Program-made: the position numbers and the translations under genes | The notes under the pieces: generated by a model | The model's database searches: none | Told to the model about the DNA's origin: nothing | The model's input: the letters and a program-made list of their open reading frames with translations, nothing else | In this document: one piece after another, positions 1-64,000 of the stretch | Layout: every line of letters starts with the position of its first letter | Numbering within the stretch: position 1 is the stretch's first letter | Origin: Sporisorium sorghi | Lineage: Eukaryota > Basidiomycota > Ustilaginomycetes > Ustilaginales > Ustilaginaceae | DNA length: 64,000 nt | Assembly (NCBI GenBank): GCA_023212695.1 | Contig: JALCCG010000029.1 | Location: forward strand, 58,664-122,663 | Direction: 5' to 3'

Positions 1-1202
1 CGCATCTTTCCATGCTCTTCTGCCTCTTGTCCTTCAAAATCATCTTGCAGCAGGCTCGACCGCAGGTGACCGTCAACACACAGGCAGGCACACGCTGGTA
101 ATCTCAGTGCAGAACCGTGCGATAATTCTTCAGATCACGACGAGGCCTTCCAGCGAACGTTATCGAATCAACTTTCACCACCAGATAGATAGCTGAGATA
201 GATAGAGGAGCAGCTCGTATTCAGACACCGCTTCCAGCTTGCAGCCTTCGCAGGCAATTTCAAAATGTTCTTCTTCTTGGCTTTGAGCAAGGCCGAGGGC
301 AAGAAGCAGCGTAATCTGATGATCTCTGCTCTGTCTTCTTTGGTGGGATAGAGAGAGAGAGAGGTTGGTCGAGCTCATCTCGCAGCAGCAGATGCATCGC
401 TTTCTTCGCTCGCTTATTCCCGAACATCTTCTCACTTCATCGCTTCGCCCCAAAAACACAAACATATGAGATCTTCTTCTTCTTCTCTTCTCTCTGCCCA
501 AAGATACTCTCTGCCATGGGAGCACGAGTCGATGCCGAAGAACGAAGATCTTCCAGCTGACTCTCAATCCCTAGAAGAGAGGCAAACTTCGCCAAACCGG
601 TCCGGAGATCCTTGCTCGACTTTCGGCCGCTCGTCCATGCAAGATGATGTTGGCTCTCCCTCTCTCTCTTTCTCTCACTCTCTCTGATCGATCGATAAAG
701 CGCGATCTACAGCCTGCATTTTTTTTTTTCCCGCTCAAGATCGATGCTCAGCGGTCTAACAAATCTGCATTTTTTTCGCGCTTTCCACGACCGGACCGGC
801 ATCCCACAAGCCGCCGTGCCTGCGGGGTCGTCTTCCCCGTCCATCTCCTCGAACGCATGCGTGGGATTCGCCTCTCGCGAAGGGAGCTACAAGACTCCTC
901 AGGCCGACGAGCACAGAGATGCTCTGGACCCTTGACAGTTGGCAAAGATCTCCGGCGTAGCGCTGAGATTGCCGAGTCCGCGCGAAAGTCTCGACTCAAC
1001 CTTCCCCCAAAACTTGGCAAAGAGGAAAAAAGAGTACATTCCGGATGAGTTACAGTGCTAGATGCTAGACAGACAGAATACCTGTGGATAGATGGTTACA
1101 ATACAGCGCATCGCGTCAAGACACGACGCTTTTTGGTGGTGGTGATGGTGGTGGGGTTCCTCGTAGAGTGACAAGGCTGCCAAACGCAATGCCGCGCGCT
1201 GA
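1..1202. other. Intergenic region at left edge, no gene recognised
   Basis: No convincing coding frame is present. Both strands show only short, low-complexity open frames rich in Ser and Arg. Visible structure is a GA/CT-rich stretch near 345-365, a second CT-rich stretch near 655-690 and an 11-T run at 719-729. The right part should hold the 3' untranslated region of the minus-strand SCAP-like gene that ends at 1203. Confidence 0.6.
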
Positions 1203-4200
1203 TCAGCTCGACCTGGACTTGACGCAGAGCAAGCCGATCGAGCCTCCAAAGCCGAACGCAAGTGTCGTCTCCTGCCGCTGAGATATCGCAAACCCTCGAA
1301 CAGGGTGCAAGCGCGAGAACGCCAATGCATCGTCAAACTGTACGTCCTGCGAGGGCCTGCCTCCTCTCGACCGTTGCAGCGAAGCTCGAGACGACACGTC
1401 TTGCTCCGATTCGAGAAGCAGCGGCTGACGCGGCACAATCAATTCTCCGCCGCGTCCGAGCACCAACTCTTCGCGTAGATCCATCGCCCACCACTCCCAA
1501 CGGCTCGGACCCCAGCTTCGTTGCGCTTGACCGACGCCGAGTAGCAAGCCCCCCGCTCCCGAGGCAAAGCTCCCGCCCCTCTGGCATCGCACCCAGCCGA
1601 GCAGCCTCAGCTGGCGATCGTCTGCTTTCTGCGTGACACTGCTCGGCGGAGGCACATTCATAGAGACCGAGAGGCTCGAAGACGCTGCTAGCGCCTGCGA
1701 CACACCCTCGCCAAGGGCACTCGTGCCGCTGCGATCGCGAACATGGGCACTTGCGCGACGCAGCCTCGACGCGGACCCGTGCGAGGACATAGGATACGAC
1801 AGTGGATTCGCGAGCTCCGCGGCGGGACTCGGCGGCGTCGAGACGTCCGCCCAAAAGTTGGCAGCATTGGCAGTGGACCCATTGGGTGTGCGGATGCGAA
1901 GCGGCGAGCCAGATGTGAAAGTGCCCAGGTTGCTGTGGATCGACCCGCTTTTCTCCATCGCTGCAGCTGCTGCGGCTGTGGCGCCACTCGAGACAAACAG
2001 CAGAGATGCTCGACCTGTCGTCTGTGCGATAAACGTAGAAGTATGAGCGTCGCCGGCGTCGATCGCCGACAGGCTGGTGACGGGTCCATCATCCAGGTCG
2101 ACGCTGCTGATGCTTTCGGCCGTTTCAAAGTCGATCAAGTGCACTCTCCCGCTGGCAAAGCCGAGGAGAAGTGTACTCTTGATGAGCGGCGTCTCTTGTC
2201 CCGACGGCGGTCGACTCAGTATCTGGCAGAGCAGCACCGAGCAGACGTGGCCCCGATCTTCCAGACCAAGCGTAAAGACAGTCTTGGCACTGGTGCCTCC
2301 TGCCTCCATTGCTCTGATGTGAAACTGGCCGTCGGTGGTGGTGAAACCAATCAAAGGGGCTCGAGATGTCGCTGAGCTAGATTGTGTGCTGCTGCTGCCG
2401 TTGCTACTGCCGGGATGATTGCTCTGGGCTGCTTGTACTGGCAACGACCGCCAGCGCAGGCGCGAATCGAGCTGCGTTCGCGAAGCTACCAGCTTGGCCT
2501 CTTTGCGCGCAGCATTCCATACGCGGATCGTGCCATCGCGGTGAGCCGAAAGGGCCACGACAGAGTCGAGCCTGTGCATCGAGTCTTGATGCTGCAGGGT
2601 CAAGCTGGTGACGGGCGAGGCCGCATCATCGGCAAGGTGGTCCCAGATCGGCTCGAGCGTCTCGGATGAGAGAAACGAGACTCTGCCCGATGCACGTCCG
2701 ACGGCCACCCAGCCTGCCTTGGCTGATAGCGCAAAAGCTGAAACGGTGCTTTGATCGAGCGACAATCCAGACCGCGCTTGACTGATGCTGCTGCTACTTC
2801 GCACCACATCTTGCTTTCCAGCGTTGTCGAGTGTCCACACGTGGATGCCTCCGCCATTGTCGATCGAAGCTGCAAGCCCGTCATCGCAGACGAGGAAGTC
2901 GATGTCGCAAGCATGAGCGTTGGCGATGATTGTCGTCTTTGGCGTCAGAGAAGACAGTGGAGAAGCAGCGGTCGAGCTGTTGGAATCCTCGGACGGATCC
3001 GCCTCGGACTTGTCTCGCTGTGCGTCTAGCAACTCAGTGTCTTTGAGCAGGTAGAGCAGCAACAGCCACAGCAATGCCGTCGTTCCAGAGATGGGGAGGA
3101 TGACCAGCTTGGCAAACCAGACGACGGCTCGAATCCTGGGCCGGAAGAGGGCCCAGCCTGCAAAGGTGGCCACGGACGGCGGAAGCTCTCCCTCGGTGGA
3201 CGATCGAAGCGAGAGGATGGTCCACGGCTTGACTTCGATGCGCAGCTCTTGGGCGCCCATGGGATTGAGCGAGGTCCAGAAGTCAGCGCTGGGTGACGAG
3301 GTCCACCATGGCAGCGAGGGTTGCAGCTGAGTGTCGAGGTGGCCGAATGGGTCGAACGCGCTTGCCGAGACCGGTGGCTGACGGACGGTGTCCCAGTCGT
3401 CTGGAAGCACATAGCTCGATTGCTGGTGGTTGGGGAAGCCGGTGCCGTAGTAGAGATAGAGGCCGCCCATGTAGACCAAGATGAGGGTGAGGCTGGCCGT
3501 TCTGGCGGTCCTCGCTTTCCACACCTTGGACAGTGCTGCAACGACAAGGTTGCCGGATCGCGAGTGAGCGCCGATGCCGCCGCTGCGTCTGTTGCCGTCC
3601 GAATGAGTATCGTGATCAGCGTCGTCCATGCTGCTACCGTTGCCGTTCATGTGGCTGTCGTGCGAGTGCGAGTTGTGTTCCTGCTTCCTGGTGAGCCGGG
3701 TGCCCTGGGTGAGGAGATCGGCGAGTTCGAGACGCTGCATGTCGATGCTGAGGACGGTGACGAAAAAGGTCATCTGGAGGAACCAGTCCATGATGAGGGA
3801 AAAGATGGCAAATACGCAGAACTCGCGCACCGCCCTCACACCGATGAAGAGGGCAATGACGAGGAGGAGCAGGATGTCGGCGAGCGTGGTCAGGGTGATG
3901 GGAACGCCGACCTTGCCCAAGCCATGCGCGATGCGCGACGAGACGGTGAGCGACAACGGCGTGTCGACGATGGCCTTGGTGAGGCTGTACATGTTTTCGG
4001 AGCCAACGACGACGATGACGAAGGGGAGCAGCTCCCATGGGACGAGGGTGAGTCGAATGCCAAGGAGCGCGCAGATGCTGACACTCATGATCATGCTGAT
4101 GAGCAGCTGCGTAGTGCCTGTGAAGGCGAGGCCAAAGCGCGAATGGACCTTGCGCAGCTTGATTAGGCCACGCGAAATGTAAATGATGACAAAGGCGTAG

Positions 4201-5423
4201 GCGGTCAAGAGGAAGATGTGGGTGGGTTTGCGCTTGGACGCAGCTGCATCGGGAGCAAATTGAAGCACGAGGCTGTGCGAGATGTTTTCCGGCGATGGGA
4301 TGAGGCGGACCTGGCCTCCCGTTACTCGATTGAGGAGCTCGTGCCAGCGAGAACCGCTCACTACGGTGCTTTCGTCTGTTGGAACATTGGGTCTCGCCAT
4401 GGATTGGGGGATGCGTTCTTGTGAGCACGAGTTGGGATCATCGTTGCGTAGGAAGAAAGTAAAGGCCAGGAACTCGGCGCGAGGCAAACGCTTGAACAGA
4501 TGCCATCGGCTCGCGAGAGTGGTAGAGGGAGACAGCGGTGCGCCGAGTCTGGTGCGATTGAGCGAGGAGTGAGCGACCGACTGAGCTGGGGCATCATCTT
4601 GAAGGATGACTTGCGAGTCCATGTTCCAGTATTCCAGGGGCGACAACGTGAGACAAGCAGCAGGTTCGGTGCTTGCTGAAACTTTGTCGACTGATGCTGG
4701 CCGGCCAGGGAAGGAGCTACGTGATTGTATGCAGACCAAACCTGGCTCCAGCATGTCATCGTCGCCAACATCCTTGTGGAGCTCTGACTCGATCGAGTTT
4801 TGCAGCTGGAGTGCCGAATTCAAGATACGTTTCTCGAGCACACCGAATCGAGGACCTCTGCCGGCCATGACATCGTCCGTGGTGACAAAGACATGTTCGA
4901 CACGAATCGAGTGGCAGCGAGGGCGCGAGAAGGCGGAGGATGTTGCGTCGGTGGTCGTATGGGACTGACGTGCTCGGTGATCGAGGAGGACCTTGGCATC
5001 GCTCACATCGATGGCTTGGAGGTCGCGTGCGTCGTCCCAGACCATGCGAAGGTCGCTCAAGCTGTTGACATGCTTGCGACCGCTGCTGGCAAACGAGTCC
5101 ATGAACGGAGTGCTGAGCGATCTCCAGACGCTTTTGGCATCGCCTCGAGAAACACCTGGGCCACCTTTGGAAGCCCAAAAGTAGATTCCGACGGCGGGAT
5201 AGAAGAGCGAGGTGATGACGAGCGAGCATAGCAGCAAGGTTCGAATCTGATGCTTGGAGATCCATCGACCGTGATGCTGGAACAGCGATTCGCCTTGAGA
5301 TCGAACTTGACGGACCAGAGGTAGTGAAGAGGCGGAATGCGAGCGTCTTGGTCTCCTCGTTGTGTTGGTGGTGGGTTTGCGAGCATCCCTGCGCCATGCT
5401 GCTCTCAACCCATCTTGGGCCAT
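1203..5423 (-). CDS. scp1: SCAP-like SREBP cleavage-activating protein (sterol-sensing domain plus WD40)
   Basis: Encodes 1406 residues from the ATG at 5423; upstream codons in the frame lack another ATG. Seen: an N-terminal membrane segment near residues 60-80, a long Ser-rich lumenal loop, then a block of five hydrophobic helices at about 400-560 that matches a sterol-sensing domain (an aromatic VIIYIS motif in the first helix, as in SCAP), two further membrane segments, and a C-terminal half from about 830 with WD-type repeats such as GTIRVWN. Eight membrane segments followed by a cytosolic WD40 region is the SCAP topology. Known role: SCAP escorts the SREBP transcription factor from ER to Golgi when sterols (in fungi, oxygen as well) are low. 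NPC1 or Patched relatives also carry the sterol-sensing domain but lack the WD40 tail, so SCAP/Scp1 is preferred. The SREBP partner is not in this window. Confidence 0.88.
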   Translation of the reverse strand: MAQDGLRAAWRRDARKPTTNTTRRPRRSHSASSLPLVRQVRSQGESLFQHHGRWISKHQIRTLLLCSLVITSLFYPAVGIYFWASKGGPGVSRGDAKSVWRSLSTPFMDSFASSGRKHVNSLSDLRMVWDDARDLQAIDVSDAKVLLDHRARQSHTTTDATSSAFSRPRCHSIRVEHVFVTTDDVMAGRGPRFGVLEKRILNSALQLQNSIESELHKDVGDDDMLEPGLVCIQSRSSFPGRPASVDKVSASTEPAACLTLSPLEYWNMDSQVILQDDAPAQSVAHSSLNRTRLGAPLSPSTTLASRWHLFKRLPRAEFLAFTFFLRNDDPNSCSQERIPQSMARPNVPTDESTVVSGSRWHELLNRVTGGQVRLIPSPENISHSLVLQFAPDAAASKRKPTHIFLLTAYAFVIIYISRGLIKLRKVHSRFGLAFTGTTQLLISMIMSVSICALLGIRLTLVPWELLPFVIVVVGSENMYSLTKAIVDTPLSLTVSSRIAHGLGKVGVPITLTTLADILLLLVIALFIGVRAVREFCVFAIFSLIMDWFLQMTFFVTVLSIDMQRLELADLLTQGTRLTRKQEHNSHSHDSHMNGNGSSMDDADHDTHSDGNRRSGGIGAHSRSGNLVVAALSKVWKARTARTASLTLILVYMGGLYLYYGTGFPNHQQSSYVLPDDWDTVRQPPVSASAFDPFGHLDTQLQPSLPWWTSSPSADFWTSLNPMGAQELRIEVKPWTILSLRSSTEGELPPSVATFAGWALFRPRIRAVVWFAKLVILPISGTTALLWLLLLYLLKDTELLDAQRDKSEADPSEDSNSSTAASPLSSLTPKTTIIANAHACDIDFLVCDDGLAASIDNGGGIHVWTLDNAGKQDVVRSSSSISQARSGLSLDQSTVSAFALSAKAGWVAVGRASGRVSFLSSETLEPIWDHLADDAASPVTSLTLQHQDSMHRLDSVVALSAHRDGTIRVWNAARKEAKLVASRTQLDSRLRWRSLPVQAAQSNHPGSSNGSSSTQSSSATSRAPLIGFTTTDGQFHIRAMEAGGTSAKTVFTLGLEDRGHVCSVLLCQILSRPPSGQETPLIKSTLLLGFASGRVHLIDFETAESISSVDLDDGPVTSLSAIDAGDAHTSTFIAQTTGRASLLFVSSGATAAAAAAMEKSGSIHSNLGTFTSGSPLRIRTPNGSTANAANFWADVSTPPSPAAELANPLSYPMSSHGSASRLRRASAHVRDRSGTSALGEGVSQALAASSSLSVSMNVPPPSSVTQKADDRQLRLLGWVRCQRGGSFASGAGGLLLGVGQAQRSWGPSRWEWWAMDLREELVLGRGGELIVPRQPLLLESEQDVSSRASLQRSRGGRPSQDVQFDDALAFSRLHPVRGFAISQRQETTLAFGFGGSIGLLCVKSRSS

Positions 5424-5816
5424 ATCGGCCGTGATGCGAATCTCGCCACTGTCCAGTGCCAAGGTGCAGCCGGCGAGTGGGACGGCACCACCGAAAAGGA
5501 TTTGTGGGCTGAAACGAGCAATGAAACCGAGTTGATGAACCGAGCAAGTCCCGTCACGCTTGTCCGTTCATGAGCGCTTGAACAGGCATGATACGCAGAG
5601 ATCAAAGAGCCTCGGATGGACTTGCGATCGAGGTCTTGGCTTTCGATCCGGGGGCGAGGGAGTGAGCGAACCTTGTTCGAACAGCTGGCAAGCAAGGATG
5701 GCTGAGATGGCGATGAATGCTCAAACGACCAGAATCGGCAAGGGTCCGACTTTTGCCTGCTTCATCTGCTGCTTCTGCTCTTGACTCGGATTCGCTCGGC
5801 GGAATTTTCAAAAAGC

Positions 5817-5870
<54 letters not shown>

Positions 5871-6784
5871 TAAAAAATGCGGAGCACAGCGAGAAAGAGC
5901 TTCGCGACGATTTCCGACGGTGATGCAGCTAGCAGTCAGCCAAAAAGCGTCCCAAGATGCTGCGAGCGCTCTCTCTGACTGCTTTGATGGCGTTCGGATG
6001 TTCCTCTTCGGGATGAAGCCGAAAGATTTGACTACAAGACAAGCTTCTCGGACCAGCCGACGAGTCCAGGACGAAGCAATGTGACAGAGAGCCAGATGCC
6101 AAGAGAGAGAGAGCAGCTGCCACCCTGCAATTCCACGGAGATTTGCTCCTCGAGAACGCCAAGTGTGCCTTCCGACGCGTCCGTCGTCGAGATGCACAGC
6201 CCAGCCAGCATTCAGCGGCTCTCAGCTGATTTTGAACAGGCATGCGATTCCGTTTGGGTGGCTTGCTCTCACATCCCCTTTCGCCGAAAGATGCTGCCAT
6301 TCGAAGGTTCACTCTCCGATGCCGACTCCATGACACATTCGACGTCGGCTAGACGCCGTCGACGTGTGACTTGACACCAGAAGCGTGATCAACGAGATTT
6401 TTTTTGGCTGACGTTCGGAGGAGCCGCGCTCTCCCTGCATTGTGCTGCTGTCAAGACTCCTCCCGAGGAATCGCCACGATTGGCCGCTCTTATGTCCGCC
6501 CGACCTCGTCAGGCTTCAGCACGACGCACAGACGCTAGAAGAATCCGTGACAGGGCACCAGAAGCCTCGACGAGTCAGCAAGGTCGGCTTTTTCTTCTGC
6601 AGGCTGACACCTCCACCTCGGCTTTTCTACAGCCATCCGGCAAACATTTTTGCAAATTGCCCCGCCGTGACGATCACAGCAATGCTTTTTGGTGGCTGCT
6701 CCATCCCTATTTAGCTTCCTCGCCTCATCCATTCCTCCCACCACCACCACCGCTTTTAGTCTCAAAGAAGCAGTTTAAGCAACC
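5424..6784. promoter_or_regulatory. Divergent promoter region between SCAP-like and MDR reductase genes
   Basis: This 1.36-kb gap separates two genes transcribed away from each other, so it should carry both promoters. It contains a 49-nt A run (5818-5866). Close to the plus-strand start a TATA-like CTATTTAG lies near 6714, followed by a CCT/ACC-rich leader. No further coding frame is convincing. Confidence 0.5.
5818..5866. repeat. 49-nt poly(A) homopolymer
   Basis: An uninterrupted run of A residues in the intergenic region between two divergent genes. It is one of several comparably long homopolymers in the window. Length is likely to be unstable or uncertain in the assembly. Confidence 0.9.
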
Positions 6785-7876
6785 ATGACTCTCCCTACCA
6801 AAATGAAAGCGCTCGTCACCGTCGAGGGCCACACGACCCAACTGCAGGCGGTGGCGCTGCCGACGCTCGACCGGGACGAGATCCTCGTGCGCACGCTCGC
6901 CGTCACCATCAACCCGACGGACTGGAAGCACGTTGCGCTCATCTCCGGACCCGGCAACCGCGTAGGCTGCGACTTTTGCGGTGTTGTCGAGTCGCTTGGT
7001 CCCGACGTCAAGAACACGTCGCTGAAGAAGGGCGATCGAGTGGCCGGCTTCGTGCACGGCGGCTTGACCTCGGACCGCGGCAGCTTTGCGGAGTACCTCA
7101 AGACGAACAGCGAGATCGTCGCCAAGATCCCGGACAACGTGGATGATCTGACGGCGGCGTCGCTGGGCATTGGTGGCGAGACCGCGGTGCAGGCGCTCTT
7201 CCACCGTCTCGCGATTCCGGTGCCTGATTTTTCCAAGGGACCGGTGAAGGTGACGGAGGACTCGCCCGAGATCCTCATCTGGTCCGGCAGCACCACCGTC
7301 GGCCAGTGGGCTATCCAGCTCGCTCACATCGTCGGATACAAAGTCATCACCACCGCAAGCCCCAAGAACCACGCCCTCCTCAAGGATCTCGGCGCCGATG
7401 ACCTCTACGACTACCGCGACCCAACCACCCCGCAGAAGATCGCCGCCAAGTACCCCAACTTGAGCAAGGCGCTCGACTGCATCTCCGAAAACGGCACCCA
7501 GCAGCTCTGCGTACAGTCCCTCGGCCCCAAAGGCGGCAACATCGTCGTGCTCCTCAAACCGGACAAGGAGGCGATCGAGCTGCGCAAGGGTGAGGTCAAC
7601 ATCATTCACACGCTGGCGTACACCGCTCTGGGCAGGCCGTTCAACTACGGCAGAGCCACGTACGACCAGGAGCGCGTCACGGCCGATGCGACGCTCATGA
7701 AGGAGTGGCTCAACGGCGACAAGGGCCACTTTTACCATTTGCTCCAGAAGGGGCTTCTGAGGGGAAATAGGATCAAGGAGATGTCCGGTGGTCTTGAGAA
7801 GATTCCTGAGGGTCTCAAGTACGTGCAGGAGGGCAAGGCTTCTGCCGAAAAGCTCACCTACAGGATCAGCTCGTAG
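6785..7876 (+). CDS. Medium-chain dehydrogenase/reductase, enoyl-reductase (ToxD-like) family
   Basis: Encodes 363 residues starting at the first ATG after a pyrimidine-rich leader. The N-terminal GroES-like fold carries NPTDWKH and GCDFCGVV motifs around residues 40-65. It is followed by a Rossmann NADPH-binding segment near 160-190 (IWSGSTTVGQWAIQLA) and a C-terminal stretch typical of fungal zinc-independent alcohol dehydrogenase-like proteins (GGLEKIPEGL). The Zn-binding cysteines of classic alcohol dehydrogenases are absent. That places it with the trans-enoyl reductase/quinone oxidoreductase branch that includes ToxD-like proteins. Such enzymes reduce activated double bonds with NADPH; the substrate cannot be told from sequence. 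No polyketide synthase or other biosynthetic gene is nearby, so a stand-alone metabolic or detoxifying role is as likely as a secondary-metabolite one. Confidence 0.85.
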   Translation: MTLPTKMKALVTVEGHTTQLQAVALPTLDRDEILVRTLAVTINPTDWKHVALISGPGNRVGCDFCGVVESLGPDVKNTSLKKGDRVAGFVHGGLTSDRGSFAEYLKTNSEIVAKIPDNVDDLTAASLGIGGETAVQALFHRLAIPVPDFSKGPVKVTEDSPEILIWSGSTTVGQWAIQLAHIVGYKVITTASPKNHALLKDLGADDLYDYRDPTTPQKIAAKYPNLSKALDCISENGTQQLCVQSLGPKGGNIVVLLKPDKEAIELRKGEVNIIHTLAYTALGRPFNYGRATYDQERVTADATLMKEWLNGDKGHFYHLLQKGLLRGNRIKEMSGGLEKIPEGLKYVQEGKASAEKLTYRISS

Positions 7877-8002
7877 AAACGCCAAACACATTGCCATCCT
7901 GTTCATGATTTCGAAAGACATACAACTATTACTTTGCCACGGAAGTGTCATGACTGTGAGGAATACACGAGGCAAATTAGCCCGCAGGTTGATTGTTCAC
8001 GC

Positions 8003-11000
8003 TCAACGAGTGTTGCTCGTAGGAGTAAAGTGCGCACTCGGCATCGCCTGCCCACTGCCCGTAGGCTGCGAAGATCGCGTCGCCAGCTCGGCTTGCAACA
8101 GAGCCTGTGCCTGCTGGTCAATGTCGTAGAGCAGGCCCGCGATCTTCTCGTCGAGCTTGCCCACCTGCTCCCCCGAAGTCGCCTGCCATTGCAAGATCTG
8201 TTTTTGCTGTTGAACCACCTCAGCCAGCCCCTGTCGAAGCGCCTTGACCTCCTCCTGCCGCTTGCTTTCCATCTCCCTCAGCTCCGACCTCAATTGCATG
8301 CTGTCTCGCTCCATCCTCTGCAGCAGCGTGGCTTCCATCTTGGCCATGGCACGCTTAATCTCGTCGTCCTTCTTCGCCTGCTGCCTCTTGTGCTCCTCCT
8401 CCTGCTTCGCCCGCTGCTGTTTGTCCTCTGCCGCCTGCTTCGTCAGCGTTGCTATCATCTCCTTCATCTGGGTCTGGATAAACCTCTCGTTGGACTGGCT
8501 AAAAATGCGCAGGATCTCGGTGATAACGCGCAAGTTCATGCTGTCGAGCGATCCCAGACCCGCCGGCGTGGCATCGGGCGACCCTGTGGCCGGTGGTTTC
8601 GGGCTCGAAGAGATTCCAGCAGCTACAACACTTGTCGCCAGGGCCAAAGTGCCTTGCCCACCCGTCTGAGTCGCCGCTGCAGAGGGCGGTGTGACAGTCC
8701 GAGGTGTAGACGACGTAGGCGCCATAGTCGGTGCAGTGGCAGTGGCAGGTGCTGGCGTGGGTTTGGCAGCGGGCATTGACACGGATGCCGCCGAGGGGCC
8801 GCCGTTTGAAGTGGGCAGAACAGGAGGAGATTTGCTCGTGCTCGGCCGAGGGACTGTGGCGATGGTGCGAGGTTTGGGAACACTGGCGGTGCTCGCTGGG
8901 CCAGCCAAGACCGACGGGGGAAGTGCACTCGGCGTGGCAGGATGGGCAGAACCGTTCGTCGATGACGTTGCAGCCGTGGTTGGCTTGGTGGGTGACGCTG
9001 GAGAGGCGATAGATGAAATCAAGGTGGGCGAGACCGATGATTGTTGTGCAGCCCGTTGGCTTGCGACGACCGGCGGCACAGGATGCACAGGATGTACCTT
9101 GCCCTCACGCAACACAAACTTTCTAATACCGTTGGCCACTGTGGGCACCGAAAAGGTCGTCTGTTCCGTTGCAAGTGCCGCACCTGCGTCGACTACCGGA
9201 GCGACTACCGGAGCAAGTGGTGGCAACTGCAGAAGCACAGGCGTCATCGACGGGACCTCGATCGCTTCGGGAGTTCGTGGCACCTGTACGACGACGTCGT
9301 CCTGGTCCATAGGCTCAGGGTTCGACGGAGGAGGAGGGGGGGGAGGAGGATCCAGCTTGGCCTTCTTGTTCGAGCGAGATCTGGACGATGGAGCCGACGC
9401 AGGCTCAATAGAGTCTTTTGAACGTTTACGTGAGCCTGACGTGGACGGCGGAGACGATGAAGACGGCGCGGTCGCCGTCTTGACCTTGTCGACCTGTGAC
9501 TTGGCGCGTCGCTTCACGCCGAGCGTGCCCGACAGCCCGTGCGGGTACTTGTCCGTTACGTCGAGGAAGCCGATGCGACAAGCGGCGTTGATCGGACTGC
9601 ATTTTATCTTGGTCCTTGCCGCCTCAATGAGGGCAAAGTGGGCGCGTGCTTCGTCGCGAAATTCGAGAGGGTCCTGCTTCCACTCCTGGTAGTCGAGCGA
9701 GCTGAGCTTCTTGTGGTAGCCGTGGAACTGCTTCGGCTCGTTCTGGGCCAGAGTATGCGCTGGATGGATGAACAGCTTGTGCAGCAGACACCCGTGGCAG
9801 TACGAATGGTTGCACGGCTTGCAATGGTAGCGCTGCGACAGATCCACATTCGCCTTGCAGATCTTGCACGGCGCCACGTTGTCCCGCCAGCCGGCAGTCT
9901 GTCGAAGCTTGTACAGGTTCATGGCCGCCAAGAAACTGAACGGCCAGGACCCTTTGCCTACATCCTCCTCCTTGAGCACCTCCACGGGCAGCAAGTCTGG
10001 CTCCTGGACCGCTTCGTCATCTGCCGCGTTGGGCCTCTCCTTGATCGGCAGGGCGAGCGACGGGTCCACCATCAGCAGAACTTGTGCTGCGTCATTACGG
10101 AACTGCAGACGTTCGCCAAAGCTGCGCCAGTGCTGGCGCGGCTGCAGCGCTTCGAGCGCATCGGGACAGCTACAGAGTCGGCCCTGGCAGTAGCACAGAG
10201 GGCACAAAGTCTCACCTTTTGGGCATTCAAAGTAGCCATGCAAGACGTCGGCTCCGCAGAAATCGCACTCAACGTAGCTGTCGTAGCCTCCTTCCAACTT
10301 GATGTCGCGCCAATCGGGAACAAACATGTCGGCAATGATGGCGTCGTATAGCTGAAGGAGACCACGAAGATCGCGAACGGTGACCTTCGAGGCCTCGTGC
10401 TTCTCTTCAAAAGCAGCTTTGACGAGACCGGTGTACGCGACGAGCGTCTCTTCGATCACCGGCTTGATGTGGTAGCTTTCCATACGGCAGACACGCTGAT
10501 AAAGGGGGAGATCGTTGAGCAGAGCACTCGTCAGCGTGTCGATGGTGAGACGGGACCAGGCGGCCTTGAAGGTGCGGCCGCCCGTGTTGATTACCATGTG
10601 CGCTGCGCGCGCAGGAATCAGCACGAGGTCGCCGACACGCTGCTTCCAGCAAGAGATCGGGAAGGGCGCATCGCGAAGCTCGTTGGGATGCGGAGCATAG
10701 CCTTCAGAGTAAGGATCGCCGCCTTTGGACGCAATGTATTCGTCGACAGCTTCGGCATCGGCATGGTGGGTGATAATCCACAGCGCAGTGGCGTCGGGAT
10801 CGCTCCAGACCATCAAGTTCTGGCCTAGACTCGAGCACAGGTCTCGATGCAGAGGCGTGCAGGTATGGCCGGGGCCGTAGTAGCACATCTGGGTGACGGA
10901 ACGCGCCTTGGGCCGAAGGGATGCAGACGCGTCCTGCTCGCCATGGTATGCGAGGCGCGGATGCACCAGCTCGGCGATAGCCTGACCCCATTCTGGCGGA

Positions 11001-12745
11001 CAGGGCAGATCCTTCCCGTAGAGCTTTTCCACTTGCTCTGGAGGGTACGTCCTTTGTCTGTCACAACGTGCCATGAAGTCGTGCAAAGGCAGAGCATGGT
11101 CAGTCCAGTCGGCGAGATTACGGACAAGCACTGTATCGTTGTCTGTTTCCGCACTGGCTCTGGGTCGGAGAGACTCGTAACTTTGCGGACTGAACAAGTC
11201 CGAGTTCCAGGCTGGGCGTTTGTCCAGGTCGGAGATGACCAGTGGCTCGCCCTGGTGTTCCACTAGTTCAATGATGAGCTGGTCGAGCTCCGCATCAGAG
11301 TATTCGAGGCAGCTTACGGCTGAGACCGGCTTGCATTTGCCGTTGTCGCTGATCAGCGAGTCGTAGTCCACTGGCTCGGACGAGGTCAAAAAGCTCCCGC
11401 GAAGGCCCAGCAGCGTCTCCGGATCAAAGGTTTGATTCGGAGAGCTTGCGGCTGGAGAGCTTGGCCAAGAGACATCTTCTCTGGGGTTGCTCGTCGAGGC
11501 GGCGGTGTTCAGGCTCGTATTGGTCGTGGCCTGCTTGGAGCTGCCGAGGGTCGAGCGACCATTGAGTGGATTTGCGGGTCGCCCTGCAGCTTGCAAGGGC
11601 GGGTTGGGAATGGCTGAGGGCCCAACCTGCTTTTGAGACTGGATCGGACGAGCGGCGGGCGCCACTTTTGCCGAAGGCTGTGCTCGTTCCTTTCCAGCAG
11701 TGTCTGGACTCGCTTGGGCCACAATCGCGGAATCGACGAATTGGATGGCTCGAGGCCTTTGCGATGAGGGAGGCGCTGCAGATTTGGGGTTGGAAGGTGT
11801 GGTGTTGATGAGCGGCGCTTGAGGCACTTGCGGCGATTGTGTCTGGGTGTGGTTGCCATCCCGCGAAGCCTGTCGGTTGGATGAAGTGGCGGACGAGGCT
11901 GCGTTTGCTTGCGACTTTGACTGCGGGCCTTGCGATGATCTCACCGTCGCTGCCATGCGTGGTGACTGCATCGGCTGCACGTTGCGAGCTTTTGGTGCTT
12001 GCTGTGGCATCCTAAAAGCAGCTTCAGGAGGGGATGGCTGTCCCGTGACGGACTGCAACTGTCGAGATTGCGCGGCAGAAGGGCGAGCCTGTCCAGTGAG
12101 CTGCACAGGACGCTGGCTAGACGAGACGGACGTATCCTGGGCGTTGATGGACGCGTTCGACCCCGACTGAGACGCGGCTGTCACGCCATTGCGTTGCGGC
12201 TGAGACGCAGAAAGAGACCTTGGCGATCCGCTGTCTCGGTGCGATGGCCCCAGAGCTTTTGCTGGGACAGTCGCATTGGCGACGCCGCCGCGCTCGAAAT
12301 CAGACATGGATTCTTGTTTGAGTACGACGTGCGAGACAGGTCGGCTTGCGAAGCGATCGAGGGAGCCACTGACAGATCGGGGATTGACCTGTTGAGTCAG
12401 TTGGGACGGCTGACGATTCGTGGATGAAGATGATGAGGTGTATGCACTCGGTCTGGCGTTCGACATGGTTCCCAACGACGAGGGAGGGAATGACTCGAGC
12501 GTCGTTGCCGAGGAGGATGACACCGATTTTGGCGACCGAGTGGGCGCCGGCAATGTAGCGATGGCGGAGAGCGTCGCTGATTTGGGACTTCGGCGTGGAG
12601 GAGGAGCTGAAGCGTGTGGTCGCGGATCGACAGGAGTTTGAGTGGGCTTGTGCGTCGAGTGCTGCGGCAAGGTCGCAGACACGTGTGTATGTGCAGGTCG
12701 ATTGACCGTCACGGCCGAGTGTGGCTGAGCTCGAGGATCGGACAT
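8003..12745 (-). CDS. JmjC-domain protein with Cys-rich clusters and C-terminal coiled coil
   Basis: Encodes 1580 residues from the ATG at 12745. Residues 1 to about 450 are Ser/Pro/Gln-rich and look disordered. A JmjC-like region spans roughly 460-800. It has an HRD triad at 633-635 and a distal His at 716 in a PARAAHMVINTGG context, giving the HxD...H iron ligands expected of 2-oxoglutarate oxygenases. Two cysteine clusters follow. One, at about 825-860 (CDFCG ... CPLCYCQGRLCSC), and the other, at about 958-990 (CKIC ... CKPCNHSYCHGC), are probably zinc-binding. Residues 1000-1440 are again low complexity. A Lys/Glu/Gln-rich heptad-like coiled coil lies near 1450-1560. By family this is a likely nuclear histone or protein demethylase/hydroxylase; the target residue is not predictable. 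The combination resembles fungal JmjC proteins with a 4CXXC-type zinc module rather than KDM4 or KDM5, since no JmjN, PHD or Tudor domain is visible. Confidence 0.8.
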   Translation of the reverse strand: MSDPRAQPHSAVTVNRPAHTHVSATLPQHSTHKPTQTPVDPRPHASAPPPRRSPKSATLSAIATLPAPTRSPKSVSSSSATTLESFPPSSLGTMSNARPSAYTSSSSSTNRQPSQLTQQVNPRSVSGSLDRFASRPVSHVVLKQESMSDFERGGVANATVPAKALGPSHRDSGSPRSLSASQPQRNGVTAASQSGSNASINAQDTSVSSSQRPVQLTGQARPSAAQSRQLQSVTGQPSPPEAAFRMPQQAPKARNVQPMQSPRMAATVRSSQGPQSKSQANAASSATSSNRQASRDGNHTQTQSPQVPQAPLINTTPSNPKSAAPPSSQRPRAIQFVDSAIVAQASPDTAGKERAQPSAKVAPAARPIQSQKQVGPSAIPNPPLQAAGRPANPLNGRSTLGSSKQATTNTSLNTAASTSNPREDVSWPSSPAASSPNQTFDPETLLGLRGSFLTSSEPVDYDSLISDNGKCKPVSAVSCLEYSDAELDQLIIELVEHQGEPLVISDLDKRPAWNSDLFSPQSYESLRPRASAETDNDTVLVRNLADWTDHALPLHDFMARCDRQRTYPPEQVEKLYGKDLPCPPEWGQAIAELVHPRLAYHGEQDASASLRPKARSVTQMCYYGPGHTCTPLHRDLCSSLGQNLMVWSDPDATALWIITHHADAEAVDEYIASKGGDPYSEGYAPHPNELRDAPFPISCWKQRVGDLVLIPARAAHMVINTGGRTFKAAWSRLTIDTLTSALLNDLPLYQRVCRMESYHIKPVIEETLVAYTGLVKAAFEEKHEASKVTVRDLRGLLQLYDAIIADMFVPDWRDIKLEGGYDSYVECDFCGADVLHGYFECPKGETLCPLCYCQGRLCSCPDALEALQPRQHWRSFGERLQFRNDAAQVLLMVDPSLALPIKERPNAADDEAVQEPDLLPVEVLKEEDVGKGSWPFSFLAAMNLYKLRQTAGWRDNVAPCKICKANVDLSQRYHCKPCNHSYCHGCLLHKLFIHPAHTLAQNEPKQFHGYHKKLSSLDYQEWKQDPLEFRDEARAHFALIEAARTKIKCSPINAACRIGFLDVTDKYPHGLSGTLGVKRRAKSQVDKVKTATAPSSSSPPSTSGSRKRSKDSIEPASAPSSRSRSNKKAKLDPPPPPPPPSNPEPMDQDDVVVQVPRTPEAIEVPSMTPVLLQLPPLAPVVAPVVDAGAALATEQTTFSVPTVANGIRKFVLREGKVHPVHPVPPVVASQRAAQQSSVSPTLISSIASPASPTKPTTAATSSTNGSAHPATPSALPPSVLAGPASTASVPKPRTIATVPRPSTSKSPPVLPTSNGGPSAASVSMPAAKPTPAPATATAPTMAPTSSTPRTVTPPSAAATQTGGQGTLALATSVVAAGISSSPKPPATGSPDATPAGLGSLDSMNLRVITEILRIFSQSNERFIQTQMKEMIATLTKQAAEDKQQRAKQEEEHKRQQAKKDDEIKRAMAKMEATLLQRMERDSMQLRSELREMESKRQEEVKALRQGLAEVVQQQKQILQWQATSGEQVGKLDEKIAGLLYDIDQQAQALLQAELATRSSQPTGSGQAMPSAHFTPTSNTR

Positions 12746-14447
12746 CGTTGGGGCTGAGTGAAAATTCCAGCAATTCTCTCCGCGTCGGCCTTCCTGCGTC
12801 CTGTGGTTTTAATGCCCTCCGCGAAGCAGGCTGATGTCATATGCTAGTCCCTACGATGAAGAGCGAATAATGGATGGAGCTCAGCCCGCGGTCCAACGTG
12901 CGAATGAATCGATGGCCTGAAACGGCGAGAGAGGAGAGAGAGAGAGAGAGAGAGAAAGCACGGCGCGAGAATTCCAATGCGGGAAAATGTGGGAAAAGAG
13001 GCGACCGTCAAAAATTTGAGGAGGCGTGGCGGCAGCGAAGCAAGCTCCCGATCACTCGGCCAGAGCCTGAGCGGCACCGTCGTGTATCGCGTATGGCGTC
13101 GATGATCGCGCTTGACAGATCGAACGAGGCCCTAGCGTCGCCTTTCAAAGATGCTTGAGGGGATTCACCGACCTGGAGGATCTTGGTGCTTCGGACGTGA
13201 CAGACTTGACGGCCTTTTCGAAAAGCAGGCTGCGCGGTGGCTACAGCGTCGTGTGTGCGGGATGGAGGTAATGGCGTTCAAGTGGATGCGATGCGGGGTT
13301 AGGACGGTGGTACAGTACGTTGCAGCGGACAACTTGGGAGTAGGAACCACGAACGAGGCCTTGAGGTGGAGGGATGATGGTGCGAAGACCACCACAGAGA
13401 TGACTTTTGCTTGGATGCGATCGAGGCGAGAAGGTAAGCTGCGAGCAGCGACGATCGTTGTTCTTGAGCGGGGGAAAGCGACTTGGTCTTGGCCTGGGAG
13501 GTGGGCGAGGTGGGATCGTTTCGCGTTTCGCCTCGTCGAAAGAAGTTTCTGCGACCGCAGCAGCAGCAGCAACGGACAAGCTCAAGGTTTCCTCGACGAC
13601 TTGCTTGGCTGAGCCAATGCTAGTTGGTCCGTGTGTTGAGGGAGCGTAAGGGTGGAGAGCGTGTAGAGCGTGTCGCTGAGCGGTCGGTTGGGCGTTTCAC
13701 ACGACCGAATCAGTGAGAGTCCGAGTCGAGTTGCGGATGTGCCGAGAACGGAGACGAGTGTGACCGACGACCATCACATCGCATCTGCAGATGGCATACA
13801 GCACGCAGCAAGGCGCATTTTTTCAGAAGAAATCGAGGATGGACCCTTGCAAAGCGGCCGCATTTTTATTATAATTCTTTGTAAAAATAAAAAAACCTTT
13901 TCGCAGTCATCGTGTAGACCCTCCGACTCGACCACCGACCCTTTTCCTTCACGACATGCCTTGACGGTATCTCAGCGAGCAGTTTCGTGAAGAAGATTAG
14001 ACGGGGGGGGGGGGGGGGAAAAAAAAAAAAAAAAAAGGATTGCAAAAAAGGGGTGATTGAAAATGCACGTCGGATGGTCAAGCCTGAGACGAGCTTCTGC
14101 TGGGATCACACGGCGACGCTCTTGACCATCGGCGTTGCTTGTCGAAGAGACCCTTTCCCTGCCAAAGAGCGCAACAACGCACTCTTCAACGTCACAGTGA
14201 CGATTCGTGACGGCGTAGATGACCGCCTCTCTGAGCGCTGTGATCACATTCGGAAGGGCCGACGCGCTGAGCTACTGCGGCTCTTGTGGTGAGAGAAAGG
14301 ATGGCTGAGCACATCACCCCAGAGCATCGCCACGTTCTGAGCAGAGAGAGGCTGAGTTCAAGATGGTAGAGCAAGAGAAGCCTCGCTTCGTACGTCTTTT
14401 CGAACCACCATCTGCCAACCACTCTCGCGCTGTGCAGCACAGACAAC
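12746..14447. other. Intergenic region between JmjC gene and RING gene
   Basis: This 1.7-kb interval should hold the promoters of both flanking, divergent genes. It includes a GA dinucleotide run near 12936-12955 and a poly(G)-poly(A) block at 14003-14036. Open frames of 100-150 codons exist on both strands between 13150 and 13650, but composition and missing ATG starts make them unconvincing. A small spliced gene on the minus strand here cannot be excluded. Confidence 0.5.
14003..14036. repeat. Poly(G)16-poly(A)18 purine block
   Basis: A run of 16 G directly followed by a run of 18 A, upstream of the RING gene. It is all-purine on this strand. The mirror arrangement (A run then G run) occurs near 47.55-47.64 kb. 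Confidence 0.9.
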
Positions 14448-16685
14448 ATGGCGTCCACCGTCTCTGAGTGCACACCTGGCTTCCTCGACCACGTACATTG
14501 TTCTGTCTGTCATCGCAGCCTCGTTGCCAGCTCCGATGATACGGCCAGAATCCCGAGTGGCGAGGGTCTAGTCGAAGATCCGTTTTGGATTGGCGAGGTT
14601 AGCCCCAGTCGTACGCCTCTGCAAGGTCAAGCAGATACTGACGACCTTTTCCAAACCAACACTCTGTCTCGCACTCATCTTCAGTGCTTTCACATCCTCT
14701 GCCATAGAGAGATAAACAGTATGTCTCAAGATCTCTGCTCCTCTTTGCTGCCCTTCCACCGCGCACCAACGAGCTGACTGACGGTGCTCTGTTAATGGTC
14801 TGGACTTGGACAGGCGGACAGCCTCGAGACCACAAGCCTCTCCCAAAAGAAGCTCAAGCCTACTGCCCAAAATGCTCCAACACGGTCTACATGGTGCAGC
14901 TTCAGCTGGATCAGGTGAGCTCGTGCCTCTAAATGGCCTCGCCGTTGAAGAAACGCGCAGCACTCAGCGGCTGAAGCGTGTCGACATCCTTGCGCTCTTG
15001 TCAGCAGTTGCCAGCTTCTGTCCAACGTTTCATGCAGCCCTTCGAAACCTCAATGAGCGAGATTATGGACACACATCGCGTGAGTATCTGATCCTCGGCG
15101 CAATGCAAAGGTAACGGATCACGCTGACAGTCTTGAAGCCTTTGCTTTTGGTGGAAGAGCAGTTTCAGGTACGTTTCTTTAACCATACAATGCCAGAAGG
15201 GGTGTCGATCGTCGCCAAGCAACTCATACAAAGGTCTCCACCCGCTTGTGCTTTCTAGTTCAAGCACATGTCAGACTTGATCAGGTGTGTACGCTCCTTT
15301 CATACGAGGGAATGACTTACGAAGCTCAGCAGCGGACGCTGACCAAGTCTGTTTGACCCTCGACTTGGACCGTCGTGCTTCATTCTGCTGTGAACCGACT
15401 CACTACGAGCTAGTCATCTCAAAGGCAAGGTCTTGGAGCAGAAACAGCTGCTAGATCGCGTCAAGCAAGATTTGACCCGGGCTTGGCAACTGCAAAAGTA
15501 AGCCTCGAAAGCCATCGTCCTGCGGTGCGAGAGAGCCGGCCTCCTTTTTCCATCGCTCTCCCTTGCTCGCATCGAATGATCGCTGACACTACGCTCCAAT
15601 CTCTGCGATGCTGAACACAGAGATCTGGAGGAAACGCGCAAAGAGAATCTCGCCTTGAAACAAGAGATCCAGGCCCTGCGATCTTCGCCCATCAAGACAG
15701 AGGCTGCTGGCGCCTCAGGAACCTCCGTGTTAGTCAAAGCAATGCGGTGAATCAACTTCGATACAGCAGCTCAGCCATCTAACCGCCTCTAACTTCCTGG
15801 AAACATTGCAGCAGAAGCCATCGCGCTGGTGATGGCAGAACCACAGCAGATCGAGGATACCTGCGGCCGCCTTCGAGACCCGCTGCTTTTCAACAGCAGT
15901 CGAGACCTGGCAGCCAACGACCTCCTCACCAGGCTCCACCCGCAGTCGCCTCAATCCAAGTGCAAAATCACGATTGCGACCCGCAGAGCTCGATGTAAGC
16001 TGCTGCGTTGAACGAAAAGGGTTGGTCAGCTTGGCAGCTATCGGTGCTGACACCGGCATGCCTTTGCCTACCTGACAGACCGCAGATGCGACCCTCGTCG
16101 AGCGTGTCCGATGTTTTCGCTTTCAAGCCGCCTCCGCTTGCGTTTCGATCCATACCACCAACAACCTTTGCAACGAGATCACCAGTTTCAGGTGAGTTGC
16201 GATTCACAAATGAAGAGCGGTGGTGCTTTGATCGAGTTCCTGACAACAGCTGATAACCTGATTCGTTCCTTGACTTCCTCCGCTGCAACGATGCAGAGCC
16301 GCTTCGAATCCAGCCAGGTGCGCTTCCTTCCTCGCGTCCGCCGCTGCGTGAAGCGCACAGTCCAGTGAAGCGGTTCGGCAAACCTCTGCAGGAGCCTTTC
16401 CAGCGTCGCTCTTCGCACGGAACCCCTCCTTACCAGCACACTCGCCCGACTAGCAGAGCAGCAGCAGCAGCAGCGAACATGTCTCAATCTCGTCCTTCCA
16501 ATTTGTTGGACCGGACGCAGGATCAGCCTCCGCATCGCATGCAAACGTATCCAGTGCATTCGTCAGCGCCGAGTCGCTTTGTACAGAGGCGGGACCCGTT
16601 TCACGCTGGTCCGGCCGGAGCATCGAGGCATGACACACTCGCTGACGACGTGCAAAGCGCTACAGATGACGTGGCAATGCTGTAG
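14448..16685 (+). CDS. RING-finger/coiled-coil protein, Zip3/HEI10-like, eleven exons
   Basis: Splicing by eye gives exons 14448-14597, 14685-14718, 14814-14914, 15008-15079, 15139-15168, 15259-15284, 15414-15497, 15621-15728, 15812-15994, 16079-16191 and 16297-16685. Together they make 1290 nt, or 429 residues, in one frame. All ten introns are GT...AG and 59-129 nt long. The N-terminus reads as an atypical RING: CSVC, then ECFHILC, then CPKC, with Glu where the sixth ligand is usually Cys or His. A coiled coil follows (about 130-200, Lys/Glu/Gln/Leu-rich). The tail is long, disordered and Ser/Pro/Arg-rich. RING, coiled coil and disordered tail is the plan of Zip3/HEI10/CCNB1IP1 ligases that act at meiotic crossover sites, and the length is also typical. 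The first intron and the small exons 5 and 6 are the least certain parts. An alternative is another RING E3 ligase. Confidence 0.6.
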
Positions 16686-16958
16686 CAGGGTAGAACGATG
16701 CTTGGCGACTGAGATTGCTGGCACAGAAGCAGAAAGTACGAAGAGGCCGAGAGACAAACGATGGCGGATCTCGAGAAGACGATGCGATGCGCGGCAAAAC
16801 AACTTCACAGACCCTGTAGCCCCTTCCATGGCCGTGATCGTCCCCGTTTTGAATGCATCAAATTTTGCCCTACACCGCCTATGCCCCGATTGTGTGTGTC
16901 AGCAGCCCCATGAGATCAGACAAGCAGAGCGTGCATGCCCAAATACCGAAGGTCCATT

Positions 16959-18236
16959 TCAATCCGAGTCGATTTCGATCACGTCGCGCTTGCTGTCATT
17001 GAGGCTGCGCCGGTCCGAACTCGAGGGTGTGGCATATCGACTGCTTCGCGAGCTCTCTCCAAGCGTACGACCTCCACCCAACGTGAAAGCAGTGGGCGTC
17101 TCGTTTGCCGGTCTGCTACTTTGCGACTCCTGAGGTTTAGGACGCGGCGCTCGACCAGACAAGGTGGTGCCTGACCCTGCAAACGTCTCTGCCGACTTAT
17201 CCTTGGCAGCGTCTTCAGGCTTGCCGCCGACGGGGATCACTTCGTATCCGAAGAAGAGTTTGCCAAACGGCAGGTTGAGTGCGGCGGGGATCTTCTTCTC
17301 CGTGAGCTGCGTGTCGTTGGTGACGATGCGCGGCAGGTCGGTGCGCCTAACCATGCTGAACGGATCGAGCTGCTCGATCTGGCGCTCCTTTTTCCCCTTG
17401 CTCTTCTTGCCGCTCAGAGTCTGACCTGCGCCGCGGAACGGTCCAGCGGGCGTCGCTGCGCCGGACCCGCCTGCGCCGCTTGCACCTCCGAGCGAACCCG
17501 GCGTCGAGGTGCGTGTGGGTGGAATGGAATCGGTGCGGCTGCTGTCGATGTTGAGCTTGGACGCCATGGTGGGCGGTGGTGGAAGCGGCTGCGGTGTCGG
17601 TTCTACGTAACCCTTTGGAGGAGCAAAGTCGACCTCGAGGTCGGTCTCGATGATCGAGATGCCGTCCGCGTTGGGCGTGATCTCCATGATGAGGATCTCG
17701 AATGTCAAACAATTGTAGCTGATTTCGACGATATCTCCGGGAGTGAGAGCCGAGAAATTGCGGAATGCCTGCTCGAGCACCGCCTTGGGATCGCTAATCT
17801 CGAGAAAGTCGACCGTCTGCGGCTGGATCTTGACCATTCTTCCCTTCGGCAGCGTAGCCCCCGTCAGCCTGATCGGATCGCCCTCCGAAAGCCCCAGCGT
17901 GCGCATCATCCACGCGGGCAGATGCACGTTGCCCTCATCAGCGATGAACTCGAGTACACCAGCGTGCGTGCGCCGAGCCTCGGACGCCCCCACACTGCGC
18001 AGCTCGAAAAACCACGGTGACTCGATCTCGAGATTCGTAAGATGCGCCAGCGCCGACGGCGGCATAATGATCTTGCCGCCGTAGCTGACGTTGAGACGCT
18101 CTTTTCCTGGAAGCATCGCCATGCTGTATGCTTTGAAGTATTCGTCGTACGCCCGTGGCGGTCGGGGGAAGCGTGGATCCATGCCGTTTTGCATGAAGCG
18201 CGCAAAGCCGCCGTCTAGGCCGCCAAACATCGACAT
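16959..18236 (-). CDS. UFD1: Ubiquitin fusion degradation protein Ufd1
   Basis: Encodes 425 residues from the ATG at 18236; the frame extends six codons further but begins with GTG. The N-terminal half has the Ufd1 double-psi beta-barrel signature: GGKIIMPPSALAHL near residue 60, PWFFEL, GVLEFIADEG, LPAWMM and GDIVEISYN. It is followed by a Pro/Ser-rich C-terminal half that carries the Cdc48/Npl4-binding segments in orthologues. Known role: with Npl4, Ufd1 is the substrate adaptor of the AAA ATPase Cdc48/p97 that extracts ubiquitylated proteins for proteasomal degradation, including in ERAD. It lies divergently to CCT4, with 665 bp between the starts. Length is slightly above the yeast protein owing to low-complexity insertions. 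Confidence 0.93.
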   Translation of the reverse strand: MSMFGGLDGGFARFMQNGMDPRFPRPPRAYDEYFKAYSMAMLPGKERLNVSYGGKIIMPPSALAHLTNLEIESPWFFELRSVGASEARRTHAGVLEFIADEGNVHLPAWMMRTLGLSEGDPIRLTGATLPKGRMVKIQPQTVDFLEISDPKAVLEQAFRNFSALTPGDIVEISYNCLTFEILIMEITPNADGISIIETDLEVDFAPPKGYVEPTPQPLPPPPTMASKLNIDSSRTDSIPPTRTSTPGSLGGASGAGGSGAATPAGPFRGAGQTLSGKKSKGKKERQIEQLDPFSMVRRTDLPRIVTNDTQLTEKKIPAALNLPFGKLFFGYEVIPVGGKPEDAAKDKSAETFAGSGTTLSGRAPRPKPQESQSSRPANETPTAFTLGGGRTLGESSRSSRYATPSSSDRRSLNDSKRDVIEIDSD

Positions 18237-18901
18237 GGCGGATGTTTCTGCCACTAAGCTTAGCGGGAGCGATGCTTGTCTGCGTGAGGGATCAGCGAGC
18301 TCCTTGAAAGGATTTGCGCTTAGGTGACAGGTGCGAGTCGTTCGGCCTGGTTGGCGATGATGGAGCGATGCGGTGCCGTGTTGGTGCTAGCGATCTAGTT
18401 GCGATGTTACAGATGATCTCGCTGAGATGATCAGGAAGAGCTGATTGCTGATGAATGGAGTGCGGAAAGAAGATGCAGCTCCAGCGTCGTCAACTAGAAG
18501 TGGAGGCGCACGTCAGTGCGCTGCTGAAGCCAAAAAAAAAATTCCAACGCCTCGTCAGCGCAGCAGCGAGCCTTTCGCACAAGACAAGGGTCCAATTTGA
18601 TTGAGAGAGAGGCTGCTGCTTATGTCATGCTTAGTGCTTGCAATCTCAACCCAAGACGCGCTGTGATTTTCCTTCTTTTCTGTTCTTCCAAAAGAGCGCT
18701 TTCTCTCTGAGCTTTGAGCTTTGAGCGAGCGAACAGAACCAACACCTCTGCGCCCGCGTTGCGTTTTGGGCAGTCCAGCTTTTGAATCCAAAAGAAGCTC
18801 AGCTCGCTGTCGGTGCGGGACATCGAGAAGAACACGACCAACTCGAACACCATCACAAGCTGCCACATCGATTTCATTCGTGGTCAAAACAACCTCATAC
18901 C
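18237..18901. promoter_or_regulatory. Divergent UFD1/CCT4 promoter region
   Basis: The 665-bp gap between two divergent start codons must contain both promoters. Near 18530 there is a short A run, and the CCT4 side is rich in TTTC/CTT motifs. No specific factor site is recognised. Confidence 0.5.
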
Positions 18902-20644
18902 ATGTCGACAGCAGCAGCATCCGCCGCCGCCCCCGCCGCAAGGGGTGGGCCTTCGCAAAACGCCTTCAAGAACGCCAATAAGCCGGACGAGGTGAGGAGA
19001 TCCAACTTGTCCGCCGCCAAGGCCGTCAGCGACGCCGTCCGCACCTCGCTCGGACCCAAGGGCATGGACAAAATGATCCAGACCTCCAACGGCGAAGTCG
19101 TTATCACCAATGACGGCGCCACCATCCTCAAACACATGGCGGTCATGCACCCAGCCGCACGCATGCTCGTCGAGCTCTCGCAGGCGCAGGATGTCGAGGC
19201 CGGCGACGGCACCACCTCGGTCGTCGTCGTGGCAGGAAGCTTGCTCGGTGCTGCCGAAAAGATGCTCAACAAGGGCATCCACCCCACCATCATCGCCGAG
19301 TCCTTCCAGAAAGCAGCGGCTAAAGCCGTCGAGTTCCTCACCGACATTTCCACCCCTGTCGAGCTCAACGACCGCGAGTCGCTCCTGCGCGCCGCCAGCA
19401 CCTCGCTCAACTCCAAGATCGTCTCGCAATACTCGTCCGTGCTCGCACCCATTGCTGTCGATGCTGTCACGCGTCTCGTCACTCCCGCTGCTTCTTTTGG
19501 TGCGGCCGCCAAGTCGGGCGCCTCGGCTGCCACCTCTTCAACTGCTTCTGCTGCTGCTGCCGCTCCAGCAGAAGGTACCACCGCCACCTCCTTGCGTGCT
19601 TCGCGATCTGCTGACGCGCAAGACAACGTCGACCTGCGCGACATTCGCATCGTCAAAAAGGTCGGCGGCACCATCGATGACACGGAACTCGTAGAGGGTC
19701 TTGTGCTGGCACAGAACGTTATCTCGGGCAGCGGCGGTCCTACGCGCATGGAAAAGGCCAAGATCGCCGTGTGTCAGTTCCAGCTGAGCAGCCCCAAGCC
19801 GGACATGGACAACCAGATTGTGGTCAACGATTACCGCCAGATGGACAAGATCTTGAAGGAAGAGCGCCAGTACCTGCTCAACATGTGCAAGAAGATCAAA
19901 AAGACGGGCTGCAACGTGCTGCTCATCCAAAAGTCCATCCTGCGCGACGCGGTCAACGAGCTGGCGCTGCACTTCCTTGCCAAGCTCAAGATTCTCGTTG
20001 TCAAGGACGTCGAGCGCGACGAGATCGAGTTCGTCTCCAAGACGCTCGGTGCCAAGCCCGTCGCTGACATCGAAGCGTTCACCGAAGACAAACTTGCCTC
20101 TGCGGACCTGGTGGATGAGGTTCAGCAGAACGGCGCACGCGTAGTCAAGATCACGGGCATCAAAAACATGGGCCGCACGGTGAGCATCCTGTGCACGGGT
20201 GCCAACTCGCTGGTGCTCGAAGAGAGCGAGCGCAGTCTTCACGATGCGCTGTGCGTCGTGCGCTGCCTGGTCAAGAAGAAGGCGCTCATCGCCGGCGGAG
20301 GCGCTCCCGAGGTGCACGTCTCGCGGCTGCTCTCGCAGTACTCGCAGACGCTCAAGGGCATGGAGGCGTACTGCTTCCAGGCATACGCCGAGGCGCTCGA
20401 GGTGATCCCCACTACGCTCGCCGAAAACGCGGGACTGAACCCGATCAGCATCGTCACCGAGCTCCGCAACCGCCATGCGCTCGGCGAGAGGACTGCCGGC
20501 ATCAATGTGCGCAAGGGCCAGATCACTAATATCTTGGAGGAGAACGTGCTGCAGCCTCTGCTGGTCAACACGAGCGCCATCGAGCTGGCGACTGAGACCG
20601 TGTCGCTGTTGCTCAGGATCGACGACTACCACCTTTCGCGTTGA
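18902..20644 (+). CDS. CCT4: T-complex protein 1 subunit delta (CCT4)
   Basis: Encodes 580 residues from the ATG at 18902; upstream in-frame codons lack group II chaperonin similarity. Recognisable chaperonin motifs are [10 protein letters not shown] near residue 50, NDGATIL near 75, [12 protein letters not shown] near 100 for ATP hydrolysis, and the C-terminal GGGAPE near 465. The delta identity rests on the overall sequence, for example the [23 protein letters not shown] block. Known role: one of eight subunits of the cytosolic TRiC/CCT ring that folds actin, tubulin and WD40 proteins. An Ala/Ser/Thr-rich stretch of about 45 residues (roughly 195-240) interrupts the intermediate domain, which is longer than in most CCT4 proteins. 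Substrates such as beta-tubulin and WD40 proteins are encoded in this window, but that is coincidental. Confidence 0.95.
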
Positions 20645-22475
20645 TGTAGGGAGCGATGTTGTACGCGAGAATGTCAGAACAGGGAATCAATCAATCAATG
20701 AAAAAGCCATTCACTGAGCGTCGCTTTTCGACAGCAGAGGCACACGAGTTGCTTTCAGTTAGCATGAAAGAGAGCTCGCAACCGTCAGATGGTGGCCCGA
20801 TCTCTGACAGGATAGTCGTATCGGTCGATCCGTAATGAGATTTTGAGAGCGACGTCTCCCAGCCAACGGAACGGGAAACGCCGGTCTGATGGAGCGGACC
20901 CGGCCAACTGGCGAAGGGAGTGGTCATCCGGCTTTTGGGGGCGTTGGGTCATGAAGAAGCTGCTGCTGCTGCATGGTTCACGATCGAGCGGGGCGCCGAC
21001 GGACTTTTACCAAAGATTCGCAGGACACGAAAGTGAGACACGAGAAAAGGAAACCACGCTGATCGTCGACCAGAAAACCCTGCAGCAGTATGCCACGATC
21101 GGCCGACATGGCAATTTGTGAGGATGACAGGGTAGAGAGATGGCGGTCAACAACGGCGCTCGCTTCTTCGACTGCAATAAGCCACCAACCGCTTCTTGCT
21201 TCTGTGCGAGTGAGGAGCACCACACTTGATCGACCATCGCCAGGAGCAGCAGCTGCTGTCGACGAGAAGGATCGAAGTGAAAAAGGTCGTGCTGCAGTGT
21301 GTGCAAGCAGTTCTTTCGCTCGCACTCTTAGAGAGAGAGAGAGAGAGGAAGCGCGCGCGCAAAACACCGCCCGACGCAGGCTGACGTCTCTCGGATCTGT
21401 TCTTTTTTGCTCTCGATGCGAACGAAGATTTTTTTTATTTTTTTATTATTTTTATTTTTCGAATTTCCCGACACTCAGTGTGAAGGGAGCAGCAGCTCCT
21501 CGGCCAAATCCATTTGAAAACAAAAAGAAAAAGAAAAATGTGCCCTCGTCGATCTCTGCATGTGGTCGGGGAACCGCCTCATTTCTGCTTGCTCAAACGC
21601 CAGACGAAATGAAATTTGGATCGCGAGCAAATCATTCCGATCAAAGCAAAAGTGTCTCATTTGACACTTGGTACAGAAGGCTCAGTGGTCGCAATCTTTG
21701 CCGTTCCAAGATCTATGCTCAGCTCTGTCCTTCCCGCCCTTCAGATTGGCTCAAGATGTGTCCAAGGTCACACGCAGCAGCAGCCTTCGCGATTGAAAAT
21801 GAAAATAGGGCCTTGACTGCTGCACTGAGACACGCGAAAAGAGGGGTCCCAAGAAGATCGGCAGCGGGGCTCTTGTTTGATTTGAAATGCTGCACTTGAT
21901 TTTTGTCAAATTCAAATTGACCGCGCTTCAGCGAGGCACAACTGCCCTTCAACACCGCCTTTCCCTCTCTCTCACACAGAAACGAGAATTCGAAGCTGGC
22001 GCTGCTGCTAGTGGCTCTCGATCCGCCTTCAGTGGTAAATCAGAAGCGTGTGTGTGTCTGATCGTTGCCGACTTGCTCATCTTGCTACGAGAAAGGGGCA
22101 GTCAAAGGAACAGGGGCTGGTCTCTTCTTTGTCCAAGATCGAAATCAAAAGATGGCCTCACGCCGAGCTGTACATCAGTGACAGCAATGACGCTAGATGA
22201 TGGTGATACCGATGATGAGGATGATGCTGATGATGAAGAGTCGATAATGAACCAAGCCGAGAGAAGAGAAGAGGGAAGGGAGTCCGGCAGCGGCAACCCC
22301 TTTCCGCGGTGCATGTGGTCGAGCAGTGAGAAAGAGAGAGGCAGAAATTCTCTTTTTCTTTCCTTGCTCAACAGCACAGCACAACACGGCAAGACAGAAG
22401 TCGCCTCTCCGATGCACATGAAGGGAAACAACAACAACATCGCAACGCAGAAAAACAACACGAGAAGCGAGCGAG

Positions 22476-22503
22476 ATTTTATTTTATTTTTCTAAAATAA
22501 AAT
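22476..22503. repeat. AT-only inverted repeat, 11-bp arms
   Basis: Arms ATTTTATTTTA and TAAAATAAAAT are perfectly complementary and separated by six nucleotides. They sit in an AT-rich patch that continues with AATAATAATAAAATAAA. It stands out in a GC-rich neighbourhood and could form a hairpin on either strand. Confidence 0.8.
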
Positions 22504-22735
22504 AATAATAAAATAAAAAAAAACACCCCCCAAAGCGTTGTCGATAATCCCCTGCCGAGTGGCTCGCAGTTGAACGCAGGGCAAGAGGCGAATCAGCATG
22601 GCCCCTGAATCGATTCCGATTTTTTTCTCCTTAAATTTAATTTTTGTGCTGTGCTGTGCTGCTGCGTACTGCACGCTCGGAGCGCCGCTGCTGACTTTGT
22701 GCTGGCTTGTCGCGGTTGAATGGCTTAGTGAGTTG

Positions 22736-22776
22736 CTTGCTTGCTTGCTTGCTTGCGCTTGCTTGCGCTTGCTGGC
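22736..22776. repeat. GCTT tetranucleotide repeat
   Basis: Tandem GCTT units, some expanded to GCGCTT, in the region upstream of the chitin synthase. A typical intergenic microsatellite. Confidence 0.7.
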
Positions 22777-23682
22777 TGAATTCTGCCTTTCGTCGATCTG
22801 TCTCCTCTCTTTCTTGCCTGCACAGCTCCTTCTCGCTTTGCTTCTGCTTTGCTTGCCTTGCTCGGTCGCAGGCTTGCTTTGTTTTTGCAGGTCTGCTTGC
22901 TCGCTCGCTCCTCCTTTTTTTTTTTTTTTCTTGTCTTTGCCTTGATCTTTCAGCTTTAGCAAGCAGCAGCAGCAGCAAACAATCGCTGACCGTCGCAGCT
23001 CCTTCTCCTCTTTGTCCTCACCACATCTCTCTCTCTCGCCCTTGCCGTAGCTTTGGTGGACACAGGCTTGCATCCTCGTTCCGCCTGGCTTCATCCTCAC
23101 CTTGTCCTCTTCGGTCACGAGCTCCGGTCGTCAACGTCGTCGTCGTTCGTCGCTGCCGCCGCCAAGCTCTTCCGCTCGACACAACTTCGCATCCAACCCT
23201 CCTCATCACAACACTCCTTCCACCTCATACGCATCCTTCGTTGGCTGCCGTGCCGTCGTTGCTCACTCTGCATCACCATCGAGTGCGCTAGCGCCAGTCC
23301 TTCACCAACCTCGACCAACACGGCTTGGCAGTCTGCTGCAGCAGCTCCCAACCTTCGGCGTCTCTGCTAGCCACGGCCCTGCATCGTCGTCGTTTTAGCC
23401 ATCTCCACCAGAGGCTTGTCTCATCCTCTTCGAGCAGCTGACCAGCTACCGTATTACGCATATACTACTTCTCTGACCCTGATCTCGGCTGGATGGATAC
23501 CTCGAACCTCTAGAATTGCTAGTTTCCCTTTCTCTCTGTCAACACCTTCTTTGTCTGCGACGACGTCTCAAGTCTCCTGACCACCAGCACCAGCTTGGTT
23601 CATCGACAGCAGCGATTGCTTTGCACTCTGCAACCTCTTCCAATCCTCGTTGCTCTTCGTCGCAGCCATCACCGACGCCGCC

Positions 23683-26600
23683 ATGAACCCCTTCGAGTCT
23701 CCTTCAGACGCTGGTCGCCCCTCGGCGCAAGGTGCGAGACCTGCCCGCGCTGAGGGTCCTCCACCACTACCGCCTCTCACCATCCCAGGCGGCGCTCGTC
23801 CTCAGCCAAACGCCTTCTCCCCACCGCAACCCCAACACCAACAGCTGCCTCTGCCTCCCGGGTATCAGCCGCAGTCGCATCAGCAGCCCCGCCCACAGCA
23901 GCCTTTCTTCTCGCCTCCTCAAGGTGCCATGTCGCCGCCCCTCAACAATGCCCCTCAGGCAAACCAGCGTCTGCCTGGCATCTCGTTCCAAGAGCCCCAA
24001 CGCATCCCTGCCCAGCGTTCCGGTCCTTCGCGCGAATCTGTAAAGTCGTACGGCGACGACAAGCGCAGCATCAACGACCCCAACAGCAGCAGCACTGCAT
24101 TGAATCAGATCAACTCGCTCGACCCCGAGAACGGCTTCTCGGCCCAGAACGCCAACTTCCGCCGCAAAAAGTCGCTCGTCCGTCCCGACCGCGAGCGAAT
24201 GGACCCCAACCATCGTCAGTGGTACTACCGCAACCACGCCGCCCACATGGACGTCATGGCCGCTTCGGGAGGTCGCGTCGGATACATGCCCTCCACCACA
24301 GGTCACCTGCCGCAGCACGGTGCTGCTCCGCATGGCTCGGGCATGGCCGGCATCGTCGGTCCCGGAGGCGGTCTCAGTGGCCTCGGTGTCACGGGTCCTG
24401 CCAATGTTCCCCCTGGTGGTCTTGGACGTGCACCACCTCTGCGTCGCGGCAAGTCGATCCTCGGCAGAGACGAGGACCAGGTCGAGACTGCCATCAACGT
24501 GCTCAAACGCGGCGTCTCGCTGCGTCGCAAACAGTCCAAATCCGGCAAGGCTTCCAAAGAAGTACCCCGCGATCTCGGCGAGAGCAAGACCTCCCGCATC
24601 GCGCCCGGTCCCGTCGGAGGCTGGATGATCTACTGCTACATCCTCACCATCTGCTGCCCCGGTCCCTTCCTGCGTGTGTTTGGCATCCGCACGCCAGAGC
24701 AGCAGCGTGCTTGGCGTGAAAAGATGGGTCTCATCGGCATCATCGCGCTCATCATGTCTGCCGTCGGTTTCCTCACCTTCGGTTTCACCCAGACCGTGTG
24801 TGGCACGCCCCCGGATCGCTACACGCTCGGAACCATCGACGTCGGCTCCATGACCTTCAACGGCTATGACTACAGCTTTGACCGCTTTGTTCACCCGCAG
24901 GTCGGTCCCTTTGGCGCAAACACGATCTACAACCACACCAACCCCATCTACTCGGAGCCCTGGTCGTCCGGTGGTCAGGATGGCAGTCTGCTCTTCCAAA
25001 AGGTGGGTGCCTCGTGCACCGGCTTGATCTCCAACCGCAACGGAGGCGGCCAGCCCGAGCGCTACTTTGACTGCACTCTCGTCCGTCAAGATGGCAACGG
25101 TGCCTACGCCAACAACACCATGTGCCACACCGGCTCCATCATCAGCTCGTTCAACGACGGAGCGCAGCCCAAAAATTCGATCATCAGGAAGCGCGGCCAG
25201 GTCTCGCTCAACTGGAACAACGTCACCGACACCACGCGCAACCTTGCCGTCTTCCGTGGCGCCGTGTTGGATCTCAACCGACTCAACAACCTCACCGCTG
25301 GCCTCACCTACCCTGCGCTCTACGACGTGCTCAAGCGCCGAAACGACACGTGGGCAGGCCGCGACGTCACGGCGACCGTCATGCGCCAGCGTCTCGACAA
25401 CGAGTTTGCCTGTCTCGAGCAGATCACCCGCATCGGTTTCATCGACTCGGAGACCATCGGCTGCGTCGCCTCCAAGGTGGAGCTCTACCTCTCGCTCGTG
25501 TTCATCATTGGCGTCGTCGCCATCAAGTTCTTCATGGCCGTCATGTTTGGCTGGTTCATCTCGTGGCGTCTGGGCAACTACGCCAACGAGACGTACGAGC
25601 AGCGCATGAAGCGAGCCGCCGAGATCGAGCAGTGGTCCGACGACATTTACCGTCCCGCGCCCGCCGGCTACCGTCCCAACGCGCGCAAGCACAAGTCGTT
25701 CCTGCCCACTCAGAGTCGATTCTCGGTCGCCGACCCGCTGAGCCTCAAGAGCGGCTCGCGCGCGCCCATGCCGTTGAGCGAGAAGCGCATGACGCGCGCC
25801 GGCCGTCTGGGCGTCGCTTCCCCGCTCGGTGGCTCGCCTCCTGGCTCTCCCTCGGTGGCTGGTGGCAGAAGCTCGGCCTCGCTGGCTCCTGCCCACTCGC
25901 GTCGCTCTTCGTTCTCCGGCAGCCCCGCCGAGGGCGCCATGGGTGTCTGCCCCTTCCCGCTGCACCACATCGTGCCTCAGCCTGGCCCCGACTACCGACC
26001 GTTTGGCTTCCAGCTGGCGCACTCGATCTGCCTCGTCACCGCCTACTCGGAGTCGTTCGAAGGTCTGCGTACCACGCTCGACAGTCTCGCTACCACCGAC
26101 TACCCCAACAGCCACAAGCTCCTGCTCGTCATTGCCGACGGCATCGTCAAAGGCGCCGGCTCGGACATCTCGACGCCCGACATCTGTCTGTCCATGATGA
26201 AGGAGCTCGTCATCCCCGCCGAGGAGGTCGAAGGCAACTCGTACGTCGCCATCGCCGACGGCTACAAGCGTCACAATATGTGCAAGATCTACGCTGGCTT
26301 CTACGACTACGACGACGAGACCGTCGAGCGATCCAAACAGCAGCGCGTGCCCATGATCCTCGTCGCCAAGTGCGGAACGCCCCTCGAGGCCGACAGCACC
26401 AAGCCGGGTAACCGTGGCAAGCGCGACTCGCAAGTGCTGCTCATGGCCTTCATGCAGAAAGTCATGTTCGACGAGCGCATGACCGCGTTCGAGTACGAGT
26501 TCTTCAACAGCATCTGGCGCGTCACGGGCGTGTCGCCGGACAACTACGAGATCGTGCTCTGCGTCGACGCCGACACCAAGGTGTTCCCGGACTCGCTCTC

Positions 26601-28452
26601 GCGCATGGTCGCCTGCATGGTCGAAGACCCCGAGATCATGGGCCTCTGCGGCGAGACAAAGATCGCCAATAAATCGGAGACCTGGGTGACCATGATCCAG
26701 GTGTTTGAGTACTACATCTCGCACCACCAGACCAAGGCGTTCGAGGCGTGCTTTGGCGGTGTCACGTGTCTGCCTGGCTGCTTCAGTGCGTATCGAATCA
26801 AGGCGCCCAAGGGCCCGCACGGCTACTGGGTGCCCATCCTTGCCAACCCGGACATCGTGGAGCATTACTCGGAGAACGTGGTGGACACGCTGCACAAGAA
26901 GAACCTGCTTCTGCTCGGAGAGGACCGCTACCTGACGACGCTCATGCTCAAGACATTCCCCAAGCGCAAGATGATGTTCGTGCCGCAGGCGGTCTGCAAG
27001 ACGATTGTGCCGGACACGTTCCGCATCCTGCTGTCGCAGCGTCGTCGATGGATCAACTCGACGGTGCACAACCTGTTCGAGCTGGTTATGGTCAATGATC
27101 TCTGCGGTACCTTCTGCTTCTCGATGCGCTTTGTCGTGTTTATGGAGTTGGCCGGTACGCTGGTGCTGCCGGCTGCGATTGCCTTCACGCTCTACGTCGT
27201 GGTGCAGGCGTTCCTGCCCAACGTGCCCACGCCTACGATTCCGCTCATCTTGCTTGCGCTCATCTTGGGTCTGCCCGGTATTCTGATTGTGGTCACGTCG
27301 CGCAAGATTGCGTACGTCGGTTGGATGCTGATCTACCTGTTCTCGCTGCCCATCTGGAACTTTGTGCTGCCGATGTACGCGTACTGGCACATGGACGACT
27401 TCTCGTGGGGTGCCACGCGAGTGGTGCAGGGCGAGAACAAGAAGGACAACCACGGCGATGCGGATGGCAAGTTTGACCCTTCGCACATTGTGATGAAGCG
27501 GTGGGCCGAGTTTGAGCGCGAGCGTCGCTGGAAGTCGGGCACGCACTCGCGCGACTCGACGTACGACGTGGTGCAGCGCACGGGCTCGCCGGAGAGGGCG
27601 GCTAGCACACGCTACTCGGTGGTGTCGTCGGATACGTTCCACTCGAATCCTTCTGGACTGCACGACCAGTTTGGCCGTGCGTTGCCGCATGCCATGTCGT
27701 CGAGCGCATCGCAGTTTGCACCTGACGCGTCAGAAGTGTCGCACAGCAAGAGCGCTTCGGGAGCGCGTGCTCGCCTGGATGCGGTTCCGCTGCTCGAGCT
27801 GCCAGCGCCGCTCGCGACGGATGCCAAGCAGCGCGGAGGTGCTTCGCCGCCTGGCACGGTGGTGGTGCCGCGACCTCGCGCCACGTCTCCATCGCCTCTG
27901 CCGCACAACTCGGGCCACCCTGCTCTCGGCAGCGTCAACGCCTATACACCGACGCAGTTCGGTTCCAACCGCTTGCCGGCACCGCCTGGGGCTGTGACCT
28001 ACGAGGCGTACCCTCACACGGATGTTGCTGACGACGAGAAGCGACCGATGATCGGGTCGGCGTCGAGTTCGCCAGATCCGGAGCCTCGTCGGTTTGTGGG
28101 CTCGGACGTGGCAGTGCGACACGGCAGCGTGTCGACCGAGCAGCGCTACCCGGCGGTGAGCGAGTCGGCGTACCCCATGCAGGCGTACACGGCGGAGCCC
28201 GAGACGGACGCGTCGGTGTGGCACTCGCAGCACGGCTCAAATCCAGCGAGCCCCGTGCAGCCGAACCGCTCGATCACGCGAGGATTCAGCTTGGTGGATG
28301 ACGGTCCCGTAGCCAGTGCGCAGGGTGTACGACAGGTGCAGCGCGGAGCAAGACGCACGTCGCAGATGCCCAACAACGGGGCGACGTCGCCTTCGTCTGG
28401 AAGCCGAGCTGGCAACTTGCCAGCAGGAGCGGCTCCTCCCAGCTTTGACTGA
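23683..28452 (+). CDS. Class IV chitin synthase
   Basis: Encodes 1589 residues. The ATG at 23683 sits in a strong GCCGCC context; the frame opens slightly earlier without another ATG. Residues 1-300 are Pro/Gln/Ser-rich and disordered. Membrane segments follow near 310-380 (beginning GGWMIYCYILTICCPGPFLRVFG), and an extracytoplasmic loop with several N-glycosylation sequons (NNT, NHT, NVT) runs to about 600. The GT2 catalytic domain spans about 780-1150, with VDADTKV near 961, GEDRYLTTL near 1080 and QRRRW near 1119. A group of C-terminal membrane helices ends near 1240, followed by a 340-residue disordered tail. The N-terminal membrane pair and lack of a myosin motor place it with class IV (yeast Chs3-like) enzymes, of which Ustilago maydis has two (Chs5, Chs7). 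I cannot say which this is. It polymerises UDP-GlcNAc into chitin at the plasma membrane and septa. Confidence 0.93.
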   Translation: MNPFESPSDAGRPSAQGARPARAEGPPPLPPLTIPGGARPQPNAFSPPQPQHQQLPLPPGYQPQSHQQPRPQQPFFSPPQGAMSPPLNNAPQANQRLPGISFQEPQRIPAQRSGPSRESVKSYGDDKRSINDPNSSSTALNQINSLDPENGFSAQNANFRRKKSLVRPDRERMDPNHRQWYYRNHAAHMDVMAASGGRVGYMPSTTGHLPQHGAAPHGSGMAGIVGPGGGLSGLGVTGPANVPPGGLGRAPPLRRGKSILGRDEDQVETAINVLKRGVSLRRKQSKSGKASKEVPRDLGESKTSRIAPGPVGGWMIYCYILTICCPGPFLRVFGIRTPEQQRAWREKMGLIGIIALIMSAVGFLTFGFTQTVCGTPPDRYTLGTIDVGSMTFNGYDYSFDRFVHPQVGPFGANTIYNHTNPIYSEPWSSGGQDGSLLFQKVGASCTGLISNRNGGGQPERYFDCTLVRQDGNGAYANNTMCHTGSIISSFNDGAQPKNSIIRKRGQVSLNWNNVTDTTRNLAVFRGAVLDLNRLNNLTAGLTYPALYDVLKRRNDTWAGRDVTATVMRQRLDNEFACLEQITRIGFIDSETIGCVASKVELYLSLVFIIGVVAIKFFMAVMFGWFISWRLGNYANETYEQRMKRAAEIEQWSDDIYRPAPAGYRPNARKHKSFLPTQSRFSVADPLSLKSGSRAPMPLSEKRMTRAGRLGVASPLGGSPPGSPSVAGGRSSASLAPAHSRRSSFSGSPAEGAMGVCPFPLHHIVPQPGPDYRPFGFQLAHSICLVTAYSESFEGLRTTLDSLATTDYPNSHKLLLVIADGIVKGAGSDISTPDICLSMMKELVIPAEEVEGNSYVAIADGYKRHNMCKIYAGFYDYDDETVERSKQQRVPMILVAKCGTPLEADSTKPGNRGKRDSQVLLMAFMQKVMFDERMTAFEYEFFNSIWRVTGVSPDNYEIVLCVDADTKVFPDSLSRMVACMVEDPEIMGLCGETKIANKSETWVTMIQVFEYYISHHQTKAFEACFGGVTCLPGCFSAYRIKAPKGPHGYWVPILANPDIVEHYSENVVDTLHKKNLLLLGEDRYLTTLMLKTFPKRKMMFVPQAVCKTIVPDTFRILLSQRRRWINSTVHNLFELVMVNDLCGTFCFSMRFVVFMELAGTLVLPAAIAFTLYVVVQAFLPNVPTPTIPLILLALILGLPGILIVVTSRKIAYVGWMLIYLFSLPIWNFVLPMYAYWHMDDFSWGATRVVQGENKKDNHGDADGKFDPSHIVMKRWAEFERERRWKSGTHSRDSTYDVVQRTGSPERAASTRYSVVSSDTFHSNPSGLHDQFGRALPHAMSSSASQFAPDASEVSHSKSASGARARLDAVPLLELPAPLATDAKQRGGASPPGTVVVPRPRATSPSPLPHNSGHPALGSVNAYTPTQFGSNRLPAPPGAVTYEAYPHTDVADDEKRPMIGSASSSPDPEPRRFVGSDVAVRHGSVSTEQRYPAVSESAYPMQAYTAEPETDASVWHSQHGSNPASPVQPNRSITRGFSLVDDGPVASAQGVRQVQRGARRTSQMPNNGATSPSSGSRAGNLPAGAAPPSFD

Positions 28453-29255
28453 AGGCCCGTGTTGGGCGCGAACGAGCAATCATTCCCTCCTCTCGATAGC
28501 ATCATACCTTCCGATCTCTCTCTCTTTCTTTCCCGGCTTCGCCTCGCGCCATCATCACCGCCCACTCTTTCTTTATCGAACAATCGGTCGCATCGGAGAC
28601 GCAAGCATTCCACTCACTCATTTCCCCCTTTGTTTCGATTCGCTCTATCTCATTATTTCGCCCTTTCTCCACGTGAGGCGACTCTTGCTGCTGCGAGAAC
28701 CTCGTATGCAGATGTAGGTTCGTCCATCCACAACTTTATTCGCGCATGTTTTACGACCTCTTTCTTCTTTGTCTCGTCCCTCTCAACCCCCTCATTATTC
28801 GTTTGCCATCATCTCTCGCCTCTGTTCAACCCCACCTTTACTTCCTGTGTTGGCGGCAGCAGCATCATTTTTGGCACAGCCGCAAAATCGCAATCAAAAT
28901 GGACATTGCATTCGTCTTTCCATAACGTAGCTAGGCCGAGGATGAAGTCAAGTCTGGATGATGAGAGAGTTCGCCCGGTGTGCTGCCCTTGTACGGTGTG
29001 TGCGACCGTCGCTGTGCTTTGGCGCCGTGCAGACCACGGAGGATCACCGTCTGGAGGGAATGAAACCCCTCTGCCCGGCACATCGGACCCGAAAAAAAAA
29101 AATTGAAAATCTACATGGCGGTAAAAAGGGTTGGCTGGGCAAAAAACAAGAACATTCCTCCGAGGTGAGCAAAAGCAGTCGAGCCGAGCAAAACAAAGAG
29201 GGAAGGGCAGGCTTACCTTGGCCGTCAGAGAGGGCACACTGGACGATTCCCGCTC

Positions 29256-29259
<4 letters not shown>

Positions 29260-29294
<35 letters not shown>

Positions 29295-29322
29295 TGTGTG
29301 TGTGCATGTGTGTGTGTGTGAG
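29260..29322. repeat. GA microsatellite followed by GT-rich tract
   Basis: About 15 GA units directly followed by alternating GT/GC-rich sequence. Simple repeat in intergenic DNA. Confidence 0.8.
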
Positions 29323-30529
29323 GGAGAGAGGGAAGACGGGGATGAAGAAAGGTGCCCTCTTTTAAGTCATTGTGCGGGCCCATGCTCGCGTGCTCATCGT
29401 ACGGGGACGATGTGTATATCTGGACAGCGTGCCATGCGCTTCGTAGGGTCCCTTCGGCGTTTCCTCTGAGTGCCTCCTGTACCTGTTGCTAGAAGAGAAA
29501 AGGCTTCAAGAGTCGTAACGGCGCAGACGATGAGTTTTCGGGGGGCAGCCTTTGTGCCGCCTGAAGCGTTCAACCAATGAGAACTGGCCAGCTCACATAC
29601 CAAGAGGTGCCATGATCACATATGCCGACATTCGCCAAGCTCTTTCCCGATCATCGAACCAAAAGCCACCAACAGACATGCAACACACACGCCGTTTTTT
29701 TTTTTTTCATTCAATCAGCGCTGCAGTACGTAACTCGATTTTATTTCTCTGCCCCTTGGCACCTTTCCGACAGACAATGGTGCTCATTGCTTTGTCTGGG
29801 GAAAGCGGCATTGTTCCGGGTTGAGAGAACGAGGGAAAAGGTACATGTTGTTGCATCGTTGCGTATGAGTCTACACCTTGCCTTCCTTTTACGGGGCTGT
29901 ACAGTAAATTTATGCGCCTATTTTCCATTCCGAAATTATTAAAATGAAAAATTGGAAGGGAAAACAGAAGAGGAAAGAAACCCTTTTCGCCTTTCACGCA
30001 AGAACGGCCAGCGTTCACCGCATGAACGTCCGACTTTAGGATTGGGTGCGCTCGGCATCGGTGCTTTGAGGCAATGCTATCACCTTGCTCGTAATGGAAA
30101 GAAAGTGAAGGAGATCAAAGCTTTAGTCAATAGCTGAGGCTTTCAGAGAGAAAGAGGAGCAGAATCGACATCGCTGGCAAGCAGCAGCGTGCGCCGGCCT
30201 TGCATTTTTCTGTGCCTCGTGCAAGACAAACGCCGCTTTGAAAACTCAGGTCACAGCCCACCTAGAAAGAGGCGTCGTGCCTGCAGGAGACACCTGAATG
30301 AGCCTGCCTTGCACTTGAGTGCCGCTCGCCGTGGCGTCTCCTCTGTTCGATGAGCTGCTCCTGCCTTTCACCGCCAGTCACGTCTGGCCCTAGCTGCATT
30401 TCGAGCAATGTACAGCGTTGAAGGGACGCAAGCCAACGATTTGGAAGGAGTAAACTCCTTTGGCAGCACGCTGACTAGCTCCAGTGCTTTCTGTGCTGCA
30501 AAAGAGGCTCCAGCGATGACTGCTTGCTC

Positions 30530-30599
30530 CTTTGACCCGATTCTGAGCCAGAGGGTGTGTGAAACTTTGACTCGATTCTGAGCAAGAAAGTGTGTGACA
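30530..30599. repeat. 35-bp tandem duplication upstream of the Fanzor
   Basis: Two adjacent 35-nt copies (30530-30564 and 30565-30599) match at 30 of 35 positions and share the core CGATTCTGAGC and GTGTGTGA. The second copy ends 78 nt before the Fanzor start codon, so the pair lies in its promoter or 5' leader, or at a subterminal repeat of an element. Confidence 0.85.
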
Positions 30600-30677
30600 G
30601 GTTGATACGAGTGGATTGCCTGAGTTCCATCATTGTATTCACCAACACCCGTACCAGATCCAGCCCCTCCCATCGCC

Positions 30678-32642
30678 ATGATTCCCGTCAAGCTTACCAA
30701 CTATCCCCGTGAGGACCTGCTTCGCCGCGGTAAGGATCGTGGACCCCACGTATACCCTTTTCGGGATCCTCTGCTCGAGAACAAGTACAGCAAGCTCATG
30801 TTGCCTGCGACGGAGCATGCTGTCGAGGGGCAGATGACCCATCCCGCCCTCCAAAACACCTGGTTCGACGTCAAGACCACCCACTTTACCGCCAACGCTA
30901 GAGGCACCATCCAGCGTTGGCCGTTTGGAAAGACTACGGTGGAGCAGACACTGGGTCATATGCCCTCGGACCGCGGCCGTCTGAATCTCGAAGATCTTGG
31001 CGGCGTTCAGGAGGCCCTCGAGAAAGCAGGCGAGAATGCCAGCTCGGCACAGTCTTCGTTGCCATCCTCGGCCACATCGTCGGCGCAGGATTCGTTGCCA
31101 CCCTCGACGCCATCCTCGGCCCCATCCTTGGCCCCAGCCTTGGCCCCAGCCTTGGCCCCAGCCTTGGCCCCAGCCTTGGCCCCAGCCTTGACGCCTCTTC
31201 CCTTCCCTGCAGTGCTTGCCCCCGAGATCACAAACACACGTGTGAGGGAATACAAGTTTGTTGTTTCCAAGGATCTGCGAAAAGTGCTGAGGGAGTGGGC
31301 GGAGAGCTACGTCATCACAAAGAACGAGGCGATTCGACGGGTCAACAGCATGGATACTGTTCCCAGCGAGTATGATCTGTACAAAGAGCTGGTCAACAAC
31401 ACGAGCTCTTTTGTTGCAGAGCAGAAAGCCGCAAAAGGGATCATGCTGAATAAATGCCCTACCCAAGTCCGTCGCACAGCTGTCCTGGAGGCTGTCGCTG
31501 CACGCAAGTCACTGCTGACCAGGCACAAGAAAGGCAAGAAAGTGCCTGAGATCAAGCCTGTCAAGCTGTCGCGCGACTTTGTCCTCACGTTCCCAAAGAC
31601 CTCTGGCTTTGTCTCATTCGAACGAAACAAGCCCTCGGATAAGTGGAACAACCCTCGGCTGTGCATGACGCCCCAGCTTCTTGGCAGTCGAGGTGTCAGT
31701 CCGTACGTCGACATGCGAGTCAGTGGTCAGAAAAATCGGCAATGGCTCTACGACTTGCTCCAGACAGAGGACGAGGGCAATCTGACGGAGCGCTTCCCTA
31801 TGCGTCAGGAATGGCGCATCAAGCACGATGAAAAGGGTGATTTTTACCTGATCATGGCGTACAGGGTGAAAACCACGAAGCCAAAGGCCAAAACGACGCT
31901 AGGTGACAGCTCTAGCTCCCTGGTCATCTCTGTCGATCCTGGTGTTCACACTGCGCTCACTGCATATCACTCGGACGGTAAGGTGGTGGAAATTTGCAAC
32001 ACTGACGATGCAAAGCGGCTGGCGGATCTCAGGCTGGCCGCGGACAAGCTCCAGGCTCGTCGACTTCTCACAAAGGACCAGGTCGAGAAAAAAAGCGACG
32101 TCGACGCAGAGCCTCAAGAGCAGGTCGAGGAAAAGGACAACGTCGACAAGGCTCAGGGCAGCACGGGCGCGGCGCTTGCACTGCCAGCCAAGCAGCGTCG
32201 TCGGCTGCATAGTCAGGAGCTTCGCATTGACAAGCGCCACCACAACCTGGTCAAGGATATGCATCGACGGGCTGCCAATTACTTTGCTACAAGTGCAGAT
32301 GTGATTGTATTGCCTCGCATGGAGACCAGTGGGATGGTTAAAGGCAAGCGTCTCAGGAAGAGCACCAAGCGCAGCCTTTTGGGATACGCTCATTGCAAGC
32401 TGGTCGATCGGCTGTATGTCAAGGCGCACGACGTACAGCACGACAAGCGATACAACAACAAAAAATTGCTCTTGCTCGTTCAACCAGAGGCATACACCTC
32501 AAAGACCTGTGCCAACTGTGGCCACATCAACGACAAGCTCGGCTCAAAAAAGGTGTTTGAGTGCCCTCACCCTCAGTGCAGCTACATCGCCGACCGTGAC
32601 CACAACGGCGCCGTGAACATGCTCATCAAAGCCATGCGCTGA
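30678..32642 (+). CDS. Fanzor, eukaryotic TnpB-like RNA-guided endonuclease
   Basis: Encodes 654 residues from the ATG at 30678 (GCCATCGCC context; the frame extends upstream only through non-ATG codons). No intron is needed. The C-terminal third is an OrfB/TnpB-type RuvC nuclease. RuvC-I is SVDPG with Asp420. The RuvC-II strand VIVLP has Pro546 where TnpB has its glutamate. A substitute Glu604 lies in VQPEAYTSKTC. The zinc ribbon uses Cys611, Cys614, Cys629 and Cys634, and RuvC-III DRDHNGAVN has Asp641. The E-to-P swap with a new glutamate next to the ribbon is the rearranged active site described for Fanzors. N-terminal residues 1-100 and 180-410 probably form the recognition/wedge lobe. 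Between them is a Ser/Pro/Ala-rich linker (about 115-175) with LAPA repeats. Known relatives cut DNA guided by an RNA made from the 3' end of their own locus. No transposase is adjacent. The frame is intact, so it is likely active or recently so. Confidence 0.92.
   Translation: MIPVKLTNYPREDLLRRGKDRGPHVYPFRDPLLENKYSKLMLPATEHAVEGQMTHPALQNTWFDVKTTHFTANARGTIQRWPFGKTTVEQTLGHMPSDRGRLNLEDLGGVQEALEKAGENASSAQSSLPSSATSSAQDSLPPSTPSSAPSLAPALAPALAPALAPALAPALTPLPFPAVLAPEITNTRVREYKFVVSKDLRKVLREWAESYVITKNEAIRRVNSMDTVPSEYDLYKELVNNTSSFVAEQKAAKGIMLNKCPTQVRRTAVLEAVAARKSLLTRHKKGKKVPEIKPVKLSRDFVLTFPKTSGFVSFERNKPSDKWNNPRLCMTPQLLGSRGVSPYVDMRVSGQKNRQWLYDLLQTEDEGNLTERFPMRQEWRIKHDEKGDFYLIMAYRVKTTKPKAKTTLGDSSSSLVISVDPGVHTALTAYHSDGKVVEICNTDDAKRLADLRLAADKLQARRLLTKDQVEKKSDVDAEPQEQVEEKDNVDKAQGSTGAALALPAKQRRRLHSQELRIDKRHHNLVKDMHRRAANYFATSADVIVLPRMETSGMVKGKRLRKSTKRSLLGYAHCKLVDRLYVKAHDVQHDKRYNNKKLLLLVQPEAYTSKTCANCGHINDKLGSKKVFECPHPQCSYIADRDHNGAVNMLIKAMR
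31126..31190 (+). repeat. 12-bp minisatellite inside the Fanzor gene
   Basis: Five or more near-perfect copies of the 12-nt unit CTTGGCCCCAGC encode consecutive Leu-Ala-Pro-Ala units. They are preceded by diverged, longer copies of a CC-TCGGC-rich unit. Because the unit is a multiple of three, copy-number changes keep the frame. It falls in the linker between the N-terminal region and the nuclease core. Confidence 0.9.
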
Positions 32643-32966
32643 GGTGTTTCTCTTCCCCTAGCATGATGCTCTTTTAGCGAAATCTTCCATTCCTTGATGC
32701 CGCCGCCGCACGCCTACGCCCGCGCAATGACCCTTCCTAATCCAAGTGACCGTCGTCTCTACGCTGCTGCTGCAGGACGTTCGCCCTCTATCACTCACGT
32801 GTCGTTCGCGATCAACGCCCGTCGCTGCTGAGGAAGACAGCTCCGACTTGACCGACGCGTTGTTGGATCTGGCGTTCTTTGCTTGTTTCTCTGCATGGTC
32901 TCCGTCGTGGCGGCAAGCCGTCGCGTTACGTGAGTGTGAGAGGAAAGATGCATCGCCGATCAGCTC

Positions 32967-32994
32967 AAAAAAAAAAAAAAAAAAAAAAAAAAAA
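32967..32994. repeat. 28-nt poly(A) homopolymer
   Basis: Uninterrupted A run between the Fanzor and the ABC transporter. It could in principle be the tail end of an inserted sequence, but similar runs occur beside many other genes in the window. Confidence 0.9.
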
Positions 32995-33352
32995 GAAAGT
33001 GGGATTGGCTTGGCTGCGTGGTGTGCTGCCGCATTCGTGTGCTCGCCAGGATGGCTCTTTTTTCGGCAGAATGATGCGTGCGATGTACGCCCCGTAAGTT
33101 GATTTGTTCATTTGTGACTGCGCTTTCTCGTGTCTGACTTTTGTCACAAAAGAGCACGCCAGAAGATTACATCAGCACACCATTCTTTAGCTCCCCCACC
33201 TCTTCTCCATCCTCCTCCTCCTCCTCCTGCTCGTCCTCGTTATCTTATCTCGCCTGCTTTCCCCGCAGCAGGACAAGGCTAAGGCTCGAGCAGAACAGCT
33301 TGCATTTAGCCGAGGGAAGGACCAGCAGCGAGACCTTAGCGTCGGACGGATC

Positions 33353-33376
33353 GGATCACATCACGCGGCGTGATCC
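33353..33376. promoter_or_regulatory. Compound palindrome in ABC transporter promoter
   Basis: Two nested inverted repeats share this site: GGATCAC...GTGATCC as outer arms, and ATCACGC-G-GCGTGAT around a single central base. The site ends 77 bp before the transporter start codon. The symmetry suggests a dimeric regulator site, but no factor is identified. Confidence 0.4.
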
Positions 33377-33453
33377 TGCCCAGCACTAGAATAGCTGTAG
33401 CGGAGGTCGCACAATTCAAAGGCCTCAATCCATTGCGGCGCAGGGCAACAACA

Positions 33454-36400
33454 ATGGAGGGCTCAGCACCCGTCGAAGAGCTCGGCGCTCTGTCCACTTT
33501 CGATGCGTCCTTGCAATCCCACGGCGTCGGCGCGGATCCATTGCTAAGCGTGCCCCTTCGCTTCTTCTCTTCGACACTCGATGCATTGCAACGACGTCCG
33601 ACGCTTGCCAAACTCTGCGACAACCCTGAAGGATGGGGCCCTGTCTCCCAGAAGCGCGACCTCGACTTTACGCCGTGCTTCCAGGAAGCCGCATTCTGGG
33701 TCGCACCTGTCTTCCTCCTTGCCCTCTTTGGCGGCATTCAGCTCGCCATTCTCTCTAGACAGGAGCAGAGGTCTTTGACGCGCACATCTCGCACTCTCCT
33801 TTGGGCCAAGCATGTCGTCGTCGCGGCTCTTGCGGTTGCTGCCGCTTTCCAGGCCTCTCTTTCGTATGGCCTCTTCGCCAGACCGGGCGATTCGCTCTTG
33901 TTCTGGTCTTCGATCGTCGGTGTTCTGAGCTACTTGCTCGTTCTACCGCTTCAGCACTTTAACCACACGCGCTCTCGCCGCAGCTCGGATGTGCTCCTCC
34001 TCTTCTGGCTCGCGCATCTGCTGGCGGGCGTCGTCAAGCTTCGCACCTCGCTTACGCCGCCCTCGCCGCCCGTCAAGCACCAGCTCATCATCTTTGTCCC
34101 CTTGATCGTGCGCTTCGTCCTCGGCATTGTCGCCTTTGCACTCGAATGCGCCGGTGTCGAGGTCGGCTCAGAGCGCGATGTCGATCACAAGCGATCCTCT
34201 GTTGCCCAACCTCACACCAACGGTAACGGCTACCACGCCGTCTCCACCGACGCCAATGGCAGCTACTTCAGCGTCTTTTCCGATACCGACGCCGAAGCCA
34301 ACCCGGCCACAAGCAACGAGACCGTCGTCGACTCGGGCAAAGAGTGTCCCGTCGTCACCGCCAACCTTTTCAGCCGTGTGACGTTTCACTGGATGCAGCC
34401 GCTCATGACGCTCGGTGCCAAAAAGTTCGTCACCGAGGACGACATGTGGGCGCTTCCCGCCAACGAGGACGCTGAAAACCTCGGCCGCCGCTTCGACAAG
34501 TTCTGGAAGCAGACAAAGAACAAGACCACGGGCAAACCTGCCTTCTGGACCACCTTGGCCTACTCGTACGGCGGCCCTTTCCTCTTCGCTGCCGTCCTCA
34601 AGTCGGCACAGGATACGCTCGCCTTTGTCCAGCCGCAGATCCTGCGCAAACTGCTTCAGTTCGTGCAGAGCTACGACAGTGCCGACGCCAACCAGAGCGC
34701 CATGCAAGGTTACCTGCTGTCGGCTGCGCTCTTTGCCGTCGCCATTACCCAGACCTCGTTCCTGCACCAGTACTTCCAGCTCGTCTTTGTCACCGGCATG
34801 CGCGTGCGTGCCGGCCTCGTCAGCGCCATCTTCAAGAAGAGTCTTCGACTGTCCAATGAGGACCGCCGAGGCAGAGCCACGGGTGACATTGTCAACCTCA
34901 TGTCCGTCGACGCGACCCGCCTGCAGGATCTGTGCACCTACGGCCACATCGCCTGGTCTGCTCTCTTCCAGATGACTCTCGCTTTCGTGTCGCTCTACAA
35001 CCTGCTCGGCTGGCCCTCGTTTGTCGGTGTCGCCATCATGGTCGTCAGTGTGCCGCTCAACACCGCCCTCGCCCGCTACCTGCGTCGACTCAGCGAAAAG
35101 CAGATGAAGGTCAAGGACAAGCGCACGCGTCTCATGAACGAGATCCTCACCAACATCAAGTCGATCAAGCTGTTTGCCTGGGAGGAAGCCTTCACCCGCA
35201 AGCTCTTCAAGGTGCGCAACGACGAGGAGCTCAAGCTGCTGCGCACCGTCGGCGTCGTCTCGGCCTTCTTCAACTTCTTCTGGACCGCCATCCCCTTCTT
35301 TGTCTCGCTCGGCACGTTCGTTACGTACGCTTACACCAACCCAGAGCCTTTGACCGCCGACGTCATCTTCCCGGCGCTGGCCTTGTACCAGCTGCTGTCT
35401 TTCCCGATTGCCATGTTTGCTGGTATCATCTCGGCGCTGTTGCAGGCGCAGGTGTCGGCCAAGCGACTTTCCGACTTTTTCGATGCGGGCGAGCTCGACC
35501 CTACGGCGCGCAAGGTCATTCTCCCTGGCCAGCGCGAGCCTGTCAATCCGGACGCACCTTCGCGCCCGGACGACGTGCTCGATACGCTCAACGACTCGAA
35601 TAACCCCGCACACGAGCCTGAGCAGGATGACGAGGTGGTCATCATCCGCGATGGAGAGTTCAAGTGGTCGCGCTCGCAGCCCGTGCCTACGCTGCAGGAC
35701 ATCAACCTCAAGGTCAAGAAGGGCGAGCTGCTTGCGGTGCTCGGCAAGGTCGGTGACGGAAAGAGCTCGTTGCTCTCAGCAGTGCTGGGTGAAATGGTGC
35801 GCACCGACGGCGAGGCCATCGTCAAGGGCCGCACCGCCTACTTCACCCAGGGCGGTTGGTGCATGGGCGCCACGGTGCGCGACAACATTCTGTTCGGCCT
35901 CAAGTACGAGCCCGAGTTCTACCAGCGAGTCATAGATGCCTGTGCTCTGACGCCGGATCTCAATATCCTGCCCGAGGGTGATCGCACCGAGGTGGGCGAG
36001 CGCGGTGTCAGCCTGTCGGGTGGTCAGCGTGCCCGTATTGCACTGGCACGTGCGTGCTATGCCCGCGCTGATATTTACTTGCTCGACGACCCGCTCGCTG
36101 CGGTCGACGCCCATGTCGGTGCTCACATTTTCAAGCATGTCATCGGCCCTGAGGGCTTGCTGCGCAGCAAGGCTCGTATCCTGACGCTCAACTCGGTCGC
36201 ATGCCTTCCGCAGTGCGATCAGATCGTTTCGGTGCGTCGCGGTATTATTCTGGATGAACGCGGAACATACGACGAGGTGATGGCCAAGAAGGGCGATCTG
36301 TTCAACCTCATCACGGGTCTCGGCAAGCAGAGCGCTCGCGAAGAGGCGGCCGACGAGCAGACTGACGAGACGCCAGCCAAGGAGCTCGAAGTGGTCGACA

Positions 36401-38340
36401 TGGACAAGGAGCTCGACACGCACGGCCAGGGCGGCGAGGAGGGCCTCAAAGGGTCCAAGCTGCATCGACGCATCAGCTCCGCCTCGATGGCGCGTCCCAA
36501 GACCATGTCCAAGAGGCAGATCAAGCAGGACACGATCCGACAGCTCAAGGAGAGCTCGGCACCCAAGGAAAAATCCGAGCAGGGCAGCGTCAAGCCCGAA
36601 GTGTACCGCCAGTACATCAAGAGCTGCAGCGTGCTTGGCGTTGTTCTGTACATCCTTGCGCAGATCCTGTCGCAGGTGATGACGGTCTCGCGCGATGTGG
36701 TGCTCAAGCAGTGGAGCAAGGCCAACGAGAACGGCGGCGACGACAGCAGCAGCACGCGCTTCTACCTCACGCTGTATGGCATCGTGGGCATCTTGGCGTC
36801 CATCTGCATCTGCATCGCGCCGTTCATCCTGTGGACGTGGCTGGTGATTTCGAGTGCACGCAAGTTCCACGACAACATGTTCGAGGCGGTGCTGCGCAGC
36901 CCGCTGCAGTGGTTCGAGACGACGCCGACGGGCCGGCTGCTCAACCTGTTCTCGCGCGACGTCAACGTGATCGACGAGGTGCTGCCGCGCGTGATCCACG
37001 GACTTATTCGCACCATGACGGTGGTGCTGGGTGTTCTGTGCGTCGTCGCGTACTCGGTGCCGCCCTTCCTGATCGCGATCATCCCGCTGGCGTTTGCGTA
37101 CCGTGCTGTGCTGCGATACTATCTAGCCACGAGCCGCGAGCTCAAGCGTCTGGACTCGGTCAGCAAGACACCCATCTTCACGTGGTTCCAAGAATCGCTC
37201 GGCGGACTCAGCTCGATCCGTGCCTTTGGCCAAGAGGCGCGCTTCATCGCCACATCAGAAGCGCGTGTCGACCGGAACCAGCAGTGCTACTTCCCCGCTG
37301 TCTCGTGCAATCGCTGGCTGGCGGTGCGCATCGAGATGATGGGCTCTGTCATTATCTTCATTGCTTCGACGCTGGCTGTGTTCATTCGCACCAAGAACGG
37401 CAAGATGGACGCGGGGTTGTTGGGGTTGATGATGTCGCAGGCGCTCAGTACGACGCAGACGCTGAACTGGGTTGTGCGATCTGCGAGCGAGGTGGAGCAG
37501 AACATCGTCAGTGTGGAGCGGGTCATGTCGTACACGGACCTGGTGTCTGAGGCGCCGTACGTTGTTGCTGACGCAGCGCCGCCTGCGGAGTGGCCGAGTA
37601 AAGGCGAGGTACGTATGGAGTCGTATTCGACGCGCTATCGGCGGGAGCTGGGGCTGGTGCTGAAGAAGCTCGACCTGCAGATTCGCGCGGGCGAGCGGAT
37701 CGGCGTAGTCGGGCGAACGGGTGCGGGTAAGTCGAGTTTGACCCTCGCGCTGTTCCGCATCATCGAGGCGGCCGAGGGCCGGATCGTGATCGACGGCATC
37801 GACGTCTCGAAAATCGGACTCAGGGATCTGCGTTCGGCGATCGCGATCATCCCGCAGGACCCGCAGCTGTGGGAAGGCACTCTGCGCGAGAACCTCGACC
37901 CCACAGGACGCTCCGACGACGCCGCGCTCTGGAAGGCCCTCGAACAAGCACGCATGAAAGAACACGTCCAGTCACTCGACGGTGGGCTGGACGCACAGCT
38001 CACCGAAGGCGGCACCAACTTCTCCGCAGGCCAGAGACAGCTGATCTGCATCGCTAGAGCTTTTTTGCGCAACGCTAAGATCTTGGTGCTGGATGAGGCG
38101 ACGAGCGCGATCGATTTGGAAACGGACGCCCAGGTCCAGGCCATCGTGAGGAGCGAGTTCAAGGGTACTACGATCACGGTGGCGCATAGGCTGAATACCG
38201 TGATCGACTCGACGAGGGTGCTGGTGTTGAAGGATGGAGCGGTGGCGGAGTTCGATACGCCGGAGAGGTTGTTGGGTGATAAGGGGAGTATTTTCTTTTC
38301 GATGGCGTTGGAGGCTGGGTTGGTAAAGTTGGAGTCGTAG
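33454..38340 (+). CDS. ABCC-family (MRP/Ycf1-like) ABC transporter
   Basis: Encodes 1628 residues from the ATG at 33454; the frame extends upstream to a GTG, which is not a usual start in fungi. It has the full ABCC plan. A five-helix N-terminal TMD0 (about 80-230) is followed by the linker motif CPVVTANLFSRVTFHWMQPL near 305. TMD1 and NBD1 follow, with Walker A GKVGDGKSS near 763, signature LSGGQ near 854 and Walker B LLDDP with Asp in place of catalytic Glu. Then come a charged, Ser-rich regulatory linker (about 975-1045), TMD2, and NBD2 with Walker A GRTGAGKSS near 1420, signature FSAGQ near 1523 and intact LDEAT. The asymmetric active sites are standard for this family. Relatives in the vacuolar or plasma membrane export glutathione conjugates, heavy-metal complexes and drugs. 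A yeast Ycf1/Bpt1-like vacuolar role is likely but unproven. Confidence 0.93.
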   Translation: MEGSAPVEELGALSTFDASLQSHGVGADPLLSVPLRFFSSTLDALQRRPTLAKLCDNPEGWGPVSQKRDLDFTPCFQEAAFWVAPVFLLALFGGIQLAILSRQEQRSLTRTSRTLLWAKHVVVAALAVAAAFQASLSYGLFARPGDSLLFWSSIVGVLSYLLVLPLQHFNHTRSRRSSDVLLLFWLAHLLAGVVKLRTSLTPPSPPVKHQLIIFVPLIVRFVLGIVAFALECAGVEVGSERDVDHKRSSVAQPHTNGNGYHAVSTDANGSYFSVFSDTDAEANPATSNETVVDSGKECPVVTANLFSRVTFHWMQPLMTLGAKKFVTEDDMWALPANEDAENLGRRFDKFWKQTKNKTTGKPAFWTTLAYSYGGPFLFAAVLKSAQDTLAFVQPQILRKLLQFVQSYDSADANQSAMQGYLLSAALFAVAITQTSFLHQYFQLVFVTGMRVRAGLVSAIFKKSLRLSNEDRRGRATGDIVNLMSVDATRLQDLCTYGHIAWSALFQMTLAFVSLYNLLGWPSFVGVAIMVVSVPLNTALARYLRRLSEKQMKVKDKRTRLMNEILTNIKSIKLFAWEEAFTRKLFKVRNDEELKLLRTVGVVSAFFNFFWTAIPFFVSLGTFVTYAYTNPEPLTADVIFPALALYQLLSFPIAMFAGIISALLQAQVSAKRLSDFFDAGELDPTARKVILPGQREPVNPDAPSRPDDVLDTLNDSNNPAHEPEQDDEVVIIRDGEFKWSRSQPVPTLQDINLKVKKGELLAVLGKVGDGKSSLLSAVLGEMVRTDGEAIVKGRTAYFTQGGWCMGATVRDNILFGLKYEPEFYQRVIDACALTPDLNILPEGDRTEVGERGVSLSGGQRARIALARACYARADIYLLDDPLAAVDAHVGAHIFKHVIGPEGLLRSKARILTLNSVACLPQCDQIVSVRRGIILDERGTYDEVMAKKGDLFNLITGLGKQSAREEAADEQTDETPAKELEVVDMDKELDTHGQGGEEGLKGSKLHRRISSASMARPKTMSKRQIKQDTIRQLKESSAPKEKSEQGSVKPEVYRQYIKSCSVLGVVLYILAQILSQVMTVSRDVVLKQWSKANENGGDDSSSTRFYLTLYGIVGILASICICIAPFILWTWLVISSARKFHDNMFEAVLRSPLQWFETTPTGRLLNLFSRDVNVIDEVLPRVIHGLIRTMTVVLGVLCVVAYSVPPFLIAIIPLAFAYRAVLRYYLATSRELKRLDSVSKTPIFTWFQESLGGLSSIRAFGQEARFIATSEARVDRNQQCYFPAVSCNRWLAVRIEMMGSVIIFIASTLAVFIRTKNGKMDAGLLGLMMSQALSTTQTLNWVVRSASEVEQNIVSVERVMSYTDLVSEAPYVVADAAPPAEWPSKGEVRMESYSTRYRRELGLVLKKLDLQIRAGERIGVVGRTGAGKSSLTLALFRIIEAAEGRIVIDGIDVSKIGLRDLRSAIAIIPQDPQLWEGTLRENLDPTGRSDDAALWKALEQARMKEHVQSLDGGLDAQLTEGGTNFSAGQRQLICIARAFLRNAKILVLDEATSAIDLETDAQVQAIVRSEFKGTTITVAHRLNTVIDSTRVLVLKDGAVAEFDTPERLLGDKGSIFFSMALEAGLVKLES

Positions 38341-38853
38341 GCGGTATCGCTGCGTAGAAGGAGGTTGCGGGATACAGCTCAGAACTCTCTTGTTTTAGAT
38401 TGCACTCAATGGAAAGTTCTTTCTTTGTACAAAGTGTGTTTGACGACCCGAGATCAATGCAGTTGAGATGAACGACGAAGTTGAGATGCTGAGATCCAGC
38501 TTTCAGAGAGACGATGCTCTGCCCGCGTCGGGAGGAAGCTGTTGAGTTGTGCTGCGCAAAGCGACATGAATGAAAGGACAACTCAACGCGTCTCGAGGTT
38601 GGATTTTTTGGCGCAGCTTCGCGTGCGGAAAGTGTGGAAAGGGCGGAAACAAACACTTTTTTCGCACGTTCCAATGGATCAGCGCTTGCTCCTTCCCCAC
38701 CATCGCCTTCTTCCTCTTCGCGTTCAAGTGCAACGCATCGCAGCTACATCGGCAACATTCGACACGAACAAAGCGAGGATCACGCCTGCAAGAGCCGACG
38801 CAACGAAGCTCTGAAGAAGACCTCTAGCATCTCTTCCCTCTAGCAGCTGCGAA
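38341..38853. other. Intergenic region, ABC transporter to HAT1
   Basis: 513 bp between two plus-strand genes. It holds the 3' region of the transporter and the promoter and leader of HAT1. No further gene or distinctive repeat is seen. Confidence 0.5.
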
Positions 38854-40215
38854 ATGACAGAATCGTGGTCGTCAAATAGCACCACATCGACGGTGATACG
38901 ACTCGTCGGCTCACCGTACGGCACCGACGCACCGTTTCATCCATCCTTCACATACCCGATCTATGGCGAGGCCGAGACGATCTACGGCTACCAGGGACTG
39001 GCAATCAACCTCAATGTAGCGTCCGGCAGCCTGGTACCGATGTTGGACATCAAGTACCGCGCCAAGAACGAAGCAACCACGGCCAAGCTCGACGACGTCA
39101 AGGGCAAGATCAAAGAGTTTCTCCCCTCAGACTACATCTCAACGTCGACATCCGCTTCAGCCGCGCAGGAGGAGTTCGACGCAGCAGTGGAAAAGGACAA
39201 GAGCTTCCGTCCGCTAGGCGACAAAGTGCACACCTACACACGACGCAAAGTGAACAAGGGCAAGGGCAAATCCAGTCACGCGACATCGCTAGCGTCGTCT
39301 GCGCTTTCGGAGGACGACCCGGACGCGCGCGTGTTCGAAGTGTACCGTTCCACCTGGGACACGCCCGGCTTCCGCGAGTACCACCGGCGCATGCAGCTGT
39401 TCGCGCTCCTCTTCATCGAAGGCGCGAGCTACATCCAAGAACAAGAGGCCAACTGGGAGTTTTTCACACTATACGAAAAGGTCACCGACCCTGACACCCG
39501 CGCGGCAAGGTGGCACTTTATGGGCTACACGAGCCTGTACAAGTTCTGGTGCTGGCCCGACTCGTCGCGCATCCGTCTATCGCAGTTCGTTATCCTTCCG
39601 CCGTTCCAGAAACAAGGCCACGGCGGCGCGCTGTACACGACGGTCTACGCGCAGATCCGCCAGCGCACCACCGTTTCGGAACTAACAGTCGAAGACCCCT
39701 CCGAAGACTTTGACCGGCTGCGTGACGGCAACGACCTGCGCCGCCTCCTCGCGCCCGGCGGGTTCGTGGAGAGCGCCAAAGCACAGGGCAAGCTGCACGC
39801 GCCCCTGGACGCCGAGTGGATCGAAGCGCAGCGATTGGAGCATAAACTGGCCCCGCGCCAGTGGGCACGCGTGCTCGAAATGGTGCAGCTCATGCACCTC
39901 GACACCAGCGATGCGGAACAGGTCAGGCAGTACAGGCTGCAGGTCAAAGCGCGCATCTACCGTCAGAACAAGGATATCCTCGTGCAGCTCGAGAGGGCGC
40001 AGCAGCGCCAGAAGCTGCAGGAGACGTTCGAGGGCGTCGTGGAGGAGTATGGCGATATGGTGGGGGTCGATGTGGACGAGGTGCTGGAGAGTGGGCCGGG
40101 CGCGGGGGTGGGAAAGGGCGCGGAGTATGAGGAGGAGGAGGGGGAAGAGGAGGATGAAGATCGGTTCTATCAGAATGGTGGTGGGCCGCCGCGTAAGATG
40201 GCGCGCTTTGCGTAG
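38854..40215 (+). CDS. HAT1: Histone acetyltransferase type B catalytic subunit Hat1
   Basis: Encodes 453 residues from the ATG at 38854. The N-terminal Hat1 domain shows FHPSFTYPIYGEAETIYGYQGL near residues 30-50. The GNAT core has MGYTSLYKFWCWPDSSRIRLSQFVILPPFQKQ followed by GHGGALY near residue 255, the acetyl-CoA pyrophosphate-binding Q/R-x-x-G-x-G/A loop. A conserved TVEDPSEDFDRLRD block lies near 280. The C-terminus is helical and ends in an acidic Glu-rich tail. Known role: with the WD40 partner Hat2, it acetylates newly made histone H4 (Lys5, Lys12) before deposition. A low-complexity insertion near 125-155 (KGKGKSSHATS region) separates the N-terminal domain halves. Otherwise length is close to that of other fungi. 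Confidence 0.94.
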   Translation: MTESWSSNSTTSTVIRLVGSPYGTDAPFHPSFTYPIYGEAETIYGYQGLAINLNVASGSLVPMLDIKYRAKNEATTAKLDDVKGKIKEFLPSDYISTSTSASAAQEEFDAAVEKDKSFRPLGDKVHTYTRRKVNKGKGKSSHATSLASSALSEDDPDARVFEVYRSTWDTPGFREYHRRMQLFALLFIEGASYIQEQEANWEFFTLYEKVTDPDTRAARWHFMGYTSLYKFWCWPDSSRIRLSQFVILPPFQKQGHGGALYTTVYAQIRQRTTVSELTVEDPSEDFDRLRDGNDLRRLLAPGGFVESAKAQGKLHAPLDAEWIEAQRLEHKLAPRQWARVLEMVQLMHLDTSDAEQVRQYRLQVKARIYRQNKDILVQLERAQQRQKLQETFEGVVEEYGDMVGVDVDEVLESGPGAGVGKGAEYEEEEGEEEDEDRFYQNGGGPPRKMARFA

Positions 40216-40869
40216 ATGGGATGAGGTGGCGAAGGGGTTGGGCTCTGCTGTAACTGTGAGGTTCTCATCGTCAGCATATTGAGCTGTGACTGTTTAGGAA
40301 GTGCTTGGCACGCTCGGTGTATTGTTCTTGAACAGCGAGCAACGAGCCACGAGCATCGCAGAGCGCGAGAAGGCAAGTTGAAGCCTAAGAAGGCCTGCCG
40401 CCGGCTCGAGTCGTGTGAGCGTCTGCAGATCTGACAATCTGCCAATCGGGGCAGCATCGGAGATAGAGGTGTGGCGAGTCAACCCTTGAGCGGAAAAAAA
40501 AAAAAAAAAAAAAAAAAGCCACAGCTGCAGCTCTGTGTCTGTCGTGTCCCTCTGAGCGCGTTGGCTGTAGGCCTCCCGATTTTTTTAGGCGGGACACGGG
40601 TCAAAGAAAAGTGGAAAAAAAAAGTCCTAAAAGCGAGAGAGCGAACAAGACACAGGAAATTTTTTTTCTTCGCCTAACTTTTTTTGTCCAACCCAACGCT
40701 TAGCAGCAGAAGCAGCAGCAGCAGGAAGAGGAGGCGAACACACAAACGTCTAAAAGCGTCACAACGTGGAAGCGCGATCTTCCTTCTTAACTCTGTTCTT
40801 CGCCCAAAGAGCCACCCAATCCAACCACACCCCTTTTTCTTCCTACAACTCTGCTTTCTCTAGAGCAAG
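40216..40869. other. Intergenic region, HAT1 to IMP dehydrogenase
   Basis: 654 bp between two plus-strand genes, including a 24-nt A run at 40494-40517 and several shorter A and T runs. A CCAAT motif lies near 40810, about 55 bp upstream of the IMP dehydrogenase ATG, within a pyrimidine-rich leader. Confidence 0.5.
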
Positions 40870-42779
40870 ATGCCAGCTAGCAACGGACTTCAGATCCCCC
40901 AGGACAAGGCGGTGCTCTCGCCCGCACAGGCGCTCGAGCACCTCAAGACCTACGCCACCGGCGATGGTCTCAGCATGGCCGAGCTCATCGACTCGCGTCA
41001 GCACGGCGGTCTCACGTACAACGACTTCCTCGTCTTGCCCGGCTTCATCAACTTTGCCGCGTCGGACGTGAGCCTGCGCACCAAAGTCACCAAGAACGTG
41101 ACGCTCAACACGCCCTTCCTGTCGTCGCCCATGGACACGGTCACCGAGACGGACATGGCCATCGCCATGGGCTTGATGGGCGGCATGGGTGTCATCCATA
41201 ACAACATGAGCCCGCAGGAGCAGGCGAGTGTCGTGCGCAAGGTCAAGAAGTACGAGAACGGCTTCATTACTGAGCCCTTGTGCCTCGACCCAAAGGCGAC
41301 GGTGGGCGACGTGCTCGAGATCAAGGAGCGTTTGGGCTTTGGTGGTATTCCTATCACTGGTGAGTGTTCGGCAATTTTTCCTCTTTCGACCATTCCTCCC
41401 TTGCCCGTCCCCCCCCCCACCACCAACAAGATGAAACAACTACAATTGCATTTAACCTTCGTTCTTCCGAGCCTCTCCCTTAGACTTGGGAGAGTGTGTG
41501 CGGATGCGATTTACCTACTCTGATTCCTCTTCATTCGCTCCTTTGCATCGATTCGCCGACTGAAGGAAGCATGTACTGACCTTGATCCCTGGATTTTTGT
41601 TACATAGACACTGGCGCGATGCACGGCAAGCTGCTCGGCATTGTCACGGCCCGCGACGTGCAGTTCCGCGACACCACCATCCCGCTCAGCGAGGTCATGA
41701 CCACCGACCTCGTCACCGCCAAGCAGGGCGTCACTCTGGAGCAGGCCAACACCATCCTGCGCGACAGCAAGAAGGGCAAGCTGCCCATCGTCGATGCCGA
41801 GGGTCGTCTCGTCGCTCTGCTCGCGCGCTCGGATTTGCTCAAGAACCAAAACTTCCCGCTCGCCTCCAAGCGCCCGGACAGCAAGCAGCTCTACTGCGCC
41901 GCTGCCATCGGCACCAGGCCCTCGGACCGCGAGCGTCTGGGTCTGCTCGTTGAGGCCGGCCTGGATGTGGTGATTCTCGACTCGTCGCAGGGCAACTCGG
42001 TGTACCAGATAGAGATGATCCAGTGGATCAAGCAGACGTACCCGCACATCGACGTTGTTGCGGGCAACGTCGTGACGCGCGAGCAGGCTGCTAGCTTGAT
42101 CGCAGCGGGCGCCGACGCCCTCCGCGTGGGTATGGGTAGCGGCTCGATCTGCATCACCCAGGAAGTCATGGCGGTGGGCCGACCGCAGGGTACGGCCGTG
42201 CACGCCGTCGCCGAGTTCGCCGCCAAGTTTGGCGTCCCCGTCATTGCGGACGGCGGTATTTCCAATGTCGGCCACATCGCCAAGGCTCTTGCGCTGGGTG
42301 CGAGCGCTGTGATGATGGGCGGTCTGCTCGCCGGCACCACCGAGTCTCCCGGTGACTACTTCTACCGCGACGGCAAGCGTCTCAAGGGTTACCGCGGCAT
42401 GGGCTCGATCGAGGCGATGGAGCACCAGAAGAAGGGCAAGATCGCCGGTGCTACTGGAAAAGGCGCCGCTAAAGCCGACAAGGTCGCTGCGGACGAGAAC
42501 GCCGCTACGCAGAGGTACTTTAGCGAGAGCGACGCCGTGAAAGTCGCACAGGGCGTGGCGGGCGCAGTGCAGGACAAAGGGTCGGTCAAGAAGTTCCTGC
42601 CGTATCTGTACACCGGCCTGCAGCACTCGTTGCAGGACATGGGCGTGCCTCACCTGTTCGAGTTGAGGGAGGCCGTCGGTAAGGGCGAGGTCAGGTTCGA
42701 GCTCAGGACGGCTTCCGCTCAGGTCGAGGGCGGCGTGCATGGTTTGCACAGCTACGAGAAGCGCTTGTTCTCGTCGTAG
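40870..42779 (+). CDS. IMD: Inosine-5'-monophosphate dehydrogenase
   Basis: Two exons, 40870-41359 and 41608-42779, give 553 residues. The 248-nt intron has GTGAGT...ATAG ends and falls inside the conserved GIPITDTG motif, so the join is certain. N-terminal catalytic-barrel motifs include [12 protein letters not shown] and SSPMDTVTE. The CBS-domain insert lies around 125-250. The active-site loop [19 protein letters not shown], with the catalytic Cys near residue 344, and the flap region [10 protein letters not shown] are intact. The enzyme converts IMP to XMP with NAD+, the rate-limiting step of GTP synthesis and the target of mycophenolic acid. The Ala/Lys-rich stretch after GSIEAMEH is slightly longer than in yeast Imd proteins. 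Confidence 0.97.
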
Positions 42780-43232
42780 AGTGGTGGGGGCGCACTCTGG
42801 ATCGAGATGTTCGGGGTATTGGTCTCTTGACTCGTGGCCTTGGACTCGATTCAAACATGAGGTTCTGTGATGAAGCCCTTTTCGCTCTTTTGTACTTTAG
42901 TATTCTTTCTTTCTTTCTTTCTTTCTGTCTACTTTGAATCAAGCAAAGTTTTGTTGTGATTTGTATGGGGGTTTGAGATTGTTCCCGTTGTGATCAGCGT
43001 GAGAGTTCGGAATCACCTTGTGATACGACGCTCTTTCGCTGTGTTGGAGGCGAAGAAGCGCAAGTCGAGGGGGTAGTCCACTCGCGCGAGAAGAAGATTT
43101 TTACTCCACACAGCGTTGGCGAGTTGGAAATTTTTCGCAGAACAGCGTCTTCCGAGAAAAAAAAGTTGCTGCTTTCAGGGTTCACCACTTCATCCTCACA
43201 CGACCATCAACACCATCGACAGCAAATCAAGC
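42780..43232. other. Intergenic region, IMP dehydrogenase to RRP7
   Basis: 453 bp between two plus-strand genes, with a CTTT microsatellite at about 42903-42927 in the presumed IMP dehydrogenase 3' region. No other feature seen. Confidence 0.5.
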
Positions 43233-44330
43233 ATGGGCAAGCGATCATCAACGTCCGGCGCTGCCGCCAATGACGCCGCCAAATCCAAATCTAAGCCCTC
43301 CTCCTCGACGAGCGCAGCCATCCCACTAGCAAACGGCTTCCTCGCGGTGCCCATCACCTTCACCGCAGACGTCAAGCACTGGATCTACGTTCGCAAGCAT
43401 ACGTCTTCGTCCGCCGCATCGAGTTCGAAGGAAGAGCTGCTGGCGGAGCGCACGCTGTTCATTGCGAATTTGCCGGTGGATACGACGGAGGAGCATGTCA
43501 GGGAGGTGTTTGGCAAGGTGGGTGGTGGAGTTTCGGTTGTGAAGTGGAGGAGGCAGGTTGGGGTGGATGAGGGGGGCGATGAGGATGAGAGGGAGGAGCG
43601 GGGGGTTGGGGAGGGGTCTGATGAAGAAGAAGAGGAGGAGGAGCATCACTTGGCTGCGCCGCAAGGCGGGGGGAAGAAGAAGGCCAAGCAGCAGCCGCAG
43701 GAGCGCAAGAGCCGAGTGCCCAAAGTCGTGCCTCTACCACCGATGGACCCGCGCGAGGCTGTTGGGTCACAGGCGTTGCTCACCACCGCGTCGTCCGCAC
43801 ATGTCGTGTTCTTGGACGTGCTCTCAATGCAACGCGCGCTGGACGGCTTGCACAAAGGCATCCGCTGGCCGCACCTTGCCAGTAAACCAACAGGCCTCGC
43901 CCACCTCCTCTCCGCATACACCCTCGCCCGCCCCCCGCTCCCCGCCATCCAAACGCACGCCAACACCCGCATCGCACTCTACGCCTACCGCCGCGCCCAC
44001 CCGCGCCCACGCACCCTCGGCGTGCGCGGCGTCACCCTCGGCCCCTCCGGCGAATTGCTCGACGAGGACGGGTTCATCATCGTCCAGCGCTCCGGCTCGA
44101 GCAAGTACGGCCGCGCAGGCGCCGCTGCGGATGCGGGCGGCAGTGTCGGCGTGGCCAAGAGCGGGTTTGTCGAGAATCAGAGGAAAAAGTCCGTCGGGTT
44201 GGAGGACTTTTACAGGTTCCAGCTAAGGGAGAAGAAGCGCGAGCAGCTGGCGGATCTCAGGGCCAAGTTCGAGGCGGATAAGGCGAAGGTGGAGAAGTTG
44301 AAGGCTGGGAGAAGGTTCAAGCCGTATTGA
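43233..44330 (+). CDS. RRP7: Ribosome biogenesis protein Rrp7
   Basis: Encodes 365 residues. The ATG at 43233 begins MGKRSS; the frame continues upstream without another ATG. Residues about 35-60 match the Rrp7 N-terminal segment (FLAVPITFTADVKHWIYVRKH). An RRM-like fold starts at RTLFIANLPVDTTEEHVREVF near 83, is interrupted by an acidic Glu/Asp-rich insertion (about 115-150), and resumes around AHVVFLDVLSMQRAL. The C-terminal Rrp7 helix is recognisable (ENQRKKSVGLEDFYRFQLREKK ... GRRFKPY, shown in part). Known role: nucleolar factor of the UTP-C/CURI complex for 40S subunit assembly and early 18S rRNA processing. It converges on TIM22 with 494 bp between the stop codons. Confidence 0.93.
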   Translation: MGKRSSTSGAAANDAAKSKSKPSSSTSAAIPLANGFLAVPITFTADVKHWIYVRKHTSSSAASSSKEELLAERTLFIANLPVDTTEEHVREVFGKVGGGVSVVKWRRQVGVDEGGDEDEREERGVGEGSDEEEEEEEHHLAAPQGGGKKKAKQQPQERKSRVPKVVPLPPMDPREAVGSQALLTTASSAHVVFLDVLSMQRALDGLHKGIRWPHLASKPTGLAHLLSAYTLARPPLPAIQTHANTRIALYAYRRAHPRPRTLGVRGVTLGPSGELLDEDGFIIVQRSGSSKYGRAGAAADAGGSVGVAKSGFVENQRKKSVGLEDFYRFQLREKKREQLADLRAKFEADKAKVEKLKAGRRFKPY

Positions 44331-44824
44331 AGGCGGAGCAATGCAATCGAGTCAAGTTTTCAGAGTTGTGGTTGAAGCTGCTTGCAAACAGAATGCACAA
44401 CTCGATTGTGTTGGAGAAGCGCGACGAGGATCGTGTGTGCAGGCTCCGAAGCTCAATCGCGTGTGTGCGATTCAGGCCGGTCCGGATGGTCAAACGACAT
44501 GAATGTGTGTGAGAGGAGAGGAAGGGAGCTAAAAGTACAGTGGTGGTGTAGAGGTTCCGGTCTGGGTGCTTTTGGTCGTTCGTGCGATCGCCCTTTCACC
44601 GAGGGGCATCTATGATGTACTCGCCTCGAACCGAGCGTCGAGCGTCTAATATCAGTCGTACCTGAACGGAAAGATCAATCGTCATCTGGTGTCTCGCGTC
44701 GGAAGCTGTTGGTCGTCGGCGCAAAACAAAAGCAAGGTTAGCGAAGCCGAACTCTCGAGCGCGTCCCCATGATCCAGCCTGTGCATGACCGCTGTGGGGG
44801 AGGAGGCTGAGTGTGGCATACATA
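44331..44824. other. Convergent 3' region between RRP7 and TIM22
   Basis: 494 bp between two converging genes. It should contain only 3' untranslated regions and transcription end signals. No repeat or gene is seen. Confidence 0.5.
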
Positions 44825-45473
44825 CTACATATCAATGGCCCCCGAGAAAGCGGCGAACGCGACGCCTCCTCCGATGGCGGCTTTGGGGCCCGAGTTGCGC
44901 GCGAGGATGGCGCCCGCTGCGAAGCCTGCTGCTACGGGGTTGACGAGGTCGTTCTTCGCGCGATACTGTTACGCCCCGAACCGGTATCACCAAATCAAAC
45001 TCTGTCAGCATCGATCTACACTTTTAGCATCATTTTGGGAATGTGGTGACACTTACCGCCTCGATACAGCACTCGATACCCGAGTACAGCGCGCCCACCT
45101 TCCCAAACCCTTTCCCTGAACGATACATGCTCTTGCCCGTCTGCTTGAAGAACTCTTTCGTACTCTGCATCGTCGACATCTCTGCTCCACCCGCCCCCGT
45201 CGCCAGGCCGTTCGCAGCCAGCGTGGTGCGCCGCAACGGATCATCCACCGCAAACGACGTCGACATCAAGCTGAAGAAAGCTCCGAGCCCGAAGCCCGCA
45301 GCGCCCGACATGGCACACTTCACAGGACACGACTCCATACTCGTATTCGCGATACGGTTCCATTTCGCAATCTTGGCCATCTCGGTGCGGTCGTCTTCGG
45401 TGAATCCTGGGGGTAGAGGTTCGGTGCCAGGCACGTAGACGGGCGCCATCAGCGGGGGCAGGTTCGCTGCCAT
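44825..45473 (-). CDS. TIM22: Mitochondrial inner-membrane translocase subunit Tim22
   Basis: Two exons on the minus strand, 45057-45473 and 44825-44965, join to 185 residues. The intron has GTAAGT...ACAG ends and the junction reads CIEA-YRAKNDL. The Tim17/22/23 fold is recognisable. The N-terminal region carries [19 protein letters not shown] with two Cys of the kind that form an intramolecular disulfide in Tim22. Gly-rich helices follow, with [25 protein letters not shown], and the last helix is [20 protein letters not shown]. Known role: pore-forming subunit of the TIM22 complex, which inserts carrier proteins and other multispan proteins into the inner membrane. It is tandem with and downstream of RPT2. 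Confidence 0.94.
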
Positions 45474-45888
45474 TGTGAGGAAGGGTCCCGAGGGTGTTAG
45501 GGTCAAGTGGGGCGGGTGGTTTGAGTGCGTGCGCCTGCGCCGATGGGGAGGTCGGCTAGTCGATGGTACCCAGAGGTGCTGTTGAGAGGAAGGTCGTCGC
45601 TCTTCGAGTTGTGCAAGACGAGGTTGTGTAGGGGAGACGGTGTGTTGTACGAAGAGCAAGGGTTCACTGCTCAGCGTTGCGAGAACAAATTTAGCAAGAA
45701 GCTCAAAAAATCTGGCCTGCCACCAACACGGGCTTTTCCGAAATCCGAGCCAGCTGCAACAGCCTCCTCCCAGGCATTGAACGAGGCACTCACACTCACT
45801 CATTGCAGAGAGACAAGCGCCCACAGCACAACCACCGCAACACACTGATCCACAGCAAGACTCGATTGCAAAACAAAAGGACCAACAA
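45474..45888. other. Intergenic region, RPT2 to TIM22 (both minus)
   Basis: 415 bp that should contain the RPT2 3' region and the TIM22 promoter. Nothing distinctive is seen. Confidence 0.5.
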
Positions 45889-47205
45889 TCACAAGTACAG
45901 ACCCTCGGGCGTGCCCTCGTTCTTTCGGTCAATAACCCGCTCGCGAGCCGTAGTAAAGTCCTTCTTGGTCACACGCATACGTCTCTCGCGCAACGCCAAC
46001 AGCCCCGCCTCTGTGACCAACGACTTGATATCCGCACCACTGAGGTCGTCCTTCATAGCGACAAACTCTTCGAGATCCACGTCCGAGTCGAGGTTCATGC
46101 GCGACGTGTGCAGCTTGAAGATGTGCATCTTGGTCTTCTGATCGGGAAGCGGGAATTCGATCTTGCGGTCGATACGCCCGGGACGAATCAGGGCAGGGTC
46201 GAGCGACTCGATGCGGTTGGTGGCCATGATGACCTTGACGTCGTGGCGCGTGTCGAAGCCGTCGAGCTGGTTGAGCAGTTCGAGCAGCGTGCGTTGGATT
46301 TCGCGCTCTCCGCCCGAATTCGAGTCGTAGCGCTTGGTGCCGACGGCGTCGATCTCGTCAATGAAGACAATACTGGGCGCATGCTCGTCAGCGACACGGA
46401 AGAGCTCGCGCACCAGCTTGGGTCCGTCTCCGAGGTACTTCTGGATAAGCTCCGAGCCAACCACACGCAGGAATGTGGCCGAAGTCTGGTTGGCCACCGC
46501 CTTGGCGAGCAGCGTCTTGCCCGTACCGGGCACACCATAGAGAATGACACCTTTGGGTGGCTTGATGCCCATCTCCTCGTACAGCTCCGGGTGTGTGAGC
46601 GGCAGTTCGACAGCCTCCTTGATCTCTTGGATCTGCGTCTCGAGACCGCCAATGTCGGCATAGCTCTCCGAAGGCGCCTTGTCGAGTTTCATGACGCTCA
46701 CCATGGGATCAGCGTCGTCCGAAAGCACACCGACAATCGCCATCGCCTTGTGGTGCAGCAGCACGCTGCATCCAGGCTCGAGCAGATCCTTGTCGACAAA
46801 GCTCATGATGCTGACGTAGTACTCGGGACCCGTGGCGCTGCTGACGATGGCGTGTTCGTCGTCGATGATCTCTTCCAAGGTGCCTACGGCCATGGGACTG
46901 CCTCTGAGGTTGTCGACCCGTGTGCGTTCCTCTGCATCTTTGTCCTCCTGTGGCTTGAGACGTTCCTGGTTCTGCACGAACTCCTCTTCGAGCAAGAGGT
47001 GGTCCTTGATTCGTTCGAGCTTGAGCAGCTTCAATCGGCATCGTGTGTTGGGGTACACGGCGGGAAGCTTGGAGGACGAGTCAGGGCCGCGCTTCTTCTT
47101 CTTGCCTACGCGTGTTGGAAGAGGTGGCTCCCATTTCTTCTGCTGATCCTTCTTGTTGTCTTTGCCTCCGCGACCGGGCGCTCCGCCACTGGGAGCCTGA
47201 CCCAT
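45889..47205 (-). CDS. RPT2: 26S proteasome regulatory ATPase subunit Rpt2
   Basis: Encodes 438 residues from the ATG at 47205 with no intron. The N-terminus MGQAPSGG has the Gly2 myristoylation context typical of Rpt2. A coiled-coil and OB segment follows, then the AAA+ core: Walker A GVPGTGKT near residue 225, Walker [12 protein letters not shown] near 280, and the SRH with [12 protein letters not shown] near 340. The C-terminus GLYL is an HbYX-type tail that docks into the 20S alpha ring and opens the gate. It is extremely similar to yeast and human orthologues except for the Lys/Gly-rich first 60 residues. It acts in ATP-dependent unfolding of ubiquitylated substrates, the pathway fed by Cdc48-Ufd1-Npl4. 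Confidence 0.98.
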
Positions 47206-47568
47206 GGTGTGTTGAGTTGAGAGACCGGGGTCGCAGCGCTTGAAAAGAGTGTCTGCAAGATGCTGAGATGAGAGAGCGCGGTCCAGATGGTTGTGGGGAT
47301 GACGGTCAAGAGCAAGGAAGGATGTTGAGGTTGGATGCGATGCGGTTCAAGCAACACCACACAACGAGCAAGGCTCAGCTTTGCAAGTGGAGTTGCCGCT
47401 GTGTTTCTGCGATCGGACGCGCGTCCACAATCTCAGCGCTTTTCCAGCAGAGCCGTGCGAGTGCAATGCGTCAAGGACATGGATGTCATGATTATTAAGC
47501 GCCGCACGAATTTTTGAGCCATTTCGGTGGAGATGAAGAAGAAGAAAAAAAGAAAAAAAAAAAAAAAG

Positions 47569-47613
<45 letters not shown>

Positions 47614-48034
47614 AAAGGGGGGGGGGGGGGGGGGGGGGTGATGGGGCGCATCGTTGCGTGTGTGCTACAAGCCCTGAGGTCGTCTCTATACCTCTCCCTT
47701 CTCTCCACCTCGACGCCCCCCCCCCTGTACGTCGTCTAGTGTCACCACCACCACCACCACTCACGAAACTCAAAATGTTCACAATCGCATTGACGTCCAA
47801 CACCTGAATGTAGAACGAGAGTGAAAACGCTGAAACGCTTTGCGATTTGCATCTTGCCACAAGTGTGTGTTTGACAAGCCAGTGTGAGGGTTCGACAAGT
47901 GTGTTTCTTCGTGTGTTATTTGCGCGTGTGTGCGAATCCTCTTGAACATTGCCAAAGCAAGACCGAACGATCGATGCGCTTACAAGAGCAATCTCCAACC
48001 ACCTTTCTTCTCCTTTTCCTCCCTCGCCCCGCGC
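47206..48034. other. Intergenic region, VCX1 to RPT2, with purine homopolymers
   Basis: 829 bp that should contain the RPT2 promoter and the VCX1 3' region. It carries the poly(A)/poly(G) block described separately and a CACCAC-rich patch near 47740-47760. No coding frame of normal composition is present. Confidence 0.5.
47545..47638. repeat. Poly(A) tract abutting poly(G) tract
   Basis: Nearly pure A with a few G interruptions for about 70 nt, then a run of 22 G. All purine on this strand over more than 90 nt. Length is probably approximate in the assembly. Confidence 0.9.
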
Positions 48035-49282
48035 CTACACCTCCGGCGAGACCCAGAAGCTGAGCGCAGCGACCGCGTACAAGCTGCACAGCATCGCACC
48101 CTCCATATAATTGCTCTTTCCATCCTGCACCAGCGTGTTGACCAGGAACACCGCGGCCACCAAAATAACCGTCTCGAACGTCTCAAAGTACAGCGTCAGC
48201 GGCTGCTTGACCGCCCAGCCGACGAGCACCAAGATCGGGATCATACCCACGCTGATCTGGATGCTCGAGCCGATCGCGATACCCAGGCTGATTTCCATCT
48301 TGCCCTTGCTGGCCATCCAGACCGCTGTGAGGTGCTCGGCCATGTTGCCCACGATGGGGAGCAAAATGGTGCCGATGAAGGCTTTGGGGATGTGGTAGTC
48401 GTTTGCGACTTGGTCGATGGCGCCTACGAGGTAGTCTGCGTTGAACGCGGTCAGCACCGTTACGCCGCCCAGGGCGATCATGGCGGCGAGGGGGGACATC
48501 TTGGCTTCTTCTTGCTCGTCGTCGTCCTCTTCGGCTTCGTACAGGAACGCGTGCGACTTGAGCTGGAAGTAGAGGTACAGCACGTAGATGCCGACCAGGA
48601 TCAGACTCGTTCCGCGCGAGATGAAGAGCAACCCGCTGGTGTGCTCCTCGCCGTGCACCGGAGCCGCGTTGAGCAGCGCGAGCTTGTCCCAGTTGCCCTG
48701 GAACACCGTGCTCGTCTTGACGGACATATGGTACGCCGCTGGGATGGCGAGCGTGATGCAGCCGAGCGTCATGATCGACCCGCTCGCCTGCGCCGCCGTC
48801 TGCTGGAACGTATTCTCACTCCTAAACAGCCCACCCGCTACAAAGCTCATGCCCAGCACCAACAAGATGTTGCTGAGAATCGACCCGATCAGGCTCGTCT
48901 GCACAATGCGCAGCTGGCCCTGCATCAACGCCACGATCCCAACAATCAGCTCGACCGCATTGCCAAACGTCGCGTTCAGCAGACCGCCCAGCGTCTGCCC
49001 CAGCCGCAGCGACGCTTGCTCCGTCGCATCACCCAGGATTTTTGCGAGAGGGATGATGGCGAGGAAGTTGAGCGTAAAGATCCAGATCGCGGGCCAGTGC
49101 GCGTGCTCCGCGATAATGCCCAGGGGTACAAAGATGAGGAAGACGTTGATCCAGGAGCACGTCAGGATCCAGTACAGCGACGTGACGATGTTGGGTTCGG
49201 AGTGGTGGTGCGAGTCGCCATTGTGACTGGGCAGACCGTTGTCGTTGCTGGACACTAGAGGAGTTCGTTCGTTGGCCGGCAT
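48035..49282 (-). CDS. VCX1: Vacuolar Ca2+/H+ antiporter (CAX family, Vcx1-like)
   Basis: Encodes 415 residues from the ATG at 49282 (MPANERTPLV); the frame extends upstream but starts at a non-ATG codon. About eleven hydrophobic helices are visible. The two CaCA alpha-repeats are intact: GNAVELIVGIVALM near residue 110 and GNMAEHLTAVW near 315, each carrying the essential GNxxE acidic residue. An acidic cytosolic loop (EAEEDDDEQEE) lies between repeats, as in fungal CAX proteins. The short N-terminus has a dileucine-like ERTPLV vacuolar sorting motif. Known role: low-affinity, high-capacity uptake of Ca2+ (and Mn2+) into the vacuole driven by the proton gradient, restoring cytosolic Ca2+ after signals. 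Confidence 0.94.
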   Translation of the reverse strand: MPANERTPLVSSNDNGLPSHNGDSHHHSEPNIVTSLYWILTCSWINVFLIFVPLGIIAEHAHWPAIWIFTLNFLAIIPLAKILGDATEQASLRLGQTLGGLLNATFGNAVELIVGIVALMQGQLRIVQTSLIGSILSNILLVLGMSFVAGGLFRSENTFQQTAAQASGSIMTLGCITLAIPAAYHMSVKTSTVFQGNWDKLALLNAAPVHGEEHTSGLLFISRGTSLILVGIYVLYLYFQLKSHAFLYEAEEDDDEQEEAKMSPLAAMIALGGVTVLTAFNADYLVGAIDQVANDYHIPKAFIGTILLPIVGNMAEHLTAVWMASKGKMEISLGIAIGSSIQISVGMIPILVLVGWAVKQPLTLYFETFETVILVAAVFLVNTLVQDGKSNYMEGAMLCSLYAVAALSFWVSPEV

Positions 49283-49939
49283 CTTTGATAGCAGCGGCGG
49301 AACGTTTTTGCACAAGTTGATGGTGGTCGATGATGATGATGGTATCAAAGCAAGCAGCGACACGCGCACACAGACGCTTTCTCTCAGGCTGCAGCTGCAG
49401 CATCAGCAGCGACAAGGCAAAGCAAGATTTCATTTGCACTCGATGACAGCACCAATCAACCTCGTCAGCGGGCCGGTCAGTTTCTCTGCGCGCTGTGCAA
49501 GCACGTTTTTCGAGACAAAGGCATGTCGGCGTTGAGGCAGTGTGAAGTGTGCAATGTGCAAGTGGCGCGTGCAGCAGCGTGGGTCTCTGCAATGACAATT
49601 CTTGGCATTTTGCATCTCGGCAAATTTGCGCCTCTGATCCTCACAGCAGCAGCAGCAGCAGCAGCGTCAAAGCGGTCTCTTAGGGAATTCCAAATTGAAG
49701 AAAATCGAGAAATTCCGTTTGCGGTCACCCATGTGAGCGATGCACGGTTCACCTTCCACTGTCCCCCCCCCCCCGATCCCCGATGCCGCCTCCCGATCCA
49801 AGAATCACACTCACTTCACTTGTCAACTTTGGCACTCCCACCTGCTCTTGCTCTCGAAGAAGCTTCTTCGCCATCAATGTCAAATCAATACATCCATTGA
49901 AACATTACCGTCACATCGTGCTCCAGAAACTGCACCGCA
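49283..49939. other. Intergenic region, SNF1 to VCX1
   Basis: 657 bp that should carry the VCX1 promoter and SNF1 3' region. It contains a GCA-repeat near 49648-49665 and a C run near 49764-49774. No gene seen. Confidence 0.5.
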
Positions 49940-53376
<3,437 letters not shown>

Positions 53377-56300
53377 TCATCGCAGCAAAGCACTCGAAAG
53401 CGGACGGATGGGCTTGGTGTTCTCCAGCTGCAGCGCGTACTCGAAGCATTCCCTCGCCCTCTGTGCGCGCTGGCTCCTCTGCACCGCTTGCCCCAAGAAC
53501 AGCCACGCCTCGCTCGAGTCCCATCCAGCGCCCTTGGTCGTCGTCGACAACAGGCCCTCTGCCAAGCTCACCGACGACAGGTCCTTGGCTTTGGCGCTCA
53601 GCGTCGCCTCGGCCGTCGATTCGTGCTTGTTGTTCGTTGTCGGCGTAACTTCGTTCGTGTGGTGGAGGTGCGCAGCGTCGTGCTTGGGCTTGAGCTCCGG
53701 ATCCGCCAGGAACAGTCGCGCCAAGTGCACCGACGCAGCCACGTCGCTAGCCGAACACGCCAGCGCCTTGTACAGCGAGTCGACCGCCAGCCGGTTCGAG
53801 CCGTTGGACGCAAAGTACAGCGAGAGCTGCACCCACACGTCCGCCAGCCCGGGCTGCAGCCGCTCCGCCTCCTGGATCGCAGATCGACTCTCCTTGAGCT
53901 GACCGGCACGCCGGAAGCTCGCCGCCGACACCAGCCAGATCTTGGCTAGCGCCAGCGACTGCCTCTTGAGGTGCTCCAGCGTCCGCTCGGCGCCGGAGCG
54001 CGACAGATCCTCCTCGTCCGCACCGCCAAACTGCATGCCAGGCAAGATGGCCGCATTGCTCTTCTGCGTGCCCACCGCAGCGCTCGCCGACCTCTGCGCG
54101 TACGATCGTGCACGGGTCGCCGACGTCTGCGATCGCGCCAGCACCGTGTCGTTGCTGTTGTCGCCGCCCCCGACCGCAGCGAGCGAGCCGTATCGACGCA
54201 AGCCGCCCAAGTCCTTCGACGTCCGAGCATTGTTGCCTTCTCCCTGTGCAGCAACGCCACCCGCTGACGATGCCGAAGCTGAAGCTGCCGCTGCCGCTGC
54301 ATACGGGAAGACGCGGTGGAAGTACGAGAAGAGCTCCTTTTGTCCAGCAATGGCGCTTTCGACCCCGTCGTTGAGCTCCTCCAGGTTGTTGTACGTCACC
54401 ATCAGCCGCAACACCGACTCGCTGCTCTCGAGAAGACGTGGCGGATAGTCGACGCTGAGCAGCTGCGACGCCGCAAAGTTGGCGGGCGAGCTTCCGTTGA
54501 CAGCACCGGAGCTGGCGCCCTTGTCGTCCTTGTCGCACTCGTCGAGCGCCACCTCGGCGATCTTGAACGCGTCTTTGTACTTTTTCTGCGCCGACAGAAG
54601 CAGCACGAGCAGGTGCCACGACTCGACGTCCGCAGGCTCGAGCTCCACCGCCCTGCGCGCCGACTGGATGGCAGAGTGCACGTCGCGCAGCTCAGCTTGC
54701 AGGAAGGCAAGCTGGTAAAAAGCCTCGGAGGACTGGTCGTCCAGCTGTGCCGCCGTGGTGAGTTCGGAGAGCGCTTCCGATTGCAGCACGGGCCTTCGAA
54801 CGGGATCCGCCAGCTGGATGGCCAGACCTGCCTTGGCAAAGCCGCTGACGCGCTTCAAACGCGCCAGCAGCACCGCATCCTTCTGGAAGGCAGGCTTGAA
54901 CTTGCCCTCCTTGTCCTGCACCACAGCGAGCGCCTTGGACGCGATCTTGTCGGCGAGCGCAAAGTCGTTGCAGTGGCGTCCCACCAGGTAGGCGCCCTGT
55001 GCGAGCGTATTCGCATAAACCTCGTCCGTGTCGTAGTCCTTGGATGAGGTGGTGGTGGTGCCGTTGGCCTGCTGCTGCTGCTGCTGCTGCGCCTCGCCAT
55101 TCTGCTGGGTCTCCACCTCTTCGCCATGCGCGTTGGCGTCGGAGCTGGCTTCGGCCTCTCTGGCCTTTTCCACGAGCTGCACGTACGCCTGCAAAGCACG
55201 CTTGGCCTCGTCAAAGCACTCGGCGGCAAAGAGCACCTCGACCAGGTAGCGTGCGATGCGCTGCGAGTGGAAGGTCAGCTCGACGAGGCCGTGGAGGATC
55301 TCGGCGACGTCGTCGGCCTGCTCACCGCCGAGCTCGCCATTGACGCGCCACGCCTTGATCATCTCGTCGGCAAAGTCGAGCACCTCGTCGTTGATGTGGC
55401 CGGCCTTTGGGAAAGCGGTCGACTTTTGGAGCGCGTTGAAGGCGGCCTTTTGGGCAGTCAACGACTCATTGGACCACGAGACGGTAGGTGGACGCAGCTC
55501 GCGGTACGAGCTGGGTCGACGCTTGGAGACGGTGCGCGAGGTGACGCGGAGCGAGGTGAAAGTTGGGGCGATGCGCTTGGCGGCCGGGTCGCGGTGCAGA
55601 CGTTCGGACTCGTAGTCGCGAATCTGGACACGCGAGGCGACGGTCGCGACGACCGAGAGCTGGTACGCCTTGCTCCTCCAGTCGTCGCGGCTGGGTGGTG
55701 GGAGCTCTGGTGGATCGACGTAGGTGCCTAGCTCGGCGGAGCGGTTGAGGACACGGAGATAGTAGCGGTGGATGACGTTGCGCTGTGGCAGGCGGAACTC
55801 GGCGTGCCAGCGACTTGCGTGTGCCTGGTAGGAGCGGAGCGCATTGAGACTCTGGACGGGCTCGCCGGCTCGGATGGAGAGGAGCGAGTTGCGATAGAGC
55901 GCCACCTCGGCCCACCTCTCGATCTCGTCGGCCTGGAGACCACGAAGCGCGTTTGCCTTTTTGCCGCCACGCACGGCCTCGTGCAGCTCGATGGCTCGGG
56001 CAAAGCCGGCGAGGGCAAAGGGAGTGTACCCTGGCTCGTTTTTGGTGAAAAGCAGACGCTCGTTGGCCATGCCGTAGAGGGTGAAGCCTTGGATGACGAG
56101 GCCGGTGAGCGCGCTGTTGTGGATCTCTGGGGTGACGGCGGATTCGCCAGCAGTCTCTATGAACTTTTCGCGATGGATAATGTCGACCGCCTCGTCGTCG
56201 CGGCCGAGCGCAAAGAGGGCCAAGGCGCGCAACGAGACGGCGGCAGCACGGTTGGTGCCATCGCCGTACTCGAGGACGCGGTCGGCGATCTGGGTGACGC

Positions 56301-56810
56301 TGTCGGTGGACCAGCCGAGGCCTTCAGCTCCAGGCTGCATGACAGGTGGGAAGAGGGTTGCATCGCCCGTGCGTGGATGGAGCTTGTAGTCTTGCAAGTG
56401 CGAAGCATCTGTGTAGTCCGAGTCGACGTAGAAGTTGTGGATAGTGGCTTTGAGCTCCTGTTCGATGGAAGCTAGCGCAAGCAGGGCTGATTGGCAGCAA
56501 AGAAGAGAGAAAGAGAGGATGTCAGTGTTATGGCGTTTGTGTGGTATTGAGACTGGGAGCTGCTTTGACACTTACATGGCTTGTCGGCATTGTGCTTGCC
56601 AAACTTGCGCAGGAGCTCCTTCCAGGGCAAGTTCTTGCCGGATTGGCTGGGCTGCTCGCTGAGCCAGTTGCCGCGCAGTCGGGCAGAGTCGAGCTCCTTG
56701 AGGTAGAGCTCGGACTTGCTCTGTGATGGAGGCGGATTCGCAAGAAGGTCAGTCACACTGATGCTTTCGATTGGTAAACGGTTCTTGACTGGACTTACAG
56801 ATTTCGACAT
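53377..56810 (-). CDS. YPP1: Ypp1-like TPR protein (TTC7 homologue)
   Basis: Three exons on the minus strand, 56799-56810 (12 nt, coding MSKS), 56576-56720 and 53377-56486, join to 1088 residues. Introns are GTAAGT...ACAG (78 nt) and GTAAGT...TCAG (89 nt). The protein is almost wholly helical with many TPR-like pairs, for example NPRDAL-type helices around EAFYQLAFLQAEL and the C-terminal SSEAWLFLGQAVQRSQRAQRA and ARECFEYALQLENTKPIRPL (given in part). The first coding block (SELYLKELDSARLRGNW) matches the Ypp1/TTC7 N-terminus. Known role: Ypp1 with Efr3 anchors the PI4-kinase Stt4 at the plasma membrane for PI4P production and endocytosis. Low-complexity insertions (Gln-rich near 490, Ala/Ser-rich near 790-870) lengthen it compared with yeast. 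Confidence 0.87.
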
Positions 56811-57278
56811 GGTGAGTGCTGTAGCTTCCTGAGAGATGGGTCGTCGATGCTAGAACGGTGAAGCACCGCTTTGAGTCCAAACTTGGATGCGACGAGACTG
56901 TCTAGGCGTTGTGCCACTTCTTGGCTCGCTGCAAAGATGTAACCTCTCTGCGACCAGAAAGCGAGGGGGCAAACGGGGTATAAGCTGTCGCGTCACGGGG
57001 CGGATGGCAATCCGAAACGAAGGTGATGAAGGTAAAGGTGACGGTTATGCTGGTCGGGTCACCCGTGTGACTGCAGTGCAAGTGCAGGCCGGATGGATTG
57101 AGGGGCGATGATGAGGTGGAGACAAGAAGAAGCGACAGTGCCCCTGTGCAAGCGTGCGTGCAAGCGTGTGTGAAGAGCGTAGAAGCGACGACAGGATGAC
57201 GATGAAGGATCCAAGCTTCAAAGGGCAAAGGAAAGCGGAGCAGCACCTGTCAAACGCAACTCTGAGTGTGGTCGCAGT

Positions 57279-57280
<2 letters not shown>

Positions 57281-57315
<35 letters not shown>
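57281..57315. repeat. CAG trinucleotide repeat upstream of YPP1
   Basis: About 11 to 12 CAG units followed by AAGC-rich repeats, non-coding, roughly 470 bp upstream of the YPP1 start. Confidence 0.85.
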
Positions 57316-57956
57316 GCAAGCAAGCAAAAGCAGCAAGCAAAAGCAGCAAAAGCCACATGAAAACGTAAAGGCGGAAATTGGGCACATCTCTGCTTCTGCA
57401 CTGCGCTGCTCTGGCTCCTATTCCGTCACACACGCTGCTCTCTCGAGGCGCAGAGAGACAGAGAGGCTGAGCTTGAATTTGTGATACATTTTTGAAAGCG
57501 AGCCGTGCGCGCCCTCTTCGGAGAGCTTTCTCGAGCTTCGCTTGCTTAGACTGTTCTTCTAGCCTGTTTGGGCAAATGCGTGACCTCATCCGTCACTCTT
57601 TCCACCGCGGCAGATGCGCAAAGTCGATCATCGTCAGGCGTTACACGCTTCATTGCCCCGTTGACTGTCGTGAACCAACAACTCGTCCCCTTCTCTCTCT
57701 CTCTCTCTCTCTCTCTTCGAGTGCTCAACCTACGCGTCGTCTCGCAGCCACCAACTGTTCGGAAGCGTGTGAAGAGGCGAGGACAAAGAGCTTCGCTTCA
57801 ACGGATCGCCGCGGGGGTGAGGATGAGGAGGGCAAAACAGCCGAGACAGACCGTCCAAACCTGGGGCAAAACGTCGAGTACAGTAAAAATTGGTTTTTTT
57901 TTAGGGTGTGAAAGCTTTCTTTCGTCTCTCTCTCTCTGCCGCCAAAGAGCTTCCCC

Positions 57957-57958
<2 letters not shown>

Positions 57959-57988
<30 letters not shown>
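57959..57988. repeat. 30-nt poly(A) homopolymer
   Basis: Uninterrupted A run in the beta-tubulin/YPP1 intergenic region. Confidence 0.9.
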
Positions 57989-57989
<1 letters not shown>

Positions 57990-58602
57990 AACATGGCGGA
58001 ACCGCCGCCTTCCTCTCTATCCTCATGAATGACCCTTGTTCACCCGGCTCATCCGCATGCTCTCTCACCATTGCTCATCGCTCGAGTACAGACTAGCTCA
58101 ACACTTGTAGCCTAGCTGCTTGAACAAGGACTGCGTGCCAGTCAAATCGGATTTCTAAACCTGCGTGTTAGACTTGCACACTTCCCTCTCCCGCAGCGAT
58201 GGCCTAACTCCATATCGTGACTGCACAACAGCCCATGACCGCAGTCACACCACACGAGGTCGTTTGATAACGTAGCTGAAGAATTTCGAAAGGGGGTAAT
58301 TGGTGATCAACTTTGTGTATCAGAACAAAGAAACAAGAAACAGAAGAAAGAAAGCGGGCAAAGGTTTGAAGGGAAAAAAAAAAAAAAAACGGATCGAGCA
58401 CAAACAGTCAAGCTGAGAGGCAGGAAAGAGCAGCAATCAATCACCAAGCCATATCAAGGTTCCTCGTACCGACCCGGCTTGGAAGCAAGCACGGCATCGA
58501 GACCAGATCCTTGTCGTTGTACAGCCAAAGTGCTAAGATGCTTGCTGCTGCTCCCCTCTCTTCCCACTCGACCGCTCGACACTCGCCTGCCCAATCGCGC
58601 AT

Positions 58603-60068
58603 CTACTCCTGGACGAGCTCCTCCTCCTCCTCAATGTACTCGCCCTCAATGTCCTCGTCCAGAGCAGACGCATCCTGGTACTGCTGGTACTCGGCGATCA
58701 GGTCCTGCAAGTTCGACTCGGCCTCGGTGAACTCCATCTCGTCCATGCCCTCACCCGTGTACCAGTGCAAGAACGCCTTGCGCTTGAACATGGCCGAGAA
58801 CTGCTCCGAGATACGCTTGAACACGTCCTGGATCGCAGTAGAGTTGCCGATGAACGTCACCGACATCTTGAGACCGCGAGGGGGGATGTCACACTGCGCC
58901 GTCTGCACGTTGTTGGGGATCCACTCGACAAACTGCGTAGAGTGCTTCTGCTGGAAGCCCTGCATCTGGTCCTCGACGTCCTTCATCGACACCTTGCCAC
59001 GGAAGTAGGCGGCGCACGTCAGGTAGCGGCCCAGGCGCGTGTCGCACGCCGTCATCATGTTCTTGCTGTCGAACGCCTGCTGCGTGATCTCGGGGATGGT
59101 CACGGCGCGGTACGACTGCGAGCCGCGCGCAGTCAGGGGAGAGAAACCGACCATGAAGAAGTGCAGACGAGGGAAGGGCACCATGTTGACGGCGAGCTTA
59201 CGCAGGTCCGAGTTGAGCTGACCGGGGAAACGCAGGCAGGTGGTGACACCGCTCATGACGAGCGAGACGAGGTGGTTGAGGTCGCCGTACGTGGGCGCGT
59301 TGAGCTTGAGCGTCTTGAAGCAAATGTTGTACAGCGCCTCGTTGTCGATACAAAACGTCTCGTCCGAGTTTTCGACGAGCTGGTGCACCGAGAGCGTAGC
59401 GTTGTACGGCTCGACCACCGTGTCCGACACCTTGGGCGAAGGCAGCACCGAGAAGGTGGCCATCATGCGGTCCGGGTACTCTTCGCGGATCTTGGAGATG
59501 AGCAGCGTGCCCATGCCGGCACCGGTACCACCGCCGAGCGAGTGGGTGATCTGGAATCCCTGGAGCATGTCACAGTTCTCGGCCTCCTTGCGGATGACGT
59601 CGAGCACCGAGTCGACGAGTTCGGCACCCTCGGTGTAGTGACCCTTGGCCCAGTTGTTACCGGCACCGGACTGGCCAAAGACAAAGTTGTCGGGGCGGAA
59701 GAGGCCACCGAGCGGGCCGGAACGGGTCGAGTCCATGGTGCCGGGCTCCAAGTCGACGAGGACGGCACGGGGCACGTACTTGTTGCCGCTGGCCTCATTG
59801 TAGTAGACGTTAATGCGGGCGAGCTGGTCGTCGCTGGTGCCAATGTAGTTACCGTTGTGGTCGATGCCGTGCTCGTCCGAGAGCACCTCCCAGAACTTGG
59901 TACCGACCTGGTTACCACACTGACCGGTCTGAAGGTGGACTGTGGGTTGGCAGTGCGAGAATAGAGCCAAAGGTGGGAAGAGGCGATGTGTCAGATGGTC
60001 GGTGCGTGATGAAGAATTTGAGTGTAGCTGCTCGAGGACGGGCTGAATGACTTACCAATCTCACGCAT
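58603..60068 (-). CDS. TUB2: Beta-tubulin
   Basis: Two exons on the minus strand: 60056-60068 (13 nt, MREI plus one base) and 58603-59939, giving 449 residues. The 116-nt intron has GTAAGT...ACAG ends and restores the universal [15 protein letters not shown] start. Conserved features include the tubulin GTP-binding signature [10 protein letters not shown] near residue 140, the NEALYNIC segment near 200, and the acidic C-terminal tail [14 protein letters not shown]. Known role: partner of alpha-tubulin in microtubules and the target of benzimidazole fungicides. Placing the first intron directly after the fourth codon is common in fungal beta-tubulin genes. The coding sequence otherwise is intron-free, fewer introns than in many Agaricomycetes. 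A 5' untranslated intron is possible but not demonstrated. Confidence 0.98.
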
Positions 60069-61111
60069 CTTGAAGAAGGGTTAGAAGAGGGTTCGAAGGT
60101 GGATCCTGGTTTGTTTGATGACTGTGTGGCGGTCAGAGATAGAAAAGAAAAAAGAAAAAAAAACGGAGGGTCAGCCACCCGTGCGTGGTAAAGACTTGTG
60201 CTCGTTGCGAGCGTCGATGACGAGAGTAAGCAGGCAGATAATCCAGAAGGCGGTGCGGAGGGGAGCTGACGAAGAGTCGCAGTCGAGTCTGCCAAAGCAA
60301 TGGGATTTCCTTCGAGTTGTCCTCCTCGTTTGAAATCCATGTCGATGTGCTGTCTCGAATGTGCGCGACGAACATGGCAAAGTCTGAATAGAGCGGCGAT
60401 GTATCCTCCATCCCCTATCAAGCTTGACCTTGCTCCATCCCTAGAGACGAGCTGAAGAACTTCGACCTGGCATCGACGCGTGCTCCGAGTCAAGAATCCA
60501 GTATCTCGATGTTGTTGCAGATGTTGAAAGCCTGATGGATGGCTCGAGAGCGCCGAGAAGGCGGATGTGTCGCGTACTGAGTGCTGCTGTGCATTGCCTT
60601 TGTTGATAATAGTGACCATCGGGTCGCCATGGATGATCATCTGCCTGCTGCTCGATAAATGATAGCAAAGCAACTTACAGCTTACTATAGGTGTCGACGC
60701 GAGGAGGAGAACTGGCGCCTGCTGTTTGTCGAAACGAAGGTGGTGGTTAGGTGGAGAAAGGGGATAGCGCCGGGAGAAGGAGGAGAAAGGTGAAGATGGG
60801 TGTTGGTGGTGATCACACAAGCGACACAAGGCGGGAGCGCGCGCGGTCACCAACTCAGAGTCGGACGATGAACAGTCAGTCGAAACTTGGCCTCTCTGAC
60901 TGGCTGGCTGGCCGAGGACAGGAAATTCACACCGAAAAAATAAGTGTTGGACTTTGCGACGGCGGACGGACGGATGGACGCACACGCGCTTGTCGCTCGT
61001 TCTCTCGCTCTTGCTCTTCCGAACTGACACACACGCACGCACGCTTGCCCTCTTTCCCACTTGCTCAAGAAACGGGGAAGAAGAGGGCGCGCGCGGCCAC
61101 GCTTGCCTCAC

Positions 61112-61163
<52 letters not shown>

Positions 61164-62218
61164 AGAGAGAGTCGCAAAGTGTTGTTCTTTTTTGTCGAAT
61201 CTGCTCTCGGACTCTCAAGATTAGCCTTTTTGGCGCTGATTTCAAAAGTTGCGATTCAACTGTATTGGCAGGCTGGCACGCGTCCTCGAATTTTTGTATT
61301 CGAGAGGATTTGCAACGCACGTCCGAATTTCGCCCCAAAGCCCTTTGCTGCGACTGCTCTGGCCTCTCTTGGAGCTCAGAGGAATGAGCACGGAGTTTCC
61401 TCTTCTCGTCCTTTCTGATATCAGCTTGATCGCTGTCTCCCAGAACTTCCTGTTCTTCTAGCTTGATCGTAAGACTTGATGAAGCTGAGTGGACGTCTTG
61501 CTGAATACAAGCATGAGCTCATCGTCTCTGCATCAGAAGCAGGGTCAGAAACAACGGCGAAAAAGAGAGCACACGCTGAAGAAGCAGCTTTGAAGATGTG
61601 ATTGTAGAGAAGGAGCTGTCTGCGCGCGCCTCGAACTCTGTTTTCGAGCCAAACTTTCTGTAATCACACATTCCCTAGGCAAAAACAACACCCGAAACGG
61701 CGAGGGACGCGTCGCGCGTAACGGCAAGGGCATGGGCCAAATGACAAGGATGAATCGGCGATTTAATCGCTCATCGGGGCGCGATCCAGCTCTTCACATC
61801 AACTTTTAATGCATCTCTCGAACGTTAGCTTTGATCGCCTTGAATTGCATCGTTGTTGGTCGCCTGTATGTCTGCAGCTTTGATGAAAGAAACGGCCCGC
61901 AAATGCGCAAGGGCGGCGGGAGTCGCAGCTTGACTGCTTTACACAAAGGGCGAGGTGCAAGAGCATCAGCAATTTTGGAGCCATCTTTTTCGTTCGTCAT
62001 TTTGAAGTTCTCTGACGCTACAAATACCAGTTGATGCTCAACGACCTGCTTGAGCTCGACAAGTCAAGCAATTGTAATGGGCAGCTCATCACGTCCTGGT
62101 GTCCACCAATCGATCGGTGACGGCGAAGCATCGCATGATGACACTTGTATGGGAAAGCTGCTAAAAGTACAATGTTTGGAGAAGCCAGATGCCCTCGAGG
62201 CCGCTTGGTCAGCGACGT
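60069..62218. other. Intergenic region, Mago nashi to beta-tubulin
   Basis: 2.15 kb that should hold the beta-tubulin promoter and the Mago 3' region. A 48-nt A run at 61113-61160 is followed by GA repeats. A potential minus-strand donor (GTAAGT, near 60673) suggests a possible 5' untranslated intron of beta-tubulin, without proof. No gene could be supported between 61200 and 62200. Confidence 0.5.
61113..61160. repeat. 48-nt poly(A) homopolymer
   Basis: Uninterrupted A run followed by a short GA repeat, about 1.05 kb upstream of the beta-tubulin start. Confidence 0.9.
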
Positions 62219-63026
62219 TCAAGCGATGGGCTTGATCTTGAAGTGCAACGAGATGAGGCTGAAGATGAGGCACTGTTGGACGGCGTAGCACATCGAAAGC
62301 CCGTTTGCCGATCGAGACCAAAGGTGAGCAGAGTCAGGTACCAATCCTCTGTACGTCGCTTGTCAGGCGGCGCACTGCTGCCACCGGCATTGAAACCTAC
62401 CTTGAGATCCTGTACCAAGTAGTACATCACCCTCAAGCCCTCTGGATCGTCGCTGTCTTGTACGTCGACTAGCGAGCCGATTTTTGCCGTCTATCGCACC
62501 ACCACAAAGCAGGAAACCGTCAGCTCCCTCGCCTCGCTTCACTCTTCGGTTCAGCCCACTCACCTCGAACGAAATGTGCTCCTTCCCGAGCCTCACCTCC
62601 AACTCCTGCCGGCCCGTGGCATTCTTCTTGGGCCACTTGGCGTCGTCCTCCTGCAAGATCTCGCTCTCCTCCACAATCCGCCGCAGCTCGTCCACCATCA
62701 GCGGGCTGATCCACACTGTCCGCAAAACCCCGCCGAGTAGCGTCGATGGGTGTTATCAGAGTCAGTATTCCGGACGGGTGTGAGGGAGAGTCGTAGTTGT
62801 GGGGGCCAGGGACTCACTCTCTTTGCGAATGAGGCTGTCGTTGCGGTAGTTCGAGTTGTTGGCGTAGCGCAGGCGACCACGCGAGTATTCGAATTCGAGG
62901 AATTCGTGCCCGTGTCTGCCCTGGTGGCCGGTGCTGTTGATAGGAGAAAGGGTGAGCGTGATGTGGCCTGTGGCTGAGGTGCGGGTAAGGGAGGACGTAC
63001 TAGTATCGAACGTAGAAGTCGGACAT
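62219..63026 (-). CDS. MAGO: Mago nashi, exon junction complex subunit
   Basis: Five exons on the minus strand, 63001-63026, 62818-62933, 62564-62715, 62401-62490 and 62219-62272, join to 438 nt or 145 residues, the usual family length. All introns are GT...AG and 67-128 nt long. The protein begins [20 protein letters not shown] and ends LHFKIKPIA. It contains the near-invariant blocks [36 protein letters not shown] and [16 protein letters not shown], so every splice junction is fixed by conservation. Known role: Mago pairs with Y14/RBM8A and locks eIF4A3 on spliced mRNA in the exon junction complex, linking splicing to mRNA localisation, translation and decay. Yeast lacks it; its presence fits an intron-containing basidiomycete. 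Confidence 0.96.
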
Positions 63027-63873
63027 GTTGCTGCTGCCGCCTTCGTCTGGGATTTCGCTGGACCTCGCTGAACCTAATGCAACCGAGCTGGCGAGCTCTC
63101 GTATGCTTGACACCGATCGTGGATGCGCTTGAAGGCCGTGCTGCGATGTACGGATCTATGAGGAGGTTGGTGACAAGTCGAGAAGATGATGCGAAGGACG
63201 TTTCCATCATTCCCGGAAATCGGAGGTGGAGTTTTTTTTTTTTTTTTTTTTTTTTTTTGTTTTTGTTTTTTTTTTTTCCCCTTTCCCGTTCAGGGTTCAC
63301 CTCGTTCATGCATATGACTTGGTTCTTTTCTTCCCAACCCATCCCACGACCGCCATGCCCTTCAACACAATGAGCCGGCCACCATCCAAGAAGCGCCGCC
63401 TGCACAACAGCAGCGACAGAAGCAACAGTGACAGACGCAGCAAACACATCGAATGCGACAGAGACGTCTCAAACATCAGATCCATCAGCGGCAACATCGG
63501 CACCAGAAGCAACACACGCCACCATAACCCCCAACACAGCCAACCTCGAAGCGCAAAAGCAAGCCGAACGTCTCGCACGTGCCAAAGTGTGGCTACAGAG
63601 TCGGTCTTCCCAGCCCACGTCAACATCCGCACGCGACCCTTCCATCTAGTCACTTCTGTCCCCCCCAGCCAGAGAACCATTGAACACAGCACACACATTG
63701 GCAAAAGGAGAGAGTGGTGATGAATGACCCGAGTCAGACACATAAGAGACGCTGTTTTCTGGAGGCAAAAGGGAATACTATTGAAATACACTGGTGTAGA
63801 AAGGGCAGAAAATGGGAAAGAAAGAGATGCGATGCTGGGACAAGACGACTCGTTTACGCATTGTCGTCTTGCC

Positions 63874-63918
<45 letters not shown>

Positions 63919-64000
63919 AAAAAAATATGGAAGTTTCCCCTTAAATCCCCGTTTCCCCCACCCCCCCCACACCCCCCTCACCCCCCCCCCCCCCCGCCCC
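63027..64000. other. Right edge: Mago promoter and low-complexity contig end
   Basis: This region contains the Mago promoter, T runs at 63232-63258 and 63876-63916, and C-rich sequence from about 63946 to the end. Two overlapping plus-strand frames lie between 63355 and 63720. The first begins MPFNTMSRPPSKKRRLHNSS, and the second, shifted, ends in EAQKQAERLARAKVWLQSRS; they could be pieces of a small spliced gene but I cannot support one. No telomeric TTAGGG/CCCTAA repeats are seen. Confidence 0.5.
63876..63916. repeat. 41-nt poly(T) homopolymer
   Basis: Uninterrupted T run 84 bp from the window end, followed by C-rich low-complexity sequence. Confidence 0.9.

Follow-up and report, generated by a model that had tools for sequence, protein, structure and literature searches.

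Fanzor1 proteins are widely spread in fungi (PMC10432273), and the Fanzor of S. punctatus, SPu-1 or SpuFz1, is a described system with which a new fungal gene can be compared. Its omegaRNA comes from a region of 75-80 nt behind the stop codon, with a scaffold of about 75 nt and a variable guide of 14-15 nt (PMC10432273). The gene analysed here lies in a window of 64,000 nt, which is the whole stretch of smut DNA under study. Like SPu-1, it is a single open reading frame, of 654 as against 633 amino acids (PMC3627910), and its putative D-E-D site (D420, E604 and D641) resembles that of SpuFz1 (D383, E541 and D606; PMC10432273). As in SpuFz1 (PMC10432273), a candidate guide-RNA region lies behind the stop codon and ORF-less ghost-like copies occur elsewhere. 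The two systems differ in their ends and in their numbers. SPu-1 has 33-bp inverted repeats, which have no clear counterpart at the window gene, and putative TA duplications; its 17 full-length copies share about 92% identity with their consensus, whereas here one open full-length copy is accompanied by diverged relatives (PMC3627910). S. punctatus has 134 ghost loci without the gene, about 550 nt long and with inverted repeats on their flanks, whereas each module tested here has one solo copy, with 81-89 bp in common and no inverted repeats shown (PMC10432273).

Mimivirus elements are listed as Fanzor2 (PMC3627910), and mimivirus L79 (PDB 9b0l) is a Fanzor2 by its entry title. L79 is like the window protein in having lost the canonical RuvC-II Glu and in carrying an alternative Glu at the same place, but it is 520 amino acids long and has a Thr aligned with G569 of the window protein. 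The bacterial TnpB proteins (IS200/IS605 and IS607) share the order of RuvC-I, zinc ribbon and RD with the window protein and are homologous to it by profile. However, they keep the canonical Glu, lack the alternative one (21/21) and show 18-28% identity in the alignment. Cas12f, Cas12m and TranC also have the TNB zinc ribbon and a related RuvC nuclease, with scores below that of L79.

In the literature searched, no paper on both Fanzor and Basidiomycota was found, and none of the smut-fungus papers among the matches listed mentions Fanzor; the table of Fanzors in Bao and Jurka 2013 contains no basidiomycete that we recognised (PMC3627910). Since Fanzor1 is placed widely in fungi by PMC10432273, we do not claim the window gene as a first report. 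We consider it likely that the window encodes a Fanzor, probably a Fanzor1, with a 3' guide-RNA module and ghost solo copies. Beyond an earlier note on the same DNA, the present analysis adds a relocated catalytic Glu, a CX4C zinc knuckle, diverged or decayed copies, and solo 3' modules.

The window frame encodes a Fanzor

By its sequence, the frame is a real, open Fanzor gene, and its predicted product is a protein of an already known kind. The single 654-codon frame that the earlier note had described is indeed open from ATG to TGA on the forward strand (Table 1). In 300 single-base shuffles of 28451-33453, the longest stop-to-stop frame had 380 codons, as against 654. The initial Met and the motif LTNxxRxDx...VYPFxD are common to the window copy and the C97, C456, C288 and C192 copies found elsewhere in the genome, so that the start codon of the window frame is probably right.

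Table 1. Positions in the window of the Fanzor gene, its predicted functional residues and the associated 3' elements
Feature	Position	Strand	Basis
Fanzor open reading frame	30678..32642	+	654 aa plus TGA, intron not needed
N-terminal region, aa 1-110	30678..31007	+	LTNxxRxDx, VYPFxD, RWPF or SWPF stretches conserved in other copies
12-bp tandem repeat, in-frame, coding a Leu-Ala-Pro-Ala-type linker	31098..31193	+	sequence
RuvC-I predicted catalytic Asp420, DPG motif (D420-P421-G422)	31935..31937	+	residue map, alignment
Pro546 at the canonical RuvC-II Glu position	32313..32315	+	alignment
Glu604, relocated RuvC-II Glu, E604-x6-C611	32487..32489	+	alignment
Zinc ribbon C611-C614-C629-C634, second knuckle CX4C	32508..32579	+	Pfam and residue map
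RuvC-III Asp641 (DRDHN)	32598..32600	+	alignment
81-bp 3' module, candidate omegaRNA scaffold region	32655..32735	+	79/81 identical to solo C172:18045-18125
Possible left inverted-repeat arm, weak	29366..29379	+	13/14 to 32718..32731
Possible right inverted-repeat arm, weak	32718..32731	-	repeat search

The profile search that the earlier note had proposed gave no better match to an unrelated RuvC family. The Pfam TNB domain PF07282 matches residues 599-648 above its cut-off (E 2.3e-12), and the NCBIfam model guided_TnpB matches residues 216-650 below its curated cut-off (E 6.3e-18). The three PHROGs matches comprise two transposase families and one family without known function. All matches at E <= 0.001 were to TnpB, Fanzor, TranC, Cas12 or phage transposase families, the exceptions being a zinc-finger model that stayed below its own cut-off and a phage family whose function is unknown. 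The top solved relative by sequence is L79, with E 8.4e-10 for the single-sequence query and E 9.9e-20 when a profile built from four copies of this genome was used. Together with the published fingerprints and the relocated Glu described below, the profiles support the identification as a Fanzor made in the earlier note. In one scan of viral contigs, eight stretches fitted a pattern, and none of them encodes a relative.

The predicted structure, another check that had been proposed, agreed in its matches and fell short as proof of the fold. The model reached a pLDDT of 35.8 from the single sequence and 43.5 with 14 alignment rows, 13 bacterial relatives having been added. With this weak model, Foldseek returned ten matches at E <= 0.001, all to TnpB, Fanzor, TranC or Cas12; since their TM scores were 0.15-0.30 and their rmsd 16-27 A, we did not use them as proof of the fold. 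The top match of the weak model was again L79 (E 3.5e-10, TM 0.19-0.26), and SpuFz gave no significant match (E 4.6).

That the protein belongs to an unrelated RuvC-fold family or stems from bacterial contamination is hardly credible. The assembly does hold a bacterial-looking contig, C88, with a broken IS605-type TnpB, but the window contig carries fungal core genes, two sister copies of the Fanzor have an intron of spliceosomal type, and the matches at E <= 0.001 are nearly all to TnpB, Fanzor, TranC, Cas12 or phage transposases. A Pfam search of the genome added C88 alone to the relatives, with an HD-domain gene beside the broken TnpB. The region C88:34500-44000 is bacterial in look, and the assembly probably holds contamination.

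The active site has a relocated Glu and a CX4C knuckle

Fanzors are distinguished by a DPG at RuvC-I, by the loss of the canonical RuvC-II Glu, and by a Glu six residues before the zinc ribbon (PMC10711439). The active site was aligned among the window copy, C97, C424, C456, six bacterial TnpBs and the TnpB piece from the bacterial-looking contig. The RuvC-I Asp420 and RuvC-III Asp641 named in the earlier note are both in place. Its RuvC-II strand, on the other hand, lacks the canonical Glu, which is replaced by P546; by Fanzor rules the catalytic Glu would be E604, which had not been named. In the canonical column, Pro is found in all four fungal rows and Glu in all seven bacterial rows, whereas the E604 column has Glu in 4/4 fungal rows and in no bacterial row. 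Thus, the window protein shows both the DPG and the relocated-Glu fingerprint of PMC10711439. In a wider count by eye, 21 of the 29 bacterial TnpB loci fetched show the full motif stretch (the other eight show only a tail and were left out). In every one of the 21 the canonical Glu is present and the alternative one absent; these loci are not independent, since 18 of them come from the genus Okeania. The broken copies were also read by eye: at the two positions, Pro and Glu are found in C288 and Leu and Lys in C69; C192 keeps the Pro but is missing the Glu stretch, and the C468 fragment retains the Glu.

The motif of the Fanzor/TnpB superfamily, D-X(125,275)-[TS]-[TS]-X-X-[C4 zinc finger]-X(5,50)-RD (PMC3627910), is present in the window copy, C97, C424 and C456 alike when the zinc finger is allowed to be CX2-4C. 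None of 2000 protein shuffles carried either of two signature patterns, whose spacings we had relaxed. The search pattern of PMC10711439, used there for related TnpBs, asks for CxxC-x(12,18)-CxxC and for a distance of 120-160 residues from DPG to Glu. The window copy falls outside this pattern through its 181 residues and its CX4C, and C97, C424 and C456 fall outside through their spacing (173, 183 and 181 residues) despite having CX2C.

Four Cys do form the zinc ribbon, as the earlier note had stated, but the second knuckle is CX4C (C629-PHPQ-C634). This form is confined to the window copy, as C97, C424 and C456 have CX2C. A copy that died recently, its frame still open and its protein inactive, for instance through this knuckle, could look the same, given that CX4C occurs in none of the three other open copies tested. 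At 0.02 substitutions per site, neutral decay would also leave such a frame open with a probability of 0.30 if there are no indels, or of 0.055 if there are. Against this, conservation covers the catalytic residues as well as the start and the end of the frame, and we regard a recent death as improbable.

Fanzor1 is favoured over Fanzor2

G500 and E536 of SPu-1-1p, 36 residues apart, are extremely conserved in Fanzor1 (Bao and Jurka, PMC3627910). Their counterparts in the window copy would be G569 and E604, 35 apart, and the Gly typical of Fanzor1 is thus present; in the same column C424 has Ala and L79 has Thr. Judged by G569 and E604, by its size and by its long RuvC insert, the window copy is probably a Fanzor1, an assignment that is favoured but not settled. 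Against it, the nearest solved relative both by sequence and by Foldseek is L79, a Fanzor2, and the 20 solved chains listed at E <= 10 by sequence include neither SpuFz nor any other Fanzor1 chain. Other features of Fanzor1 are a TDG motif and a kinked pair of REC2 helices (PMC10711439). We did not spot TDG by eye in the window protein, which has TSG at 308-310, and the model is poor (pLDDT <= 43.5).

Fanzor2 is carried by IS607-type elements with a serine recombinase. Among the 11 frames scanned in the 64,000-nt window (of 42 listed frames of >= 250 aa), neither a serine recombinase nor a transposase was found. Upstream of the Fanzor lies a chitin synthase gene. Downstream, a gene for an ABC transporter that has two ABC domains is followed by HAT1 and RRP7; more distant genes encode UFD1, a TCP-1 chaperonin and a proteasomal ATPase.

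The window copy is the one full-length open copy found in a decaying family

The own assembly (23.2 Mb, 469 contigs) was searched for further copies, as the earlier note had suggested, with counts that are lower bounds. At least nine further Fanzor loci were found (C97, C456, C424, C69, C288, C192, C468, C379 and C169), all of them diverged, and every one either disrupted, shifted in frame, reduced to a fragment or truncated by the end of a contig. The window copy is the sole full-length open Fanzor found in the assembly. C97 has one frame change, in its N-terminal part, and C456 has at least two; unrecognised introns or assembly errors may explain them. C424 is open and begins at a contig end. 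C192 lacks the stretch bearing the Glu and most of the zinc Cys residues, C69 has Lys at the Glu position and several frame breaks, and C468, C169 and C379 are fragments. C288 has His-Asn at the Arg-Asp of the last motif, followed by a stop; since GtFz1 has Asn at the same place and is active (PMC11423790), the Asn alone is not proof that C288 is dead. C192 and C288 share an intron of the form GTAAGT...AG just before RuvC-I (L014 about 5460-5550; L013 about 5220-5310), and the window copy, C97, C424 and C456 read through this site without a break.

In a tree of ten rows built from the C-terminal half, the window copy stands apart from C97 with C424 (98/100) and from C456, C192, C288 and C69 (88/98), on a branch of its own of 0.45 changes per column. 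The window copy therefore does not belong to a recent burst of the protein gene. Between C69 and C288 there are 203 differences in 2166 aligned sites; transitions make up 175 of these, and 116 of the transitions have a G 3' of the C. Thus, their decay is mostly at CpG. The transitions resemble those of methylated CpG or of a RIP-like process.

The Fanzor copies differ mostly at synonymous sites, with dN/dS between 0.17 and 0.38. By the Nei-Gojobori method, C97 and C424 gave dN 0.27, dS 1.55 and a ratio of 0.17. The ratios were 0.25 for the window copy with C424, 0.19 for the window copy with C456, 0.38 for C97 with C456 and 0.26 for C424 with C456, at dS 1.8 to 3.8. These ratios, computable for five of the six pairs (the exception being the window copy with C97) and all from one genome, are near or at saturation, since dS is at least 1.55 in every pair (2.2 to infinite for the pairs with the window copy). 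In a neutral simulation with substitutions only, the window frame stayed open with a probability of 0.57 at 0.01, 0.30 at 0.02 and 0.055 at 0.05 substitutions per site, so that its openness caps any neutral period at a few per cent divergence. The earlier note had judged the copy to be active, recently active or under selection; the open frame as against drift, the synonymous bias and the 97.5% identical solo 3' module described below lend this indirect support.

An ex-transposon protein kept for a host nuclear function, and now immobile, would also account for the presence of just one open full-length copy, flanked by core genes (chitin synthase, ABC transporter and HAT1), for low, though saturated, dN/dS between copies, and for the lack of clear inverted repeats. 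However, a domesticated gene would not readily explain a 3' module that was recently copied, with 2 differences in 81 positions, nor a family most of whose members have decayed in the manner of a transposon family. We accordingly give this explanation little credence.

Solo copies of the 3' module suggest ghost loci

The 81-bp module begins 13 nt after the stop codon of the window Fanzor. It emerged from a 708-bp query covering the gene end and the sequence downstream, which had a single other match in the genome, on C172 (97.5%). The sequences on both sides of the module are unrelated between the window and C172, and the genome search found no Fanzor match on C172. The solo place there lies outside the listed frames of >= 150 aa, the nearest Pfam-matched gene being of the RSE1/DDB1/CPSF1 type. 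A solo LTR adjoins the C172 module (L024 4161-4491), with three other copies at 92-95% and AAGGG on both sides by eye. We considered the 81 bp as a part of this LTR and rejected it, the LTR family ending about 54 bp before.

If the 81 bp are a ghost, other Fanzor copies should show a solo partner of their 3' side as well, and C97 was used as a test. The 3' flank of C97 has a single solo partner, C97:16887-16972, of 86-89 bp at 92%, beginning 21 nt after the stop codon. This place is 14 kb from the C97 Fanzor, and the Fanzor match there is at chance level (E 0.95); a mechanical frame of 337 aa without a Pfam match crosses it. Both module pairs end sharply at the right, where unrelated sequence follows. 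A solo partner was thus found for both of the Fanzor 3' flanks searched directly, among ten Fanzor loci. Each solo place carries an ORF-less copy from within the stretch between the stop codon and the putative right end, with variable sequence behind it, as a ghost locus does. In view of the solo copies at C172 and C97, recent mobility of the 3' module of the window copy is likely. A match of 29 bp at 86% joins the region upstream of the C97 Fanzor (L083 5609-5637) to that downstream of its solo module (L009 300-328), probably by chance.

In the mechanism that we propose, the window frame encodes a Fanzor from a small, old family in which no other full-length open copy came to light. By homology, this protein would bind a short RNA transcribed directly behind its gene; the 3' tail of the RNA would be the guide, and matching double-stranded DNA would be cut by the RuvC site of D420, E604 and D641. 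The 81-bp module downstream of the stop codon would be the likely scaffold-coding region together with the right end, followed by the guide, and the solo modules elsewhere would be ghost loci supplying other guides in trans. The sequence itself shows the frame, its residues, the diverged relatives and the solo 3' modules; RNA binding, cutting, transcription of the module and mobility are what we infer for the window Fanzor. As a tentative proposal, on which we would not insist, the solo modules may function as ghost guide-RNA loci. Scattered ORF-less RNA genes would then serve the one open Fanzor in trans, with guides that differ from one another; the genome is compact, the protein family is otherwise decaying in it, and the scaffold would be unrelated from lineage to lineage. 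With distinct would-be guides at the solo modules and one open copy in a genome of 23 Mb, the idea of trans-acting ghosts is testable on few loci, and the relation between the protein and the RNA part could be traced across the diverged Fanzor copies.

The Fanzor may instead be intact while the solo 3' segments are short pieces copied in break repair, or footprints of an element that formerly occupied the site, and not guide-RNA loci. Such an origin fits with the absence of excess RNA structure in the modules, with the lack of a second end at C172, with the CTTCC seen by eye at both junctions of the window piece, as a repair insertion or a target duplication could leave, and with a dispersed repeat at 29011-29066, in the same gap, that has no clear link to Fanzor. 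It is harder to reconcile with a solo copy for 2/2 Fanzor 3' flanks, of like size and distance from the stop, as against 0/3 control queries with a match over 45 bp. The controls (29110-30677, 12750-16950 and 20650-23640; 8,760 bp, for the most part between genes) returned either nothing or matches no longer than 45 bp, with identities up to 91%, and three queries are few as a base rate. The segment 28960-29120 was not counted among them because it was searched for a match that was already known. On balance, we think a repair or footprint origin unlikely.

The dispersed repeat itself starts sharply at GTGCTTTGGCGCCG and occurs at three places in the genome. It matches C98 over 38 bp at 97% (L025 4430-4467) and C424 over 53-56 bp at 82% (L011 1695-1750), about 126 nt behind the stop codon of the C424 Fanzor.

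Folding, ends and targets of the modules

Compared with dinucleotide shuffles, the RNA fold of the modules showed no excess: z was +0.5 to +0.9 for the window module, +0.9 to +1.0 for the C172 solo, +0.5 to +1.2 for the C97 module and -0.3 to +0.7 for the C97 solo. Longer 3' stretches gave z of +0.7 and +1.1 for the window copy and of -0.3 and +1.35 for C97. Of 12 stretches folded, only that of the C169 fragment was low (z -2.1), and the 3' region of C424 had no excess. Rfam returned nothing in 28500-33600 at E <= 1. The window and C97 modules are unlike each other (P 0.64). Ten comparisons among five 3' regions gave two at an uncorrected P of 0.02 (the window copy with C424, and C97 with C288), and when the 81 bp of the window copy were compared more strictly with the sequence 3' of eight other copies, the lowest P was 0.195.

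For the possible inverted-repeat arms, single-base shuffles give P 0.04 and 500 dinucleotide shuffles give 0 to 0.01, but 11 of the 74 control windows taken downstream score as well, a small number of them overlapping the right arm. Neither inverted repeats nor a second end were found at the C172 solo place, and no clear left end of the modules emerged. The 20 nt behind each module had one other match each at 2 or 3 mismatches, which is about chance (estimate 1.4 at <= 3).

Towards the end of the gene, the share of identical codons rises over the last 14 codons (38 of 54 codon pairs, as against 33-54% in the other 40-residue bins from 161 on). Since the pairs are not independent, this synonymous conservation is no more than a hint of an overlapping RNA. 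At the other end, two tandem 35-nt units, 86% alike, lie at 30530-30599, about 80 nt before the start codon.
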